From assembly GCF_026151205.1 (NCBI RefSeq), contig NC_087073.1:17760837-17824836 (forward strand): a DNA stretch of 64,000 nt. The letters are read 5' to 3'. The notes under the pieces were generated by a model. That model was not told the origin of the DNA. It made no database searches and worked only from the letters and a program-made list of their open reading frames with translations. Both the position numbers and the translations under genes were made by a program. This DNA comes from Bolinopsis microptera. Taxonomy: Eukaryota; Ctenophora; Tentaculata; Lobata; Bolinopsidae. Below, piece after piece: positions 1 through 64,000 of this stretch. Positions within the stretch are counted from its first letter, which is position 1. Each line of letters opens with the position of its first letter.

Positions 1-112
1 TTTCCGATGTAAAATCAAGCATCAAGGACTCCACTAGATTTTAAAATAAGATTTTAGATAAGCTCTGAGTTTGAGCGAGAAAGATTTTAGTAGTTGGTAT
101 TAAATGCTTAAA

Positions 113-3100
113 TGCGGACCACTTATACAGCTAGGGGCCAGTTATACAAGCTAGGGGGACCACGTTATACAGCTAGGGGGCCCGTTATAAGCTAGGGGGC
201 CACGTTATACCGCTAGGGGGCCCCGTTATACAGTGGGGGCCACGTTATAGTTATACAGCTAGGGGGCCCCGTTATACAGCTAGGGGGGCCAGTTCTACAG
301 TAGGGGACCACGTTCTCCGCTTGGGGCCACGTTAACACGCTAGGGGGACCCACGTTATACTGCCTAGGGGCCACGTTATTACAGCTAGGGGGCAGTATAC
401 ACTAGGGGCCACGTTATACAGCTAGGGGGACCCGTTATCCAGCTAGGGGTCACGTTAAACCAGCTAGGGGCACACGTTATACAGCTAGGGGGCCACGTTA
501 TACGCTAGGGGGCCACGTTTACAAGCTAGGGGGGACCACGTTATACAGCTAGGGGGACACGTATACAGCTAGGGGCCACGTTATAAGCTAGGGGCCACGT
601 TATACAGCTAGGGGCCACGTTATACAGCTAGGGGCCACGTTATTACCAGCTAGGGGGACCACGTTATACAGCTAGGGGCCCGTTATACAGCTAGGGGGCC
701 ACGTTATACAGTAGGGGCCCGTTATACAGCTAGGGGGACCACGTTATACAGCTAGGGGACCACGTTATACAGCTAGGGGCCACGTTATACAGCTAGGGGG
801 GCCACGTTATACAGCTAGGGGGCCACGTTATACAGCTAGGGGGCCACGTTATACAGCTAGGGGGCCCGTTATAGTTATACAGCTCAGGGGGCAGCGTTAT
901 ACAGCTAGGGGGCCACGTTATTACAGCGAGGGACCACGTTATACAGCTTGGGGCCACGGTTATACAGCTAGGGGACCACGTTATACAGCTAGGGGGCCAC
1001 GTTATACTAGATAGGGCCACGTTATACAAGCTAGGGGCCAGTTATACAGCTAGGGGGCCCAGTTATACAGCTAGGGGCAGTTATACAGTAAGGGACCACC
1101 GCTTATTACAGCTAGGGGGCACGGTTATTACAGCTAGGGGGCCACGTTATACAGCTAGGGTCCACGTTATACAGCTAGGGGGCCACGTTATACAGCTAGG
1201 GGGACCACGTTATACAGCTAGGGGGACCACGTTCACAGCTGGGCACGTTATAAAGCTAAGGGGCCACGTTATACAGCTAGGGGGCCACGTTATACAAGCT
1301 AGGGCGGCACGTTATACAGCTAGGGGGACCACGTTATACAGCTAGGGGCACGTTATACAGCTAGGGGGCCACGTTATACAGCTAGGGGGCCACGTTATAC
1401 AGCTAGGGGGCCACGTTATACAGCTTAGGGGGGCAGTTATTCCAGCTAGGGGGCCACGTTATACAGCTAGGGGGCCACGTTATAGTTATACAGCTAGGGG
1501 GCCACGTTATACAGCTAGGGGCCACGTTATACAGCTAGGGGACCACGTTATACAGCTAGGGACCACGTATACAAGCTAGGGCCACGTTATAAGCTAGGGG
1601 CCAGTTATACAGCTAGGGGGCCAACGTTATACAGCTAGGGGGCCACGTTATAGTTATACAGCTAGGGGGCCACGTTATACAGCAAGCTGGGCCACGTTAT
1701 ACAGCTAGGGGATACACGTTATAAGCGAGGGAACCACGTTTAGACAGGCTTAGGGGCCACGTTTATACTGCTAGGGGCCACGTTATACCGCTAGGGGCAC
1801 GTATACGCTAGGGGACCACGTTATACATCTAGGGGCCACGTTATACAGATAGGGGGCCACGTTATACAGCTAGGGCCACGTCATACAGCTAGGGGGACCA
1901 GTTATACAGCTAGGGGCCACGTTATACGCTAGGGGACACGGTTATACAGCTCTAGGGGCCACGTTATACAGCTAGGGGGCCACATTTTACCAGCTAGGGG
2001 CACCACGTTATACTGCTAAGGGGCCACGTTATACAGTAGGGGGGCCACGTTATACAGCTGGGCCACGTTATACAGCTAGGGGGCCACCGTTATACAGCTA
2101 GGGCCACGTTTACAGCTAGGGAGGGCAACGTTATCAGCTAGGGGCCACGTTTTACAGCTAGGGGACACGTTACAAGTAGGGGGCCACGCTATACAGGCTA
2201 GGCGGGCCCACGTTTAGTTATACAGCTAGGGACCACCGTTATACAGTAGGGGCCACGATATACAGCTAGGGGGGCCACGTTATACAGTCAGGGGCACGTA
2301 TACAGATAGGGGGGGGGGGGGGGCCACGTTGATAGTTATACAGCTAGGGGGCCCAACGTTATAAGCTAGCGGGACCACGTTATGCAGCGATACGGATGGC
2401 ACGTTTAGTTATACAGCTAGGGGGACCACGTTATACAGCTAGGGGGCCACGTTATACAGCTAGGGGACAACGTTATACAGTAGGAGTGCCACGTTATAAG
2501 CTAGGGGGACCACGTTGATACAGCTAGGGGGCCACGTTATACAGCTAGGGGGCCACGTTATACAGCTAGGGGACCACGTTATACAGCTAGGGGCCACGTT
2601 ATACAGCTAGGGGCACGTTATCAGCTTAGGGGGGCCACGTTATACAGCTAGGGGACCACGTTATACAGCTAGGGGGCCACGTTATACAGCTAGGGGGCCA
2701 CGTATACAGCTAGCGGGCAGTTTACAGCTAGGGGGACCCACCGTTATTACAGCTAGGGTACCAGTTATCCAGCGAGGGGGCCACGTTATACAGCTAGGGG
2801 GCCACGTTATACAGCTAGGGGCCACGTATAACAGCTAGGGGACCACGTTATCCAGCTAGGGGCCACCCCCCCCCCCCCCCCCCCCCCCCCCCGCCCCACC
2901 CCCCCCCCCCCCCCCGTTATACAGCTAGGGCCACGTTTACAGCTAGGGGGCCGACGTAATACAGCTAGGGGGGGCCACGTTATACAGTAGGTGGACACGT
3001 TATACAGCTAGGGGCACGTTATACAGTAGGGGCACGGTTTACAGGTAGGGGCCACGTTATAGTTATACAGACTTGAGGGCTACGTCTATCTCTAGGGGAC

Positions 3101-4072
3101 CGCGTTATACAGTAGGGGCCCGTTATAGTTATACAGCTAGGGGGCCACGTTATACAGCTAGGGGGACCACGTATCAGGCTTGGGGCAACGTTATCAGCTA
3201 GGGGGACCACGTTATACAGCTAGGGGTCCACGTTATACAGCTAGGGGGCCACGTTATACAGCTAGGGGCCACGTTATACAGTAGGGGGGGCCACGTTATA
3301 CTAGCTAGGGGGCCACGTTAAGGTTATACAGCTAGGGGGCCACGTTATACAGCTAGGGGGACCACGTGATACGCTAGGGGCCACGTTTATTCAGCTTAGG
3401 GGGCCACGTTATACAGCTAGGGGCCACGTTATACAGCAGGGGGACCACGTTATACAGCTAGGGGGCCAGTTATACAGTAGGGACAACGTTATACGCTAGG
3501 GGACACGTTATTCAGCTAGGGGGGACCACGTTAAACAGCTAGGGGCCACTTATACAAAGCTAGGGGCCACGGTTATACCAGCTAGGGGCCACGTTATACA
3601 GCTAGGGACCCACGTTATACAGCTAGGGGACCGCGTTATACAAGTAGGGGACCACGTTATACAGCTAGGGGCCACGTTAACAGCTAGGGGACCACGTTAG
3701 ACAAGCTAGGGGCCACGTGTATACAGCTAGGGGACCACGTTATACAGCTAGGGGCCACGTTATACAGCTAGGGGGACCACGTTATACAGCTAGGGGGCCA
3801 CGTTATACAGCTAGGGGACCACGTTATACAGCTGGGGCCACGTTTATACAGCTAGGGGCCGACACGTTAATACAGCTAGGAGGGACCACGTTATACAGCT
3901 AGGGGACCACGTTATACAGCTAGGGGCCACGTTATACAGCTAGGGGACCACGTTATACAGCTAGGGGCCACGTTATACAGCTAGGGGGCACGTTATACAG
4001 CTAGGGGACCACGTTATACAGTAGGGGACCCGTTATACAGCTAGGGGACCACGTTTACAGCTAGGGGCCACG
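113..4072. repeat. Degenerate 21-bp satellite array
   Basis: About 4 kb of tandem copies of a unit close to AGGGGGCCACGTTATACAGCT, roughly 185-190 copies. Units differ mostly by one-base gains and losses in the G run and around CACGTTATAC, plus a recurring variant in which GTTATA is doubled. There are two long homopolymer interruptions: a G run near 2309-2323 and a C-rich stretch at 2866-2915. No coding content is credible. Open frames here just repeat Ser-Cys-Ile-Thr-Trp-Pro-Pro. The high indel level may be real satellite decay or uncorrected long-read error. Confidence 0.95.
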
Positions 4073-4090
4073 ACATCAGAGGCGTGGAGT

Positions 4091-4276
4091 TATACGCGAA
4101 TCTAACTGCACGTATAATACGATTACACAAGTTATTGCACTCGGCTGCGCCTCGTGAAATAACTGCAATAATCGAACTCGGCTTCGCCTCGTGCGATTAT
4201 TGTATCAATTTCCACTCGGCTGCGCCTCTTGCAATTAATAGTGTAATCGCATTATACGCAGTTAGATTAGCGTATA
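4091..4276. mobile_element. Foldback (MITE-like) palindrome
   Basis: The left end TATACGCGAATCTAACTGC (4091-4109) is matched in inverted orientation with one mismatch at 4258-4276. The inner arms also pair (CGTATAATACGATTACAC against GTGTAATCGCATTATACG), so the whole 186 bp can form one hairpin. Inside, a core close to CTCGGCTGCGCCTCGTG occurs three times (about 4140, 4178 and 4213). No ORF of note. It lies immediately after the satellite. The family is not identified. Confidence 0.75.
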
Positions 4277-4439
4277 TTATTCCATTTAAGGCCTGATCAA
4301 GTAGCTTGAGCTCGGAGAACAAGCTCTGGTGACGTCATAATCATGAGACCTCAGGCTCATAATCACGTGACCTCAGACCCAATAAATTGGGTTCTGGCCT
4401 GGTCACTGGTCAGCCCCCTGTCACCCGATCTTGAGGTGA

Positions 4440-4930
4440 CGTACGACACCTCGTTGACCCAATCAATGTCTGGAAGGCTGCAAATTTTCACACGCCAAAC
4501 TCACAAGATTCTTAAAGAGTTGTGCGATATGACGATACATAGAGGCCGCAGAATTATGAGGAATAAGCGATCCATGATATCACGACAGACCCTACTTTGC
4601 GGGGTCGTCCTCTCAGTCTCTTTCTATAGTTTGGTTTCCAATCCAGTAAAAAATTGGGAAACCGTGTCTCTGGCATTCTAACAACATGTCCGTACCACCT
4701 TAGTCTAGCCGAACCGATGAAAGTTTCAATAGACTTAATTCCAGAAGAACTTCTTCTTTGGACACACGGAAGAACCACTTTATCTTCAAAATTCTTCTCA
4801 GGGAGGTCAGATGGAAGACCTCAAACCGTTTCATCTGCTTCCTTGTTGTGTTCTAGACTTCAGCTCCATATATCAGAATAGTAGTAACAGCAGCCTTGTA
4901 GATACGGATCTTGGTGGGCGTTCTAATAGT
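4440..4930 (-). pseudogene. RTE-like LINE, reverse-transcriptase C-terminal remnant
   Basis: Read on the minus strand, about 4930 down to 4780 gives the post-RT segment typical of RTE-like LINEs (KIRIYKAAVTTILIYGAE). The frame at 4778-4554 continues with LRWYGHVVRMPE and RLRGRPRK, another hallmark of this region. A stop follows ILIYGAEV and the segments lie in different frames, so the copy is dead and 5'-truncated. Matches may run to about 4440 in a third frame. It is bounded upstream (in its sense) by a pogo-like element end at 4938-5013. Confidence 0.7.
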
Positions 4931-4937
4931 TCGACTG

Positions 4938-5013
4938 TTCGACCGAAGAAATATCCGCGGTAAATCGGGGTTTGCGGTAAATTGGGGCGTAGTAAATCGG
5001 GGTTTTACTGTAC
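4938..5013. mobile_element. Truncated end of a short TIR element (copy 1)
   Basis: Copies of the motif TAAATCGGGGTTT and close variants follow each other and finish with AAATCGGGGTTTTACTGT before TAC. The same end occurs at 5560-5626, followed there by the same downstream sequence and TSP1 exon. This copy has been carried by the local duplication. Its left end is missing against the LINE remnant. Confidence 0.6.
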
Positions 5014-5083
5014 TTAACGTAAACCCACGATTTACTTTTTTCCTTGCCGTACAACAAATTCACAAACAAGGATATGTTAACAG

Positions 5084-5254
5084 TTGACGGTGGATGGAGT
5101 GACTATGGAGAATGGTCGGTCTGTTCTGCTGAATGTGGAGGAGGTTCTCAAAGCAGGAGTAAGACCTGTACAAACCCAAGTCCAGCGAACGGAGGACAAG
5201 AGTGCGAGGGGGAAGATGAGGAGTCGAGGACTTGCAACCCTGAACCCTGTCCAG
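5084..5254 (+). CDS. TSP1-domain exon (repeat 1)
   Basis: A 171-bp exon bounded by ...TTAACAG before 5084 and a 5' splice site CCAG|GTCAGA after 5254, with phase 1 at both ends. It encodes one thrombospondin type-1 repeat: GGWSDYGEWSVCSAECGGG, then RSKTC, ECEGE, RTC and EPC, six cysteines in all. TSP1 repeats are extracellular adhesion and binding modules. The usual CxxS/TCG O-fucose site reads CSAECG, so the accepting Ser/Thr is absent. The exon is part of a larger gene whose 5' end and signal peptide I cannot see. The next module is a near copy 615 bp downstream. Confidence 0.8.
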
Positions 5255-5451
5255 GTCAGAGTACTTTTTATGTAACCAGCCATATATTTTAAAATAGTTT
5301 GAGTAGTTGGCGGTGGCATATTAGATGCACAAACTGATTATGAGGACGTTTCCAAAAAATATTAAGAGAATAAATCAAAAGGATATGTTTTTTACACGTT
5401 AGGTATTATGTCTTTTATGGTACAGAACGATGTTTGTAAATCAAAATAAAA

Positions 5452-5626
5452 ACAGCAAAACCCCGATTTACCGCGGAGTTTGGGGAAAGGAAAAAAAAGC
5501 GGCAAATCGGGGTTTGCAGAAAATCGGAGTTTTTTGTTCACGTTAAGCCCTATTTAGGGGAAAAAATATCCGCAGTAAATCGGGGTTTGTGGTAAATTGG
5601 GGCGCAGTAAATCGGGGTTTTACTGT
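5452..5626. mobile_element. Short TIR element with pogo-like ends
   Basis: The left end ACAGCAAAACCCCGATTTAC (from 5452) is matched by an inverted ACAGTAAAACCCCGATTTAC at 5607-5626, one base different. The interior has further GGCAAATCGGGGTTTGC-type motifs in both orientations. ACAGT ends next to TA at the right side suggest a Tc1/mariner-pogo relative, but no clean TA duplication is visible on the left. It lies in the intron between the two TSP1 exons. Confidence 0.6.
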
Positions 5627-5698
5627 ACTTAACGTAAACCCACGATTTACTTTTTTCCTTGCCGTACAACAAATTCACAAACAAGGATATGTTAACAG

Positions 5699-5869
5699 TT
5701 GACGGTGGATGGACTGACTTTGGAGAATGGTCGGTCTGTTCTGCTGAATGTGGAGGAGGTTCTCAAAGCAGGAGTAAGACCTGTACAAACCCAAGTCCAG
5801 CGAACGGAGGACAAGAATGCGAGGGGGAAAATGAGGAGACGAGGACTTGCAACCCTGAACCCTGCCATG
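5699..5869 (+). CDS. TSP1-domain exon (repeat 2)
   Basis: A second 171-bp TSP1 exon, preceded by GTTAACAG and followed by CCATG|GTGAGA, again with phase 1 at both ends. The protein differs from the first exon by only a few residues: WTDFGEW for WSDYGEW, and EPCHG instead of EPCPG at the end. The flanking intron is duplicated as well, including the pogo-like end upstream and about 120 bp downstream. This is therefore a tandem segmental duplication of roughly 615 bp. Six cysteines are retained and there is no premature stop. Confidence 0.8.
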
Positions 5870-6217
5870 GTGAGATTGCTTTTTATGTAACCAGCCATAT
5901 TTTAAGGCAGCTTGAGCAGTTGACGGTAGCATATTAAATGCACATACTGATTATGACGACGTTTTGAAAAAAGATTTAATGAATAAATCAAAAGGATGTG
6001 TTTTTTACACGATGGGTATTATAATGACTTTTATGGTACAGAACAATGTTTGTGAATCAAAATAAAAAACTTTCGAATTAACATTAAATTAATAACTCAA
6101 GTGGAATATGTTATTTTACATTTGAGGTTATTAATGAACTGTTAAAAACGTTGTCGGACAGGAATTAATTTATTATTAAATTAAACATATAATAAATAAA
6201 TATAAAAAATATCGTTC

Positions 6218-6640
<423 letters not shown>

Positions 6641-6933
6641 TATTTTACGGATTCAGTCTCAGGTAGAAGGTATGAGTTCATAATAAGATAATGACACCAT
6701 ACTACTTAAGCTTGAATAAATTATCGGGGCGGTGGCATTCTGAACATTCGGTTGAAGCATGATCCTTTGTTTCGGTGTCTGGCGCCTCAGAGAAAGGTAT
6801 CAGCTCGAAGTGTTATCGTATAAAGTTATAAATTGGACCTTCGCACATGCCAGCACTATGTTACTATGATAATTTAACTGCTAGAGTGCTAGTGTTACTT
6901 CTGTTTCTTTCATTGAAATAATCCATCTCGCAG

Positions 6934-7239
6934 GGTTCAGTCTGGTAGATGAAAATGGTGAAGCCGTCGGCGCTGGAGTTCTAGGGTTACTGCTTAGCAA
7001 TGGAGGAACAGTTTGTGACGATGATTTCACTGATAACTCAGCTGATGCTATTTGTAAAAAAATGGGATACATCGGTCAAATGAGCTGGTCATTCGGTTCC
7101 AAGTGGGCCATTCAAGCGGGGCTCGAAATAACTCTCGACAACGTTCTCTGTAGCAGTGGTGATTGGAGCTCATGCTCGTTTGCATTCGTTCACAATTGTG
7201 GTCACGGAGAAGATGTGTTTCTACAATGTGAAGGAGTTG
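6934..7239 (+). CDS. SRCR-domain exon (repeat 1)
   Basis: A 306-bp exon between a pyrimidine-rich ...CTCGCAG and GAGTTG|GTGAGT, phase 1 at both ends. It encodes a whole scavenger receptor cysteine-rich domain: FSLVDENGEAVGAGVLG, then GGTVCDDDF, AICKKMGY, LDNVLCSSG, CSF, HNCGHGED and LQCE. There are six cysteines and single-exon coding, which fits group A SRCR. These domains bind ligands outside the cell. This copy has AICKKMGY where later copies have AICKEMGY. It is followed by the TSP1 exon at 7411, beginning the SRCR+TSP1 block that is repeated downstream. Confidence 0.85.
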
Positions 7240-7410
7240 GTGAGTCTATTTTTAATTTTAGTTTCTTGATCATGAATACTTGTTCCCGTTTCATTCTAAG
7301 ATTTTGGTTCAAATTTGCCGGAATCGCTAAGACAAGTCAGGATTCCAAAGATTTGGTTACTGGAGGTCCATGAGTTTTTCATAATAAATAATAACATCTT
7401 TTAAATCTAG

Positions 7411-7578
7411 TTGCCGGTGGATACACAGACCCAGATTGGTCTGAATGTTCAGCTTTTTGTGGAGAAGGTGAACAAAGCAGAACAAGGACTTGCACTAACC
7501 GTGCTCCGGCTAATGGTGGTGCAGATTGTGTTGGGGAAGCGGTTCAGACTCAACCTTGCAAACTCAATGAATGTCCAG
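7411..7578 (+). CDS. TSP1-domain exon (repeat 3)
   Basis: A 168-bp TSP1 exon after ...TTAAATCTAG and before AATGTCCAG|GTTAAA, phase 1 at both ends. It encodes [19 protein letters not shown], then RTRTC, then [11 protein letters not shown] and NECPG, six cysteines in all. It differs in type from the 5084/5699 pair (PDWSEC instead of GEWSVC). The intron before it lacks a short ATTCATGTATTACAAG stretch present in the two later copies. Confidence 0.85.
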
Positions 7579-7743
7579 GTTAAAGTACCTTTCACACATA
7601 ACTATAAGTTTCTTTTAGTTTTTAAACTTGAAGACTAAACTTAAAAGCTATTTCAGTTGCTTAAGAAAGTTGATTTTGAATATTGCTTGTTGTTAGAATT
7701 ATTTTCATAAATTCATTTAAAGTAACACTAATCAAACTTTCAG

Positions 7744-8049
7744 AGTTAAGTCTGGTAGATGAAAATGGTGAAGCCGTCGGTGCTGGAGTTCTAGGGTTGC
7801 TGCTCAGCAATGGAGGAACAGTTTGTGACGATGATTTCACTGATAACTCAGCTGATGCTATTTGTAAAGAAATGGGATACATCGGTCAAATGAGCTGGTC
7901 ATTCGGTTCCAAGTGGGCCATTCAAGCGGGGCTCGAAATAACTCTCGACAACGTTCTCTGTAGCAGTGGTGATTGGAGCTCATGCTCGTTTGCATTCGTT
8001 CACAATTGTGGTCACGGAGAAGATGTGTTTCTACAATGTGAAGGAGTTG
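7744..8049 (+). CDS. SRCR-domain exon (repeat 2)
   Basis: A 306-bp SRCR exon after AACTTTCAG and before GAGTTG|GTGAGT, phase 1 at both ends. It starts LSLVDENGEAVGAGVLG and keeps all six cysteines. It is nearly base-for-base identical to the exon at 8565, and so are the flanking introns. The block 7683-8503 recurs at 8504-9324 with a period of 821 bp. Confidence 0.85.
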
Positions 8050-8231
8050 GTGAGTCTATTTTTAATTTTAGTTTCTTGATCATGAATACTTGTTCCCGTT
8101 TCATTCTAAGATTTGGTTCAAATTTGCCGGAATCGCTAAGACAAGTCAGGATTCCAAAGATTTGGTTACTGGAGGTCCATGAGTTTTTCATTCATGTATT
8201 ACAAGAAAATAATAACATCTTTTAAATCTAG

Positions 8232-8399
8232 TTGCCGGTGGATACACAGACCCAGATTGGTCTGAATGTTCAGCTTTTTGTGGAGAAGGTGAACAAAGCA
8301 GAACAAGGACTTGCACTAACCCTGCTCCGGCTAATGGTGGTGCAGATTGTGTTGGGGAAGCGGTTCAGACTCAACCTTGCAAACTCAATGAATGTCCAG
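8232..8399 (+). CDS. TSP1-domain exon (repeat 4)
   Basis: A 168-bp TSP1 exon, phase 1 at both ends, ending AATGTCCAG|GTTAAA. It differs from the 7411 copy by NPAPANGG in place of NRAPANGG and one other conservative change. It is the second TSP1 module of the SRCR+TSP1 tandem series. Confidence 0.85.
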
Positions 8400-8564
8400 G
8401 TTAAAGTACCTTTCACACATAACTATAAGTTTCTTTTAGTTTTTAAACTTGAAGACTAAACTTAAAAGCTATTTCAGTTGCTTAAGAAAGTTGATTTTGA
8501 ATATTGCTTGTTGTTAGAATTATTTTTATAAATTCATTTAAAGTAACACTAATCAAACTTTCAG

Positions 8565-8870
8565 AGTTAAGTCTGGTAGATGAAAATGGTGAAGCCGTCG
8601 GTGCTGGAGTTCTAGGGTTGCTGCTCAGCAATGGAGGAACAGTTTGTGACGATGATTTCACTGATAACTCAGCTGATGCTATTTGTAAAGAAATGGGATA
8701 CATCGGTCAAATGAGCTGGTCATTCGGTTCCAAGTGGGCCATTCAAGCGGGGCTCGAAATAACTCTCGACAACGTTCTCTGTAGCAGTGGTGATTGGAGC
8801 TCATGCTCGTTTGCATTCGTTCACAATTGTGGTCACGGAGAAGATGTGTTTCTACAATGTGAAGGAGTTG
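8565..8870 (+). CDS. SRCR-domain exon (repeat 3)
   Basis: A 306-bp SRCR exon whose encoded domain looks identical to the one at 7744. It keeps the reading frame and splice sites (TTTCAG| and GTTG|GTGAGT). The near-zero divergence in both exon and intron indicates a very recent unequal-crossover copy, or an assembly duplication. Confidence 0.85.
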
Positions 8871-9052
8871 GTGAGTCTATTTTTAATTTTAGTTTCTTGA
8901 TCATGAATACTTGTTCCCGTTTCATTCTAAGATTTGGTTCAAATTTGCCGGAATCGCTAAGACAAGTCAGGATTCCAAAGATTTGGTTACTGGAGGTCCA
9001 TGAGTTTTTCATTCATGTATTACAAGAAAATAATAACATCTTTTAAACCTAG

Positions 9053-9220
9053 TTGCCGGTGGATACACAGACCCAGATTGGTCTGAATGTTCAGCTTTTT
9101 GTGGAGAAGGTGAACAAAGCAGAACAAGGACTTGCACTAACCCTGCTCCGGCTAATGGTGGTGCAGATTGTGTTGGGGAAGCGGTTCAGACTCAACCTTG
9201 CAAACTCAATGAATGTCCAG
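9053..9220 (+). CDS. TSP1-domain exon (repeat 5)
   Basis: A 168-bp TSP1 exon after TTTTAAACCTAG and before AATGTCCAG|GTTAAA. The encoded module matches the 8232 copy. It is the last TSP1 of the gene. Confidence 0.85.
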
Positions 9221-9396
9221 GTTAAAATACCTTTCACACATAACTATAAGTTTCTTTTAGTTTTTAAACTTGAAGACTAAACTTAAAAGCTATTTCAGTT
9301 GATTAAGAAAGTTGATCTTGATTATTGCATGTTGTTAGAATTATTTTTATAACTTCATTTAAATTAACGATAAAGTAACATTAATCAAACTTTCAG

Positions 9397-9698
9397 AGTT
9401 TAGTCTGGTAGATGAAAATGGTGAAGCCGTCGGTGCTGGAGTTCTAGGGTTGCTGCTCAGCAATGGAGGAACAGTTTGTGACGATGATTTCACTGATAAC
9501 TCAGCTGATGCTATTTGTAAAGAAATGGGATACTTCGGTCAAATGAGCTGGTCATTCGGTTCCAAGTGGGCCATTCAAGCGGGGCTCGAAATAACTCTCG
9601 ACAACGTTCTCTGTAGCAGTGGTGATTGGAGCTCATGCTCGTTTGCATTCGTTCACAATTGTAGTCACGGAGAAGATTTGTTTTTGCAATGCGAATAA
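9397..9698 (+). CDS. Terminal SRCR exon with stop codon
   Basis: The last exon, after AACTTTCAG. It starts FSLVDENGEAVGAGVLG and carries the same six-cysteine SRCR domain with a few private changes (MGYFGQ for MGYIGQ, HNCSHGEDLFLQCE for HNCGHGEDVFLQCE). After the sixth cysteine it ends CE-stop instead of running to the splice donor used by the other copies. The protein therefore ends at the SRCR domain with no membrane segment or GPI signal, which fits a secreted product. The Gly-to-Ser change sits in the strongly conserved CGH motif. Confidence 0.8.
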
Positions 9699-10108
9699 AT
9701 TGATAAGTTGATGAAACTGATGAATATTTTAAGGTATGAATTTGTTTACTTTCTTCTGCAGTCGTATTAAAATTAAACAGCTCACTATAAATTGATGCTT
9801 CTTATATTTAACATGGTCGAAATCACTTAAACTGTAACGTTCGTAATTTTAAAACTGTTAAACCAGAGGTTCATTCAACCTTGGCAAGACCCACCCTCCC
9901 TTTTAAAAATTGGAGAAAAAAGCTAGTGGATCTTTAGCCTTATGAGCTTCCTTTAACCGTAAGTCACTCCATCACCTTCAAACATATTGATTAGGCATAA
10001 ATCATATTCGCATATTTTAGAATCAGAGGCTGATATATATAAACTATAAAGTCAAAGATATAACGTGTAACAAACCAGCTTATTACTTTTCTTCACTATT
10101 ACTATCAC
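9699..10108. other. No gene seen; 3' flank of the SRCR/TSP1 gene
   Basis: AT-rich sequence following the stop codon. AATTAAA-like strings near 9770 could serve as a weak polyadenylation signal, but nothing is convincing. No ORF or repeat unit was recognised. Confidence 0.5.
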
Positions 10109-10430
10109 AGTGCTGGCAAGCACGAGCGGTGTCTTTATTGGGGGTATACTATGTACCCCCTTTACAATTATACCCCCTTTACTATTATAACCCCTTTGGT
10201 ACTCGTCGGAAGCCTCTTTCGTGCACGCGAAGCGTGCACTCCGGCCGGAGGCGGCGGCCGAAGGCCGCCGCCTCCGGCAGGAGTTTTTCAGGCATTAAGA
10301 CTCATCGGAAGTCGTTCAGCAGATTTATTTTTAGTTCAAAACATTCTAATTTGATGTCAAAGATGACAGGAATAAAAAATAGTTATGTTGAGATTTTTAA
10401 GAAATTTGCATAAAATACTCGCCAGCACTG
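10109..10430. mobile_element. Short TIR element with a GC-rich hairpin inside
   Basis: The ends CAGTGCTGGC (10109) and GCCAGCACTG (10421-10430) are inverted copies. The interior has GTACCCCC/TACCCCC repeats, a palindrome GTGCACGCGAAGCGTGCAC at 10221-10239, and a perfect 16-bp stem with a GAA loop at 10244-10278. No coding capacity. The ends are short, so the element call is tentative. Confidence 0.45.
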
Positions 10431-10758
10431 TTATACGAAATTCGGTAAAAAACCCAAAATCGCCATATTCAGGTGCCTTAAAAACCATGTTAAAATTGAG
10501 TTAGAGATCTGAATTTTTCAGGGCGTCTAGACGTTGACCAAATCGACTGCAAAATAAGTTTCAGGTTTCAGGAGCATCGGGAAATTGGTTTTCTAGAACC
10601 CCTGTTTTACGATAGATTGTCGTGATATATACAGATATACATACATATTCAGGGATAGACGCTTTGCCAGTCAATTGTAGCCTGTATTTAGGTGTCCATA
10701 GATTCAAAAGTATAACAGATACAGCCATTTCCGACCACAGGTCTTGCAAATAATTGTT
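10431..10758. other. No gene seen
   Basis: AT-rich, unremarkable sequence between two inverted-repeat elements. No ORF above background. Confidence 0.5.
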
Positions 10759-10760
10759 TA

Positions 10761-12367
10761 CGGGTAAACCGCCCCTAAAATGTCACCCACCCCTAAAACG
10801 CCACTCTTGATTGATTGGATCCCATCTTCTTAGAAAGTATCTTACCTAATCATTTGTAACTCCTAAACATAAAAAATATCATTCAGACCCTGCCACATCC
10901 TGAAATTGAATCTAAATGATGCCATAAGGGCATTTTTTTCACTTTGTACGAATTTTTTACTTTTGAAAAAAAAGCGCACAATTTTATAACTCTGGAATTC
11001 ATTAATATTAACTCGGTTTTGGTCTAGGATAGTGATATTTACATATTTTAGCAACTTTGTACATATGACTGGAGATATGGAAAGTTATACATTACTCAAT
11101 ATTACTACCCTCCCCTAAAATGTCACCTGGCCGCCCCCTAAAATGTCATTTTATCAGATTCTGGCTTTGAGACTACAAGCACCATAAAATGGAGGTACCA
11201 GCCTATTAAACATCATATTTAGCATCTAATGGTAATATTGGAAAGCTTTGGCAGCTCAAGGAATTAGTTTTATTTTATTAATTGCAATAAACATCCCCTA
11301 AAATGTCTAATTATCCCCCCTAAAATGTCATTTTAACCTGATCAAATTACTCAGGCTTTTCCTAAGATGCAATGCATACTCACATTTCGTTAATAGTTGA
11401 TGTTATTAATTAACAAGTGCCAAAACAAGAGCTAAAAAAATACAAATTTGACATTTTAGGGGAGAAAAAAATGACATTTTAGGGGGCATATCATAGGTTT
11501 ACCATAAACTAGTAAGTACCAAAAACCGTAGTTTTTGACATTCAATTTTGCTAAAAGCAGTCTATAGAGAAGGTCAGATCGATTACTGGGTTGGCTTAGT
11601 TAACTACAGGTCACTAAAATTGCCAAAATGCAGGATGATGTTAAAAATCCCAAAAAATGCAATTAAAACATGCAATTTGCACAAAGTTAAAATCACATTG
11701 AATCCATTTCTTTTGTGCCAATTGTTAGTTTATAACTAGATAATCTAACTACAGGTGTAAATTTTGTTGACTGAGTTACTGTTTTGCCGTAAATTCTGGG
11801 TATTCAAAAAAAAGTCCCCAAAATGTCGCAAAAAGTAAATTGACTAAATTCCACCATTTTTTTTCAACAGAGAGAGAAATTCTGGTCGACACCTCTCAGA
11901 AATAGGTTATATTTGTCCCAGAAGTGGTTAAAATTAATAATTGAGCAACATTCTGAGTGCTACACAACCTGTTTTAGCTGACGTTTTAGGGGTGGTGCAC
12001 GTGACATTTTAGGGGGTGATTACGGTTTTGAGGTACTTACTTTAGTGAGTGAATGTTTTCAAGTAGCTTAATGTTTTAATAAGACAAAACAAATAATACT
12101 AGTGACAAAAGATAAATCAGGCCTCCTGTACATTTTGTAATTATCACACATATAGAGTTGACATTTTAGGGGTGGTGTTTTAAAAGTGACTCCATTTCAA
12201 CGTCAAAAAAATTGTACCTGATTTTATTTTCAAATTTCCAAATCTTCCTGGCAGGCTAGAAAAAGGTTTAAATATTATTCCTAGACACTTCAGAACCCTG
12301 TAAATTTAGCCCTAACTCGGCAATCTGGGCCCAAAAAACAGGTGACGTTTTAGGGGCGGTTTACCCG
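10761..12367. mobile_element. Non-autonomous DNA transposon with many subterminal motifs
   Basis: The ends are inverted: CGGGTAAACCGCCCCTAAAA from 10761, and TTTTAGGGGCGGTTTACCCG finishing at 12367. TA lies directly outside both ends (10759-10760, 12368-12369), as expected for a TA target duplication. A motif close to CCCCTAAAATGTCA occurs about 13 times. Nearly all left-half copies point one way and nearly all right-half copies the other. Such arrays are typical transposase-binding subterminal repeats. The interior is AT-rich and has no transposase ORF, so the 1.6-kb element would depend on a partner elsewhere. Confidence 0.8.
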
Positions 12368-12369
12368 TA

Positions 12370-12750
12370 TACTTTAGTTTAAATTGTATAAAAAAATTAT
12401 TTGACGTCATAGACACCCCTTGATGACGTCATCAAGTTAACCGTTTTTAAAACTTGATTTTTGACAAAGTAATAGCTTTTAAAATTAATTTTAAACCATT
12501 AAGGAGTAATTTTATTCAAAATCTGAGGAAATTTTTACCTTAGATAATTGTTCAAGCATTCTGAAAATCTACCTGAAAATTTGTCTAGCTTGCTCCTTCA
12601 TAAAGATATTCGTCATTGAAGTTTGTGCTTTTTTGAAGAATTATTTTATAAAAACGTCAATTTTGCGATTTAGTATTCTCTGGTGTTGGGCCATGCCTTG
12701 GGTTGTGGAGCTCAGTTCTAATTCCTATAGGTATAAATTGTGCATTAGGC
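12370..12750. other. No gene seen
   Basis: AT-rich stretch, with TGACGTCA-like sites near 12400-12430 (GACGTCATAGACACCCCTTG, then GACGTCATCAAG). It could be the upstream part of the LINE fragment that follows, but no coding match was recognised. Confidence 0.4.
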
Positions 12751-12760
12751 TAGTCACAAG

Positions 12761-13360
12761 TCACTAGGTTCCTTACTCTGTACTGAGAAGGACATTCAAA
12801 GAAGGAGAATCCTAGCTGAGATTGCTTTTAAGAACTTTGGAAAAGTATGGTTGTCCGGTAAGAAAATTTCCCTTGAAAGAAAGCTGAGGTTATATGATGC
12901 TCAAGTTGTATCTGTATTGATTTACAACTCAAATAGTTGGAGTCCTAAGAAAGCAACCATGGAGAAAATGGACACACTCCATCGTAGACACCTCAGGTCC
13001 ATTTTAAACATCAAATGGCCTAAAGGTATGATAAGCAACAAAGCATTGTATGAAAGGTGCAAAGTTGAAAAGTTATCCAAGCGTATTGAACACCAGCGGT
13101 GGAAGATGTTTGGACACATTCTCAGGAGTATGGAGAACACCCCAGCCCAAACGGCTCTCTCTTTTGCTATTGAATCAGATAATTTATTCATTGGTAGATT
13201 GGGGACACCTAGAATGAACATGTTATCGGTTTTAAGAAGTGATTTAAGTAGTAGAAATTTGCAAATGGACAACTTGCATGAATTGAACGAAATTAGAGAT
13301 ATAGCTGCATGCAACAGATGTTGGGAAAATCTTTTTCAAGGGTACAGTTTACCGCATTAA
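12761..13360 (+). pseudogene. LINE (RTE-like) RT C-terminal fragment with 3' end
   Basis: An open frame of about 200 codons. It starts SLGSLLCTEKDIQRRRILAE, continues AFKNFGKVWLSGKK, then LRLYDAQVVSVLIYNSNSW, HRRHLRSILNIKWP and RIEHQRWKMFGHILR, and ends at TAA. This order (TEKDIxRR, Y.A.V.S.L.Y.S..W, HRR.LR.I, R...W.GH) is the post-catalytic part of RTE-type LINE proteins. The palm motifs (FADD) are absent, so it is a 5'-truncated insertion. An ATAATAATAATAATTA tail at about 13402-13418 fits the simple-repeat 3' end of such elements. It is a different family from the remnant at 4440-4930. Confidence 0.75.
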
Positions 13361-13738
13361 GGTATTTTTAAGAATCATTTTTGTCGGTAAGATCCTGTTT
13401 TATAATAATAATAATTAGGCTAGTTTTAAAGTTGAAAATCGAAAAGTTGCACACGTGGGGACACGCCCAAATTGATAGAAAATCGCTAAAATCACTGAAA
13501 ATTGCTGTTTTCGTCATTTTCTGTCAACTTTAGAGTGCCGTTGTGATTACAGTTCTTCTTGAAATACTTTGAAACTTTTCATGCTTATCAAGCTATATAT
13601 AAGACAATTACATGCAAAAATTTACGGTGATTCAATATTGGATGCGCACGCAACTTCCGCTCAATGATTGCACGTGCGAAAGGTTCAAATTTTGCTCATT
13701 CGTGATTTTGAACAAATTCTGCTTTGCCACGGATGATG

Positions 13739-14097
13739 ATTAATCACTCTACACTCGACTGTCACGTGACTTTTTCAACCCGTTCTCTAGCTGGTTCTAA
13801 ACGACTTTTCGAAACCCTAACCGTCTTATCTGATCCCAACCCTAACCCTAACCCAATCCTTAACAAAAACATATGCTGAAACCCTAACCCTAACGAGAAA
13901 TTAGACTAACTTCCTTATACGGTCATATCACGTGATCGAGACAGTTTTTCGCCAATATCTCGTCAGGGAAGCATTTTAACCCTATGTCATGAGGGGTGAT
14001 TCGGAATCAGCGTCCGAAAATACATCGATTGAAGTTGATTACAACCGTCGGGGGCCCTTTTAGAACAATCTCGAAGATCGACTGTAGAGTGATTTAG
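13739..14097. mobile_element. Foldback element carrying telomere-like tract (copy 1)
   Basis: TAATCACTCTACACTCGA (13741) pairs with TCGACTGTAGAGTGATTTA near 14079-14097. Inside are TCACGTGAC boxes, about seven CCCTAA-like units (13830-13895), and a 3' section with GGGGTGATTCGGAATCAGCG. The section order is shared with 17675-18050. No coding capacity is credible. Confidence 0.6.
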
Positions 14098-14333
14098 CAC
14101 GCTCGCTTTGCCACGACAGTTCAATGTCATTATAAATGAATTTAATGCCAACTTGAATGAGTATAAAGTGGCATATTCAGTCAGTGATCGACCGATATGC
14201 TTACCTAAACACAAGGAAATGTTTTTAAAGGAAAAATTTCGAAATCGTTGAAACTTCCTCCTTATTAACGAAGATATCAGTTTATATTTCGACTTTATAA
14301 AGTACCCTGACATTATAATCAAAAAGAGATGAT

Positions 14334-14849
14334 ATTTTACCAAAACCCATAATCATGGGTAGAGTGGACCACTGTCAGTGTCTCTCTTTCCCAAACAAAA
14401 GGAAATGATATTACTTTGATTGACCGTTCTCAAATGCAAAATGATACCGAGAATGAAATCGGTCGCTCGCTTTTCCCATTCATTTACAATTGTAATAGAT
14501 TAAGAAGAACTACCCAAAGGCAGCTGTACTCGGCAATGAAGATTCAATAAACTTCAGCTTGTTCAATAAGTAATAACTACCACCCTTGTCCCTTACCCCG
14601 AAATACTAGGTATCGACCCGAACGCAACCCAAAGAGATTTTTACAGCATCTGATTGATGTAATCAATCGAAACTTAATTATACAATTCGTAAGCCGTGAA
14701 TGAATGGGAAAAGCGAGCGACCGATTTCATTCTCGGTATCATTTTGCATTTGAGAACGGTCAATCAAAGTAATATCATTTCCTTTTGTTTGGGAAAGAGA
14801 GACACTGACAGCGGTCCACTCTACCCATGATTATGGGTTTTGGTAAAAT
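14334..14849. mobile_element. TIR element with about 155-bp arms
   Basis: The left arm 14334-14488 and the right arm about 14690-14849 are inverted copies with only a few differences. They begin ATTTTACCAAAACCCATAAT and finish ATTATGGGTTTTGGTAAAAT. Each arm has its own small palindrome around CCCATAATCATGGG. The loop of about 200 bp has no ORF. It is a MITE or foldback of unknown superfamily. Confidence 0.8.
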
Positions 14850-15468
14850 TACCGTATAGTTATAGTAATGTCGCCACTAGAAGATTTTGAGTTAGAAATT
14901 AATTTTAGAAACTGCATTATTCGCAATGCAATTAATTAATTTGATAAAGGAACATTGTATAATTGTTTTATTTCTCCGACAAAATTATATAAGTATATAA
15001 AAAGAAAGCATTCCCCGATTTTATTTGTCGATGCACGGCACGACGACACAGTTGATAGTGCCGAACGTAGCATTCTTTAAATAATAATTTTATGCAAATT
15101 GATATGAAACTGGATATTGCTTTTTACAGGAATCATTACTCAAATGCATACCCTGATTTGGAATTTGGAATCAATTTCAAAAATCCCGATGCATGCACGA
15201 CCGACAGCCTTTACAACTTTTAATAACCTTTACAACTTTTTATAACCAATATATAATAATAGCGAGCATTATATTTCTATAACAGAAATAACATTCAATT
15301 TACTAATTTAATACGTATGAAATAGTTTTAGAACATGCTTCATTTGCACTAAATTGATATGTTTCGACCAAAATTGAACGGGGAATTGTTTAAGATAACT
15401 TTTAAAACAAAACCTATTTGCTCTATTGCATATTGTGCTTTTCACAGAAAAATAAAACAAATTTTAAC
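14850..15468. other. No gene seen
   Basis: AT-rich sequence. Repeated TTTACAACTTTTAATAACC wording around 15205-15245 is the only local structure noticed. Confidence 0.5.
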
Positions 15469-15543
15469 AGCCAGGTAGCGCAGTTGGTTAGAACGCCAGC
15501 TTTGCAATCGTGAGGTTGCAGGTTCGAATCCCACTGTCTGCCT
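15469..15543 (+). mobile_element. tRNA-Ala(UGC)-derived SINE head
   Basis: A good A box (TAGCGCAGTTGGTTAGAACG) and a canonical B box (GGTTCGAATCC) are spaced as in a tRNA. The anticodon loop reads TTTGCAA, which would be UGC (Ala). The anticodon stem, T stem and acceptor stem all have mismatches, and AT-rich sequence follows instead of a terminator. I therefore read it as a SINE head or tRNA pseudogene, not an active tRNA. Confidence 0.65.
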
Positions 15544-15836
15544 GAGTATAGAATTGGTGATAAATGATAAAATTGTCTTTTCTCTCCAAAATTGTTTTTT
15601 AAACTCTCCAGGTGCCAGGGAAGCATTTTTAAAACTTTGCACTTTGTACGTTATGCGCAGCTAGGGGTAAATGTAATTTGGAATCAGCGTCACGTCCAAA
15701 ATACATCGAATTATAAATTAATTTCATACCTAATACCCTCAGGGCCTCTTCACAAGAATTGTGTAACAATTTATTGGACCTGGGTGCGCAGTGCATTCAA
15801 GGCCAGCTAGAGAACAAGTTATTGTTTTACATATCC
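15544..15836. repeat. Fragment of the GGAATCAGCGTC dispersed repeat
   Basis: 15675-15770 has TTTGGAATCAGCGTC, AAAATACATCGA, then CAGGGCCTCTTCACAAGAAT. The same order is seen at 17945-18030 and, more diverged, at 13995-14070. No gene was seen. Confidence 0.5.
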
Positions 15837-16040
15837 TTACCTGGGGACCTCAGGCTATCATGTTCTGAACATTGTTCATAAACATATGAATAGAGATTAT
15901 ATTCAATATTAGAGATTATATAAGCCGGAATGACAGGCTGAGCGCGGCCCAGTAAACATATCCATGTGTCTACTTACTGGGCGGCGCTCAGTTATTCGGC
16001 GGAATGTTTATGAACATAATAGCCTGTGGTCCCCAGGTAA
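15837..16040. mobile_element. Foldback MITE with nested hairpin
   Basis: The ends TTACCTGGGGACC and GGTCCCCAGGTAA are inverted copies and extend through CAGGCTAT / ATAGCCTG. An inner palindrome CTGAGCGCGGCCCAGTAA pairs with TTACTGGGCGGCGCTCAG around 15938-15993. Nearly all of the 204 bp can fold. No ORF. Confidence 0.75.
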
Positions 16041-16819
16041 TGTGTCTACGCGTACTCAATGAGAATATACGCGGCACGCGCTACTGCCTGCAAGCGAGAG
16101 GGATTTGATTATTATATTGACATACGTTGCATGCCACTTTTCGCGCGCAGCCAGAGGTGTGCCTTCCTGGTGTATCCATATTATCTCTGATATTGGGATA
16201 CGAAACATGTATCAATTATTATCAAAAAGTGACTACCCGAAAGTGACTACCCACACGCAACCTTTTAATAATTCACGTAATTCGTCTCCAAATTGCACCA
16301 AAATTTCAGAGATTATGAATATGGGTCAAACTTAGATTTCCTGAAAGTTTCGTAAGCCACGCTCAATTACTTCACATAGCCATGTGCCTACGCGTACTGC
16401 GTGACCAGTGACACGCTTGTTTCCTTTGCCGCCTTCGGCGGTCGCGCGCTACTGCAAGCGAGAGGGCTCTGGTTAGAGCAACTCATGACTCAATTACAGT
16501 GGGCGTGGCGTGACACTCCCTCTTTTTCACTATTGTCTTCATGAAATGAGAACGCTTTAAGCTAAGAAATCAAATTTCTTTGCACACATTTGGCTTGCTA
16601 ATTTCAAACCTTTCCCAAAGTTTCAATTGATTAAAATTTGGCTGAGTTATGACTATTTCAAAATCCATCAGATACGTGATCCAAACATACTGAGGAGATG
16701 ACGACCTGATCATCATTGATACCGATAATGACTTCCCAGGAAAAGTTACCGGCTGGTGGTGGTACTAGAGTTGGTTTAATTTAAACAGACGGCTTGACCT
16801 CGCGCGCGACAACAAGCAT

Positions 16820-17100
16820 GATTTGCACGCGTGGCGTATTCCAATGTTCAAGCAGCTTCCACGTGACACAATTCAGCCAACCAGAGTACAGGAATCCGCA
16901 AAGTTAAAGTTGCAAACTTTTGATCGGCCCGAAAGGGGACTTTTCTGGAGATTTTGAGATAACTCAACAATGACGTTGTCTTGAATTTTCCTCCTGGAGA
17001 GGTAACGTTACTTTTAAAAGAGGAACATGTTACAAAAAACCGGAAGTCTCCAACTCTTTTACTTTCAAAGTTAAGCCCCATCCGGTCAGGGTTCCTGGGT
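16820..17100. repeat. Direct repeat A (281 bp)
   Basis: Runs from GATTTGCACGCGTGGCGTAT to GGTCAGGGTTCCTGGGT. The copy at 17253-17539 is nearly identical apart from a 6-bp insertion and about one substitution, so the duplication is recent. Both copies are open on the minus strand for about 75 codons (GLNFESKRVGDFRFFVTCSS), but no family is recognised and coding is doubtful. Confidence 0.8.
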
Positions 17101-17252
17101 GCAGCTGGCTGACGCCGAGTAGGGTGTTTTGGCCGTTCTAACTTAAGACTTTTTGTATCACGTTGCGACCCCCACGGTCGTTTCACTATGTCTTCGACGA
17201 TACAGGGGGAGCCGCGCACTTCGTGCGCGGCGGGTCATACAACGTATGACAA

Positions 17253-17539
17253 GATTTGCACGCGTGGCGTATTCCAATGTTCAAGCAGCTTCCAATTCCA
17301 CGTGACACAATTCAGCCAACCAGAGTACTGGAATCCGCAAAGTTAAAGTTGCAAACTTTTGATCGGCCCGAAAGGGGACTTTTCTGGAGATTTTGAGATA
17401 ACTCAACAATGACGTTGTCTTGAATTTTCCTCCTGGAGAGGTAACGTTACTTTTAAAAGAGGAACATGTTACAAAAAACCGGAAGTCTCCAACTCTTTTA
17501 CTTTCAAAGTTAAGCCCCATCCGGTCAGGGTTCCTGGGT
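17253..17539. repeat. Direct repeat B (287 bp)
   Basis: Second copy of the segment at 16820-17100. It carries CTTCCAATTCCACGTG where copy A has CTTCCACGTG. About 150 bp of GC-rich, unrelated sequence separates the copies. Confidence 0.8.
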
Positions 17540-17674
17540 TTGCTAGACAGCTGAAAACACGAAGTTTTAGGATAAATGAATAAATGAAATCAATTAATCA
17601 AAATTCCCACACAAAGCAATTCAATAAGTCCCCCAGCTGCAATCACCTTGCGGCACCGCTTCTTTACGGCTTTA

Positions 17675-18050
17675 ACTAAATCGCTCGCCCAAAAATTTCA
17701 CGTGACTTTGGTTTTTTTGGTTTTGCAGCCGTACAAAACGGTTTTACATAAACCCTAATCCCAACCCTAACCCTAACCATAACCATAATATAACCCCGAA
17801 GCTAACCATAACCCTTACCACAACGGCCTAACCCTAACCCGGGCCCTGAACAATCGAATTCGTATTTTACTAGCCTGTCACGTGACCAAAACGGTTTTTT
17901 GCCCATAACTCTCCAGGTAAGCATTAATTAACCCTACGTCATGTGGGGTGATTCGGAATCAGCGTCCAAAAATACACCCATCCAGATCACTTTTATGCCC
18001 AAAGGGCCTTTTCACAAGAATTTTCTTAAAATTTGGGCGAGCGATTTAGT
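17675..18050. mobile_element. Foldback element carrying telomere-like tract (copy 2)
   Basis: ACTAAATCGCTCGCCC (17675) is inverted at GGGCGAGCGATTTAGT (about 18035-18050). Inside are CACGTGAC boxes in both orientations and a tract of CCCTAA/CCATAA units at 17751-17845. A 3' section with GTGGGGTGATTCGGAATCAG is shared with the element at 13739-14097. It is inserted within the composite element 16319-18622. Confidence 0.65.
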
Positions 18051-18639
18051 AGGAGCGCTTCTTTACACTCCGACAACAGTTCTGTTTCTTCAGGTAGACG
18101 AACAATCGTTGTTCCGCAGTATAGGGAGGATAGTTAACCATTTTCGATGATTCAATGGATGGTTCATTCCTTTTTATTGTAAGGAACGAACCTGTGACTA
18201 GCAGGGCTAACAAGCCCTGAAACGGTGACACCACCATTAATTCGTGTTATAGGTAGCGTTTTAGGTGCTGTCAGCTGTATAGGCCGTCCCATAAGCAGGC
18301 TGCAACCAATCAAGCGGTACATGTGAGCCAAACAGGCCATTAACCAAGTGACGAGATCACTGACTGAGTGCTCGGATCACGTATCCGATGGATTTTGAAA
18401 TGGTCATAACTCAGCCAAATATTGAGCAATGAACTTGAAACTTTGGGAAAGGTTTTAAATTAGCAATCCAAATGTGTGCAAAAAAAATTTTGAATTCTTA
18501 GCTTAAAGTGTTCTCAATTTATGAAGACAATAGTGAAAAAGAGGGAGTGTCACGCCACGCCCACTGTAATTGGGCGTTACGTGGCTTACGAAACTTTCAG
18601 GAAATCTTAGTTTGACCCATATGGCAGAATATGAGAATC

Positions 18640-18800
18640 TTGGTTTTTTTTATGTTTACTTCAAGGCCCATAGAGTTACAGAAGTCGAATAGGATGTTTA
18701 TATTGTCTTGCAAGGCCTTGGGACTTAGGGCAAGTAGGACAAGATCGTCAGCCCCCAATGAATTAGTGGGGTTTTTGTACACTTTTAATATGTATGGCTG
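18640..18800 (-). pseudogene. LINE reverse-transcriptase palm fragment
   Basis: On the minus strand the frame reads LGADDLVLLALSPKALQDNI, then FCNSMGLEVNIKKTKILIF. This is the RT catalytic block (xADD) plus the following motif with the KT.K..F signature. The residue before ADD is Gly instead of the usual Tyr or Phe, and neither the finger motifs nor the C-terminus are present. It is a short dead fragment directly outside the right end of the composite element. Confidence 0.65.
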
Positions 18801-18976
18801 GACGATTTTCATTTTATACTTTAATACTGAAATAAAACCACTTTATCAATAAAAATAAGTTGATCGGGACGGTGTGTTTTATGTGGATGAGATGGTGTGT
18901 TATATAGTTTGAAATTAAATAAGGAAAATGAGGTTGATACCAAGGCTCATGTTTTAGATTTGGATATATCTATTTC

Positions 18977-19122
18977 GCTCTGAGAATCAGGGTCAGTAGC
19001 TCAATTGGTAGAGCAAGGCACGCGAAATGTCGAGGTTCTGGGATCATTCCCCAGTTGTCCCTAGTTTTTCAGAATTAATCATCACCTATAGACAGCATGA
19101 GAGTAGGCCCTGCCATCTCGAA
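18977..19122 (+). mobile_element. tRNA-derived SINE-like repeat, copy 1
   Basis: A 146-bp unit. It has a tRNA-like A box (TAGCTCAATTGGTAGAGCA), a T-arm with a perfect CTGGG/CCCAG stem, and an acceptor-like AGGGTCA / TGTCCCT pairing. A 55-bp tail TTTTTCAGAATTAATCATCA... follows. The T-loop (ATCATTC) departs from the TTCGAAT consensus and the anticodon loop lacks U33, so this is not a working tRNA. The same unit recurs 345 bp downstream. Confidence 0.65.
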
Positions 19123-19321
19123 GTGATAATAATAATTAAATGTTTCGCAGATTGGCAATTGATCGGTGTAGTTGGTGTTGTGCACACTGCACTGATAATG
19201 ATATCACGTTGAACGTGTAATGTAAATATAGTGTGGTTACATGCGAATATATATTCTAAATAACTGATAAATGATATTCCACACAAAGCATGAAATTGTG
19301 CTGAATATGAGTGGTGATTTA

Positions 19322-19465
19322 GCTCTGAGAATCAGGGTCAGTAGCTCAATTGGTAGAGCAAGGCACGCGAAATGTCGAGGTTCTGGGATCATTCCCCAGT
19401 TGTCCCTAGTTTTTCAGAATTAATCATCACCTTAGACAGCATGAGAGTAGGCCCTGCCATCTCGA
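19322..19465 (+). mobile_element. tRNA-derived SINE-like repeat, copy 2
   Basis: Almost identical to 18977-19122: one base is missing at ACCTTAGACAGC and there is a change at the end. The intervening 200 bp is not repeated, so these are two insertions, or a duplication whose spacer was replaced. Confidence 0.65.
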
Positions 19466-19485
19466 TGTGGATTCTGTGTCCAAAT

Positions 19486-19740
19486 AATCGCAAAAAATGA
19501 ACAAAATTGCCCATATCTCAGTTCGCGATATTTGCAAAACTGACTTCGGTCAAAACAATAGAACTCAATAGGGTTTCAATATTTTTACATGAAATTTTTA
19601 GAATCAACGTAGAATCGCATTTCGACCTTAAGTTTTGGGACAGAATTTTGAGTTAGGTCTTTTTAAAAAATTGGCGGCTAAATTCTGAAATTTGCCGGGC
19701 ATTTTTCAGAATTCGGCCGCCAAATCAGGGTGATATTATA
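19486..19740. repeat. Dispersed repeat related to the 60559-61953 foldback
   Basis: Shares AAATTGCCCATATCTC, GTTCGCGATATTTGC, a CATGAAATTTT...GAATC block and an ending with GGCGGC/GCCGCCAAAT with both arms of the giant hairpin at 60559-61953. It is diverged and shows about half of a palindrome (19486-19690), with a short inverted end at 19715. Confidence 0.6.
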
Positions 19741-19911
19741 GTGTTCTCCCTGCCCATCTCCTTGTGACATTCCTTCCCCTTCAGCCTATTCTACTCACTC
19801 TATCCTCAACTATTTAGTTGAGGATTCTCAACACCCACTTTCAAGTAGAGTACTCTTGACCCACCTAGTCCACATGTCTTCGCAAACTTAAAGTACAGTA
19901 TTTGTAAGGGT

Positions 19912-20232
19912 CTTACCCTACAGTTCCACGGCTCAGTTTTGCAACCAGATTTGCTCACATTTTTCTCACATTTTTGCGACCGGAAATGAAATTCAAAAAT
20001 ATTTCTCCGCACAGAGAAATATTTTTGATATGACCCAAAACTTCGTGAAAGCAGTTTTAACCTAGGCGCTCGCGTGGGACATTTCATTATAATGCGCCCA
20101 CGTGCGCGTGCAAATCTGCGTGCAAATACCAACTGTAGAAACGTACATTGTAAACAAAACTTTTCGAAACTCATTGCGCTGAGTTTTGTGTTAAATCTGG
20201 TCGCAAAACTGAGCCGCGGAACTGGGCTGTAA
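19912..20232. mobile_element. TIR element with inner hairpin
   Basis: CGGCTCAGTTTTGCAACCAG near 19930 is inverted at CTGGTCGCAAAACTGAGCCG near 20198-20217. An inner hairpin AAAAATATTTCTC / GAGAAATATTTTT lies at about 19998-20029. A 147-codon minus-strand frame covers most of it but is only a consequence of the palindrome. Confidence 0.6.
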
Positions 20233-20630
20233 GTTCCAAATACTTGCAAAGATGATTCCTCTCTCTTGTTGTATCACACTCCGGTCTTTGGACTCCAATG
20301 TTAACCTTGCTGCAGCTGTGTCAGCCCAATATAGTTTTAATACTTTCAACACTACTATATAACAAATAATTTGAGGACCCCCAGTGGGAACTAATGCCTC
20401 GGTAAATGTAACGACCATTACAGGTTGTATGTCAATGTAAATGGTTGTTGCATGATAAAGTTATCTTAAAGACATCCTAAGGACTATCAGACATCGATTT
20501 TTAAAGCAGTTTACTCCCATCTATCACCTAAAGATTAACAGACATCACTTATCCTTATCCTCCGGAGTGCTACAAAGGTACTGTAATCATTAACTAAATT
20601 TCGAACAGTAGCATCTTTTTGTGATAAACT

Positions 20631-22283
20631 ATGTCTGGAATACCAGTTGGCTCAAGAGATTACAATCTGAGATATCGAGGGAATTCTGTTAAATTCCCCA
20701 GTAACGGCTCTCGTCCTACTGATAAATGTTCAAATTGCTTAACTCTATTAAGAGAGAATGATAGTCTTCGTCGGCAAATTTCTATTCTCTATAAACAATT
20801 ATCAGAAAGTGACAGTGCACTCAAAGTTCCCCTCAGCGATGGTTCACTTATCCCTGTGTTGCCCCAGGTACCTGATCACTGTGAAAATTCTATCAATGTT
20901 CCCCTCAGTAATAGCTCATCCTCGCATCTTGTTTCTGAGTTAAACCAAGAGCTATCCAAATTAGCAGAAGACAGTGAACATTCAGCAGAAATTATCAATT
21001 CGGAAAATCCCAAACACTCTGTAAATGGTGTCAATGGTGTGACCAACTCTATCAATCCATACCAAGATTTGAGTCGAGGAGTTTTTCAGTTTGTTGACAC
21101 TGCCAAGTTAGATATAGAAACCCACTATACTCATGAGTTTGAGAATAGGACAGTTGCATATTATGGGGACTTTCCATACGCTTACAATGGAGGCTTTCAT
21201 AACACAAGGCCAGTAGCAGACAATCCCTACCTAAAGTCTATTTTAGAACGCTTAAGCTCACAGTTCCCAAAGTTGAAATTCAATAGTGCTATGATTACCA
21301 AGTATAGAAATGGTCAGCAAGGAATTCCCTTTCACTCGGATGACGAGAGGTCAATTTCACCAGGCTCCATGATCTCCACCATCTCTTTAGGGGCTACTAG
21401 AGTCCTAAGCTTCAGATCCAAACTTAGAGCTCATATTGCTGACCTTACCCTCTCCCATGGTGACATAATGAATATGACCAGACAATCCCAGACCAGCTTT
21501 GAACACAGCCTCATCCAGGACAAGTCTAAAACCATGAGAATAAGCATTACTCTGCGCCTAATTGATGACAGCGCAACCTTATCCACTCTGTCTGATGTTT
21601 CCAGTCAAGTTAAGAACACTGAACCCTCGGCCCCTAAGACTAGATCAATAGAACATTCTGGTAAATCTTTGTGTGTCTACATTAGCTCTAGTATGTTCTC
21701 CAAATTAGAGGGAGAAAAGCTATCGTCCAAACATCATGAGGCACATGTATTCAGCTACCCTGGTGCCACAGCCAATGCAATCAATGAACGGTTTCAATCA
21801 GATGTAAGAAAAGACACTCTTAATACCAATAATGTGAAAAGCATTGTACTTATGTGTGGTACAAATGACGTGGACTCTATCCTGAACAGCCCTCGCAACA
21901 TGAGGACTAAACTTCTGTGCCCTGATAGTTTTTCTGGTGATGCTAGAGCTCTTGACTTTACAAACAATTGTATTGAAAAACTTGTACTTTTCCTTCACAA
22001 GTGGGCACCTGGAGCTGATATTAAAATTGTTAACTTATTACCTTGGGAGAGTTTCTCCAGAAACAAGGTTATAACAGATATCAATGAATGTATATCAAAT
22101 CTGCAAAGAAAATACACCTATGTAAAACTGCTCTCAACCGAGACAAATCGTTTCTTGTTTAGTGATAAGAAAGGCTTTAGAAAATCGTCATTTTTTAGTA
22201 GTTATGGAGAGGATAATGTCCATCTCAATGATTATGGCATAGTTAAATTAGCAAGGCACTTGAAGTATCATGCACACCATTAG
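20631..22283 (+). CDS. LINE ORF1: AlkB-like dioxygenase + SGNH hydrolase
   Basis: A 550-residue protein. Residues 30-62 hold a CxxC and a short amphipathic, possibly coiled-coil stretch, followed by a low-complexity linker. Residues 150-312 match AlkB-type 2-oxoglutarate/Fe(II) dioxygenases: metal ligands H235xD237 (GIPFHSDDE) and H292 (SFEH), the ISLG strand at 251-254, and the oxoglutarate-binding R303xxxxxR309 (RISITLR). Residues 345-545 match SGNH/GDSL hydrolases: block I altered to ISSSM (349-355) but keeping Ser, SYPGAT (G378), CGTND (409-413), and the DxxH pair D528/H531 (DNVHLND). In LINEs an esterase-type ORF1 is established and usually acts as RNA-associated protein. The AlkB part would suggest removal of alkyl or methyl marks from nucleic acid, which is inference. 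Confidence 0.85.
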   Translation: MSGIPVGSRDYNLRYRGNSVKFPSNGSRPTDKCSNCLTLLRENDSLRRQISILYKQLSESDSALKVPLSDGSLIPVLPQVPDHCENSINVPLSNSSSSHLVSELNQELSKLAEDSEHSAEIINSENPKHSVNGVNGVTNSINPYQDLSRGVFQFVDTAKLDIETHYTHEFENRTVAYYGDFPYAYNGGFHNTRPVADNPYLKSILERLSSQFPKLKFNSAMITKYRNGQQGIPFHSDDERSISPGSMISTISLGATRVLSFRSKLRAHIADLTLSHGDIMNMTRQSQTSFEHSLIQDKSKTMRISITLRLIDDSATLSTLSDVSSQVKNTEPSAPKTRSIEHSGKSLCVYISSSMFSKLEGEKLSSKHHEAHVFSYPGATANAINERFQSDVRKDTLNTNNVKSIVLMCGTNDVDSILNSPRNMRTKLLCPDSFSGDARALDFTNNCIEKLVLFLHKWAPGADIKIVNLLPWESFSRNKVITDINECISNLQRKYTYVKLLSTETNRFLFSDKKGFRKSSFFSSYGEDNVHLNDYGIVKLARHLKYHAHH

Positions 22284-22438
22284 AATACTGCTGAATACTG
22301 ACATAACACTCCTACCATCAGTTTTATTTTTACAGTACAACATCCAGACAAATACAACCTGCTTTTATTCTGTTTTTCAGTTTAAACACAACTTTACAAC
22401 TTTTATTCATTCCATTGTGAATTAATAAGATTTACAAG

Positions 22439-25432
22439 ATGACAAATTTTAATAATGCAGCTGATAGGTTTCACAACCTCTGCATTGGTCATTGTAACAT
22501 TCAAGGAGGGCTTCTTAATTTAGGTAAAAGTAATGAACTTTCCCAACTTATTAGAGATCATAAATTAGACATACTTTCCCTAAATGAGATGAATCTTAAT
22601 GAAACTATTGACACAGACACCATAAATATTTCTTCCTCCTTCAACCTTATGCGATGCGACAGGCCAAACAGTTCTAGGGGTGGTTGTGGCTTAATGATTT
22701 ATCATTTTTTGTTTATAAACAAAAAACTAGCTTACACAGAATTAATTATGGATAGTAAGCTTGATAACATTGAAGCATTATGGGTGAAGCTTAAGAATAG
22801 CAAGATCAATGTTTGCTGCTTCTATCGCTCTGAAAATTATTGCAGTGTTGATAACTTTATTGAATACATTCATTTTTGCATGAAAAAATTGAATGGGAAA
22901 AAGGTTATCTGGATTGGGGATATAAACATTGACCAGAATAATATCTCATCCACCCAGTACAAAAAATTAGATATGACCTTGAGATGTTACAATCTAGTTC
23001 AAACCATCCAAGGGATAACTAGAGTTGCTAAACGTGGAGACAATTTTACCCAGACTACTATTGATGTAATATTCACTAACTGTTATGCAGATTTTGTTCA
23101 ATCTTCTGTTCTTGATGAACGTATTGGGGATCATCAAGCTATTATGTGTGAGATAGATTGTAAAGTACCTATAGCTCCTAAATTTGAAAAGGTTGAAATT
23201 AGAAATCATTGTAAACGTAATGTTAAACAATTCTTAGACTATCTAGATACCTGTTCTGATTACAGTCCACTATTGGAAAGTACAGATGTTGAAGCTATCA
23301 CTGCTGGCCTTTGTCATCATATTGAACAGGCATATGCAACCTTCTTCCCTTGCAAGACCATAGAAAGGCATGAAAAGTTCATACATAAACCTTCTACTGA
23401 ACTTTTAAATGCCATTAATCATACACATTTTCTTCTAAAGAAATTCCGTAAAAAGAAGGATAAGAGAGACAATGGAAATTGCAATAAATGTGGTACATGT
23501 AGCAAATGTATAAAGTGTAATGAGGCCTGGGATTGCTACAAGATTCAGAGAAATATTAGAAATAAATTAGCTAAAACCTGCAAAAAGGCTAATGTAATCG
23601 ATGATCTACAAGTTAAAAGTGCCAAGAATGATCTTAAAGGGATATGGAAAACTATCAAACTGGCATCAAATATGACCCCTGGTACAACTAATTGTCAAAC
23701 CATCAATGAGAATGATCCTGAGCTATTTAACTTTCATTTTGCAAATGTTGGATCAAGATTACAAAATCAGGCCCCCAATATTGAAAGAGTTAGTTTTACT
23801 GATTTTTTACCTCCTAGAACTTCTAACATCTCATTTGATAGATTCCAAGAAATAAATGAAACTGATATCCTAATGTATGTCGAAACGCTCAAGAATGACA
23901 AGGCCTCATATGACGATGTGCCTCTATTTTTACTTAAGCAAGCTGTACCACACATAGTTGAGCCACTGACCCATATTGTCAATTTGAGCCTTAATACAGG
24001 TGTTGTACCAACCCTTTGTAAAAAAGCTAGAGTAACTCCCATCCATAAGGCAGGAATGAAAGATGATCCTAATAATTACAGGCCAATATCCATCCTTCCA
24101 CTTGTAGGAAAACTTATAGAAAACTTTGTCGGCAAGCAACTCACTGATTTCATGGAAGAGAACAAACTTTTCATCCGGCATCAATATGGCTTTCGGAAAA
24201 ATCACTCCACAACTTATTTGATGTACGATCTGATGGACGAAATATATATGAGTAAATCTAAGTCTTATAAACCAGGAATCATCTTTCTTGATCTTAAGAA
24301 GGCCTTTGACACAGTGAATCATGAAATATTGCTTCAAAAATTGGCATATTATGGAATTGGTGGCATTGCTTTAACCTGGTTTAAGAACTTCTTATCTTGT
24401 AGATATCAATGCACAAGGATTAATGGCAAACTAAGCTCATTTTTAGAAGTTCTGAGTGGTGTACCACAAGGAAGCATCATTGGGCCTATATTATTTAGTA
24501 TCTTCATAAATGACATCATTTATGCCTGTAACCTATCTAAGCCCTTTCTATTTGCAGATGATGGTGCACTATTCTTTGATCAAACCTGCAGAAGCACATT
24601 TATAAACATGAAAATAGAACTTATGACAATCTTTAAATGGCTCAGTGTTAATAAGTTATCACTCAATGAAAAGAAGACTGAATTCCTATTATTTGATTCT
24701 GTTGATAAACATGATGAATTAACCATTGAATGTGATGAGGTAACTTTCACAATCAAGGAGTGCAAAGAGACAAAATATCTTGGCCTCATTCTAGATAGTA
24801 AATTAAACTTCAAAAGCCATGTAGATTATATTATTAGGAAGGTCATGAAGAGAATTGGTGCCATGTATAGAAGTAAAGCACTGCTACCCATTAAATATAG
24901 GAAAATGTTTGCCAATGCACTCATGTTGCCACAATTCGATTATTTAGACACGATCTATTGTAGAGCTGGCAAGACAAAACTTGCTGAACTTGACACTCTG
25001 TACAAAAAGGTAGCCAAAATAGCTCTCAACGTTCCACAAACAGAGAGCAGCCTTAATGTTTATAGAGACATGAAATGGTTACCACTCCATCTTAGACGAC
25101 AACTCCATCTGTCAAATTATACGTTTAGAATCATCCATGACAATTGTCCTACAAACTTTATGAACAAATTTAGTTACATATCAGGAGGTAGTAGGAGCGG
25201 CGAAAGCTGCAACCTATATGTTAATAGATCAACATCACATAAAAACTTTCAATACTTGGGGGCAAAATGTTGGAATAATGTTCCAACAGATCTACGAAAT
25301 CTGCCCGATGTTAAAAGCTTTAGTGATTCGTATAAGAAACAGCTACTCTCATCTATAACAACAGACCCTTATTATACCGTCGACAATTCATATGACAAAT
25401 TTTACACTGCAATCATAGTCGACGATAACTAA
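22439..25432 (+). CDS. LINE ORF2: endonuclease-reverse transcriptase
   Basis: A 997-residue protein. Residues 14-240 are an APE-like (EEP) endonuclease: GHCNIQGG (14-24 region), catalytic E50 (SLNE), GDIN with D161, and the final DH at 231-232 (IGDHQAI). The linker carries a cysteine cluster C348-C351-C354-C357-C360-C366 (CNKCGTCSKCIKC). Residues about 525-790 are the reverse transcriptase: TPIHKAG, NYRPIS (546-551), QYGFRKNHST, FLDLKKAFD with D618, SGVPQGS (673-679) and FADD (705-708). The C-terminal part has the usual post-RT LPIKYRKMFANAL segment and no RNase H. All catalytic residues are present and no stop interrupts it. It nicks target DNA and primes reverse transcription there. Confidence 0.92.
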   Translation: MTNFNNAADRFHNLCIGHCNIQGGLLNLGKSNELSQLIRDHKLDILSLNEMNLNETIDTDTINISSSFNLMRCDRPNSSRGGCGLMIYHFLFINKKLAYTELIMDSKLDNIEALWVKLKNSKINVCCFYRSENYCSVDNFIEYIHFCMKKLNGKKVIWIGDINIDQNNISSTQYKKLDMTLRCYNLVQTIQGITRVAKRGDNFTQTTIDVIFTNCYADFVQSSVLDERIGDHQAIMCEIDCKVPIAPKFEKVEIRNHCKRNVKQFLDYLDTCSDYSPLLESTDVEAITAGLCHHIEQAYATFFPCKTIERHEKFIHKPSTELLNAINHTHFLLKKFRKKKDKRDNGNCNKCGTCSKCIKCNEAWDCYKIQRNIRNKLAKTCKKANVIDDLQVKSAKNDLKGIWKTIKLASNMTPGTTNCQTINENDPELFNFHFANVGSRLQNQAPNIERVSFTDFLPPRTSNISFDRFQEINETDILMYVETLKNDKASYDDVPLFLLKQAVPHIVEPLTHIVNLSLNTGVVPTLCKKARVTPIHKAGMKDDPNNYRPISILPLVGKLIENFVGKQLTDFMEENKLFIRHQYGFRKNHSTTYLMYDLMDEIYMSKSKSYKPGIIFLDLKKAFDTVNHEILLQKLAYYGIGGIALTWFKNFLSCRYQCTRINGKLSSFLEVLSGVPQGSIIGPILFSIFINDIIYACNLSKPFLFADDGALFFDQTCRSTFINMKIELMTIFKWLSVNKLSLNEKKTEFLLFDSVDKHDELTIECDEVTFTIKECKETKYLGLILDSKLNFKSHVDYIIRKVMKRIGAMYRSKALLPIKYRKMFANALMLPQFDYLDTIYCRAGKTKLAELDTLYKKVAKIALNVPQTESSLNVYRDMKWLPLHLRRQLHLSNYTFRIIHDNCPTNFMNKFSYISGGSRSGESCNLYVNRSTSHKNFQYLGAKCWNNVPTDLRNLPDVKSFSDSYKKQLLSSITTDPYYTVDNSYDKFYTAIIVDDN

Positions 25433-26310
25433 GTATCTTCTATTTCTTATAAAACTGAGGCATATATAATTGAAGTGTCGAAAGGATATTCCCTTCTTTA
25501 CCACCTTACCATTCTGATTGATTCTGCACATGACTGACATGTTTTAACTGGAGAAGGGGTTCGCACAGTGGTAGTTTTATAAACCACTTTTAATTTATTG
25601 ACCTATTATACCTAGTGGTAGTTTTACAGACCACATTTAATTTATTAACTTATTATACTTAGTATTTATTTTTGGTGACTGTATCACCCAGTACAGTTTT
25701 AACATTTGATAATTGTACAGTTTATTGACGACACATTGACCGAATGTTATTTTATATTCTAATTTATATACTAGATATTTTATTTATTTTCCAACAGACG
25801 ACAACTTCCTGTTTTTTTTCCTTCTATATTAGTTACTCATATCTCTTGTACAGACTGTTCTACAAGGACATTGACAGATGATACTCATATTAGGCATTCA
25901 TTATTGCATCTAAATTATTTCACTTGCATTAGGTTTAGAAATTTATTCTCTGGTTAACAGATTTCAAATGTTTAATTAATTTGTAGTATGACAGTATATA
26001 AGAAGTTATTTAATTTTGCTTGGGCTGTTATGTTGACTGTTGGGGTTTAGTGGTGGTATGGAATTTGAATTTTATATAAATTTACACTATGAGGTTGGGG
26101 CATTTTGCATAGTAAATATGGTTACTACTCCTATATATCATATTATTTGATTGGTATTCGATTTCTGATTATTTCCCTAGGAATATGATTATTATATCTC
26201 AATTTGGCTTTAGGTAGGGTGCCCCGCTAAAAGAACTGGATTCTTCCAGGAAGCATCCCGTGCACAGAGCTTGGTCTACATATATATTAAATTATTAACC
26301 ATTCATTCTG
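25433..26310 (+). other. 3' UTR and flank of the plus-strand LINE
   Basis: AT-rich. It contains two tandem 47-bp units starting GTGGTAGTTTTA at 25568 and 25615, and near the end a GC-richer section GGTAGGGTGCCCCGC ... CCCGTGCACAGAG (26214-26270) that may be the RT-recognised 3' structure. The end of the element is uncertain. Confidence 0.45.
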
Positions 26311-26399
26311 TATGTGCACGAAAATTTATTTCAATCAATATACTCTAGAAGTATGATCACACTTATTTTAATGAATTACAAGAGACCCATAATTGATAC

Positions 26400-26900
26400 A
26401 ATCAGATACTCGTCCACCCCTGCAGATTTCGTCGATTTCAGGTGCCGTCGGCACCATAAAAATTAAAAGCAAACATAAATTTTTTCCCCTAAAATCGAAC
26501 GCTTTCTGCGCAAAAAATTGACCTCAACAGAAAAAATTAAACATGGCTTCAAATCCAAATTTGAACCAGAGATTTTTCACTTCCTCTCGATAAACTTAAT
26601 TTTCAACCCAAAATAAAGTCTCAAAGGGGTAAATTACTCAGGTCAGGATTGTATGCAATGATTATGCCAAACCATACATTTTTGTAAATTCATTAAACTT
26701 TCAATTTAGCCTAAAACACCCTGTTTCGCAAAATTTTTCCGGGGGGCTGCGCCCCCTAGCCCCCGCCAATGTGGTCCGCCCCTTACCTGGACCCCGGTGG
26801 GGGCCGCGCCCCCAGACCCCTGCCACAGCTTGCAGCTTTGATCGCCGACAGCCCCCGCCCCCCCCCCCCCCAAAGAAAAATCCTGGCTACGTGCCTGAGC
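26400..26900. repeat. Repeat-like segment with GC-rich palindromes
   Basis: Ends in CCGGGGGGCTGCGCCCCC and GGGGGCCGCGCCCCC palindromic motifs at 26739-26816, then a C14 run (26859-26872). Such GC-rich tails often belong to short dispersed elements. Boundaries are unclear and no coding content was seen. Confidence 0.35.
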
Positions 26901-28809
26901 AAAATATAGGTTAAGGGCTTTTCAGATGATTTGGCTCCTCAACAGATACCGACGTACATAACGGTCAATATGTAGTTTAGGTTTACCTGGCCCGTAGGTT
27001 ACGAATGTGCCCGAGGAAGGAAAAAAAGCAAACTTAAGAAAAAAGACAATTTTTTTGAGAAAAGACAATTTTATTATTTATCACCAATTCAATACATAAT
27101 CAATAAATATATATCCGAATAAATTTGATTTAAAATTAAATGATACAAGTATGCTAGCAGCTAGCGCGCTTGTATTTGATAAATATTCACGCTGTTAAAA
27201 TGGGTTTTACCACACCGCCACTCGCATTATGACATTAGCACAGTTGGTGAACGGAACCAGGCGCTGTTAAGCTTTTATGAGCCCTGGTTGACTGCTGAGA
27301 GTGGCGACGGGTCTGACATTAATTTTTTCTTAGTTTAACCTATATTCCAATAAAATTTTAGTTTTGAGTTATAATTATATGATTTTTATGCGATATTTAA
27401 GTTACAGATGCTCGCAATACATTATTGCTTAAAAATTGTTAAATATGCTCACTATATGCTTAATTTTAGATACCGTATGTATATATACATATCAGCTCAT
27501 AATACCAAATAACAATAATAAATAAATTAAAAGCATGAAGAGGTCCAAAACCAATTCAAGCATGAGACCAGGTTGAATACATTGTCGATCATCGGAAGCT
27601 GCAAGCTTATTAACGTTTGATTCCACGTTGATCCGTTATTATGCAGTCACCTTCAGGCGGTGTCGACGGATCATGCGAAAAGGGTTTTTGACAGGCTGTG
27701 CCCTTACCATAATTAAACTGAACCATTGCATGATACGATGTAAACATGAGTGTTGGATAGGTGAGCCGCGCAAGCGCTCGCGCGCGCGCATTTGTGTCGC
27801 TCTGACGTGTGATGTGTTGTCTTTCTCCTTTCTGTGTCCCTGTCGTTTTGTTTTGTGAATATTTTGTTTTAAAAAAAAACATGTAGTAGTGTTTTAAGCA
27901 AATATTTCAATTGAACGTAACTTAATAGTTAACAATAAAAAACACAAATACTATTTTAAATAATTAATTAATATCGATTACTAAACATTAATTATTCTCT
28001 AACGACTAACTTATATGTGTTAAACGATCCATGGCCTATCTAAAATTCGATAATGAACTTCATATTATTAGTGCTGCGTGCTGATAAATATTCTGGGAAT
28101 CAATCCACCCAATCGTGGCGATAACATCTTTGTGCTCGGCCGGTTTTAGGTTTGAGTTTGTGCTCCAAAAGTGGTAAATCGGGTGCTAGTAAAGCTCTTA
28201 CAGGCAACTGGCTCCTTTTGCCAACTGCTTTTGGTTTAAGCGCTGACTCACATTTGGAACTGGCACGGGTATAATTGTAATATCCTACAAAGTCAGCATG
28301 CTAAATTATCTCGCAAAGTTGTTTATCTTAATAATATTTAGAGTTTATGGTTTAGGCGCGGCGCAACGCTCACAGCTTTTTTATTTTCGGCGCTGTGTTG
28401 CTACAGGCTGTATAGCATGTGGGTCAAGCGCTGTGCCGTGCCTAAGCAGCAAAAGAGTTATAAATAAATTCTTTTAACACACTTTGTTCTGCCAATCAGT
28501 TCTGACTGTTGATATTCTTTAAATTTGATAAAATTTATTTTTGTATCTCAAAAATGATGTAAAGTTTTTAATATGACGTAGAATTAAAGCTATTTCCGTA
28601 CAGCCTAAGTATGCTCGTTTGAGAAACTAAGAACATGCTAGCTTTCTTTATTTTGTTAGTTGGCCGACATCTTGGGTTGTACTGGAACTAACAAGTTTAT
28701 TATCAGATGTCTACTTATATTTATTATGATATCATTATTCATTGTAATGGCAATAAAATTTAAATTTTGTTTTACTTATATTTTAATAAAACAAATATTT
28801 TAATAAAAC
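26900..28809. other. No gene seen between the two LINEs
   Basis: About 1.9 kb of AT-rich sequence with two short frames (27610-27882 and its complement) that show no domain and sit on a CGCGCG-rich patch. No repeat boundaries could be fixed. Confidence 0.5.
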
Positions 28810-29180
28810 AAATATTTATTTTTACGGCACAATCAAACAATATCAATAATAAATAAATCAGGGGAGGTTTGAAGAGGTTTCAAGTGCCGAAGGCCACTGC
28901 TTATCTTTAGGATTTGAGAGTGACCTGTGCTTGAAACCCCCTCAACCATCCACTACGTCAATATAATACTTATTATACAAATATAGAAAAATATAATTAT
29001 CTAAGCTAAAATTGCTTATTGGTCTAGTTTGGTGACATGATAGGAGAGCCCAGTTGAGTTTTAGTTTAGGTTTATGTTTTAAATCATAGTTTGAAAGGTT
29101 AGCCATGTTTCATGGCAGAGAGAGATATCATGTGTGCAGAGCCGTACCAGATGTAGAATTTGAGATATAATATAGATTAG

Positions 29181-32100
29181 TTACCATATATTAGGGTCAC
29201 CTCGATTTTGGAGGGATAGCAAGTGCTTTTTAAGGTTAGATTTAATAATACCTGACGAGGCTGATAAGTCTGAATTTTTGGAAGAACCCGGGATTATTAT
29301 CCCATCTACATTAGCATCACATATTTCGAATACATAGGGGATGAGATCATTCCATATTTTCGTAGAGGTGTACAAAAAGTTCTGTTGGGAGATATCTAAC
29401 CTCAGTAATGGGACAATAAGACGAAGTTTTTCATTTCTAGGACAGAACTTGAAAAGATCTTTAATCGACTGGGGGACATCAAATTTAAGAATTTTAAATA
29501 GCTCCATAAATGTATGGTACATGTGCAGATTCTCCAGGTTCATAATTTTCTGCTCAGTGAATAGTGGTTTAGTGTGTTCAAGACAGTAGTTCTTTTTAGC
29601 CATATGTTCGTTATAAGTTCTTGAACGTGCACAGGTTAAGTAGTATTCTTTATGATCAAAATTGGGAATGTTACCAAATAGCAGTCGTATACATCGTTTT
29701 TGAATAGCAAAGATTTTATTCAGCTTATGTTTAGGGATCCCACCCCAGCAACTTATACAATAGCTAAGATGTGACATAAATAGAGCATTGTATAGTTTCA
29801 AATATTCAGATTTGGGAATGAATTTGCAAATTCTCTTAATCGATACAATACTGGAGTTCAGCTTTAAAGATAAATGATTAAGATGTGGTTCCCAACATAG
29901 CTGTTCGTCTATTATCACCCCAAGAAATTTTGTACATTGAACTTTTTCTAGCTTTTTGCCATCTATTGAAATCGTTAGATTCCTGTTAAAGGGCCGTGTT
30001 CTAGCACAGGTCTGTGTTGCTCTTGACAAACCTGGCTGAAAATGCATAAAACAACTTTTCCCTGCATTTATATGTAACTTGTTAGACTCCATATAGTTAC
30101 TGACCTGTTTCATTACATGATTAGCTTTTTCAAAAGCTTCCTGTGCTGAACGACCTATCACAAAAATATTTGTATCATCAGCAAACAGGACGAATTCAGC
30201 CAAACTTGAGGAGCTCACAATATCATTTATATAAATCAGAAATAGTAGAGGTCCTAACACTGACCCCTGGGGTACACCATACTCAACTGAACACTTGTTC
30301 GATTTTTCAGTTTGAAAAGAAGTTACTTGGCTACGGTTTGTTAGATAGCTAGCAAGAGTTTTTAGTGCAATACCTCTTACTCCATAGTGTTCAAGTTTAT
30401 GCAGGAGTTTATCGTGCTCAATTGTGTCAAATGCTTTACTTAGATCAATAAATATTCCAATTACATGATTTTTCTGTTCAATCTCATTAAGTATTTTATT
30501 AACAGAATAGTTTACGGCATGAGATGTTGAGTGTTGTTTTCTAAAACCAAATTGTCGATCATAAATCACGTTCATAGCACTGAGGTAATTATATAACCTA
30601 TTATAAATTATTTTTTCAAGTATTTTGCCAAATATCGGTAATGTAGAAACAGGTCGATAGTTATCAAGGCATCGTGAGTCTCCTTTTTTATAAATTGGTG
30701 TAATAGAGCCCGTTTTAAGCTTGTTTGGAAAGACCCCATTGTCCAAGAACCAATTAAAGAATCTAGAGATATGACCAGACAGATAATTTACACTCTTTTT
30801 CAAGACTTTAACAGAGATATCACTTGCCTTCCCATTTTCAAGGCTACCAATAATTTTACTTATCTCTTCCTCGTCACAGGGGCTGAGAAAAAAAGAGTTC
30901 ACTATTCTTTCTCTGCCCTTGAGGTATTGTTTAAACTTCGTTTTATTGAAATTGCCATCAGTTACCGTACGAGATGGTACAGAAGATTGAACTTTTGAAT
31001 TAAGATTACGAGCAATAGACGAGAAGTAGATGTTAAATCCGTTGGCAATCTCACGGCGTTCAGTTACAATTCTACCATCAATTAAGAATGATGCTTTTAT
31101 ATCTTTTTTAGATTTACCCCTGAGTTCGTTGATCAATTCCCAGGTTTTTTTAATATTTCCTTTAGCAAGTTCAAATTTTTTCCCATAGTGGGCTTTTTTC
31201 GCAGATTTTATAGCTTTGTTTAAGATAGAACGATACTCCTTATACTTAAGATATAAAGTTTCCTCACCTAATGGGTTGATTTTGGTACACGAAGCCTTCC
31301 ATCGCTTGTAGTGAAAGCCTTTAGTAAACACAGATTTAATTAACGCAGAAGTGATCCATGGATTCATCAATCTATTGCGTTTTGATTGACAACCAGCAGT
31401 ACAGTCCACTTTGAAATTCAGTTCGATTTTTTCGTGGACAGTTTCGACAAATTTTTCAAAACCTTCCTCATCATACGAAAAGTTCGATTGGTAGATATCC
31501 TTTCCAATATCATTAAGGAAACTTTCTATATTAGACTCACAGTAATCATACTTAGGTTTAAGTTTGGCAGTATTTGAACTCTCTTTAATATTACACGATA
31601 TGAAACAGAAGATTGGGTTATGATGGGAAATCTTGGATTCAAGAATTCCAGATCCTAACACACGCTCAGTAGAGTTCACTAAGATATTATCAATTAAGCT
31701 TTCATTGCAACCCGGCTTGGCATGGGTGGCAATCGATATCAAAGGGATTAAATTGTTACTGTAGATAGTTTGTTCAAATTCAGCTATGTTTCGTCCCTGG
31801 GCCAAAAGATCAACATTGAAGTCACCTGTCAAGGCTACATTATTAGACGGTAGAAATTTCATCAACACATCAAGCTCAGCAAGTGCATCTTGAATATCAC
31901 CACTAGGGGGCCTGTAAACAACACCAGCAATCTGTGGAACCTCTGTGTTAGTGATCTCAACGAAAAGTGTTTCAAGATTGTCAGAGCATTTACATAACTT
32001 TTCGATTCGGCTGTATTGGTACTGATTGTCAATATATATACCAAGGCCACTACCTTTCTTTTTCCCATCAGTTTTAGAGTTGTACTCACTGCTGTAACCA

Positions 32101-32612
32101 TCAATTTTGTATAGATCTTTATTTTCCTCATTAATGTTTGTTTCAGCTAGCGCAATAACTGCAAATTTCTCATCATATTGACTCATATCAGTAATAAAGC
32201 TGTCAAAGTTAGATGCGTTCCCATCAATGTTGTTAAACACAATAGATATAAACGGCTTGTTATGGTTAAGTATGTTTTTTGACAGCCGGTTGAAATTTGT
32301 CATGTTATAATACCTACAGTCTTTTAGAATGTTTGAAATAGTCTCCATATCCTCGTCTCTTTCTACAGTGTTGGGATCATATTTGTCATAAATAATTGAG
32401 TTAAAAGGATTGTACCTTTGGGATTTGAAGGCGTAACACTGACTGCAGTGCCACATTTGTTTAACATGATCAAATTTAAAACTCTGTTCAGAACATTTGG
32501 CATGATATATTGTATCGCAACTCTCACATATTATGATTTTATGATGGCTTAGTACATTGCTATCACAACCTGGACATCTCTCTCTTGTAATATTGAAGTT
32601 TATTGAGGTCAT
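29181..32612 (-). CDS. LINE ORF2: PHD finger + endonuclease + reverse transcriptase
   Basis: An 1143-residue protein. Residues 13-59 form a PHD-type Cys4-His-Cys3 finger (C13, C16, C29, C32, H37, C40, C56, C59). Residues 120-340 are an EEP endonuclease: FNNIDG, catalytic E157 (LAETNI), YRPPSGD, and GDFN with D264. Its last block reads ISHHNPI, so the Asp of the common SDH motif is His. Residues about 630-880 are the RT: TPIYKKGD, NYRPVS, FGFRKQHSTSHA, FIDLSKAFD with D723, YGVPQGS (778-784) and FADD (810-813). The C-terminal domain has SHLSYCISCWGG and ends ...LQNRGDPNIW. No RNase H. Its ATG overlaps the ORF1 stop. Confidence 0.92.
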   Translation of the reverse strand: MTSINFNITRERCPGCDSNVLSHHKIIICESCDTIYHAKCSEQSFKFDHVKQMWHCSQCYAFKSQRYNPFNSIIYDKYDPNTVERDEDMETISNILKDCRYYNMTNFNRLSKNILNHNKPFISIVFNNIDGNASNFDSFITDMSQYDEKFAVIALAETNINEENKDLYKIDGYSSEYNSKTDGKKKGSGLGIYIDNQYQYSRIEKLCKCSDNLETLFVEITNTEVPQIAGVVYRPPSGDIQDALAELDVLMKFLPSNNVALTGDFNVDLLAQGRNIAEFEQTIYSNNLIPLISIATHAKPGCNESLIDNILVNSTERVLGSGILESKISHHNPIFCFISCNIKESSNTAKLKPKYDYCESNIESFLNDIGKDIYQSNFSYDEEGFEKFVETVHEKIELNFKVDCTAGCQSKRNRLMNPWITSALIKSVFTKGFHYKRWKASCTKINPLGEETLYLKYKEYRSILNKAIKSAKKAHYGKKFELAKGNIKKTWELINELRGKSKKDIKASFLIDGRIVTERREIANGFNIYFSSIARNLNSKVQSSVPSRTVTDGNFNKTKFKQYLKGRERIVNSFFLSPCDEEEISKIIGSLENGKASDISVKVLKKSVNYLSGHISRFFNWFLDNGVFPNKLKTGSITPIYKKGDSRCLDNYRPVSTLPIFGKILEKIIYNRLYNYLSAMNVIYDRQFGFRKQHSTSHAVNYSVNKILNEIEQKNHVIGIFIDLSKAFDTIEHDKLLHKLEHYGVRGIALKTLASYLTNRSQVTSFQTEKSNKCSVEYGVPQGSVLGPLLFLIYINDIVSSSSLAEFVLFADDTNIFVIGRSAQEAFEKANHVMKQVSNYMESNKLHINAGKSCFMHFQPGLSRATQTCARTRPFNRNLTISIDGKKLEKVQCTKFLGVIIDEQLCWEPHLNHLSLKLNSSIVSIKRICKFIPKSEYLKLYNALFMSHLSYCISCWGGIPKHKLNKIFAIQKRCIRLLFGNIPNFDHKEYYLTCARSRTYNEHMAKKNYCLEHTKPLFTEQKIMNLENLHMYHTFMELFKILKFDVPQSIKDLFKFCPRNEKLRLIVPLLRLDISQQNFLYTSTKIWNDLIPYVFEICDANVDGIIIPGSSKNSDLSASSGIIKSNLKKHLLSLQNRGDPNIW

Positions 32613-34774
32613 ATCGGTAAGATATCACCCCTACTACCCCTACTTAGGGCACTCCTATAGTCACCATTTCCACCTTTAAATCTTTCCGTGGACTGACTTC
32701 CACCACGTTGTACAATACACCGTTTTATGTTCATACAGAATATTTTCAGGCCTTCTCTCCCGAGATGAACAACATCATTGACCAATGGTGTGCCATCACG
32801 TGAGAATCTACCATACTTAGAGGGCATACATCCGTTAACAGAACCTAGTACAGAGTTATCTATAATAAACATGTTTTTCCTATTATAAACCATGTCGACA
32901 ATTAAACTGTTTAACTCCCCTATACGTGAGTTAACAAACTGTGATTTGGTGGGCAAGAGTAAACTAATATGAACTTTACTATTAGGATAAAATTGCTGAA
33001 TTTCACAACATTTCTTCTTAAGCTTAGCAATAAGTGTTCTAGTGGATGGTCTGTTGGAATCATCTCGAATATCATTGATTCCCGTATGTATAACAATGTT
33101 CCGAAAGGGGCCTATGTCTTTGGGAGCAGGAATATCGTCGATTTTAGCAGCCCACATTCGCTTACCGGGAACCCATTTTCCTAGAGTTCCAACATCTTTA
33201 CCAAATTTAATGTACTTAGTGTTTGAGTCTCCAATTAACACTGTGCTATTTTTGTAGAAAGGCGCAATATGCCTAAAGGTAAAGCTGTACCTCACAGAAG
33301 TTTTCTCTTCAGATTCCTCGCCATCTTCTTCATTAGCGAGGGGTTCAATACCATGATTCCAGATTTCCTGGGACATTCTGGACATCACGTATACACTTCC
33401 ATCTTTGAGCTTTAAGGACTTTTCAGTCGACTTATGTGTGAACTTTATTGTGCGTTCTTCACCAAGGGACACAGTGACTATTATCGATTCTGGGTCAATA
33501 AGAACCTCATTGTCGCAGTGTTGGGGGATATGGCTACTATTGCCTGTATATCTTGTAACAAGGCAAGAGTTCAGCCAGCTCTTCCTATTGGGGAGAGAGG
33601 GACGCACACAGTCCAAAAGATCTTGTATCTCCGGTGGAGTTTCCTTTGCCTGATGATAGGCTCCTGTGTACCAGTATCCATGTTCACCAAAGTAGACAAC
33701 ATCCCTGCTGCCACCAACCGAAGAAAAATCCGCACTATTGTCCTCCAGCAGCTTTATAAGTTTGCTGTGAAGCTCAACAGGCACTATATCTTCCTGATAA
33801 GTTAGATAAGGGTCACATGCAGGGCCTTCAGGAATTTGAGATGCAGCTAAGTGAGGAGAAGTAGTGTTAGGGGTCATAAGGATAGATTCATTGTGAGGTA
33901 GTTCACCTTCATCAAAGTTCTGTGTGGACGTTGAGGGACATACATGATCATTGATCTTTTCCAATTGCACTTTGATCTGGGTCATCAGGTTGTCAACATG
34001 ATCGAAAGTACTGCTGTTAGTCGGAGGTTGCTCTGTCATAGGTATATTTTTGAGAGAGTCCTTCAGGCCATCAATCTCCTGTTTGAGAGAGTTGCTGGTT
34101 GTCTCAAGAGCTGAGCCACTCTCCTTTACTTTCGTAAGTACACCCTTGATAGAAGCTATGTCTTCAGTGATATCTTCAATTCCAGTCACTAATCGTTCTG
34201 TTCTTTTGGAGTGTTCTTTGAAACTGTCCTCCTTGAGTATGAGGTGTTTGATATGCTCGTTAAAGAACTCTATGGTTGTTGTGCTTTCTTTGAGTTCCTC
34301 GTTACACTTTGATATCTTAGAAATATTGCTAAAGAATTCTGTTAACGCTTTGGATTTTTCCTCCTCCTTCAATCTTCTTGTGTAAGGAAAGATAAAGCAG
34401 TCCGGGCACTTCCAGGAAGTGCTGAGCTTCTTTAGAGAAGTTGCTGTGAGGCCAGCAAGGTTAACACAGTTAGAATGGAAGGTCTGCTTACAAGTAACAC
34501 ATAAGATTGCAGGGTTCTTTGACTCTACAAAGCAGGGACACTTAGAGAGTAGCGTGCCTGGGATCGATGCTGGTTCGTTGCTCTCTACATCTACAAAGTC
34601 TCCATCAGATGTTAGATCTGCATCTGGCTCTGTGTTCCTATTATGTATTCTGCTAGTGACTTTTCGGCTTAAAACAGGGCTTGCAATAGGGGTGGATCCA
34701 GCTGACTTGCACCCTCGAGACATGGAATTAAAGAGGTCCGATCTCCTGTCGAGTTTCTTGTCGGTCTTTTTCAT
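32609..34774 (-). CDS. LINE ORF1: PHD finger + coiled coil + AlkB-like + SGNH
   Basis: A 721-residue protein. Residues 79-126 form a PHD finger (C79, C81, C92, C95, H100, C103, C123, C126). Residues about 135-275 are rich in Glu/Lys/Leu heptads and are probably coiled coil. Residues 328-503 are AlkB-like: YFGEHGYWYTG, metal ligands H419xD421 (IPQHCDNE) and H474 (WNHG), TVSLG, and R495xxxxxR501 (RYSFTFR). Residues 510-690 are an SGNH hydrolase: canonical block I GDS (515-517), HTGIND (563-568), and DxxH at D667/H670 (NDVVHLG). The N-terminal finger may read histone tails and steer integration, and the AlkB part may act on RNA or cDNA. Both functions are inference. All catalytic residues are in place. 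Confidence 0.87.
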   Translation of the reverse strand: MKKTDKKLDRRSDLFNSMSRGCKSAGSTPIASPVLSRKVTSRIHNRNTEPDADLTSDGDFVDVESNEPASIPGTLLSKCPCFVESKNPAILCVTCKQTFHSNCVNLAGLTATSLKKLSTSWKCPDCFIFPYTRRLKEEEKSKALTEFFSNISKISKCNEELKESTTTIEFFNEHIKHLILKEDSFKEHSKRTERLVTGIEDITEDIASIKGVLTKVKESGSALETTSNSLKQEIDGLKDSLKNIPMTEQPPTNSSTFDHVDNLMTQIKVQLEKINDHVCPSTSTQNFDEGELPHNESILMTPNTTSPHLAASQIPEGPACDPYLTYQEDIVPVELHSKLIKLLEDNSADFSSVGGSRDVVYFGEHGYWYTGAYHQAKETPPEIQDLLDCVRPSLPNRKSWLNSCLVTRYTGNSSHIPQHCDNEVLIDPESIIVTVSLGEERTIKFTHKSTEKSLKLKDGSVYVMSRMSQEIWNHGIEPLANEEDGEESEEKTSVRYSFTFRHIAPFYKNSTVLIGDSNTKYIKFGKDVGTLGKWVPGKRMWAAKIDDIPAPKDIGPFRNIVIHTGINDIRDDSNRPSTRTLIAKLKKKCCEIQQFYPNSKVHISLLLPTKSQFVNSRIGELNSLIVDMVYNRKNMFIIDNSVLGSVNGCMPSKYGRFSRDGTPLVNDVVHLGREGLKIFCMNIKRCIVQRGGSQSTERFKGGNGDYRSALSRGSRGDILPI

Positions 34775-34870
34775 GATGATAATGGATGCGGAGTACAGGG
34801 GTGAGCGGAGGGGGCCAGGGTCAGACCCATCGAACCAGACCAGTAAACCTGAAACAAGCTAGGCGGCAGT

Positions 34871-35726
34871 GAGATGAGTAACATAAATTTATCAGTGATC
34901 ACGTTAAGCTTAGCAGGAATCACCAGTATATTTAAGGCTAGTTAATGAGTTATTAAGTACGATTGTTGATTGAAAATGAATAAAGTATATCGAAACGTCA
35001 ATTGTTTTGGATGAGATGTAAAATGGAGTGAATGTGCAATGAGGGGGAAGGGGCTGGGGTAAGGATCGGAGGGGTTGGGGTAAGGAAGGGCTACCAATTC
35101 AAATTCAATGTAAATTTTCAACTTTATCAATAAACAATCCCACACAAATATTAGTTAGAATCTCAAATCTGAATGAATGTACACATATAAAGGGTAAATA
35201 GTCTGCGGGTATTATATATAAATTTTTTAATAAAAAATGTGTGGGGAGGCAGATAACAGGGGAAAAAATGGGGAGAGGGATTTTGCAAGACTGCAGGTGG
35301 ATATCTTTACTTTTTAGATTTCCATTGAATAACTGTCTTGGGTTAAATAATCTTCTCACTCTAACACGAATAGGACAGCATAATGATAAAAGCACAGCTA
35401 AACCTCAAGTGCAATTTTAAACATTTAAAAATTAATATTCATCTGTTAATACTTTTAGAGTTATGACAATCAAAGATATCAGTATAAATTTAAAGTATAA
35501 TTTAAATTTGAATTTGTCATACATTAAATGAGCAATAAAGTAATTACATATCAATACGTTTTAGTAAATTTGCTATTTGCAGTGGTTCACAAAACCATTA
35601 CTTATAATAACTGCTATTTTATTGAGGCTCTTCTATTTCAAGTGCAGACCGTAGTCACCATACATTTCAACACTACATACAGCAGTATCATATATATACA
35701 AATATTTAAGGATATCCAGACTGTAG
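34871..35726. other. No gene seen
   Basis: AT-rich sequence upstream of the minus-strand LINE. A purine-rich GGGGAAGGGGCTGGGGTAAG patch lies at 35043-35062. Short frames here have no recognisable domain. Confidence 0.5.
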
Positions 35727-35953
35727 CCAAGCAAGTTCGCAGGGTTAAAAGTAGGGTCAGGGTAGGGTCACGTGGACGTGGATTTGAATGATGATGTTTA
35801 TGGCGGTGCTGATGCTGATTGTAGAAAAATGATAATTACTCAACTTGCTTCAGGAGTCCATGGCTAGTCTTCTGAGTACACGACCCGGCCACCCCGCATC
35901 ACCCCCACACACCTTTTCCAATTAGTGCTGCATTACTTGCGAACTTGCTTGAC
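35727..35953. mobile_element. Possible MITE with 13-bp inverted ends
   Basis: AAGCAAGTTCGCA near 35728 and TGCGAACTTGCTT near 35938-35950 are perfect inverted copies about 225 bp apart. The interior has no ORF. The ends are short, so confidence is limited. Confidence 0.45.
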
Positions 35954-38867
35954 TGACATTCTTTTTCGACATCCTCAAATTATTTGTTATATAGTAGTGT
36001 TGAAAGTATTATTTTACTTAATCAGTTGTAGGAGAAGAGAAAGCTTAACATCAAATTTGGTGGCTTTATTTTGTTTTGATTTTAATAGGTCCTAGTAGTA
36101 TGTAGTATTTATTCCTATTGTCTTAAAGTTTTAAGAGAACTCGGCTTAAATTATTTTAATGCAGTCACTCAGTTAAGTTTTATACCAGGACACATTAAAC
36201 TTTCAGGATATTGATTCAGGATATTGATTGCTCAAAAAATGTAGGAGAAGATAGATTTTTAGACTCAATTAACAGAATTTGCGATTGAAAATCGCTCGCG
36301 CAATACAATTACACACAAGCGCTGACCTTAGACTGGCGATAATTTCGGCTAGGAACGATATTTTTCCATGGGACCAAAAGCAGCTGGTAGATATCATTCC
36401 CTTCTACCAGAAACAACTATAAAGTCAATTTCGAGAGAATTTTGATTATGAAGACCCCCCCCCTGGCACCCCCCCCCCCCGGCCCCCTCAACAAAGACAC
36501 ATACTCTGCCCACAATAAGGGGTTATAATTGTTTCAATGTGTAACTATATAGAATTATTATTATTATTATCCTGCAGTAAACTGTAAACTATAGTTATGA
36601 ATAGTATTGAATATTCATGTAAATTTATTAAATTTATTAAAGTATTAACAATACCAAAGTTCGAATGATCTTAAATTAAATTTTGACTGCGGATCATTCT
36701 ATTAAGTTAATTCAATTTGGAATTGAAAGACCACACTAGAGTCTACCTGAATGTCTACCATCAGCTTGGTTGTGCTTCTTGGATACTGTCTAGTGCTGTT
36801 TGAGCTTCTAGAGAGATGTTTGGAAATGTTTGTGTTTATCTCTTATGTCAAAGTCACTTTGTTTTCAGTATTTTATTTACGCGAGGGTTTCCCGAGTTCG
36901 TGTTGTATCATCGCAGCTGGGTTCATCTGAGACTTCAGAATTCTGTAGAAAAATGTTTTGTTTTGCTGTTCTATAAAATTAGAGAACATTTTCGATTAAA
37001 AAAGTTAGCAGTTCAACCGAGTAATTATTCTAACGTAACATTTTTCATAGCCAAGGATTGTCCATCTTAGCTGAGTGAGTATTTGTTTTCTGTTTTTAAA
37101 TTATCGCTATTATGCTGTTCTTGTGTGACATTTACTCATGCTAAAATGACATGCTTGTTGACGTTACTTGAATTATTGGTCGATGTAAAGTAGGCGTACG
37201 TTTATGTTTGTTGTTACTGAACCATATCTTTTCAGGTGCAAGACATTACTGATAACAGATAAGCTTCTACTATGAGAACCCTTACTTTATTGAGGTAATT
37301 ATCACATCTTACAATACTCATTTCAATAATTATTGTGAAACGTGATTATCTTAGATCAAAAGTCTTTTCTGTGCATTTTAAGAGAACTAACTTAACTGTG
37401 GCACAAATAAAATACCTGGTTTTACCGATATTTACAAAATCGGCGGCGTATTTTTCCAATATTCCCTTGAGGATAGAAATAGGAGATCCTTTCGGCTCAG
37501 AAACTGGGAATTTTTCATCTCTGCGAGAATTTCCATCTTGAACACATCACTTTTTGATGATTATGACTAAACTTTAAATGTATTTATACACTTATAAGTG
37601 ATGGAAATAAAATATGCTCCAACAAAAAATTGGCCTAGGAATAAAAACTTTAGGACCCAAAACTTGGACCACTATACTAAGTGGCACGTAAAAATCACAA
37701 AATAAATAATTTTTTTTGGTCTCTTGGCACAACTTCCTGCTAGTACCTTGAAAACGGAAACCCGTTCTCGGTCATGTACACTTGACACTAATACTACGTG
37801 GCGAACAATGCTCTCATCCTCAACAGAATGTTACAATTCAATTACATGTTCATTACAGTTCATGAATTAGCTCCATGAATTGGATAATATCCGGAATTTG
37901 ATCATTAGAATATGATGTGATGTAACTCATATAACTGTTATAATGATTTAAACTAATAACTGATATTATTTTCAGAAATGTCTACAGACCTCTCGTATTG
38001 AGGTGAGTCCTGATTCTATAATAAACAAGCTTATTTAATTAGCCGTAACTACAGCATGGCAAAGAATTTGCTCACCGATTCCAGGGCTTATAGCCCATAG
38101 CTGCCTCATTAGTCATTAACTGTATGAAATCAAATTGTGTTACCGAATAATATACGTGACTATTAAATGATAATCTCGTCCCATCTTACGTTTTGTACGT
38201 GATAAATACGACTTAAAAATGCGTATTTTTCGCATACAGTTAGATTATAGATATACTGTGTCTCTCTATTACACTGGGTATATCGATGTAATAGCCTCTT
38301 CTTTTCCCCCAAACTTAAAGTTAATTAGTTCGTTTTGTGCAAGAAATTTGATTTATCATAGCTCATATTTCTCATTTGCTGGTGATTTGAGTACATATTT
38401 CAATTTCCATCTTAACACGTGCAATGTGCATTTGAGGCCCTAATGAGACACTTGACAGGCTATTGAAGAGACTGTAGACACCGGGGATTGGGGTCATGGA
38501 TTATATTACAAGGATGAAAAATTAATAGAAGTTTTATATTACAATCGTAATTATATTATTAAAAAACAATGTAATATTTGTATACGAATTGAAATAAAAT
38601 GAAATAAAGCATTTTTATCCCGCTTATATCAACAATCCAAATAAAAAATAAAGATTGCCGATGTCAAAGCGGCTGGCCTCGCGATATAATCCAAAACTAG
38701 ATACTCAATATATGAATATACTAGTAAAAAATATAAAAACCAAAAGTACTTATTTGACATTTTGAAAAAAATTTATCACACGGTAAAAACTTATGGACGT
38801 ATATCACTCATTATTATGTATCACTCTCTAACATCTTGTCCTCACTACAAATATTACCACTTCTGAT
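35954..38867. other. No confirmed gene; possible spliced transcript
   Basis: Contains C-rich runs at 36457-36480 and a TTATTATTATT tract at 36557. Around 37072-38002 several splice-like signals occur (see findings), but exons would be tiny and no domain is visible. The text at 37640-37670 (TTGGCCTAGGAATAAAAACT) is related to a segment inside the giant inverted repeat (42207, 59430). Confidence 0.4.
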
Positions 38868-39217
38868 ATAATTAGTGTGTTTTTTGTGTCTTCTTTGGCT
38901 ATCTGTTTCATTTCCAAGACCAACCGCTGATGGATAGCTCGATCTTCAGGTGATCGATCTGGAGATATGAAAACAGTTTTGTGATCTTCACACAGTCTCA
39001 ATTTTTTGGCATTTACTAATATCTGATGAACGGTACTAGAACTACCTAGCGAAACTTTGACTGGTCTCGTCTTGTCGGCTGATTTCCTCCCAACCCAGAT
39101 AGCTGAAAAACGTGGTTTTTCATCAATCTGCTGAAAAAATCACGTCAACTTTATCGCACAGTTTCTCTTCTTCAGTCTCCTTCAAACCAAAGATGAGCAC
39201 ATTCCTACTGCGATCCT
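38868..39217 (-). pseudogene. LINE ORF1-like fragment (mirror copy)
   Basis: Minus-strand counterpart of the open frame at 63651-64000, almost base-identical. A run of six A (six T in sense) replaces five before the CGTGA segment, which breaks the frame in this copy. See the right-hand copy for the domain reading. Confidence 0.55.
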
Positions 39218-39699
39218 CTATATGTATAATATAATGAGAAGTTCAGTAATATTCGTTAATTTCATATTATATATTTCTAATTTCTATACCGTGCACCTTT
39301 CGTTTCCCCCGATTGGCCCGGTATATACTGTACTTATAAAGTTCTAAAATTCTCGAACGAACCTATAGCTATCGTTCTAGAACGTTTTATTGGTGACCAA
39401 AAAACCAAGAAATCACATTTCTTAATAAGTTCCAGAATAAACCTGTTGTTCTAGAACTAATTTCTGCGGCACTACTCTGGACAGTTAATCTAATAATACT
39501 CCGGTCTCCCACGAAATACCCGGTTTTTGTTTGTACCGCGACCGATAGATCTCTGACGGGAATGAGGTTTAGGATTAGATTTCTAATGAGATTGGAGGAC
39601 TACACCGTGGTCGTCAGACAACCGAAATAATAATAAAAAACAGCGGTTAATATTCCAGAAACGTAGCTGTGTTCCCCACTTCTAGATCAAGGTAGCATG

Positions 39700-39759
39700 G
39701 TAGATACAGGTTAGCGGGCGTTTTGTATTTATACAAAACGCCCGCTGACCTTTATCTAC
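39700..39759. other. Long perfect hairpin
   Basis: AGCGGGCGTTTTGTAT and ATACAAAACGCCCGCT flank a 2-base loop, and outer GTAGATA / TATCTAC pairs extend the stem. The same hairpin lies at about 63109-63168 in the right arm. It borders the 34-bp tandem array. Confidence 0.8.
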
Positions 39760-40167
39760 ATGTTAGCATATAACTACAAACTATAACTACAACTTGTTAG
39801 CATATAACTACAAACTATAACTACAACTTGTTAGCATATAACTACAAACTATAACTACAACTTGTTAGCATATAACTACAAACTATAACTACAACTTGTT
39901 AGCATATAACTACAAACTATACCTACAACATGTTAGCATATAACTACAAACTATAACTACAACTTGTTAGCATATAACTACAAACTATAACTACAACTTG
40001 TTAGCATATAACTACAAACTATAACTACAACTTGTTAGCATATAACTACAAACTATAACTACAACTTGTTAGCATATAACTACAAACTATACCTACAACA
40101 TGTTAGCATATAACTACAAACTATAACTACAACTTGTTAGCATATAACTACAAACTATAACTACAAC
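39760..40167. repeat. 34-bp tandem array, 12 copies
   Basis: The unit starts TTGTTAGCATATAACTACAA and ends ACTATAACTACAAC. Copies 5 and 10 share a variant (ACCTACAACATG), which reveals a five-unit higher-order repeat. The right arm has only seven units (62871-63108). No spacers vary, so this is not a CRISPR. Confidence 0.9.
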
Positions 40168-40559
40168 GGGGGGGAGCCAAGTGGATATTTGTAGATATTT
40201 GGATAATGTCATCCACTTTTTTCGTGAATTATCCATTACAATAATCTACAAATATCTACATTTATCTACAAAAAATGTATATCTCAAATATGTGCCCAGA
40301 AATTCTACTGAATTTTTGGAGATAAATGTATAAATTTGTAGAATTTGTAGAATTTTCGTGAATTATCCATTGACAATAATCTACAAATATCTACATTTAT
40401 CTACAAAAAATGTAATCTCAAATATGTGCCCAGAAATTCTACTGAATTTTTGGAGATAAATGTATAAATTTGTAGAATGTCATCCACTTTGTTCGTGGAT
40501 TATCCATTCTACATTAATCTACAAATGTCTACAAATATCCACTTGCCCCCCCCCCCCCC
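40168..40559. mobile_element. Foldback bounded by G7 and C14 runs
   Basis: Starts with seven G then AGCCAAGTGGATATTTGTAG, and ends CTACAAATATCCACTTG then fourteen C. The interior repeats ATCTACAAATATCTACATTT and AGAAATTCTACTGAATTTTT motifs in two sub-blocks. It has been inserted into the 34-bp array, whose sequence resumes after 40563. The same element sits at 62479-62870 in the right arm, so it pre-dates the duplication. Confidence 0.75.
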
Positions 40560-43500
40560 TACCACTTGTTAGCATATAACTACACAAACTATTCTGATTA
40601 TATCTTATGAACTATGCATGCGGTACATTTACAGAGAAAGTGTGATGTTCAATGTACATAGTGCATATCTTGGTACATCACACTTTGCAATATTGCGAGG
40701 GTATTTAGGGAAAGTCAAGGTGGTGTTCCACTGAAAGGTGTTGATATAGGTACCACTATTAGGTGACACATTAGACCTTTTGTTGATAAACAATTTAACC
40801 TCAATTGTGTGTATAAATCATCTCTAGTGTAACTAAACACGTTCTGGACAACTAGTGGGCTGTGTACTGCAGTGTACAGTGTGCACAACCTTTCATGTGG
40901 GCGCGGAGGATTGCTTGATCAACATTTGTTAAAGCTTTGTTCCTGTTTAAAGGTTGTGTGCACTGTACACAGCCCGGTCTGTTCCTGTGTAAAGCTTATT
41001 GTTCTACGTAACATCCAATAAATAATATTACTAAATAATAAATAAATAAATAAAACAAAGGTTATCATTAGGCGCTTTAATTAAGGTTCGTCAGAATACG
41101 GTGAGCGCTGTGCAATTACACAGTGCATAGAAATTGATATTGTGTGGGGTTGACAGATATGTTTAAAATCGTTCACTTTCAGAGTCAGAGTAAGTATTAG
41201 CAGGGTTCATGTTGGTCATTAGGGTTACAAGGAATAAAAGCCCATTGAAATTATTACTATCGGCACACCGATTAGATACTTTATATGTTTTTCTAACGAA
41301 TGAACGTTATATTTCCACCCGCTTAACTTGTTCTAATAAGTGTGAAAGCCATGATACCACTCTTATACTTTAACAAGTTGGGACGTATTTGAAGGAGATA
41401 TGAATTGAACAAAAATTCAGAGTATATCAGGGGCCATCTTAAGTTGATTACTAAATAAATCACTGATGATTATATTTTCGTCTCATTTTCATGCGTAACC
41501 GGCAACTTAAATCTTACCACTATCTGCTGTTTCAGCGGACCATCTTTAAATTCTGTATTAAATTATTAACAGTCACACTGATATTCGACAGAATTAGGTT
41601 ATAAACGGCTAGACCAGTTCCTTCTAGAACGATCGTGAAGACTCTCTCCTCTTCCAAAATGAGTATGTAAGGGGTTCTATGAGGGTTCATCGTGTGACCA
41701 TGGGGTGACATCTTTCCGCGGTGAATAATTATGTCTCCATTCTTGGGAATATGTATGTGATTTTAGATGTTGGAGATTTGTAAGAAGTTACAGTGCCACT
41801 TACTACAAACATAAACTTCTTAAGTTAATCATAATATTACATTTCAAGATTCTAGAAGTTTATATCATAATATAATAGTTTATGTTATTATAGCATCCTT
41901 TACTAAATGTAATATTCATCTTACTTGTTACAGTATGAAAGGTTCTTAACTCAAGGCTGACCATGCTGAGAAATAACTTAAAATAAGGAAGCTTTCACCT
42001 ATAGTTTCGTGGATGATCTTGAGATCAAGCCTATTATTTATAGAAATGTGGTAAACTGTATTGGATGGAATCTAAAGATCGGTTTAACAATGTTTATCAA
42101 TTTCATATTTACGATCAGGGTTACAGTCTGGATAAAAACGATGATTAATATTCCGGTAATTTCTAAGAGTGGACGCTGCATTTCTACTGTTTTGTGTTGG
42201 AAGAAAAATTGGCCAAGGAATAAGAACTCTAGGCCCTAAAAATATAAAGGATTATTCTGGTAGTTACATTCCAAGCCATTAGGTTATGACCCTCGTCCCT
42301 CATAGTTGATAGTCAATATCTATTGTGTGAAGATTCAAAAAGATTCGAGAACTTTCTGTGGATTACTGTGAAAGCCAGCGCTAAGAACGTTTATTTAACC
42401 ATTCATTTTATATGGAAGGTTCTCTTTTATTAGTATACGTATTACATCAAACAACCTTATTTATGTCAGATCCCTGGCCCTTATCTTTATTTATAATTTA
42501 TCTTATTTGTATCTTTATCGGCTGAGTTATAAGCCAAAAATTTTGAGGATGAGAAGTTGCAGTGCCACTTACTATAAGTATTAACTTACTAACTTTCAGT
42601 GGATTACTGAGAAAGCCAGCGCTATGAAAATATATTTTTATCATTCATTTCTTGGAAAGCCCTCAAATAATACCTAATACCTGAAAAAAGTTATTTTTGT
42701 CAGATGCCTGGCTCTTATCTTTATTTATAATTTATCTTATTTTAATCTTTATCGGCTGAGTTATAAGCCAAAAATTTTGAGTTACAGTGCCACTTATTAA
42801 TTTAATCATCATATTAAATTTCAAGATTCTAGAAGTTTATATTATATGTTATACAGTATAATTATAGCATCCTTTACAAAATATAATATCCATTTTACTT
42901 GCTACTTTATGAAAGGTTCTTTACTTGAAGCTGACCGCGCATAGAAATAACTTAAAATAACCAAGCATTCGCCTATTATTTCGTGGAAGAAGCTATGACA
43001 TTAAAATATTCTAGACCGGACCATCTTTTTATGGAAGCTTCTCGAATATTAACTTATTATTTTCGGATCCCTAGTATCTTTATTGGCTGAGTTATGAGTC
43101 GAAAACCATACGGCCATATTTGGTAATAGATAAATTTGAAACTAAGCATTCACCTACTATTTCATGCATGGTCTTGAGATCAAGCTAGCATGTACGTGAT
43201 TCTGTGCGGCTGGTTAGTGGCTGTGTATTTGTAATGATGCGGTCTGTACAATAAGTACAGTGTACAGTTTGTACTCTCCTCTGTGTGGAGACAGTGTAAT
43301 CATACTTGGTATGAAGCTTATAAATAGTAATGTGGTAAGCTCTGTGCTCGTTCACTGTTAAACAATAACAAAGCAGATCACATGTGATGCTGGATGGAAT
43401 CTAAAGATCAGTTCAACAATTTATACAGTCCATTTCTTATCTAGGATCAGGGTTAGAGTCTACAGAAGGGCTAATAAAAATCAAGATTATTATTCGGGTA

Positions 43501-44533
43501 ATTAAATACAGGGGAATATTCCTGGATGAATATGTCCCACATGTCTAAAGAATGTTCCATATTATTACTCATTAGGTTATTGTGTAGCACGATTTATAGA
43601 ACAATCGAAAATGTTCTAGAAGCTTCCTCGGGTCTGAGTGGCTGGCAGAGATAATACGTTCTAGTAGACACGCTTGTGGGACACTCTCAATGACTGCCTG
43701 GGGTATATAATAAATACAGGGCTATCACAACATGACTTATTAGTATTACTATGTGACCAGTTTGTTTTTATCTTTAGATCTGTAAGTGTTAAATAACTTA
43801 TTTGTATTTATAATATATCTTAGTATCTTATCTTTATTAATTTATTTATGATGTGACGGTGTCATGTTATAATCCCTATAGTTACAAATTTAATGGTATT
43901 TGATGATAAGTGGGGTACATACTACACACAGCCATTTAGAGGGGTCCCCCTCCCCCATTAGAGTATATCTGGCGCTAAATTTCAATGCAAAGCTTCTTAT
44001 CGAGCAGTGATATTCAAATTGTATTCACTGGGTTATAGCACAGAATTAATTAAAGATTTAGAGAAAACATTTGAAAAATTTTAAAAAAGTTTGAAATAAA
44101 AAATGAAAGATAAAAAACCAAGCCATACTTGGGAGTGTGGATATAGGTTCATCAACTTCCATCAATCGTATGTTAGATAGGCAGTTTTCTTTTTACTGGG
44201 TTTACTGGATAGAAAACCGGCCTCTACTATATATATATAGAAGAGTAGAATCAGTGATTTTCTGTTTGAACTTGTACAATATAGCTAAGAAGCAATAGTT
44301 ATGTAAGCTTTGTGTTTGTGCGAGTTTATTGATTTAGTGCCAATATTATTTGTCCACATTCCTGTTTTATTCTCATTTATATTTTCCACAATATGAGAGA
44401 AATTGAATTATCACGTTTGACCGTCTCGTATGACGTATCCCGGTAAGGCAAGTTTATTTTGTCAGAAATATTAAATCTGCCATAAAACCAACCTTCTCCA
44501 CGGTTGCCGCTGTTAACGGGACTAATGATAAAC

Positions 44534-44797
44534 GGCAATTCGGTAATGTGGCAACGTACGGTTAACGCACGGTTACAGCACAGTTAAAGCACAGTTAAGG
44601 CACGGTTAAGGCACGGTTAAGGCACGGTTAAGGCACAAGGGTTACATAAGGCACGGTTAAGGCACGGTTAAGGCACAAGGGTTACATAAGGCACAGTTAA
44701 GGCACGGTTAAGGCACGGTTAAGGCACGGTTAAGGCACGGTTAAGGCACAAGGGTTACATAAGGCACGGTTAACGCACGGTTAACGCACGGTTAAAC
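44534..44797. mobile_element. Satellite-like insertion private to the left arm
   Basis: A block of repeated GCACGGTTAAG units, with interspersed GCACAAGGGTTACATAAG units in a higher-order pattern. It is flanked by TAAAC on both sides (44529-44533 and 44793-44797). The right arm has the uninterrupted site with one TAAAC, in line with an insertion that made a 5-bp duplication. Confidence 0.75.
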
Positions 44798-44985
44798 ACT
44801 AATAATACAACCCTCAATGAACTGATCGTGCCCCTAAATGTAGCTCACACCCCATCCTTCCCAAGATTGCCTAAAGTCCAGGCCATCTGGTATTTCCCTC
44901 CTTCAAACTTTTCGTATCACTTTTATGTTTTAAATAATCCCCCTCCAGAGTCCAGACTGTGTTTGTTGGTTATCATACAATTCCA

Positions 44986-45164
44986 TTTACTACGGTACAA
45001 TTAATCGCTAATTGCATCCAAGATACCATACATACCATTCAATTTCATAACATTTGCATTTTGCGGTCATATGATCTGGTATCCAATCAACTATTCACGA
45101 ACAACTGTTCGGCGAACAACTGTCCGGCGAACAGGGGTCGGGCTATCTGGATACTGGCACTGCC
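44986..45164. other. About 179-bp segment absent from the right arm
   Basis: Left-arm sequence between CAATTCCA and TAATGTAGATGG. The right arm joins these two directly (56875-56890). It includes a 17-bp tandem motif GAACAACTGTTCGGC / GAACAACTGTCCGGC. It could be an insertion here or a deletion on the other side; no clear target duplication is seen. Confidence 0.6.
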
Positions 45165-45408
45165 TAATGTAGATGGTACATATTTTGATGCTGGGTGGGG
45201 TGTTAAGAAGTTAAGATTCTATTCTATACAGCCAATTGTGACACTACCAGTACAGTACCAGTAGCAGCTGTAACTCGTAATTATCATCAAGAACAAGGGC
45301 TCTACCTTCGTGATTATACATACATATTATGTGCATTGTAAACGTCATATTATATTTGTAGTAGGTACCTTCACAGTTTACATGTTGTGTAATTGTTTAC
45401 TATTATAT

Positions 45409-47075
45409 CACTAATAGTGTTCATGGTATGATGACATAAAGGAACTGTACGTGATTAGCTAGCACCACAATTTAAAGACAGGTCATATTCAACTATCATA
45501 ATAGTGCCACACCCACTGTAATGGACCACATTTTACGAAACTTTTAGGAAATCCAATTTTGACCCATAACTATTTTTTCTAACATTTGTGTGCAATACTG
45601 ATACGAATTACGTGGGTTATTAAAGGGTTGCGCGTGGACAGTTACTTCTGGCCTACCCGGACCAAATCTAACAGTTTTAATACCGAATCAGCATGTTACA
45701 ATTATCAGTTACAGAGCATCAATCCTGCACGATATGCAGATCTTATAAAGTCTACTTATCGTGCAACTACAATCAGCAGTTAAAACAACTTTCATTTTTA
45801 CATGATGTAAACGATCTTTCCGATGCAACGTTTTAATTGTCCGATCATAATTAAAATAACAATCTTATCTAAAAGTGACGATTTTACTGCCATGCAGGCT
45901 GCAGTAATTTTTCTGCTGGGCAGTCAAATTTGAAAACTAAGGCCTGTACTTTTGATCAAGTTATATCCAGTGCTCGTATCCACTAGAGATGAAGTCTCTT
46001 AAATCCGCTCCAGCGAAGCTAAACCCGTCCTTGGCACATGTCCTGCCGAAGGCATCAAACCCGGGGAAACATTTAATATTTATACTGACAAGAGCATTAT
46101 TTGGTGCCGGTATGGTTCCTCCTCTCCGCTTATTTTTCAGCCAGCAGTGTTGCCAGATTTCCTAAGTGTCAAGGACTTAAACTCTTTCGTGTCTCGGCAA
46201 CACAGACGCCCAAGCTTTGTGAAAAGAAAGCCCAGTTTCGAATCATCGTGAACGTTGATTGTTGCGAATTCGGCTACACAAACCATATCCATAATAATAT
46301 CCTGATAAGCCTGATAAGGTAAGTTGTGGTAATGGGCCGGTAATAGAATCATCTCGAATTACTGTCTTAGCTTTTTTTACAGTTAATTTGATTTGAATGT
46401 TAATTTTGTCGTCTGCCTTCAAGGAACCAAACCCTAACTCGATTATCGACTACGTGATGGTAACTGAGCGGCGCACGCGATCTCCGATCTTTATACAACT
46501 GTGAAAAGCGTGTAGATTTTTGGTCACGTGATAATCGCGCGCGCGCGCCTTTTAGCAAATTTACTTTATTTTAGCCACGTTTACGTCATTTTGAAGGATG
46601 CCCTATTCTACTCCGGTTTTAAAATAGTTTAAAACTTTGAGGGTCATCATTAGAAACCGCAAGCGCCAAGCAGTCTCTTCACTAGTCCAACCCTGTTGTC
46701 TCCAAAGATATAGTGTAGTTCTCGCTATATTGTGTAGATGAAATAAGAAAGGTAAAATAAAACCAACGCTATAATATTTCAACACTTCCCTTTGTGTTCA
46801 GTGAGCTGATGATCTTGCCACCAGCCACCTCACTCACAATATGGCGCAATGTGAACAAAACTAACCTACTACGTCATGTTCTATAATCTTACACCCTCAT
46901 GGAACTTTCTAGGCCCTTGGGGCTTTGGCATAGCTGGTTCTTGAGGTTGCAACACATTTTGTGTCTGAGTTTTAAGTGTTCACTAAATTTCAATTACACT
47001 CAACAACAAAAACCCCTAATCATTTCATATTCAAAATAACATTTTCTTATAAATCGAATGAACATAGTCAACAAA
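45409..47075. other. No gene seen; inner spacer start
   Basis: 45505-45570 is a diverged fragment of the terminus of the 16319-18622 element (CCCACTGTAATGG, ACGAAACTTTTAGGAAATC, TTTGACCCATAA). The remainder is AT-rich, with a CGCGCGCGCGC run at 46537-46548. Short frames show no family. 46980-47075 is the 3' flank of the first thioredoxin-like gene. Confidence 0.5.
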
Positions 47076-47576
47076 TTAGTCCAAGAGTAGCTCGGCTGGA
47101 TAACTCCAGGGGAAACTGTCTGGAAAATCCTCCGTATCTCCAGATGCTTCAGGGTTCAGGACCTTGAAATCTGGGCTTATCATCGTCAAAGCAGGAATAT
47201 AATTTCTCTCTGTCAATTTGTACATTTTAGCTCCAATGGTATCAATCTGATCCCATGGTAGTCGTATCCAGGGCATCTCCTTGAAGTACTTGTCAGCATC
47301 AGGCTCGTTGTGATCATGCGTCACCCAGATTACCTCCCAGTTCTTGTCCTCGTAAAGTCTGTTGTACAGCTTAACTAGCTTGGGAGTGTACTCTTGACAT
47401 CCTCCACACCAGGAAGCAGAGAAGTATAGTCCGATGTATTTACCGGACAAATCAGCAAGGGTCACGTTCTTTCCAGCTCCATCAGTGTAGGTTGTATCCA
47501 GTAGATCTTTGATACTGGCCCCTCTTCGGGCCACTGCAACGCATAGAAGAGCAAGGAAGGTTAAAGTCTTCATCAT
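47076..47576 (-). CDS. Secreted thioredoxin-fold protein 1 (tryparedoxin/nucleoredoxin type)
   Basis: A 166-residue single-exon protein. MMKTLTFLALLCVAVARRGA at the start is a signal peptide, so it should enter the secretory pathway. The mature part has a thioredoxin-like fold of the nucleoredoxin/tryparedoxin group: ADLSGKYIGLYFSASWCGGC with active-site C57 and C60, then EYTPKLVKLYNRL, NWEVIWVTHDHNE, YFKEMPWIRLPW and YIPALTMISPDFKVLN. It has one NVT glycosylation sequon at N37. The WCGGC pair should allow thiol-disulfide exchange, but the substrate is unknown. It is the most divergent member of the five-gene tandem set, with its own signal peptide and a longer C-terminus (SYPAELLLD). Either of the first two Met codons could start it. 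Confidence 0.88.
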   Translation of the reverse strand: MMKTLTFLALLCVAVARRGASIKDLLDTTYTDGAGKNVTLADLSGKYIGLYFSASWCGGCQEYTPKLVKLYNRLYEDKNWEVIWVTHDHNEPDADKYFKEMPWIRLPWDQIDTIGAKMYKLTERNYIPALTMISPDFKVLNPEASGDTEDFPDSFPWSYPAELLLD

Positions 47577-47612
47577 TGTAAGAGATTATGAAACGAGATA
47601 GTAGGTAAGATA

Positions 47613-47618
47613 TTTATA
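47613..47618 (-). promoter_or_regulatory. TATA-like box of thioredoxin-fold gene 1
   Basis: Minus-strand GATATAAATATC, with TATAAA 37-42 bp before the first ATG, implying a very short 5' UTR. Confidence 0.5.
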
Positions 47619-48246
47619 TCAACATATGAATCGTAATTAAGTTCGCATTAAGAATTAGCGGACGCTTTGTAAGATCTCGTTAAGGCCGGCTCATCAAATT
47701 AACACTTTAATGTTGTCGACCGGGTTGACAAACTTATTTTTATCATTTTCGTGTTAATACGATCAAAATAATTCACAAGGTTAATTTTTAACACTTAAGG
47801 TTCACTTGTAATTCTGATTAGGACAGAGAAGTGCTAAACTACCCGCTTAATTAACGCATCTGTTGTGAGCTGACATTTCAGAAATACATAAACTTAATGT
47901 GACCGAGAGATTATACTAATTATGGAGTGGTTGAAGAATGAAGTGCTCACCCCAATGTCAAAAAGTTCGAGGCCAGGATCGATTCAGTTTGAAGATTTTA
48001 TTAGTTTGATCCCATGTTTTTATAGACAGGGATAGAGTGCATAACGGACAAACTTAAAATCTTGAATGGTTTTGCTTGAATTTAGGTAACTGATAAATTC
48101 CATAAATTATGCGAATCGTGGTATAAATTTCAAAAATCTCGATCTGAAGAAGAAAACAATTTCGTTAATAAGTATTGACTGATTCCATTATTAGTAACAT
48201 TCATTGAGATAAAACATACTTGGTTTCAATGGAAAGTAATAAAAGA

Positions 48247-48717
48247 TCACTCTTGCCAAGGAAAATCTTCTGGTTGGAAGGTGATCAGGTCAGAGCACTC
48301 CGTGTTGATAACCTTGTAATTAGGATCGATCATAGTGACTGCTGGTATAAAATGCTGTTTAGAAAGTTTGAACATGCTCTTCCCACGTGTGGACTTTTCA
48401 TTCCAATTAAGTCGTATCCAGGGCATATCCTTGAAGTCCTGGTCTGATGCTGCCTCAGTATGATCCTCCGAAATCCAGATTATCACCCAATTCTTGTCCT
48501 CGTGTATTTTATTGTAAACCTTCACCAGTTTCGGCGTGTACACTTCACAATTGTCGTACCAAGAAGCACAGAAATAAAGTCCGATGTATTTACCAGACAG
48601 ATCTGCCAAAGTCACATTATTTCCTGCTTTGTCAGTGTAGGTTGTATCCAGTAGAGACTTGACATCAATACTGAGCACCCCGGTTAGGGCAACTACGAAA
48701 CAGATTACAGTCTTCAT
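48247..48717 (-). CDS. Secreted thioredoxin-fold protein 2, altered active site
   Basis: A 156-residue single-exon protein. The signal peptide is MKTVICFVVALTGVLS, followed by the family start IDVKSLLDTTYTD. The active site reads ASWYDNC: the first catalytic cysteine is Tyr54 and only C57 remains, while a new cysteine (C50) appears in YFCASW just before it. A normal CxxC redox cycle is therefore not possible unless C50 takes part. The rest of the fold is intact (WVIIWISEDHTE, FKDMPWIRLNW, FIPAVTMIDPNYKVIN). The open frame and conserved promoter suggest an expressed, functionally shifted paralogue rather than a decaying copy. Confidence 0.88.
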   Translation of the reverse strand: MKTVICFVVALTGVLSIDVKSLLDTTYTDKAGNNVTLADLSGKYIGLYFCASWYDNCEVYTPKLVKVYNKIHEDKNWVIIWISEDHTEAASDQDFKDMPWIRLNWNEKSTRGKSMFKLSKQHFIPAVTMIDPNYKVINTECSDLITFQPEDFPWQE

Positions 48718-48766
48718 CTTCAGTAATCAGCACTAAGCAAGTAGGAACCAGCCGGTTTTTTCTCCT

Positions 48767-48772
48767 TTTATA
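48767..48772 (-). promoter_or_regulatory. TATA-like box of thioredoxin-fold gene 2
   Basis: Minus-strand CTGATATAAAAGGAG about 50-55 bp before the ATG. The surrounding promoter is similar to that of gene 3, including an upstream TTTAGATCTTAGGTTTC stretch (plus-strand wording). Confidence 0.6.
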
Positions 48773-49199
48773 TCAGACTTTTTGCCACTTTAGATCTTAG
48801 GTTTCAAAAATTTCTTTGTTATGCTCTAAAAGCCGCTCTCTAAATTAATTTATCATGCAATTAGTAAGTTGTGATTGTCAATCTGTCTTTGTGGTTTGAT
48901 AAGCAAGTTGGCTTTAAGACCACATGTTTGAAAAAAGAGTTACTAGATTATCCTACAATGATCCTTTACTAACGTGTACATCATTCAGTGACGGCTGGTT
49001 GTTTAGTCAAGCATGTACTTTAATAAGATCATTATTATTTTTGAAAGCGTATTTGATCAACATTCGTCCATTATAATCATCCAACCCAAAACAATAAATA
49101 TGCGTTGTGTATCAATAATGATAATGTAAGTTAAAACAGTGAATATTTTTCATTAATTTCAAAACAATCTTTTAAGTCAGCATTTTTCGGAGACTAAAA

Positions 49200-49670
49200 T
49201 CACCTAGGCCAAGGAAAATCGTTCGGTGAGAAAGTAACTTGGTCAGAACACTCCGGGTTAATGACTTTGAAGTCAGGACCGATCATAGTCATAGCTGGAA
49301 TGTATTTTTGTTTAGATAGTTTAAACATGCTCTTCCCGCGGGTACCCTTCTCGCTCCACCTGAGTCGGATCCAGGGCATTTCCTTGAAGTACTGGTCTGC
49401 TGGTCCTTCTTCGTGGTCCTCGGTAACCCAGATTATCTGCCAGTTCTTTTCCACGTGTATTTTATTGTAGACTTTCACCAGTTTTGGAGTATAAATTCGA
49501 CAATTTCCACACCAGGAAGCAGAGAAGTATAGTCCAATGTATTTACCAGATAGATCAGCCAAGGTCACATTATTTCCTGCTCTGTCAGTGTAGGTTGTAT
49601 CCAGTAGAGACTTGACATCAATACTGAGGACGCCGGTTAGGGCAAGTAGGAAACATATAACAACCTTCAT
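49200..49670 (-). CDS. Secreted thioredoxin-fold protein 3
   Basis: A 156-residue single-exon protein with signal peptide MKVVICFLLALTGVLS. The active site is WCGNC (C54, C57), followed by RIYTPKLVKVYNKI, NWQIIWVTEDHEE, YFKEMPWIRLRW and YIPAMTMIGPDFKVIN. It has an NVT sequon. It is predicted to be a secreted or ER-lumen dithiol protein. The first 138 bp, including the ATG region, are identical to gene 4 while the rest is clearly diverged, which points to gene conversion. It lies between genes 2 and 4 with about 480 and 550 bp of spacer. Confidence 0.9.
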   Translation of the reverse strand: MKVVICFLLALTGVLSIDVKSLLDTTYTDRAGNNVTLADLSGKYIGLYFSASWCGNCRIYTPKLVKVYNKIHVEKNWQIIWVTEDHEEGPADQYFKEMPWIRLRWSEKGTRGKSMFKLSKQKYIPAMTMIGPDFKVINPECSDQVTFSPNDFPWPR

Positions 49671-49720
49671 CTTCAGTAGTCAGCTCTCAACAGGTAGAAA
49701 TCAGCTGGTTTTCTACCCTC

Positions 49721-49726
49721 TTTATA
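49721..49726 (-). promoter_or_regulatory. TATA-like box of thioredoxin-fold gene 3
   Basis: Minus-strand CTGATATAAAGAGGG about 51-56 bp before the ATG, closely matching the gene 2 promoter. Confidence 0.6.
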
Positions 49727-50220
49727 TCAGACCCTTTGTCACTTTAGAAAGTTTAGATCTTAGGTTTCTTTTGTCATGTTCTGAGACCCACTCTCTAAAC
49801 CAATTTTTCATGCAATTAGTAAGTTATGATTGACATTCTGTCTTTGTGAAGAAAGTTCTCCTTGTGGAAATGGCCATATGCTTGATTAGTTTATCACAAC
49901 AATCAGGACCTAATTTATGTTAAACCCTCACTACGATGATCAATGCTCGTTCAACGCTCCAAATGAAATGTTAAAAAATTTTAGATGACGATTAAAAACA
50001 GATTACTTGGGTTACTAAATTTCCAACCATCGACCACAATCTCTAACAACAATCTTCTAGCAACATGCTCATCACTTAGTAACGGCTAGATATTTAGGAA
50101 AACACAATATAACCACGGAAATTAAATTAAACATTCGTCAATTAGTATCCAATTAGTATTAACAATCAACAACAATTATTTTCAAATCAAATTCAAAACA
50201 ATGTTCAATGACGGTATTTT

Positions 50221-50700
50221 TCAAAATTCAGATTTATGCCAAGGGAAACCATCTGGATCAGAGGTGATCAGGTCAGAGCACTCACGGTTGATTATCTTGA
50301 AGTTAGGACTAATCATAGTCATCGCTGGAATGTATTTCTGTCTAGTCAGTTTGAACATACTGTTTCCGCGGGTCTCCTTTTCACTCCAATTCAGCCGTAT
50401 CCATGGCATCTCCTTAAAGTAGTCAGCAGCTGCATCCTCATCATGGTCCGCGGTAACCCAGATAATCACCCAGTTCTTATCAGCCTGAATCTTGTTGTAG
50501 ATCTTCACCAATTGCGGGGTGTAAGCTTGACAGTCAGGACACCAGGAAGCAGAGTCGTAAAGTCCGATGTATTTACCAGATAGATCAGCCAAGGTCACAT
50601 TATTTCCTGCTCTGTCAGTGTAGGTTGTATCCAGTAGAGACTTGACATCAATACTGAGGACGCCGGTTAGGGCAAGTAGGAAACATATAACAACCTTCAT
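50221..50700 (-). CDS. Secreted thioredoxin-fold protein 4
   Basis: A 159-residue single-exon protein. The signal peptide and first mature residues are the same as gene 3. The active site is WCPDC (C54, C57), and the preceding strand reads GLYDSASW, with Asp where the others have Phe. The region after the active site is its own (QAYTPQLVKIYNKI, NWVIIWVTADHDED, YFKEMPWIRLNW, YIPAMTMISPNFKIIN). The different CxxC spacer residues would change redox potential, so substrate or potential has probably diverged within the cluster. Confidence 0.88.
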   Translation of the reverse strand: MKVVICFLLALTGVLSIDVKSLLDTTYTDRAGNNVTLADLSGKYIGLYDSASWCPDCQAYTPQLVKIYNKIQADKNWVIIWVTADHDEDAAADYFKEMPWIRLNWSEKETRGNSMFKLTRQKYIPAMTMISPNFKIINRECSDLITSDPDGFPWHKSEF

Positions 50701-50747
50701 CTTCTGGAATTAGTAGTTAGCTGTTAAGAACGTGATTATTTTCTACA

Positions 50748-50755
50748 ATTTTATC
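50748..50755 (-). promoter_or_regulatory. TATA-like box of thioredoxin-fold gene 4
   Basis: Minus-strand GCGGATAAAATTG about 48-55 bp before the ATG. It is weaker than in the other genes (GATAAAA instead of TATAAA). Confidence 0.35.
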
Positions 50756-51720
50756 CGCGACTTCTTTGTCAAAGGATGGCTTCGTTTTCTTTTGTTATAT
50801 TCTTAAAGCCACTCTCTAATTCAATTTTTAATACGATTAAAAGAATTCGTTGGAAAATCTGTCCTATTTACTCGATTAACACGGCTATTTATATAGAGTA
50901 CGACCATATGCTGCAACAATTAAGATAAAAGTAGCCCATTTCGCTCAAGGAATGAGAGCAATATTGCAGATAAAAACGCTGCAATAGAATTCGATTGTGG
51001 AAAGGGTTTCAAAAAACATTATCCTCTGTCGTCAAACAAATACCGATGGCAACAGAATCAAAGAGCTGTAAGTGGTGCACTGTACCTTACTTCACAGTAA
51101 TTTCTCTAACTACAAAAAATACAGCCAAGATATTGCGCGTATGAAACAAAGAAACAATTGTAATAGAATATTGGTGCACAGTTTCTTCACAGTAATTGTT
51201 ATCTAACTAAGCTTACTAAGCTACTCAGATTACACATCAACTAATCATATTTTCTGATATCCGAGATAATGGGTATATTGTATAGTCAGTAGTCACGCGA
51301 CCGACGTATGTAATATGTTAGAAGAGTGTCGGCTACCATACAGTAGATCTGAGTTGAACTTTAAGTAAACCTACCCACATAGTATTAGGATAACCCAGAT
51401 GGTAATCTGATCTAATACTCGGGTGACCTGATTATAGACTTAACATAATATGGAATGTTGGTTTTTTCTAGGAGGATTTAACATTGGAGAATATAGAATT
51501 ATAAACGTTCGATACATAGTACTATACAGTATACTTTCACTTCTCGTCACATGTTCTTCACCGCCTCATAAAGAGTAAAACAACCATTATTCAGTAATAA
51601 AAAATATGACATCCCCCCGCATAGTATGTTTGTGTTTCACTGATTTGTAAACTGAAGACGTAAATATCTCCATAAAATTCAAAAAACATAAACAGAAAGC
51701 ATTATTTTCGTGGATATAAG
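50756..51720. other. Intergenic spacer between thioredoxin-fold genes 4 and 5
   Basis: AT-rich with no further copy of the gene and no recognised element. Confidence 0.5.
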
Positions 51721-52194
51721 TTAGACACGTGACCACGGGAACTGGTCTGGTTCGTACTCAATGTCCTCAGAGGCCTCAGGGTTGATAACCTTGAAGGTAG
51801 GATCTATCATGGTGATGGTAGGAATGAACTTCTGTTTCGTCAACTTGAACATGCTCTTTCCTCGTGTATCTATCTGATTCCATGGCAGTCTTATCCAGGG
51901 CATCTCCTTGAAGTACTTGTCAGCATCAGGCTCGTTGTGATCATGTGACACCCAGATTACCTCCCAGTTCTTGTCCTCGTGGATCTTGTTGTAGAGTTTA
52001 GCCAGCATGGGAGTGTATTTTCTACATCCACCACACCAGGAAGCGGAGAAATAAAGTCCGATGTATTTACCGGACAAATCAGCCAGGGTCACATTCTTTC
52101 CAGCTCCATCAGTGTAGGTTGTATCTAGTAGAGACTTGACATCAATACTGAGCACCCCGGTAAGGGCAACTACGAAACAGATTACAATCTTCAT
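51721..52194 (-). CDS. Secreted thioredoxin-fold protein 5
   Basis: A 157-residue single-exon protein starting MKIVICFVVALTGVLSIDVK. An in-frame ATG 63 bp upstream exists, but the segment between contains the TATA box (read there as Gly-Tyr-Lys-Arg) and would bury the signal peptide, so I chose the inner ATG. The active site is WCGGC (C54, C57), then RKYTPMLAKLYNKI, NWEVIWVSHDHNE, YFKEMPWIRLPW and FIPTITMIDPTFKVIN. The middle section resembles gene 1 and the N-terminus resembles gene 2, so it looks like a link between the two subgroups or a conversion mosaic. It is the first gene of the array in transcription direction, 1 kb from gene 4. Confidence 0.9.
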   Translation of the reverse strand: MKIVICFVVALTGVLSIDVKSLLDTTYTDGAGKNVTLADLSGKYIGLYFSASWCGGCRKYTPMLAKLYNKIHEDKNWEVIWVSHDHNEPDADKYFKEMPWIRLPWNQIDTRGKSMFKLTKQKFIPTITMIDPTFKVINPEASEDIEYEPDQFPWSRV

Positions 52195-52232
52195 CTTGTT
52201 TGGAATAAGTTTCCTCAGCACGCTCCTCCTTC

Positions 52233-52239
52233 TTTTATA
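52233..52239 (-). promoter_or_regulatory. TATA box of thioredoxin-fold gene 5
   Basis: Minus-strand GGGTATAAAAGAAGGAGG, 39-45 bp before the chosen ATG. It is the best TATA match in the cluster and supports the inner start codon. Confidence 0.65.
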
Positions 52240-52519
52240 CCCGGCCCTCAAGAACACTAAGTTAGAAAGTTAGGAACTACCTGCTGTCAAGTTGACCTGC
52301 TAATCTGTTTGTCAAGTTACCTCGTTAAGAAACGAGGTCTTCATTACTAAACAGTCAACATGTGTATTGTGATTTTAGACAACTTGTTTGCTGTAACCAC
52401 TTAATTTGCTCCAGTAACAAACTCTAAATTAAATCTGTAAAAACTAAACGTACAAGATGAAATACAAAGGTTTACCTAACAAGTTTCTCCTCAGGCACTT
52501 AGTAATAATAAATCTCATG

Positions 52520-55400
52520 AAATTATCCTTTTATATATATATATATTAGCTGAGTTAACTTGTTTAATTTATTATTTTGTAGTTATAACATAATTCGATT
52601 GACAAGTAAGTTCACAAAATCCTGTTTCTTATGGAGCAGCTCTCTCGACTCAGGGAGATAATAACGATAAGAAAACTATATAACTCATTTTAAAAGTCGA
52701 CTTCTAAGAAAACTAGATTTTGATAATAATTATCAATTTTTCTTTCGTCCTTCCATGGTGAGAACCCAGAATCATCTTCCACGGTCACTTTCTCGGCTCG
52801 GATCACGTTATCATACTGTCTGTCGAGAAGCTGAGAACAACCTTCTCACTGCTTCGCTAACGCAGCTTGTGTACATTTGTTTTCTGGCTATCCGTTTAAT
52901 AGTTCCGAGAAAAGGAACCAAGTAAACACAATCTCTGACAGAATAGAACTATTGAAGAATGATAAAAAAAAAGGTGTTTGAAAAGAAATTATTCACAGAA
53001 ATTATCTTAAAGAACTGAATGAACCAATAGCAAATTTGACTCCAAGCTCATCTTTTATTCATTAATTAAGGATGTGGAAAGATCATGTAAATGACATGAT
53101 AGTCGATTAAACGATAAACTGATTCTGAACGTATTTGAATATGTTTTTATTGTATTGCGTGTTTAAAGTTTTTCAGAGTCCTTGGATCTCGCAAGAGATA
53201 GATGATGTAATAGTAACTGAAGAATTGTGGGAATTATTAACATAATTCGATTGACAAGTAAGATCTACAAATCCTGTTTCTTAATGGAGCACCTCTCGAC
53301 TCTGCGAGATTTACTATCTATATAAGCCGTAAGCGCTATGCGAATACTATAAGTAACTGAAATGAAAGTGAACATTTCCAATTCTACGTTCTTTTCTTTT
53401 TTCAAATCAAATAGTTTATTCTTTTTCTTAAAACAAGTTTGATTCCGTCTTGCTTTCTACCCCCTGACTGATCTTTTCGCTCGGATCACAGTTATCATAC
53501 TGTCTGTCGAAATGGCTGAGACACCTTCTGCTACTGCTTCGCTAACGCAGCTTGTGCCCATTTGTTTTTCCTGGCTATCTGTTATTAATAGATCCGAGAA
53601 AAGACAAGTAAACACAATCTCTTCGGACAAAAACCAAGGTGACATTCAATTTTTCCGACATTCTGCCTTTTTAAATGCCTAAAGACTAGAAGTCTATTTT
53701 GGATAAATGAATAAAATGATAAAAAGATAGGATAGAAAAAAAATTGAAAAGCAATGACTGAAAAAGAAAAGAGATAAAAAGAAAATTGTATAAGGGGTCA
53801 ATGAAAGAATAAACTATTGAATGAATGAATAAAAGCGAAATTTGTTGAAAAGAAAATTTAGCAGAAATTAATGATCAATATCAAATTCGACCCCAAGCTA
53901 ATCTTTATTCATTAATTTTAAGGATTTGGAAAGATCATGGTAAATGACATGATAGTTGATTTAAACGAGTAACTGGATTCTGAACGGATTTGAATAATAT
54001 TCTTTTCTTTTCAAATCAAATAGTTTATTCTTTTTCTTAATACAATTTGATTTTCCGTCTCGCGTTCTACCCCCTGACTGATCTTTTTCGGCTTCGGATC
54101 ACAGTTATCGACTGTCTGTCGAGATGGCTGAGACACCTTCTGCTACTCGCTTCGCTAACGACAGCTTGTGCACATTTGGTTTTTCTGGCTATCTGTTAAT
54201 AGATCCGAGAAAAGACTAGTAAACTCAAGCCTCTTCGGACAAAAACCAAAGGGACATTCAATTTTTCCGACATTTCTGCCTTTTATGCTAGAGACTGAGA
54301 AGTCTATTTTGGATAAATAAATAAAATGATAAAAAGTATGATTGAAAAATAATTAAAAGAAATGACCGAAAAGAACGAATAAAAAGAAATTGTATAAATC
54401 AATGAATAAATCAATGAAAGAATAATCTATTGAAGAATTGATAAAAGAAAGTGGTTGAAAAGAAATTATTTAACCTGAAATTAGCTTAAAGAAATGAAAT
54501 GTCAATATCAAATTTTGATCCAAGGCTTCAATCTTTTATTCATTTACGATATAAGGATGTTGGAAAGATAATGTAAATGACATGATAAGATTTAAACGAT
54601 AACTGATTCCTGAATCGGATTAAATATGGTTTTATTGTATTGACGTGTTTTTAAAGGTTCTTCCAGAGGTTCGGGATCTCCGCAAGGATAGATTTTGTAA
54701 GTATTACTGAAGAAATGTGGGATATGCGGAATTAATTAAGATTGAATGATTTTTTTTTTTTTGTTTTATCGTTGTTAATAAGAAACCACCATTCAAAATT
54801 TTGGACTAGTAGTTCAGCTCATTTCCACAATCCACTATTAAACCTTATTAAAGTAAAGGTGTATAATTGAAAGTGAATGTACCTACCTAGAAGCTAAAGA
54901 TCAGTTTTATATATAGAAATATAGTAAGGGCTGAGGTAACTTGTTTAATTTATTAATTTTACTATATTAACATAATTCATTGACAAAGTAAGAATCTACA
55001 AAATCCCTGTTCGAAATGGAGCACCTCTCGACTCAGAGAATTTAAAACTAGAAGCGCCTATAAAAGAAACTAATACTCTTCTTTTTAAAAGTCGACTTAA
55101 GAAACCAGATTGATAACATCAATTTTTTGTTCGGTTTCTTGGTGAGACCCCATAATCCTTCCATCGGTCACTTTCTCGGGCTCGGATCACAGTTATAAAA
55201 CTATCTGTCGAGATAGACTGAGCATACCATCTGCTACCTGCTTCGCTAACGCAGCGTGTACACAATTTCCCTTTTCTCTGGGGCTATCTGTTAATAGATC
55301 CGAGACAAAACGAAGTAAACACAAGCTCTTCGGACGAAAAACCAAAGGTGACATTCAAGTATTTTTCTCGACATAGCCTGCTTAACCCCTCAAATGGCGG
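52520..55400. repeat. Degenerate tandem repeat, four copies of 0.6-1.1 kb
   Basis: A block with GCTCGGATCACAGTTATCAT, ACTGTCTGTCGA, TGCTTCGCTAACGCAGCTTG, GGCTATCTGTTAATAGATCC and GAGAAAA recurs with cores at about 52794, 53476, 54088 and 55177. A second block (GAAAGATCATGTAAATGACA) recurs at 53078, 53930 and 54560. Copies differ by many one-base indels. No protein frame is kept across copies, so I see no gene. It lies upstream of the thioredoxin cluster. Confidence 0.7.
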
Positions 55401-56659
55401 ATAGTTCATTTTCTTCAACTCTTTGACAAGTGTCAGGAATGTGGTTTGATTTCTGCACTGTCAACTAACGAGGGGGCTTTGTGCCCACTGTCTAATGTAA
55501 AATATGGTGAAAAAAATACCAAATTGGAGTGTGTTTGCTATGTCCCCACTCTTTTCATCGTCCCCCAAAATGTATCAACTGCGACCCGAAGAGCCACAAC
55601 TTTCATGGAGCAGATTAATACGATAATATAAAGCTACTCTGCAATGACTTAACTTATATCATTATGTTTTTTACAAATAACTTTTAAAACGTTACAAAAT
55701 TATGATTCTTTTGCAGTTAAAGTCCTTAAAGCTCACTCTCCACTTACGCTGGTAGCTTTAAGAAATGTAGTCAAGCCCTTAATCCTCGACAAAGCCCTGA
55801 TCACAAAGTCCTTTTAATGAAATGTCAAATACATTTTTAAACATCCCCCACCTGCCGAGCTTTTACTCCCTGGTTAGTGGTGGTTGAATAATCCAATTAA
55901 ATTCGTGGATTAAGCAATAACTTTAAGCAGTAGGTAAGCAAAACATTGTGTAATTATATTTTCTTTTCTACTTTTTAATGATATTTACTACACCAGTTTA
56001 TTTTACAATAAATTCAATATCCACCTGGAGCCGATTTTATTTTCTAATGTTTGAGATGATAATAATACACCATTATTTACAAGAATTCAATATCCACCTG
56101 GAGCAAACGGATCTTGTGAAGTTCAGCCTAAATGATTAGGGGATGAACTATCATCTCCCTGTAGCCACCTCAAAAGGAAACTGTCGTATTCGTTACAATG
56201 CTCTGTCCCCAACGAATAAACGTCTCAAGAGCTGCTTCACAACACGGTTCTTGGGATCTGTCGAACATCCAGTTTATTCCTAACAACGAAGAAAATTGAC
56301 CTTTCATGTTGAAAGGCTTGATGCGCTTCATTATATTTTCTTTTCGCTACATCAATCACTCCTGTGAGGAACCATGATTGCATGATCTTTACAGTTATAG
56401 TATTGTGATGTTTATGAATTAAATTTTATTATTAAAACGGAAGTACAAGCGATAAAGTCTAGGCTTGTAGCTAAAATGGGCCTTAATTGTAATATGGAAT
56501 GCTGATCACTCTAGTGGACCACAGGGAATAATCTTACTTGTGGCTGAAGTAAGTCTCTTACCATTAGACGGAAGAGCACAGAATAGTAGATCATGGATAC
56601 TGACTTCATAAAAGGCCCTTTATATTTACCAATATCCTCAAACTCAATTTAACGTGTCC
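55401..56659. other. No gene seen; inner spacer end
   Basis: AT-rich. The 19-base TTCAATATCCACCTGGAGC occurs twice (about 56010 and 56085). Short frames have no recognisable domain. Confidence 0.5.
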
Positions 56660-59600
56660 ATATAATAGTAAAAAAATTACAAACATGTAAACTGTAAAAG
56701 GTACCTATACAAATATAATATATGTAAATGGACATAGTATAATCACGAAGGTAGGCCTTTTTTTGATAATAAAACGATTTAAGCGTTATGGTATTTTACT
56801 GTCGAAAACAATTTAGTGCAAAATTTGGGCTGTTGAAAAGATCTTAATACCCCACCCAGCATCAAAATGTGTACCATCTACATTATGGAATTGTATGATA
56901 ACCAACAAATACAGTCTGAACTCTGGAGGGGGATTATTTAAAACATAAAAGTGATACGAAAAGTTTGAAGGAAGGAAATGCCAGATGACCTGGACTTTAG
57001 GGATGAAGCAATCTTGGGAAGGATGGGGTGTGAGCTATATTTAGGGGCTGTTCATTGAGGGTTGTATTATTAGTGTTTATCATTAGTCCCGTTAACAGCG
57101 GCAACCATGGAGAAGGTTAACGGAGTTTTATGGCAGATTTAATATTTCTGACAAAATAAACTTGCCTTACCGGGATACGTCTACGAGACGGTCAAACGCG
57201 ATAATTCAATTTCTCTCATATTGTGGAAAATATAAATGAGAATAAAACCTACCACAGGAATGTAGACAAATAATATTGGGCACTAAATCAATACACTCCT
57301 ATTGCACAAACACAAAGCTTACGTAACTATTGCTTCTTAGCTATATTGTACAAGTTCAAACAGAAAATCACTGATTCTACTCTATATATAGTAGAGGCCA
57401 GTTTTCTATCCAGTAAACCCAGTAAAAAGAAAGCTGCCTATCTAAAATACGATTGATGGAAGTTGATGAACCTATATCCACACTCCCAAGCTATGTCTTG
57501 GTTTTTTATCTTTAATTTTTTATTTCAAACTTTTTTTAAATTTTTTCAAATGTTTTCTTTAAATCTTTAATTAATTCTGTGCTATAACCCAGTGGATACA
57601 AGTTGAATATCACTGCTCGATAAGAAGCGTTGCATTGAAATCTAGCGCCAGATATGCTCTAATGGAGGCGGGGGACCCCTCTCAATGGCTACAAAGACTA
57701 GGTTTTAAGCGTGTGTGTAGTGTGTACTGTGTACCCCCACTTATCATCAAATACCATTAAATTAGTAATTATAGGGATTATAACATGACACCGTCACGTC
57801 ATTATAAATAAATTAATAAAGATAAGATACTAAGATAGATTAGAAATATAAATAAGTTATCTAACACTTACATATCTAAAGATAAAAACAAACTGGTCAC
57901 ATAGTAATACTAATAAGTCATGTTGTGATAGCCCTGTATTTATTATATACCCCAGGCAGTCATTGAGAGGGTCCCACAAGCGTGTCTACTGTCTACTAGA
58001 ACGTATTATCTCCGCCAGCCACTCAGGCTTGAGGAAGCTTCTAGAACATTCTCGATTGTTCTATAAATCGTGCTACACAATAACCTAATGAGTAATAATA
58101 TGGAACATTCTTTAGACATGTGGGACATATTCATCCAGGAATATTCCCCTGTATTAAATTACCCAAATAATAATCTTGATTTTTATTAGCCCTTCTGTAG
58201 ACTCTAACCCTGATCCTAGATAAGAAATGGACTGTATAAATTGTTGAACTGATCTTTAGATTCCATCAGCATCACATGTAATCTGCTTTGTTATTGTTTA
58301 ACAGTGAACGAGCACAGAGCTTACCACATTACTATTTATAAGCTTCATACCAAGTATGATTACACTGTCTCCACACAGAGGAAGAGTACAAACTGTACAC
58401 TGTACTTATTGTACAGACCCGCATCATTACAAATTACACAGCCACTAACCAGCCGCAGAGAATCACGTACATGCTAGCTTGATCTCAAGATCATGCATGA
58501 AATAGTAGGTGAATGCTTAGTTTCAAATTTATCTGTTACCAAATATGGCCGTATGGTTTTCGACTCATAACTCAGCCAATAAAGATACTAGGGATCCGAA
58601 AAAAAAGTTAATATTCGAGACGCTTCCATAAAATGATGGTCCGGTCTAAAATATTTTAATGTCATAGCTTCTTCCACGACATAATAGGTGAATGCTTGGT
58701 TATTTTAAGTAGTTTCTATGGGCGGTCAGCTTCGAGTTAAGAACCTTTCATAAAGTAGCAAGTAAAATGGATATTATATTTTGTGAAGGATGCTATAATT
58801 ATACTGTATAACATATATAATATAAACTTCTAGAATCTTGAAATTTAATACGATGATTAAATTAATAAGTGGCACTGTAACTCAAAATTTTTGGCTTATA
58901 ACTCAGCCGATAAAGATTAAAATAAGATAAATTATAAATAAAGATAAGGGCCAGGCATCTGACAAAAAAAACTTTTTTTAGGTATTAGGTAATATTGAGG
59001 GCTTTCCAAGAAATGAATGATAAAAATATATTTTCATAGCGCTGGCTTTCTCAGTAATCCACTGAAAGTTAATAAGTTAATACTTATAGTAAGTGGCACT
59101 GCAACTTCTCATCCTCAAAATATTTGGCTCATAACAAAGCCAATAAAGATACAAATAAGATAAATTATAAATAAAGATAAGGGCCAGGGATCTGACATAA
59201 ATAAGGTTGTTTGATGTAATACGTATAATAATAAAAGAGAAACCTTCCATATAAAATGAATGGTTAAATAAACGTTCTTAGCGCTGGCTTTCACAGTAAT
59301 CCACAGAAAGTTCTCGAATCTTTTCGAATCTTCGGTCAATACATAATCACACAATAGATATTGACTATCTACTATGAGGGACGAGGGTCATGGCTTGGAA
59401 TGTAATTACCAGAATAATCCTTTAGGGCCTAAAGTTCTTATTCCTTGGCCGATTTTTCTTCCAACACAAAACAGTAGAAATGCAGCGTCCACTCTAAGAA
59501 TTACCGGAATATTAATCATCGTTTATATCCAGACTGTAAACCTGATCGTAGATACGAAATTGATAAACATTGTTAAACTGATCTTTAGATTCCATCCATT

Positions 59601-60558
59601 ACAGCTTACCACATTTCTATGTATATCTATAGGCTTGATCTCAAGATCATCCACGAAACTATAGGTGAAAGCTTCCTTATTTTAAGTTATTTCTCAGCAG
59701 GGTCAGCCTTGAGTTAAGAACCTTTCATAAAGTAACAAGTAAGATGAATATTAAATTTTGTTTAGGATGCTATTATAACATAAACTATATGATATAAACT
59801 TCTAGAATCTTAAAATGTAATATTCTGATTAACTTAGGAAGTTTGTGTTTGTAGTAAGTGACACTGTAACTTCTCGTCAAATCTCCAACATCTATAATCA
59901 CATACATATTCCCAAGAATGGAGACATAATTATTCACCGCGGAAAGATGTCACCCCATGGTCACACGATGAACCCTCATAGAACCCCTTACATACTCATT
60001 TTAGAAGAGGAGAGAGTCTTCACGATCGTTCTAGAAGGAACTGGTCTAGCCGTTTATAACCTAATTCTGTCGAATATCAGTGTGGACTGTTAATAATTTA
60101 ATACAGAATTTAAAGATGGTCCGCTGAAACAGCAGATAGTAGTAAGATTTAAGTTGCCGGTTACGCATGAAAATGAGACGAAAATATAAAGATATAATCA
60201 TCAGTGATTTACTTAGTAATCAACTTAAGATGGCCCCTAATGTACTCTGAATTTTTGTTCAATTCCTTACTCCTTCAAATACGTCCCAGCGGTGGTATCT
60301 GGCTATCACTAAGAGTTTTAAAGGGGGGGGAAAACTAAGTTTTTCGTTAGAAAAACTATAAAGTATCTAACGGTGTGCCAATAGTAATAATTTCAATTGG
60401 CTTTTATTTCTTGAACCCTAAACTAAAAATGAACCCCGCTAATCTAATCTATTGAAAATGAACAAATTTTTAAACATATCTGTCAACCCCACCCCCCAAA
60501 ATTTTAAATTTTTACACTGGGTAAATTTCTTCGCTCACCCTTTCGAGAACCCCTTTAA

Positions 60559-61953
60559 GGGGGGGGGGGGGGGGGGGGGGGGGGCCCCAATGGGTATTTT
60601 TTTGTGAAATTATTTCAATACCCCAATTTTTTACCAAAAACCCAAAAATAAGACCATGACCGAACTTTTTAGGGGGTCCCCGCCCCAACCGCCAAAAGGT
60701 GCGCGCAGGCAGCCACGCCCTATTTGGGCCAAATTAGGCCCATTTAGCCAAATACCCCCGAACTGCCCCAAAACAAGGTTTTTTGGTGCTCTACTTGTAG
60801 CTAGTGGTCTCCTGAACCTCGTATATGAAATTTCATCAAGATTGGACAAAAAATGACTGAGTTATGAGCCAAAAACCATATGCCCATATTTGGGCATACG
60901 CACCAAATTTGGTAGATTTCGTCCCATAAATTGGTCAAAATATCAATATTTTTGAATGAAACTTACTTTATATGAAAGGTAAGCCTAAACTACATATTAT
61001 CTGTAAGTTATAGCTTTATATCTGTTTAAATGTGGATACTAAAGGCGAAAAAACCACAAAAAATGAACTAAATTGCCCATATCTCGGTTCGCGATATTTG
61101 CGGAATTGATCTCATTAAAATTGTAACAACTCAATGAGTTTTCAAAATTTTTGCATGAAATTTTCGGAATCGACTCGAAATTGCATTTCCACCTTATTTT
61201 AAATACGGATTTTTGATTAGGCCTCCAAAAAATTTGGCGGCCAAATTCTGAATTTTTGTGAGATAATTTTGGAATTTGGCCGCCAAATTTTTTTGGAGGC
61301 CTAAATCAAAAATCCGTATTTAAAATAAGGTGGAAATGCAATTTCGAGTCGATTCCGAAAATTTCATGCAAAAATTTTGAAAACTCATTGAGTTGTTACA
61401 ATTTTAATGAGATCAATTCCGCAAATATCGCGAACCGAGATATGGGCAATTTAGTTCATTTTTTGTGGTTTTTTTCGCCTTAGTATCCACATTTAAACAG
61501 ATATAAAGCTATAACTTACAGATAATATGTAGTTTAGGCTTACCTTTCATATAAAGTAAGTTTCATTCAAAAATATTGATATTTGACCAATTTATGGGCC
61601 GAAATCTACCAAATTTGGTGCGTATACCCAAATATGGGCATATGGTTTTTGGCTCATAACTCAGTCATTTTTTGTCCAATCTTGATGAAATTTCATATAC
61701 GAGTTCAGGAGACCACTAGCTACAAGTAGAGCACCATAAACCTTGGGTTTTGGGCATGTTCAGGGTATTTGGCTAAATTGGGCTGATTTGGACCAAATTT
61801 GGGCGTGGCTGCCCTGCGCGCACCGTTTGGCGGTTGGGGTCCGGACCCCCTCAAAAGTTCGGTCACTGGTCTTAGTTTGTTGGTCAACTACTATCTCGAA
61901 ATCAAGTTTCACAAAAAATATCCATTGGCCCCCCCCCCCCCCCCCCCCCCCCC
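60559..61953. mobile_element. Giant hairpin element with G26/C25 ends and TTAA flanks
   Basis: Starts with 26 G (60559-60584), ends with 25 C (61929-61953), and has TTAA directly outside both ends (60555-60558, 61954-61957). The two halves are inverted copies of about 0.6 kb that meet at a short loop near 61250-61271 (TTGGCGGCCAAATTC / GAATTTGGCCGCCAA). The left giant arm shows the pre-insertion site CCTTAATTAAAG. TTAA duplication is the piggyBac habit, but piggyBac ends start with C on the left, so the family is open. No ORF. Confidence 0.8.
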
Positions 61954-62478
61954 TTAATTAAAGTGCCTAATGATAACCTTTGTTTTATTTATTTATTTAT
62001 TATTTGGTAATATTATTTATTGGATGTTACGTAGAACAATACGCTTTACACTGGAACAAACCGGGCTGTGTACAGTGAGCACAACCTTTAAACAGGAACA
62101 AAGCTTTAACAAATGTTGATCAAGCAATCCTCCACGCCCACATGAAAGGTTGTGCACACTGTACACTGCAGTACACAGCCCACTAGTTGTCCAGAACGTG
62201 TTTAGTTACACTAGAGATGGTTTATACACACAATTTAGGTTAAATTGTTTATAAACAAAAGGTCTAATGTGTCACCTAATAGTGGTACCTATATCAACAC
62301 CTTTCAGTGGAACACCACCTTGACTTTCCCTAAATACCCTCGCAATATTGCAAAGTGTGATGTACCAAGATATGCACTATGTACATTGAACATCACACTT
62401 TCTGTGTAAATGTACCGCATGCATAGTTCATAAGATATAATCAGAATAGTTTGTGTAGTTATATGCTAACAAGTGGTA

Positions 62479-62870
62479 GGGGGGGGGGGGGGCAAGTGGA
62501 TATTTGTAGACATTTGTAGATTAATGTAGAATGGATAATCCACGAACAAAGTGGATGACATTCTACAAATTTATACATTTATCTCCAAAAATTCAGTAGA
62601 ATTTCTGGGCACATATTTGAGATTACATTTTTTGTAGATAAATGTAGATATTTGTAGATTATTGTCAATGGATAATTCACGAAAATTCTACAAATTCTAC
62701 AAATTTATACATTTATCTCCAAAAATTCAGTAGAATTTCTGGGCACATATTTGAGATATACATTTTTTGTAGATAAATGTAGATATTTGTAGATTATTGT
62801 AATGGATAATTCACGAAAAAAGTGGATGACATTATCCAAATATCTACAAATATCCACTTGGCTCCCCCCC
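62479..62870. mobile_element. Foldback bounded by G14 and C7 runs (mirror copy)
   Basis: Inverted counterpart of 40168-40559, nearly identical. It sits inside the right-arm 34-bp array. Confidence 0.75.
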
Positions 62871-63108
62871 GTTGTAGTTATAGTTTGTAGTTATATGCTA
62901 ACAAGTTGTAGTTATAGTTTGTAGTTATATGCTAACATGTTGTAGGTATAGTTTGTAGTTATATGCTAACAAGTTGTAGTTATAGTTTGTAGTTATATGC
63001 TAACAAGTTGTAGTTATAGTTTGTAGTTATATGCTAACAAGTTGTAGTTATAGTTTGTAGTTATATGCTAACAAGTTGTAGTTATAGTTTGTAGTTATAT
63101 GCTAACAT
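62871..63108. repeat. 34-bp tandem array, 7 copies (mirror copy)
   Basis: Inverted counterpart of 39760-40167 with five fewer units, that is one complete higher-order block. Confidence 0.9.
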
Positions 63109-63168
63109 GTAGATAAAGGTCAGCGGGCGTTTTGTATAAATACAAAACGCCCGCTAACCTGTATCTAC
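63109..63168. other. Long perfect hairpin (mirror copy)
   Basis: AGCGGGCGTTTTGTAT and ATACAAAACGCCCGCT around a short loop, with GTAGATA / TATCTAC outside. Counterpart of 39700-39759. Confidence 0.8.
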
Positions 63169-63650
63169 CATGCTACCTTGATCTAGAAGTGGGGAACACA
63201 GCTACGTTTCTGGAATATTAACCGCTGTTTTTTATTATTATTTCGGTTGTCTGACGACCACGGTGTAGTCCTCCAATCTCATTAGAAATCTAATCCTAAA
63301 CCTCATTCCCGTCAGAGATCTATCGGTCGCGGGTACAAACAAAAACCGGGTATTTCGTGGGAGACCGGAGTATTATTAGATTAACTGTCCTGAGTAGTGC
63401 CGCAGAAATTAGTTCTAGAACAACAGGTTTATTCTGGAACTTATTAAGAAATGTGATTTCTTGGTTTTTTGGTCACCAATAAAACGTTCTAGAACGATAG
63501 CTATAGGTTCGTTCGAGAATTTTAGAACTTTATAAGTACAGTATATACCGGGCCAATCGGGGGAAACGAAAGGTGCACGGTATAGAAATTAGAAATATAT
63601 AATATGAAATTAACGAATATTACTGAACTTCTCATTATATTATACATATA

Positions 63651-64000
63651 GAGGATCGCAGTAGGAATGTGCTCATCTTTGGTTTGAAGGAGACTGAAGA
63701 AGAGAAACTGTGCGATAAAGTTGACGTGATTTTTCAGCAGATTGATGAAAAACCACGTTTTTCAGCTATCTGGGTTGGGAGGAAATCAGCCGACAAGACG
63801 AGACCAGTCAAAGTTTCGCTAGGTAGTTCTAGTACCGTTCATCAGATATTAGTAAATGCCAAAAAATTGAGACTGTGTGAAGATCACAAAACTGTTTTCA
63901 TATCTCCAGATCGATCACCTGAAGATCGAGCTATCCATCAGCGGTTGGTCTTGGAAATGAAACAGATAGCCAAAGAAGACACAAAAAACACACTAATTAT
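63651..64000 (+). CDS. Partial LINE ORF1-like (nucleic-acid-binding) frame
   Basis: Open to the window edge. Reads RSRNVLIFGLKETEEEKLCD, then IFQQIDEKPRFSAIWVGRK, RPVKVSLGSSSTVHQILVNA, KKLRLCEDHKTVFISPDRSP and EDRAIHQRLVLEMK. The order R.NV.I.GL, RIG/VGRK, RP.KV.L.S, A..L, V.ISPDR(S/T)PE.R, and a basic helix is the RRM-like region seen in many LINE-associated ORF1 proteins, though host genes derived from them exist. The sequence before 63651 ends ...TATAG, which could be an acceptor site. The start is not visible. The mirror copy in the left arm is frameshifted. Confidence 0.55.

Follow-up and report, generated by a model that had tools for sequence, protein, structure and literature searches.

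An AlkB-like dioxygenase domain paired with an SGNH domain in ORF1 of several LINE families of the ctenophore Bolinopsis microptera

How the ORF1 proteins of LINEs work is poorly understood, and ORF1s of the enzymatic kind are rare. AlkB domains are encoded by other genomic parasites, among them the Flexiviridae, which are plant RNA viruses and, unlike LINEs, do not use reverse transcription. As in the element studied here (LINE B), the flexiviral AlkB belongs to a parasite with an RNA genome and lies within a protein used for replication (passages of PMC544882 and PMC11784248). The type IV (esterase) ORF1s of CR1/L2 LINEs, including the ZfL2-1 esterase, resemble LINE B in that a coiled coil is followed by an SGNH esterase, but LINE B has an AlkB domain inserted between the two. 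According to passages of two papers (PMC4120745, PMC3905857), type IV ORF1s sometimes carry a zinc finger or leucine zipper, and in CR1/L2 elements PHD domains are known from ORF1 or the beginning of ORF2. The available text of the 2014 survey of LINE ORF1 types (PMC4120745) nowhere mentions AlkB and confines esterase ORF1s to two exclusively vertebrate groups, and that of PMC3905857 names esterases also for cnidarian and sponge elements. SGNH domains are further shared with rotifer LTR and Penelope-like elements, which have GDSL/SGNH ORFs and for which, unlike LINE B, the accessible portion of PMC5408684 mentions no AlkB. A retrotransposon-encoded AlkB, active and RNA-binding, has been described for an orchid Ty3/Gypsy lineage (paALKBH5-like); in the available text (PMC9289625) it is a separate, ALKBH5-like ORF of a plant LTR element, titled a recent acquisition, whereas the domain reported here lies in LINEs, is fused with SGNH, is ALKBH2/3-like by sequence and occurs in several diverged families. 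Our search of the open-access literature for AlkB or oxygenases in retroelements gave no account of a LINE with an AlkB domain among the best matches listed, 8-20 of up to 470 papers in several listings, and the available parts of genome papers naming host ALKBH2/ALKB2 do not mention AlkB in elements.

The window, a 64,000-nucleotide stretch of the B. microptera genome, contains LINE B on the minus strand and a second element, LINE A, on the plus strand, with the following features:

32609..34774, minus strand: LINE B ORF1, 721 codons, with PHD-like finger, coiled coil, AlkB and SGNH (ORF reading and Pfam)
34397..34540, minus strand: PHD-like C4HC3 finger in LINE B ORF1 (C4HC3 pattern; Pfam PHD 22.4 bits, below the cut-off of 24)
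33950..34366, minus strand: predicted coiled-coil helices in LINE B ORF1 (AF2 helices 137-275; weak matches to coiled-coil families)
33254..33826, minus strand: AlkB-type Fe(II)/2OG dioxygenase domain of LINE B ORF1
32699..33262, minus strand: SGNH hydrolase domain (GDS, PG, GIND, DVVH) of LINE B ORF1, by motifs and profile (Pfam alone weak, E 0.29)
29181..32612, minus strand: LINE B ORF2 (Pfam RVT_1, 3.9e-39)
32436..32576, minus strand: second PHD-like finger, at the N-terminus of LINE B ORF2 (C4HC3 pattern; Pfam PHD 19.5 bits, cut-off 24)
31638..32198, minus strand: endonuclease domain of LINE B ORF2 (Pfam Exo_endo_phos 2.3e-4, 21.4 bits, below the cut-off of 24.5)
29910..30689, minus strand: reverse transcriptase domain of LINE B ORF2 (Pfam RVT_1)
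20631..22283, plus strand: LINE A ORF1, with AlkB and an SGNH domain altered in block I, and no PHD pattern at the N-terminus
22439..25432, plus strand: LINE A ORF2, with endonuclease and reverse transcriptase

LINE B is an intact non-LTR retrotransposon (LINE). Its ORF1 reads without interruption from the ATG at 34774 to the stop at 32609, an open frame with a chance of about 1e-20 by base composition, and the ORF2 start codon overlaps the ORF1 stop (ATGA at 32612-32609). ORF1 is followed by an ORF2 with endonuclease and reverse transcriptase (RT; RVT_1 3.9e-39), the layout of APE-type non-LTR elements; the endonuclease Pfam score lies below the cut-off in B (21.4 vs 24.5) and above it in families C (30.9), D (29.3 vs 24.5) and E (33.3 vs 27.4). 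The PHD finger and coiled coil that an earlier note on this DNA had placed ahead of the AlkB domain were both recovered: the zinc ligands of the C4HC3 pattern are complete in each of the two LINE B fingers, both with Pfam scores below cut-off, and the helices at 137-275 are predicted at low confidence (AF2, pLDDT mostly 42-58).

The AlkB and SGNH pair is common to five LINE families (A, B, C, D and E) and one lone ORF, and the HxDxE/H/RxxxxxR pattern was found in A, B, C, D, E and F. The catalytic residues that the note had listed for LINE B ORF1 are all present: H419, D421, H474, R495, R501, GDS 515-517, GIND 565-568 and DVVH 667-670 (residue numbers equal the P0003 numbering minus 28). The HxD...H iron ligands are thus accompanied, in order, by the two 2OG/active-site arginines. 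The AlkB pattern, which was written after seeing the sequences, arose in 2 of 200,000 shuffles of B and 1 of 200,000 of A, and a six-frame scan of the 64-kb window returned it in the ORF1s of LINE A and B only. LINE B scores 68.8 bits against Pfam 2OG-FeII_Oxy_2 (gathering threshold 31.2), which A, C, D and E also pass; F is below the Pfam threshold for AlkB, with only PF03171 at 17.7 (cut-off 23). The LINE B AlkB part adopts the AlkB fold, and complexes of ALKBH2 and ALKBH3 with DNA lead the 50 fold matches listed, with FTO (m6A enzyme) only 2-3 Z units lower. A sequence profile search brings up ALKBH2/3/8, with ALKBH5 absent up to E 10. The domain is therefore firmly identified as AlkB.

The SGNH domain is shown at the level of motif and profile. 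No shuffle among 200,000 reproduced the strict pattern for B or the relaxed pattern for A, both written post hoc, and the GDS/PG/GxN/DxxH blocks do not vary between single copies of B, C, D and E. Pfam scores are 12.1 bits for B and 21.5 for A against a threshold of 32.9, which F exceeds (47.7), and the B-E SGNH profile matches F at E 1.6e-7. A sequence search of solved structures with the SGNH domains of LINE A and B gave no match at E 10, and the structure model is poor (mean pLDDT 41.9). Block I had been described as canonical in LINE B and altered in LINE A, and indeed it reads IGDSN in B and ISSSM in A; block I is hence altered in A, yet the serine is kept at its position. The further statement that the two ORF1s share little outside the motifs is borne out by the N-terminal parts, where 657 of 2000 shuffles align as well, but not by the AlkB domains (32% identity over 124 aa, E 5e-17; z 30). 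The SGNH domains lie in between, with z 3.7 and an equally good alignment in 12 of 2000 shuffles.

Phylogenetic analysis separated 14 AlkBs (five LINE families and one lone ORF) from 11 cellular/viral AlkBs with support 97/98, in a tree that has long branches, omits the Rhizobium row L008 and holds 11 rows on the non-LINE side. A first tree had placed LINE A and B beside this fast-evolving row (89/92); without it, the A and B AlkBs group together (97/95). The LINE AlkBs are separate from ALKBH2/3 and not nested with them in the 14 + 11 tree, but topologies joining ALKBH2 with A (p-AU 0.093) or B (p-AU 0.089) were not rejected, and F forms a very long branch (6.93) of unsure placement. By plain identity, human ALKBH2 is nearest to A (35%, slightly above the 32% of A to LINE B) and B (30%), and ALKBH3 to F (26%), rather than one another. 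These LINEs presumably belong to the CR1/L2 group, the RT references used being human L1 and three contaminant LINEs (L001-L003) only. For B-E, the AlkB and RT trees are congruent as far as resolved, with D and E sisters in both (AlkB 99/99, RT 82/99). With human L1 (a very long branch) as the root of the RT tree, LINE A groups with L001-L003 (85/95), and a topology joining A to B is not rejected (p-AU 0.27); with L001-L003 as the root, LINE A groups with B-E (83/81). The ancient shared ORF1 proposed earlier is thus upheld for B-E, in which signs of recent ORF1 recombination or relaxed metal ligands were sought and neither was seen, and is unsettled for LINE A. A single origin of all LINE AlkBs is supported but not settled by these trees, and separate AlkB capture by LINE A is possible because of the long branches.

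We further examined the genomic copies of family B, for which the host genome has at least 66 matches to ORF1, counted in pieces. Among 12 open copies, pN/pS (uncorrected, pooled over related pairs, copies picked for an open frame, family B only) was 0.17 for AlkB and 0.09 for SGNH, compared with 0.60 for the N-terminal part with the PHD and 0.35 for the coiled coil. These 12 come from 20 family-B loci, the others (L032, L038, L040-L045) being excluded as interrupted or shortened. All 13 catalytic or cofactor residues checked are identical in 12/12 open copies; in the eight excluded loci, the NSCLVTRY-HxDxE stretch is readable in 8/8, the second His stretch in 6/8 and the double-Arg stretch in 7/8. 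Purifying selection on family B ORF1 is therefore strongest in the two enzyme domains, in agreement with selection for the activity, one of the two readings that the note had offered. Several LINE families of one genome thus encode an AlkB-like demethylase domain in ORF1, kept by selection in family B.

We favor, with about even confidence, a role in which the LINE B AlkB demethylates the RNA template of the element and lifts marks that block reverse transcription; we infer its activity, substrate and timing. LINE B ORF1p would multimerise through the predicted coiled coil and coat element RNA, from which the AlkB domain would oxidatively strip RT-stopping base methylations (m1A, m3C type), so that the RNP would bring its own template-repair enzyme. 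Alternatively, the AlkB may act on RNA/cDNA during target-primed reverse transcription. We infer the substrate class (m1A/m3C) from the resemblance to this family, where identity is about 25%. As for the remaining domains, SGNH would most likely have retained the function suggested for esterases of other LINEs, which concerns lipids or membranes, and the PHD-like fingers are possible chromatin readers at the target. A wider and rather doubtful proposal is a self-repairing RNP, in which an old LINE lineage with an AlkB-esterase module would clear host-placed or damage-derived RT-blocking methylations during target-primed reverse transcription. If the AlkB does clear template marks, template methylation would be a real barrier to LINEs, possibly a host defence.

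ORF1 proteins are generally known to bind mainly RNA, which makes it unlikely that the AlkB acts instead on 3mC, 1mA or 6mA in DNA (new cDNA, copies of the element or the target site), by which it would shield the insertion or counteract silencing. That reading draws on the ALKBH2/ALKBH3-DNA complexes at the top of the fold matches listed, on the chromatin contact suggested by the PHD-like fingers, and on mouse Alkbh1, loss of which raises 6mA on young L1s plus silencing marks (passages of PMC4982230). We consider it quite unlikely that the domain is an m6A eraser that lets element RNA escape m6A-reader decay or silencing, given that the sequence profile finds ALKBH2/3/8 but, up to E 10, no ALKBH5. 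Moreover, the available text of PMC7873242 reports that human L1 retrotransposition falls about 4-fold with ALKBH5 over-expression and that FTO is without effect, so m6A erasure need not benefit a LINE. A non-catalytic nucleic-acid-binding module retained for RNA packaging would suit the linker position that AlkB occupies in an esterase-type ORF1, a class that lacks known RNA-binding domains (passages of PMC3905857), and the orchid H448A mutant retains RNA binding (passages of PMC9289625); however, the metal and 2OG ligands identical in 12/12 open B copies and the HxDxE/H/RxxxxxR pattern in A, B, C, D, E and F render it improbable. That the AlkB is a functionless passenger, a host gene captured perhaps more than once, is highly improbable: ORF capture by retroelements is documented (passages of PMC5408684) and separate capture by LINE A is not rejected (p-AU 0.09), but the pair is retained in five LINE families and one lone ORF, and in family B the pN/pS values, lowest of the ORF in AlkB (0.17) and SGNH (0.09), contradict an absence of function.

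For template demethylation, the reading that we prefer, the position of the LINE AlkBs apart from ALKBH2/3 in the tree and an FTO match only 2-3 Z units lower count against it. The presence of a demethylase-like and esterase ORF1 in several diverged families, with selection on it in family B, points to an influence of chemical changes in the RNA template or cDNA on LINE replication. With LINEs added, the set of RNA-templated parasites that carry AlkB extends beyond plant viruses and a single orchid LTR lineage. The AlkB ORF1 also offers a ready test system, in which one catalytic change can be read out as full-length vs 5'-truncated insertions.

In public viral contigs, only the AlkB-only query gave loci (n = 15, all AlkB matches), of which L022 and L023 were dropped (stops in the frame tried) and L012, L015, L024 and L025 were unused. 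Matches listed from tblastn in phages and plasmids were bacterial or phage AlkBs and bacterial RTs, with no LINE among them. Genome contigs yielded three fragments of LINE ORF2 (L001-L003), all from bacterial MAGs and with ORF1 absent or cut, which we read as contamination. Target-site duplications were sought for LINE A and LINE B and none was convincing, the best word shared being 12 bases long. At 28778-28817 lies a 17-bp repeat that may represent the 3' tail.

The 32609..34774 stretch is ORF1 of an intact minus-strand LINE (LINE B), laid out as follows.

ATG at 34774 to stop at 32609, minus strand: B ORF1, an open frame of 721 codons
ATG overlapping the ORF1 stop (ATGA, 32612-32609) to 29181, minus strand: B ORF2, an open frame of 1143 codons
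32436-32576, minus strand: second PHD-like finger, at the N-terminus of B ORF2 (Pfam PHD 19.5 bits vs cut-off 24)

Given the base composition, the chance of such open frames is ~1e-20 (721 codons) and ~1e-38 (1143 codons). Pfam matched 2OG-FeII_Oxy_2 in ORF1 (9.4e-19, 68.8 bits vs cut-off 31.2), PHD slightly below its cut-off (22.4 vs 24 bits) and GDSL very weakly (E 0.29), while ORF2 matched RVT_1 (3.9e-39) and, below their cut-offs, endonuclease profiles. All residues named in the earlier note were found, its numbers being those of the ORF1 protein record (P0003) minus 28.

A search of the host genome (264,652,675-base assembly, 232 contigs) with B ORF1 gave at least 66 matches with E-values no higher than 1e-3. 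This figure is incomplete and does not count copies, because some copies are matched more than once and scoring covered only 60 of 1079 first-look candidates. We opened 35 loci (L026-L060).

L026-L045: family B, 85-100% identity
L046-L052: family C, 40-45% identity
L053-L055: family D, 30% identity
L056-L059: family E, 34% identity
L060: decayed, deleted B copy, from reading of the sequence
L053 837-2276, minus strand: F, a 480-aa ORF with AlkB and SGNH, near a family-D LINE copy

The AlkB of F is diverged and below Pfam cut-offs, and retains HxDxE, H and RxxxxxR. F is possibly a sixth AlkB+SGNH lineage, and we infer that it belongs to a LINE whose ORF2 would fall outside L053. The PHD pattern was present in D and absent from ORF1 of the plus-strand LINE A (20631..22283); E carries, on reading, a PHD-like Cys/His cluster missed by the pattern, and Pfam at E 0.1 listed PHD for neither D nor E. 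The ORF2 of C (L048 2107-5565, minus strand) likewise opens with its own PHD-like finger, so that B and C elements have one such finger per protein. The L060 flank (3-2237, minus strand) looks by eye like a run of LDL-receptor repeats and then a membrane receptor, as would be expected of an animal host.

For B taken alone, the SGNH evidence is the motif only (GDS, PG, GIND and DVVH; pattern in 0 of 200,000 shuffles), the structure model being poor and a sequence search returning no match among solved structures. Comparison of genome copies appears to rescue the assignment: the GDSNT, PG, GxN and DxxHL blocks are invariant across B, C, D and E (one copy per family), and their SGNH profile matches that part of F (hhalign E 1.6e-7, probability 93.9), which itself passes the Pfam GDSL cut-off (47.7 vs 32.9 bits). 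C carries GINS instead of GIND. Block I is altered in A, as noted earlier, reading ISSSM. The accompanying claim that A and B share little outside the motifs holds for the N-terminal parts, which have no detectable similarity (657 of 2000 shuffles equally good), but fails for AlkB (z 30, 0 of 2000 shuffles as good); SGNH similarity is weak (z 3.7, 12 of 2000). At the ORF2 level, A and B show 28% identity across an alignment of 939 positions.

Selection for the activity, one of two explanations first proposed, is supported in family B, the one family covered. Across 12 open copies (66 pairs pooled, uncorrected Nei-Gojobori counts), a choice that drops only stop-bearing or shortened ones, pN/pS was 0.30 over ORF1 as a whole; by region it was 0.60 at the PHD-bearing N-terminus (residues 29-165), 0.35 in the coiled coil, 0.17 in AlkB and 0.09 in SGNH. 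Thirteen residues were identical in 12/12 copies (P0003 numbers: N430, H447, D449, E451, H502, R523 and R529; S545, G565, G593, N595, D695 and H698). Since neutral change after insertion would raise pN/pS towards 1, purifying selection has acted on both enzyme domains in the source copies.

The AlkB tree comprised 14 LINE-type rows (A 1, B 2, C 3, D 3, E 4, F 1) and 11 comparison AlkBs, all from sources other than the host (cells, phages or viruses). LINE AlkBs formed one side of a branch (97/98; in 98% of 200 bootstrap trees), with B-F together against A (82/95) and D and E as sisters (99/99). The RT tree likewise united B, C, D and E (100/100) with D and E as sisters (82/99); the trees thus agree for B-E as far as either is resolved, consistent with the same history for the AlkB ORF1 and RT. 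Against a single origin of LINE AlkBs stand human ALKBH2 as the closest by identity to A (35%) and to B (30%), and trees joining A or B to it, which were not rejected (p-AU 0.09 each). Rooted on human L1, the RT tree placed A with L001-L003 (85/95), a grouping of A and B not being rejected (p-AU 0.27); rooted on L001-L003, it placed A with B-E (83/81). The long branches of A and F limit all of these tree readings. L001-L003 are pieces of LINE ORF2 from contigs deposited as bacterial MAGs (Aureispira, Dojkabacteria), and probably reflect contamination of these public bacterial genomes with eukaryotic DNA.

The AlkB of B resembles the class of ALKBH2/3 and E. coli AlkB, which remove m1A and m3C, and the R2 RT is a LINE RT. 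Excerpts of one study report that AlkB acts on RNA, that m1A impedes the R2 RT used in OTTR, and that most 3' tRNA halves were captured more often after AlkB treatment, intact tRNA changing modestly (PMC12140624). As a LINE has to turn a single long RNA into a single cDNA, a demethylase on the RNP would be a plausible gain, and an RNP-borne AlkB could plausibly remove RT-blocking methyl marks from element RNA. Alternatively, the substrate may be DNA, or the role may be purely structural. Action as an m6A eraser is less likely, because ALKBH5 was absent among the profile-search matches listed and its over-expression, in an excerpted report, cuts human L1 retrotransposition ~4-fold (PMC7873242).

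Excerpts of PMC3905857 describe esterase-type ORF1s with a coiled coil, without a known RNA-binding fold, and an active, phospholipid-binding SGNH domain in zebrafish ZfL2-1. In B, AlkB fills the linker position, after the coiled coil and before the esterase. ORF1 types surveyed in CR1, L2 and Jockey include PHD, coiled coil, RRM, CCHC and esterase, while 'alkb' occurs 0 times in the excerpted survey text (PMC4120745). AlkB is present, per excerpts, in plant RNA viruses (PMC544882) and an orchid Gypsy lineage (PMC9289625). Among the open-access literature matches listed, Repbase being outside this scope, none reported AlkB in a LINE; AlkB in ORF1 thus appears to add a new form to the known enzymatic ORF1s of LINEs.

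Elsewhere in the window, 39519-44235 and 57383-63349 make up a large, imperfect palindrome. Its inverted arms reach 1159 nt at 99% complementarity, and each outer end carries tandem arrays of 34-bp and 134-bp units. Its spacer holds five tandem short ORFs (47076-52269, minus strand), presumably secreted thioredoxin/nucleoredoxin-fold proteins, whose WCxxC-type motif differs among copies. A 21-bp tandem repeat, present in about 188 copies, occupies 119-4072, and GC is 54.5% in the first 4 kb vs 34-42% elsewhere. Two tRNA-Ser(CGA) genes (18989-19063 and 19334-19408) lie ~270 bp apart upstream of LINE A.
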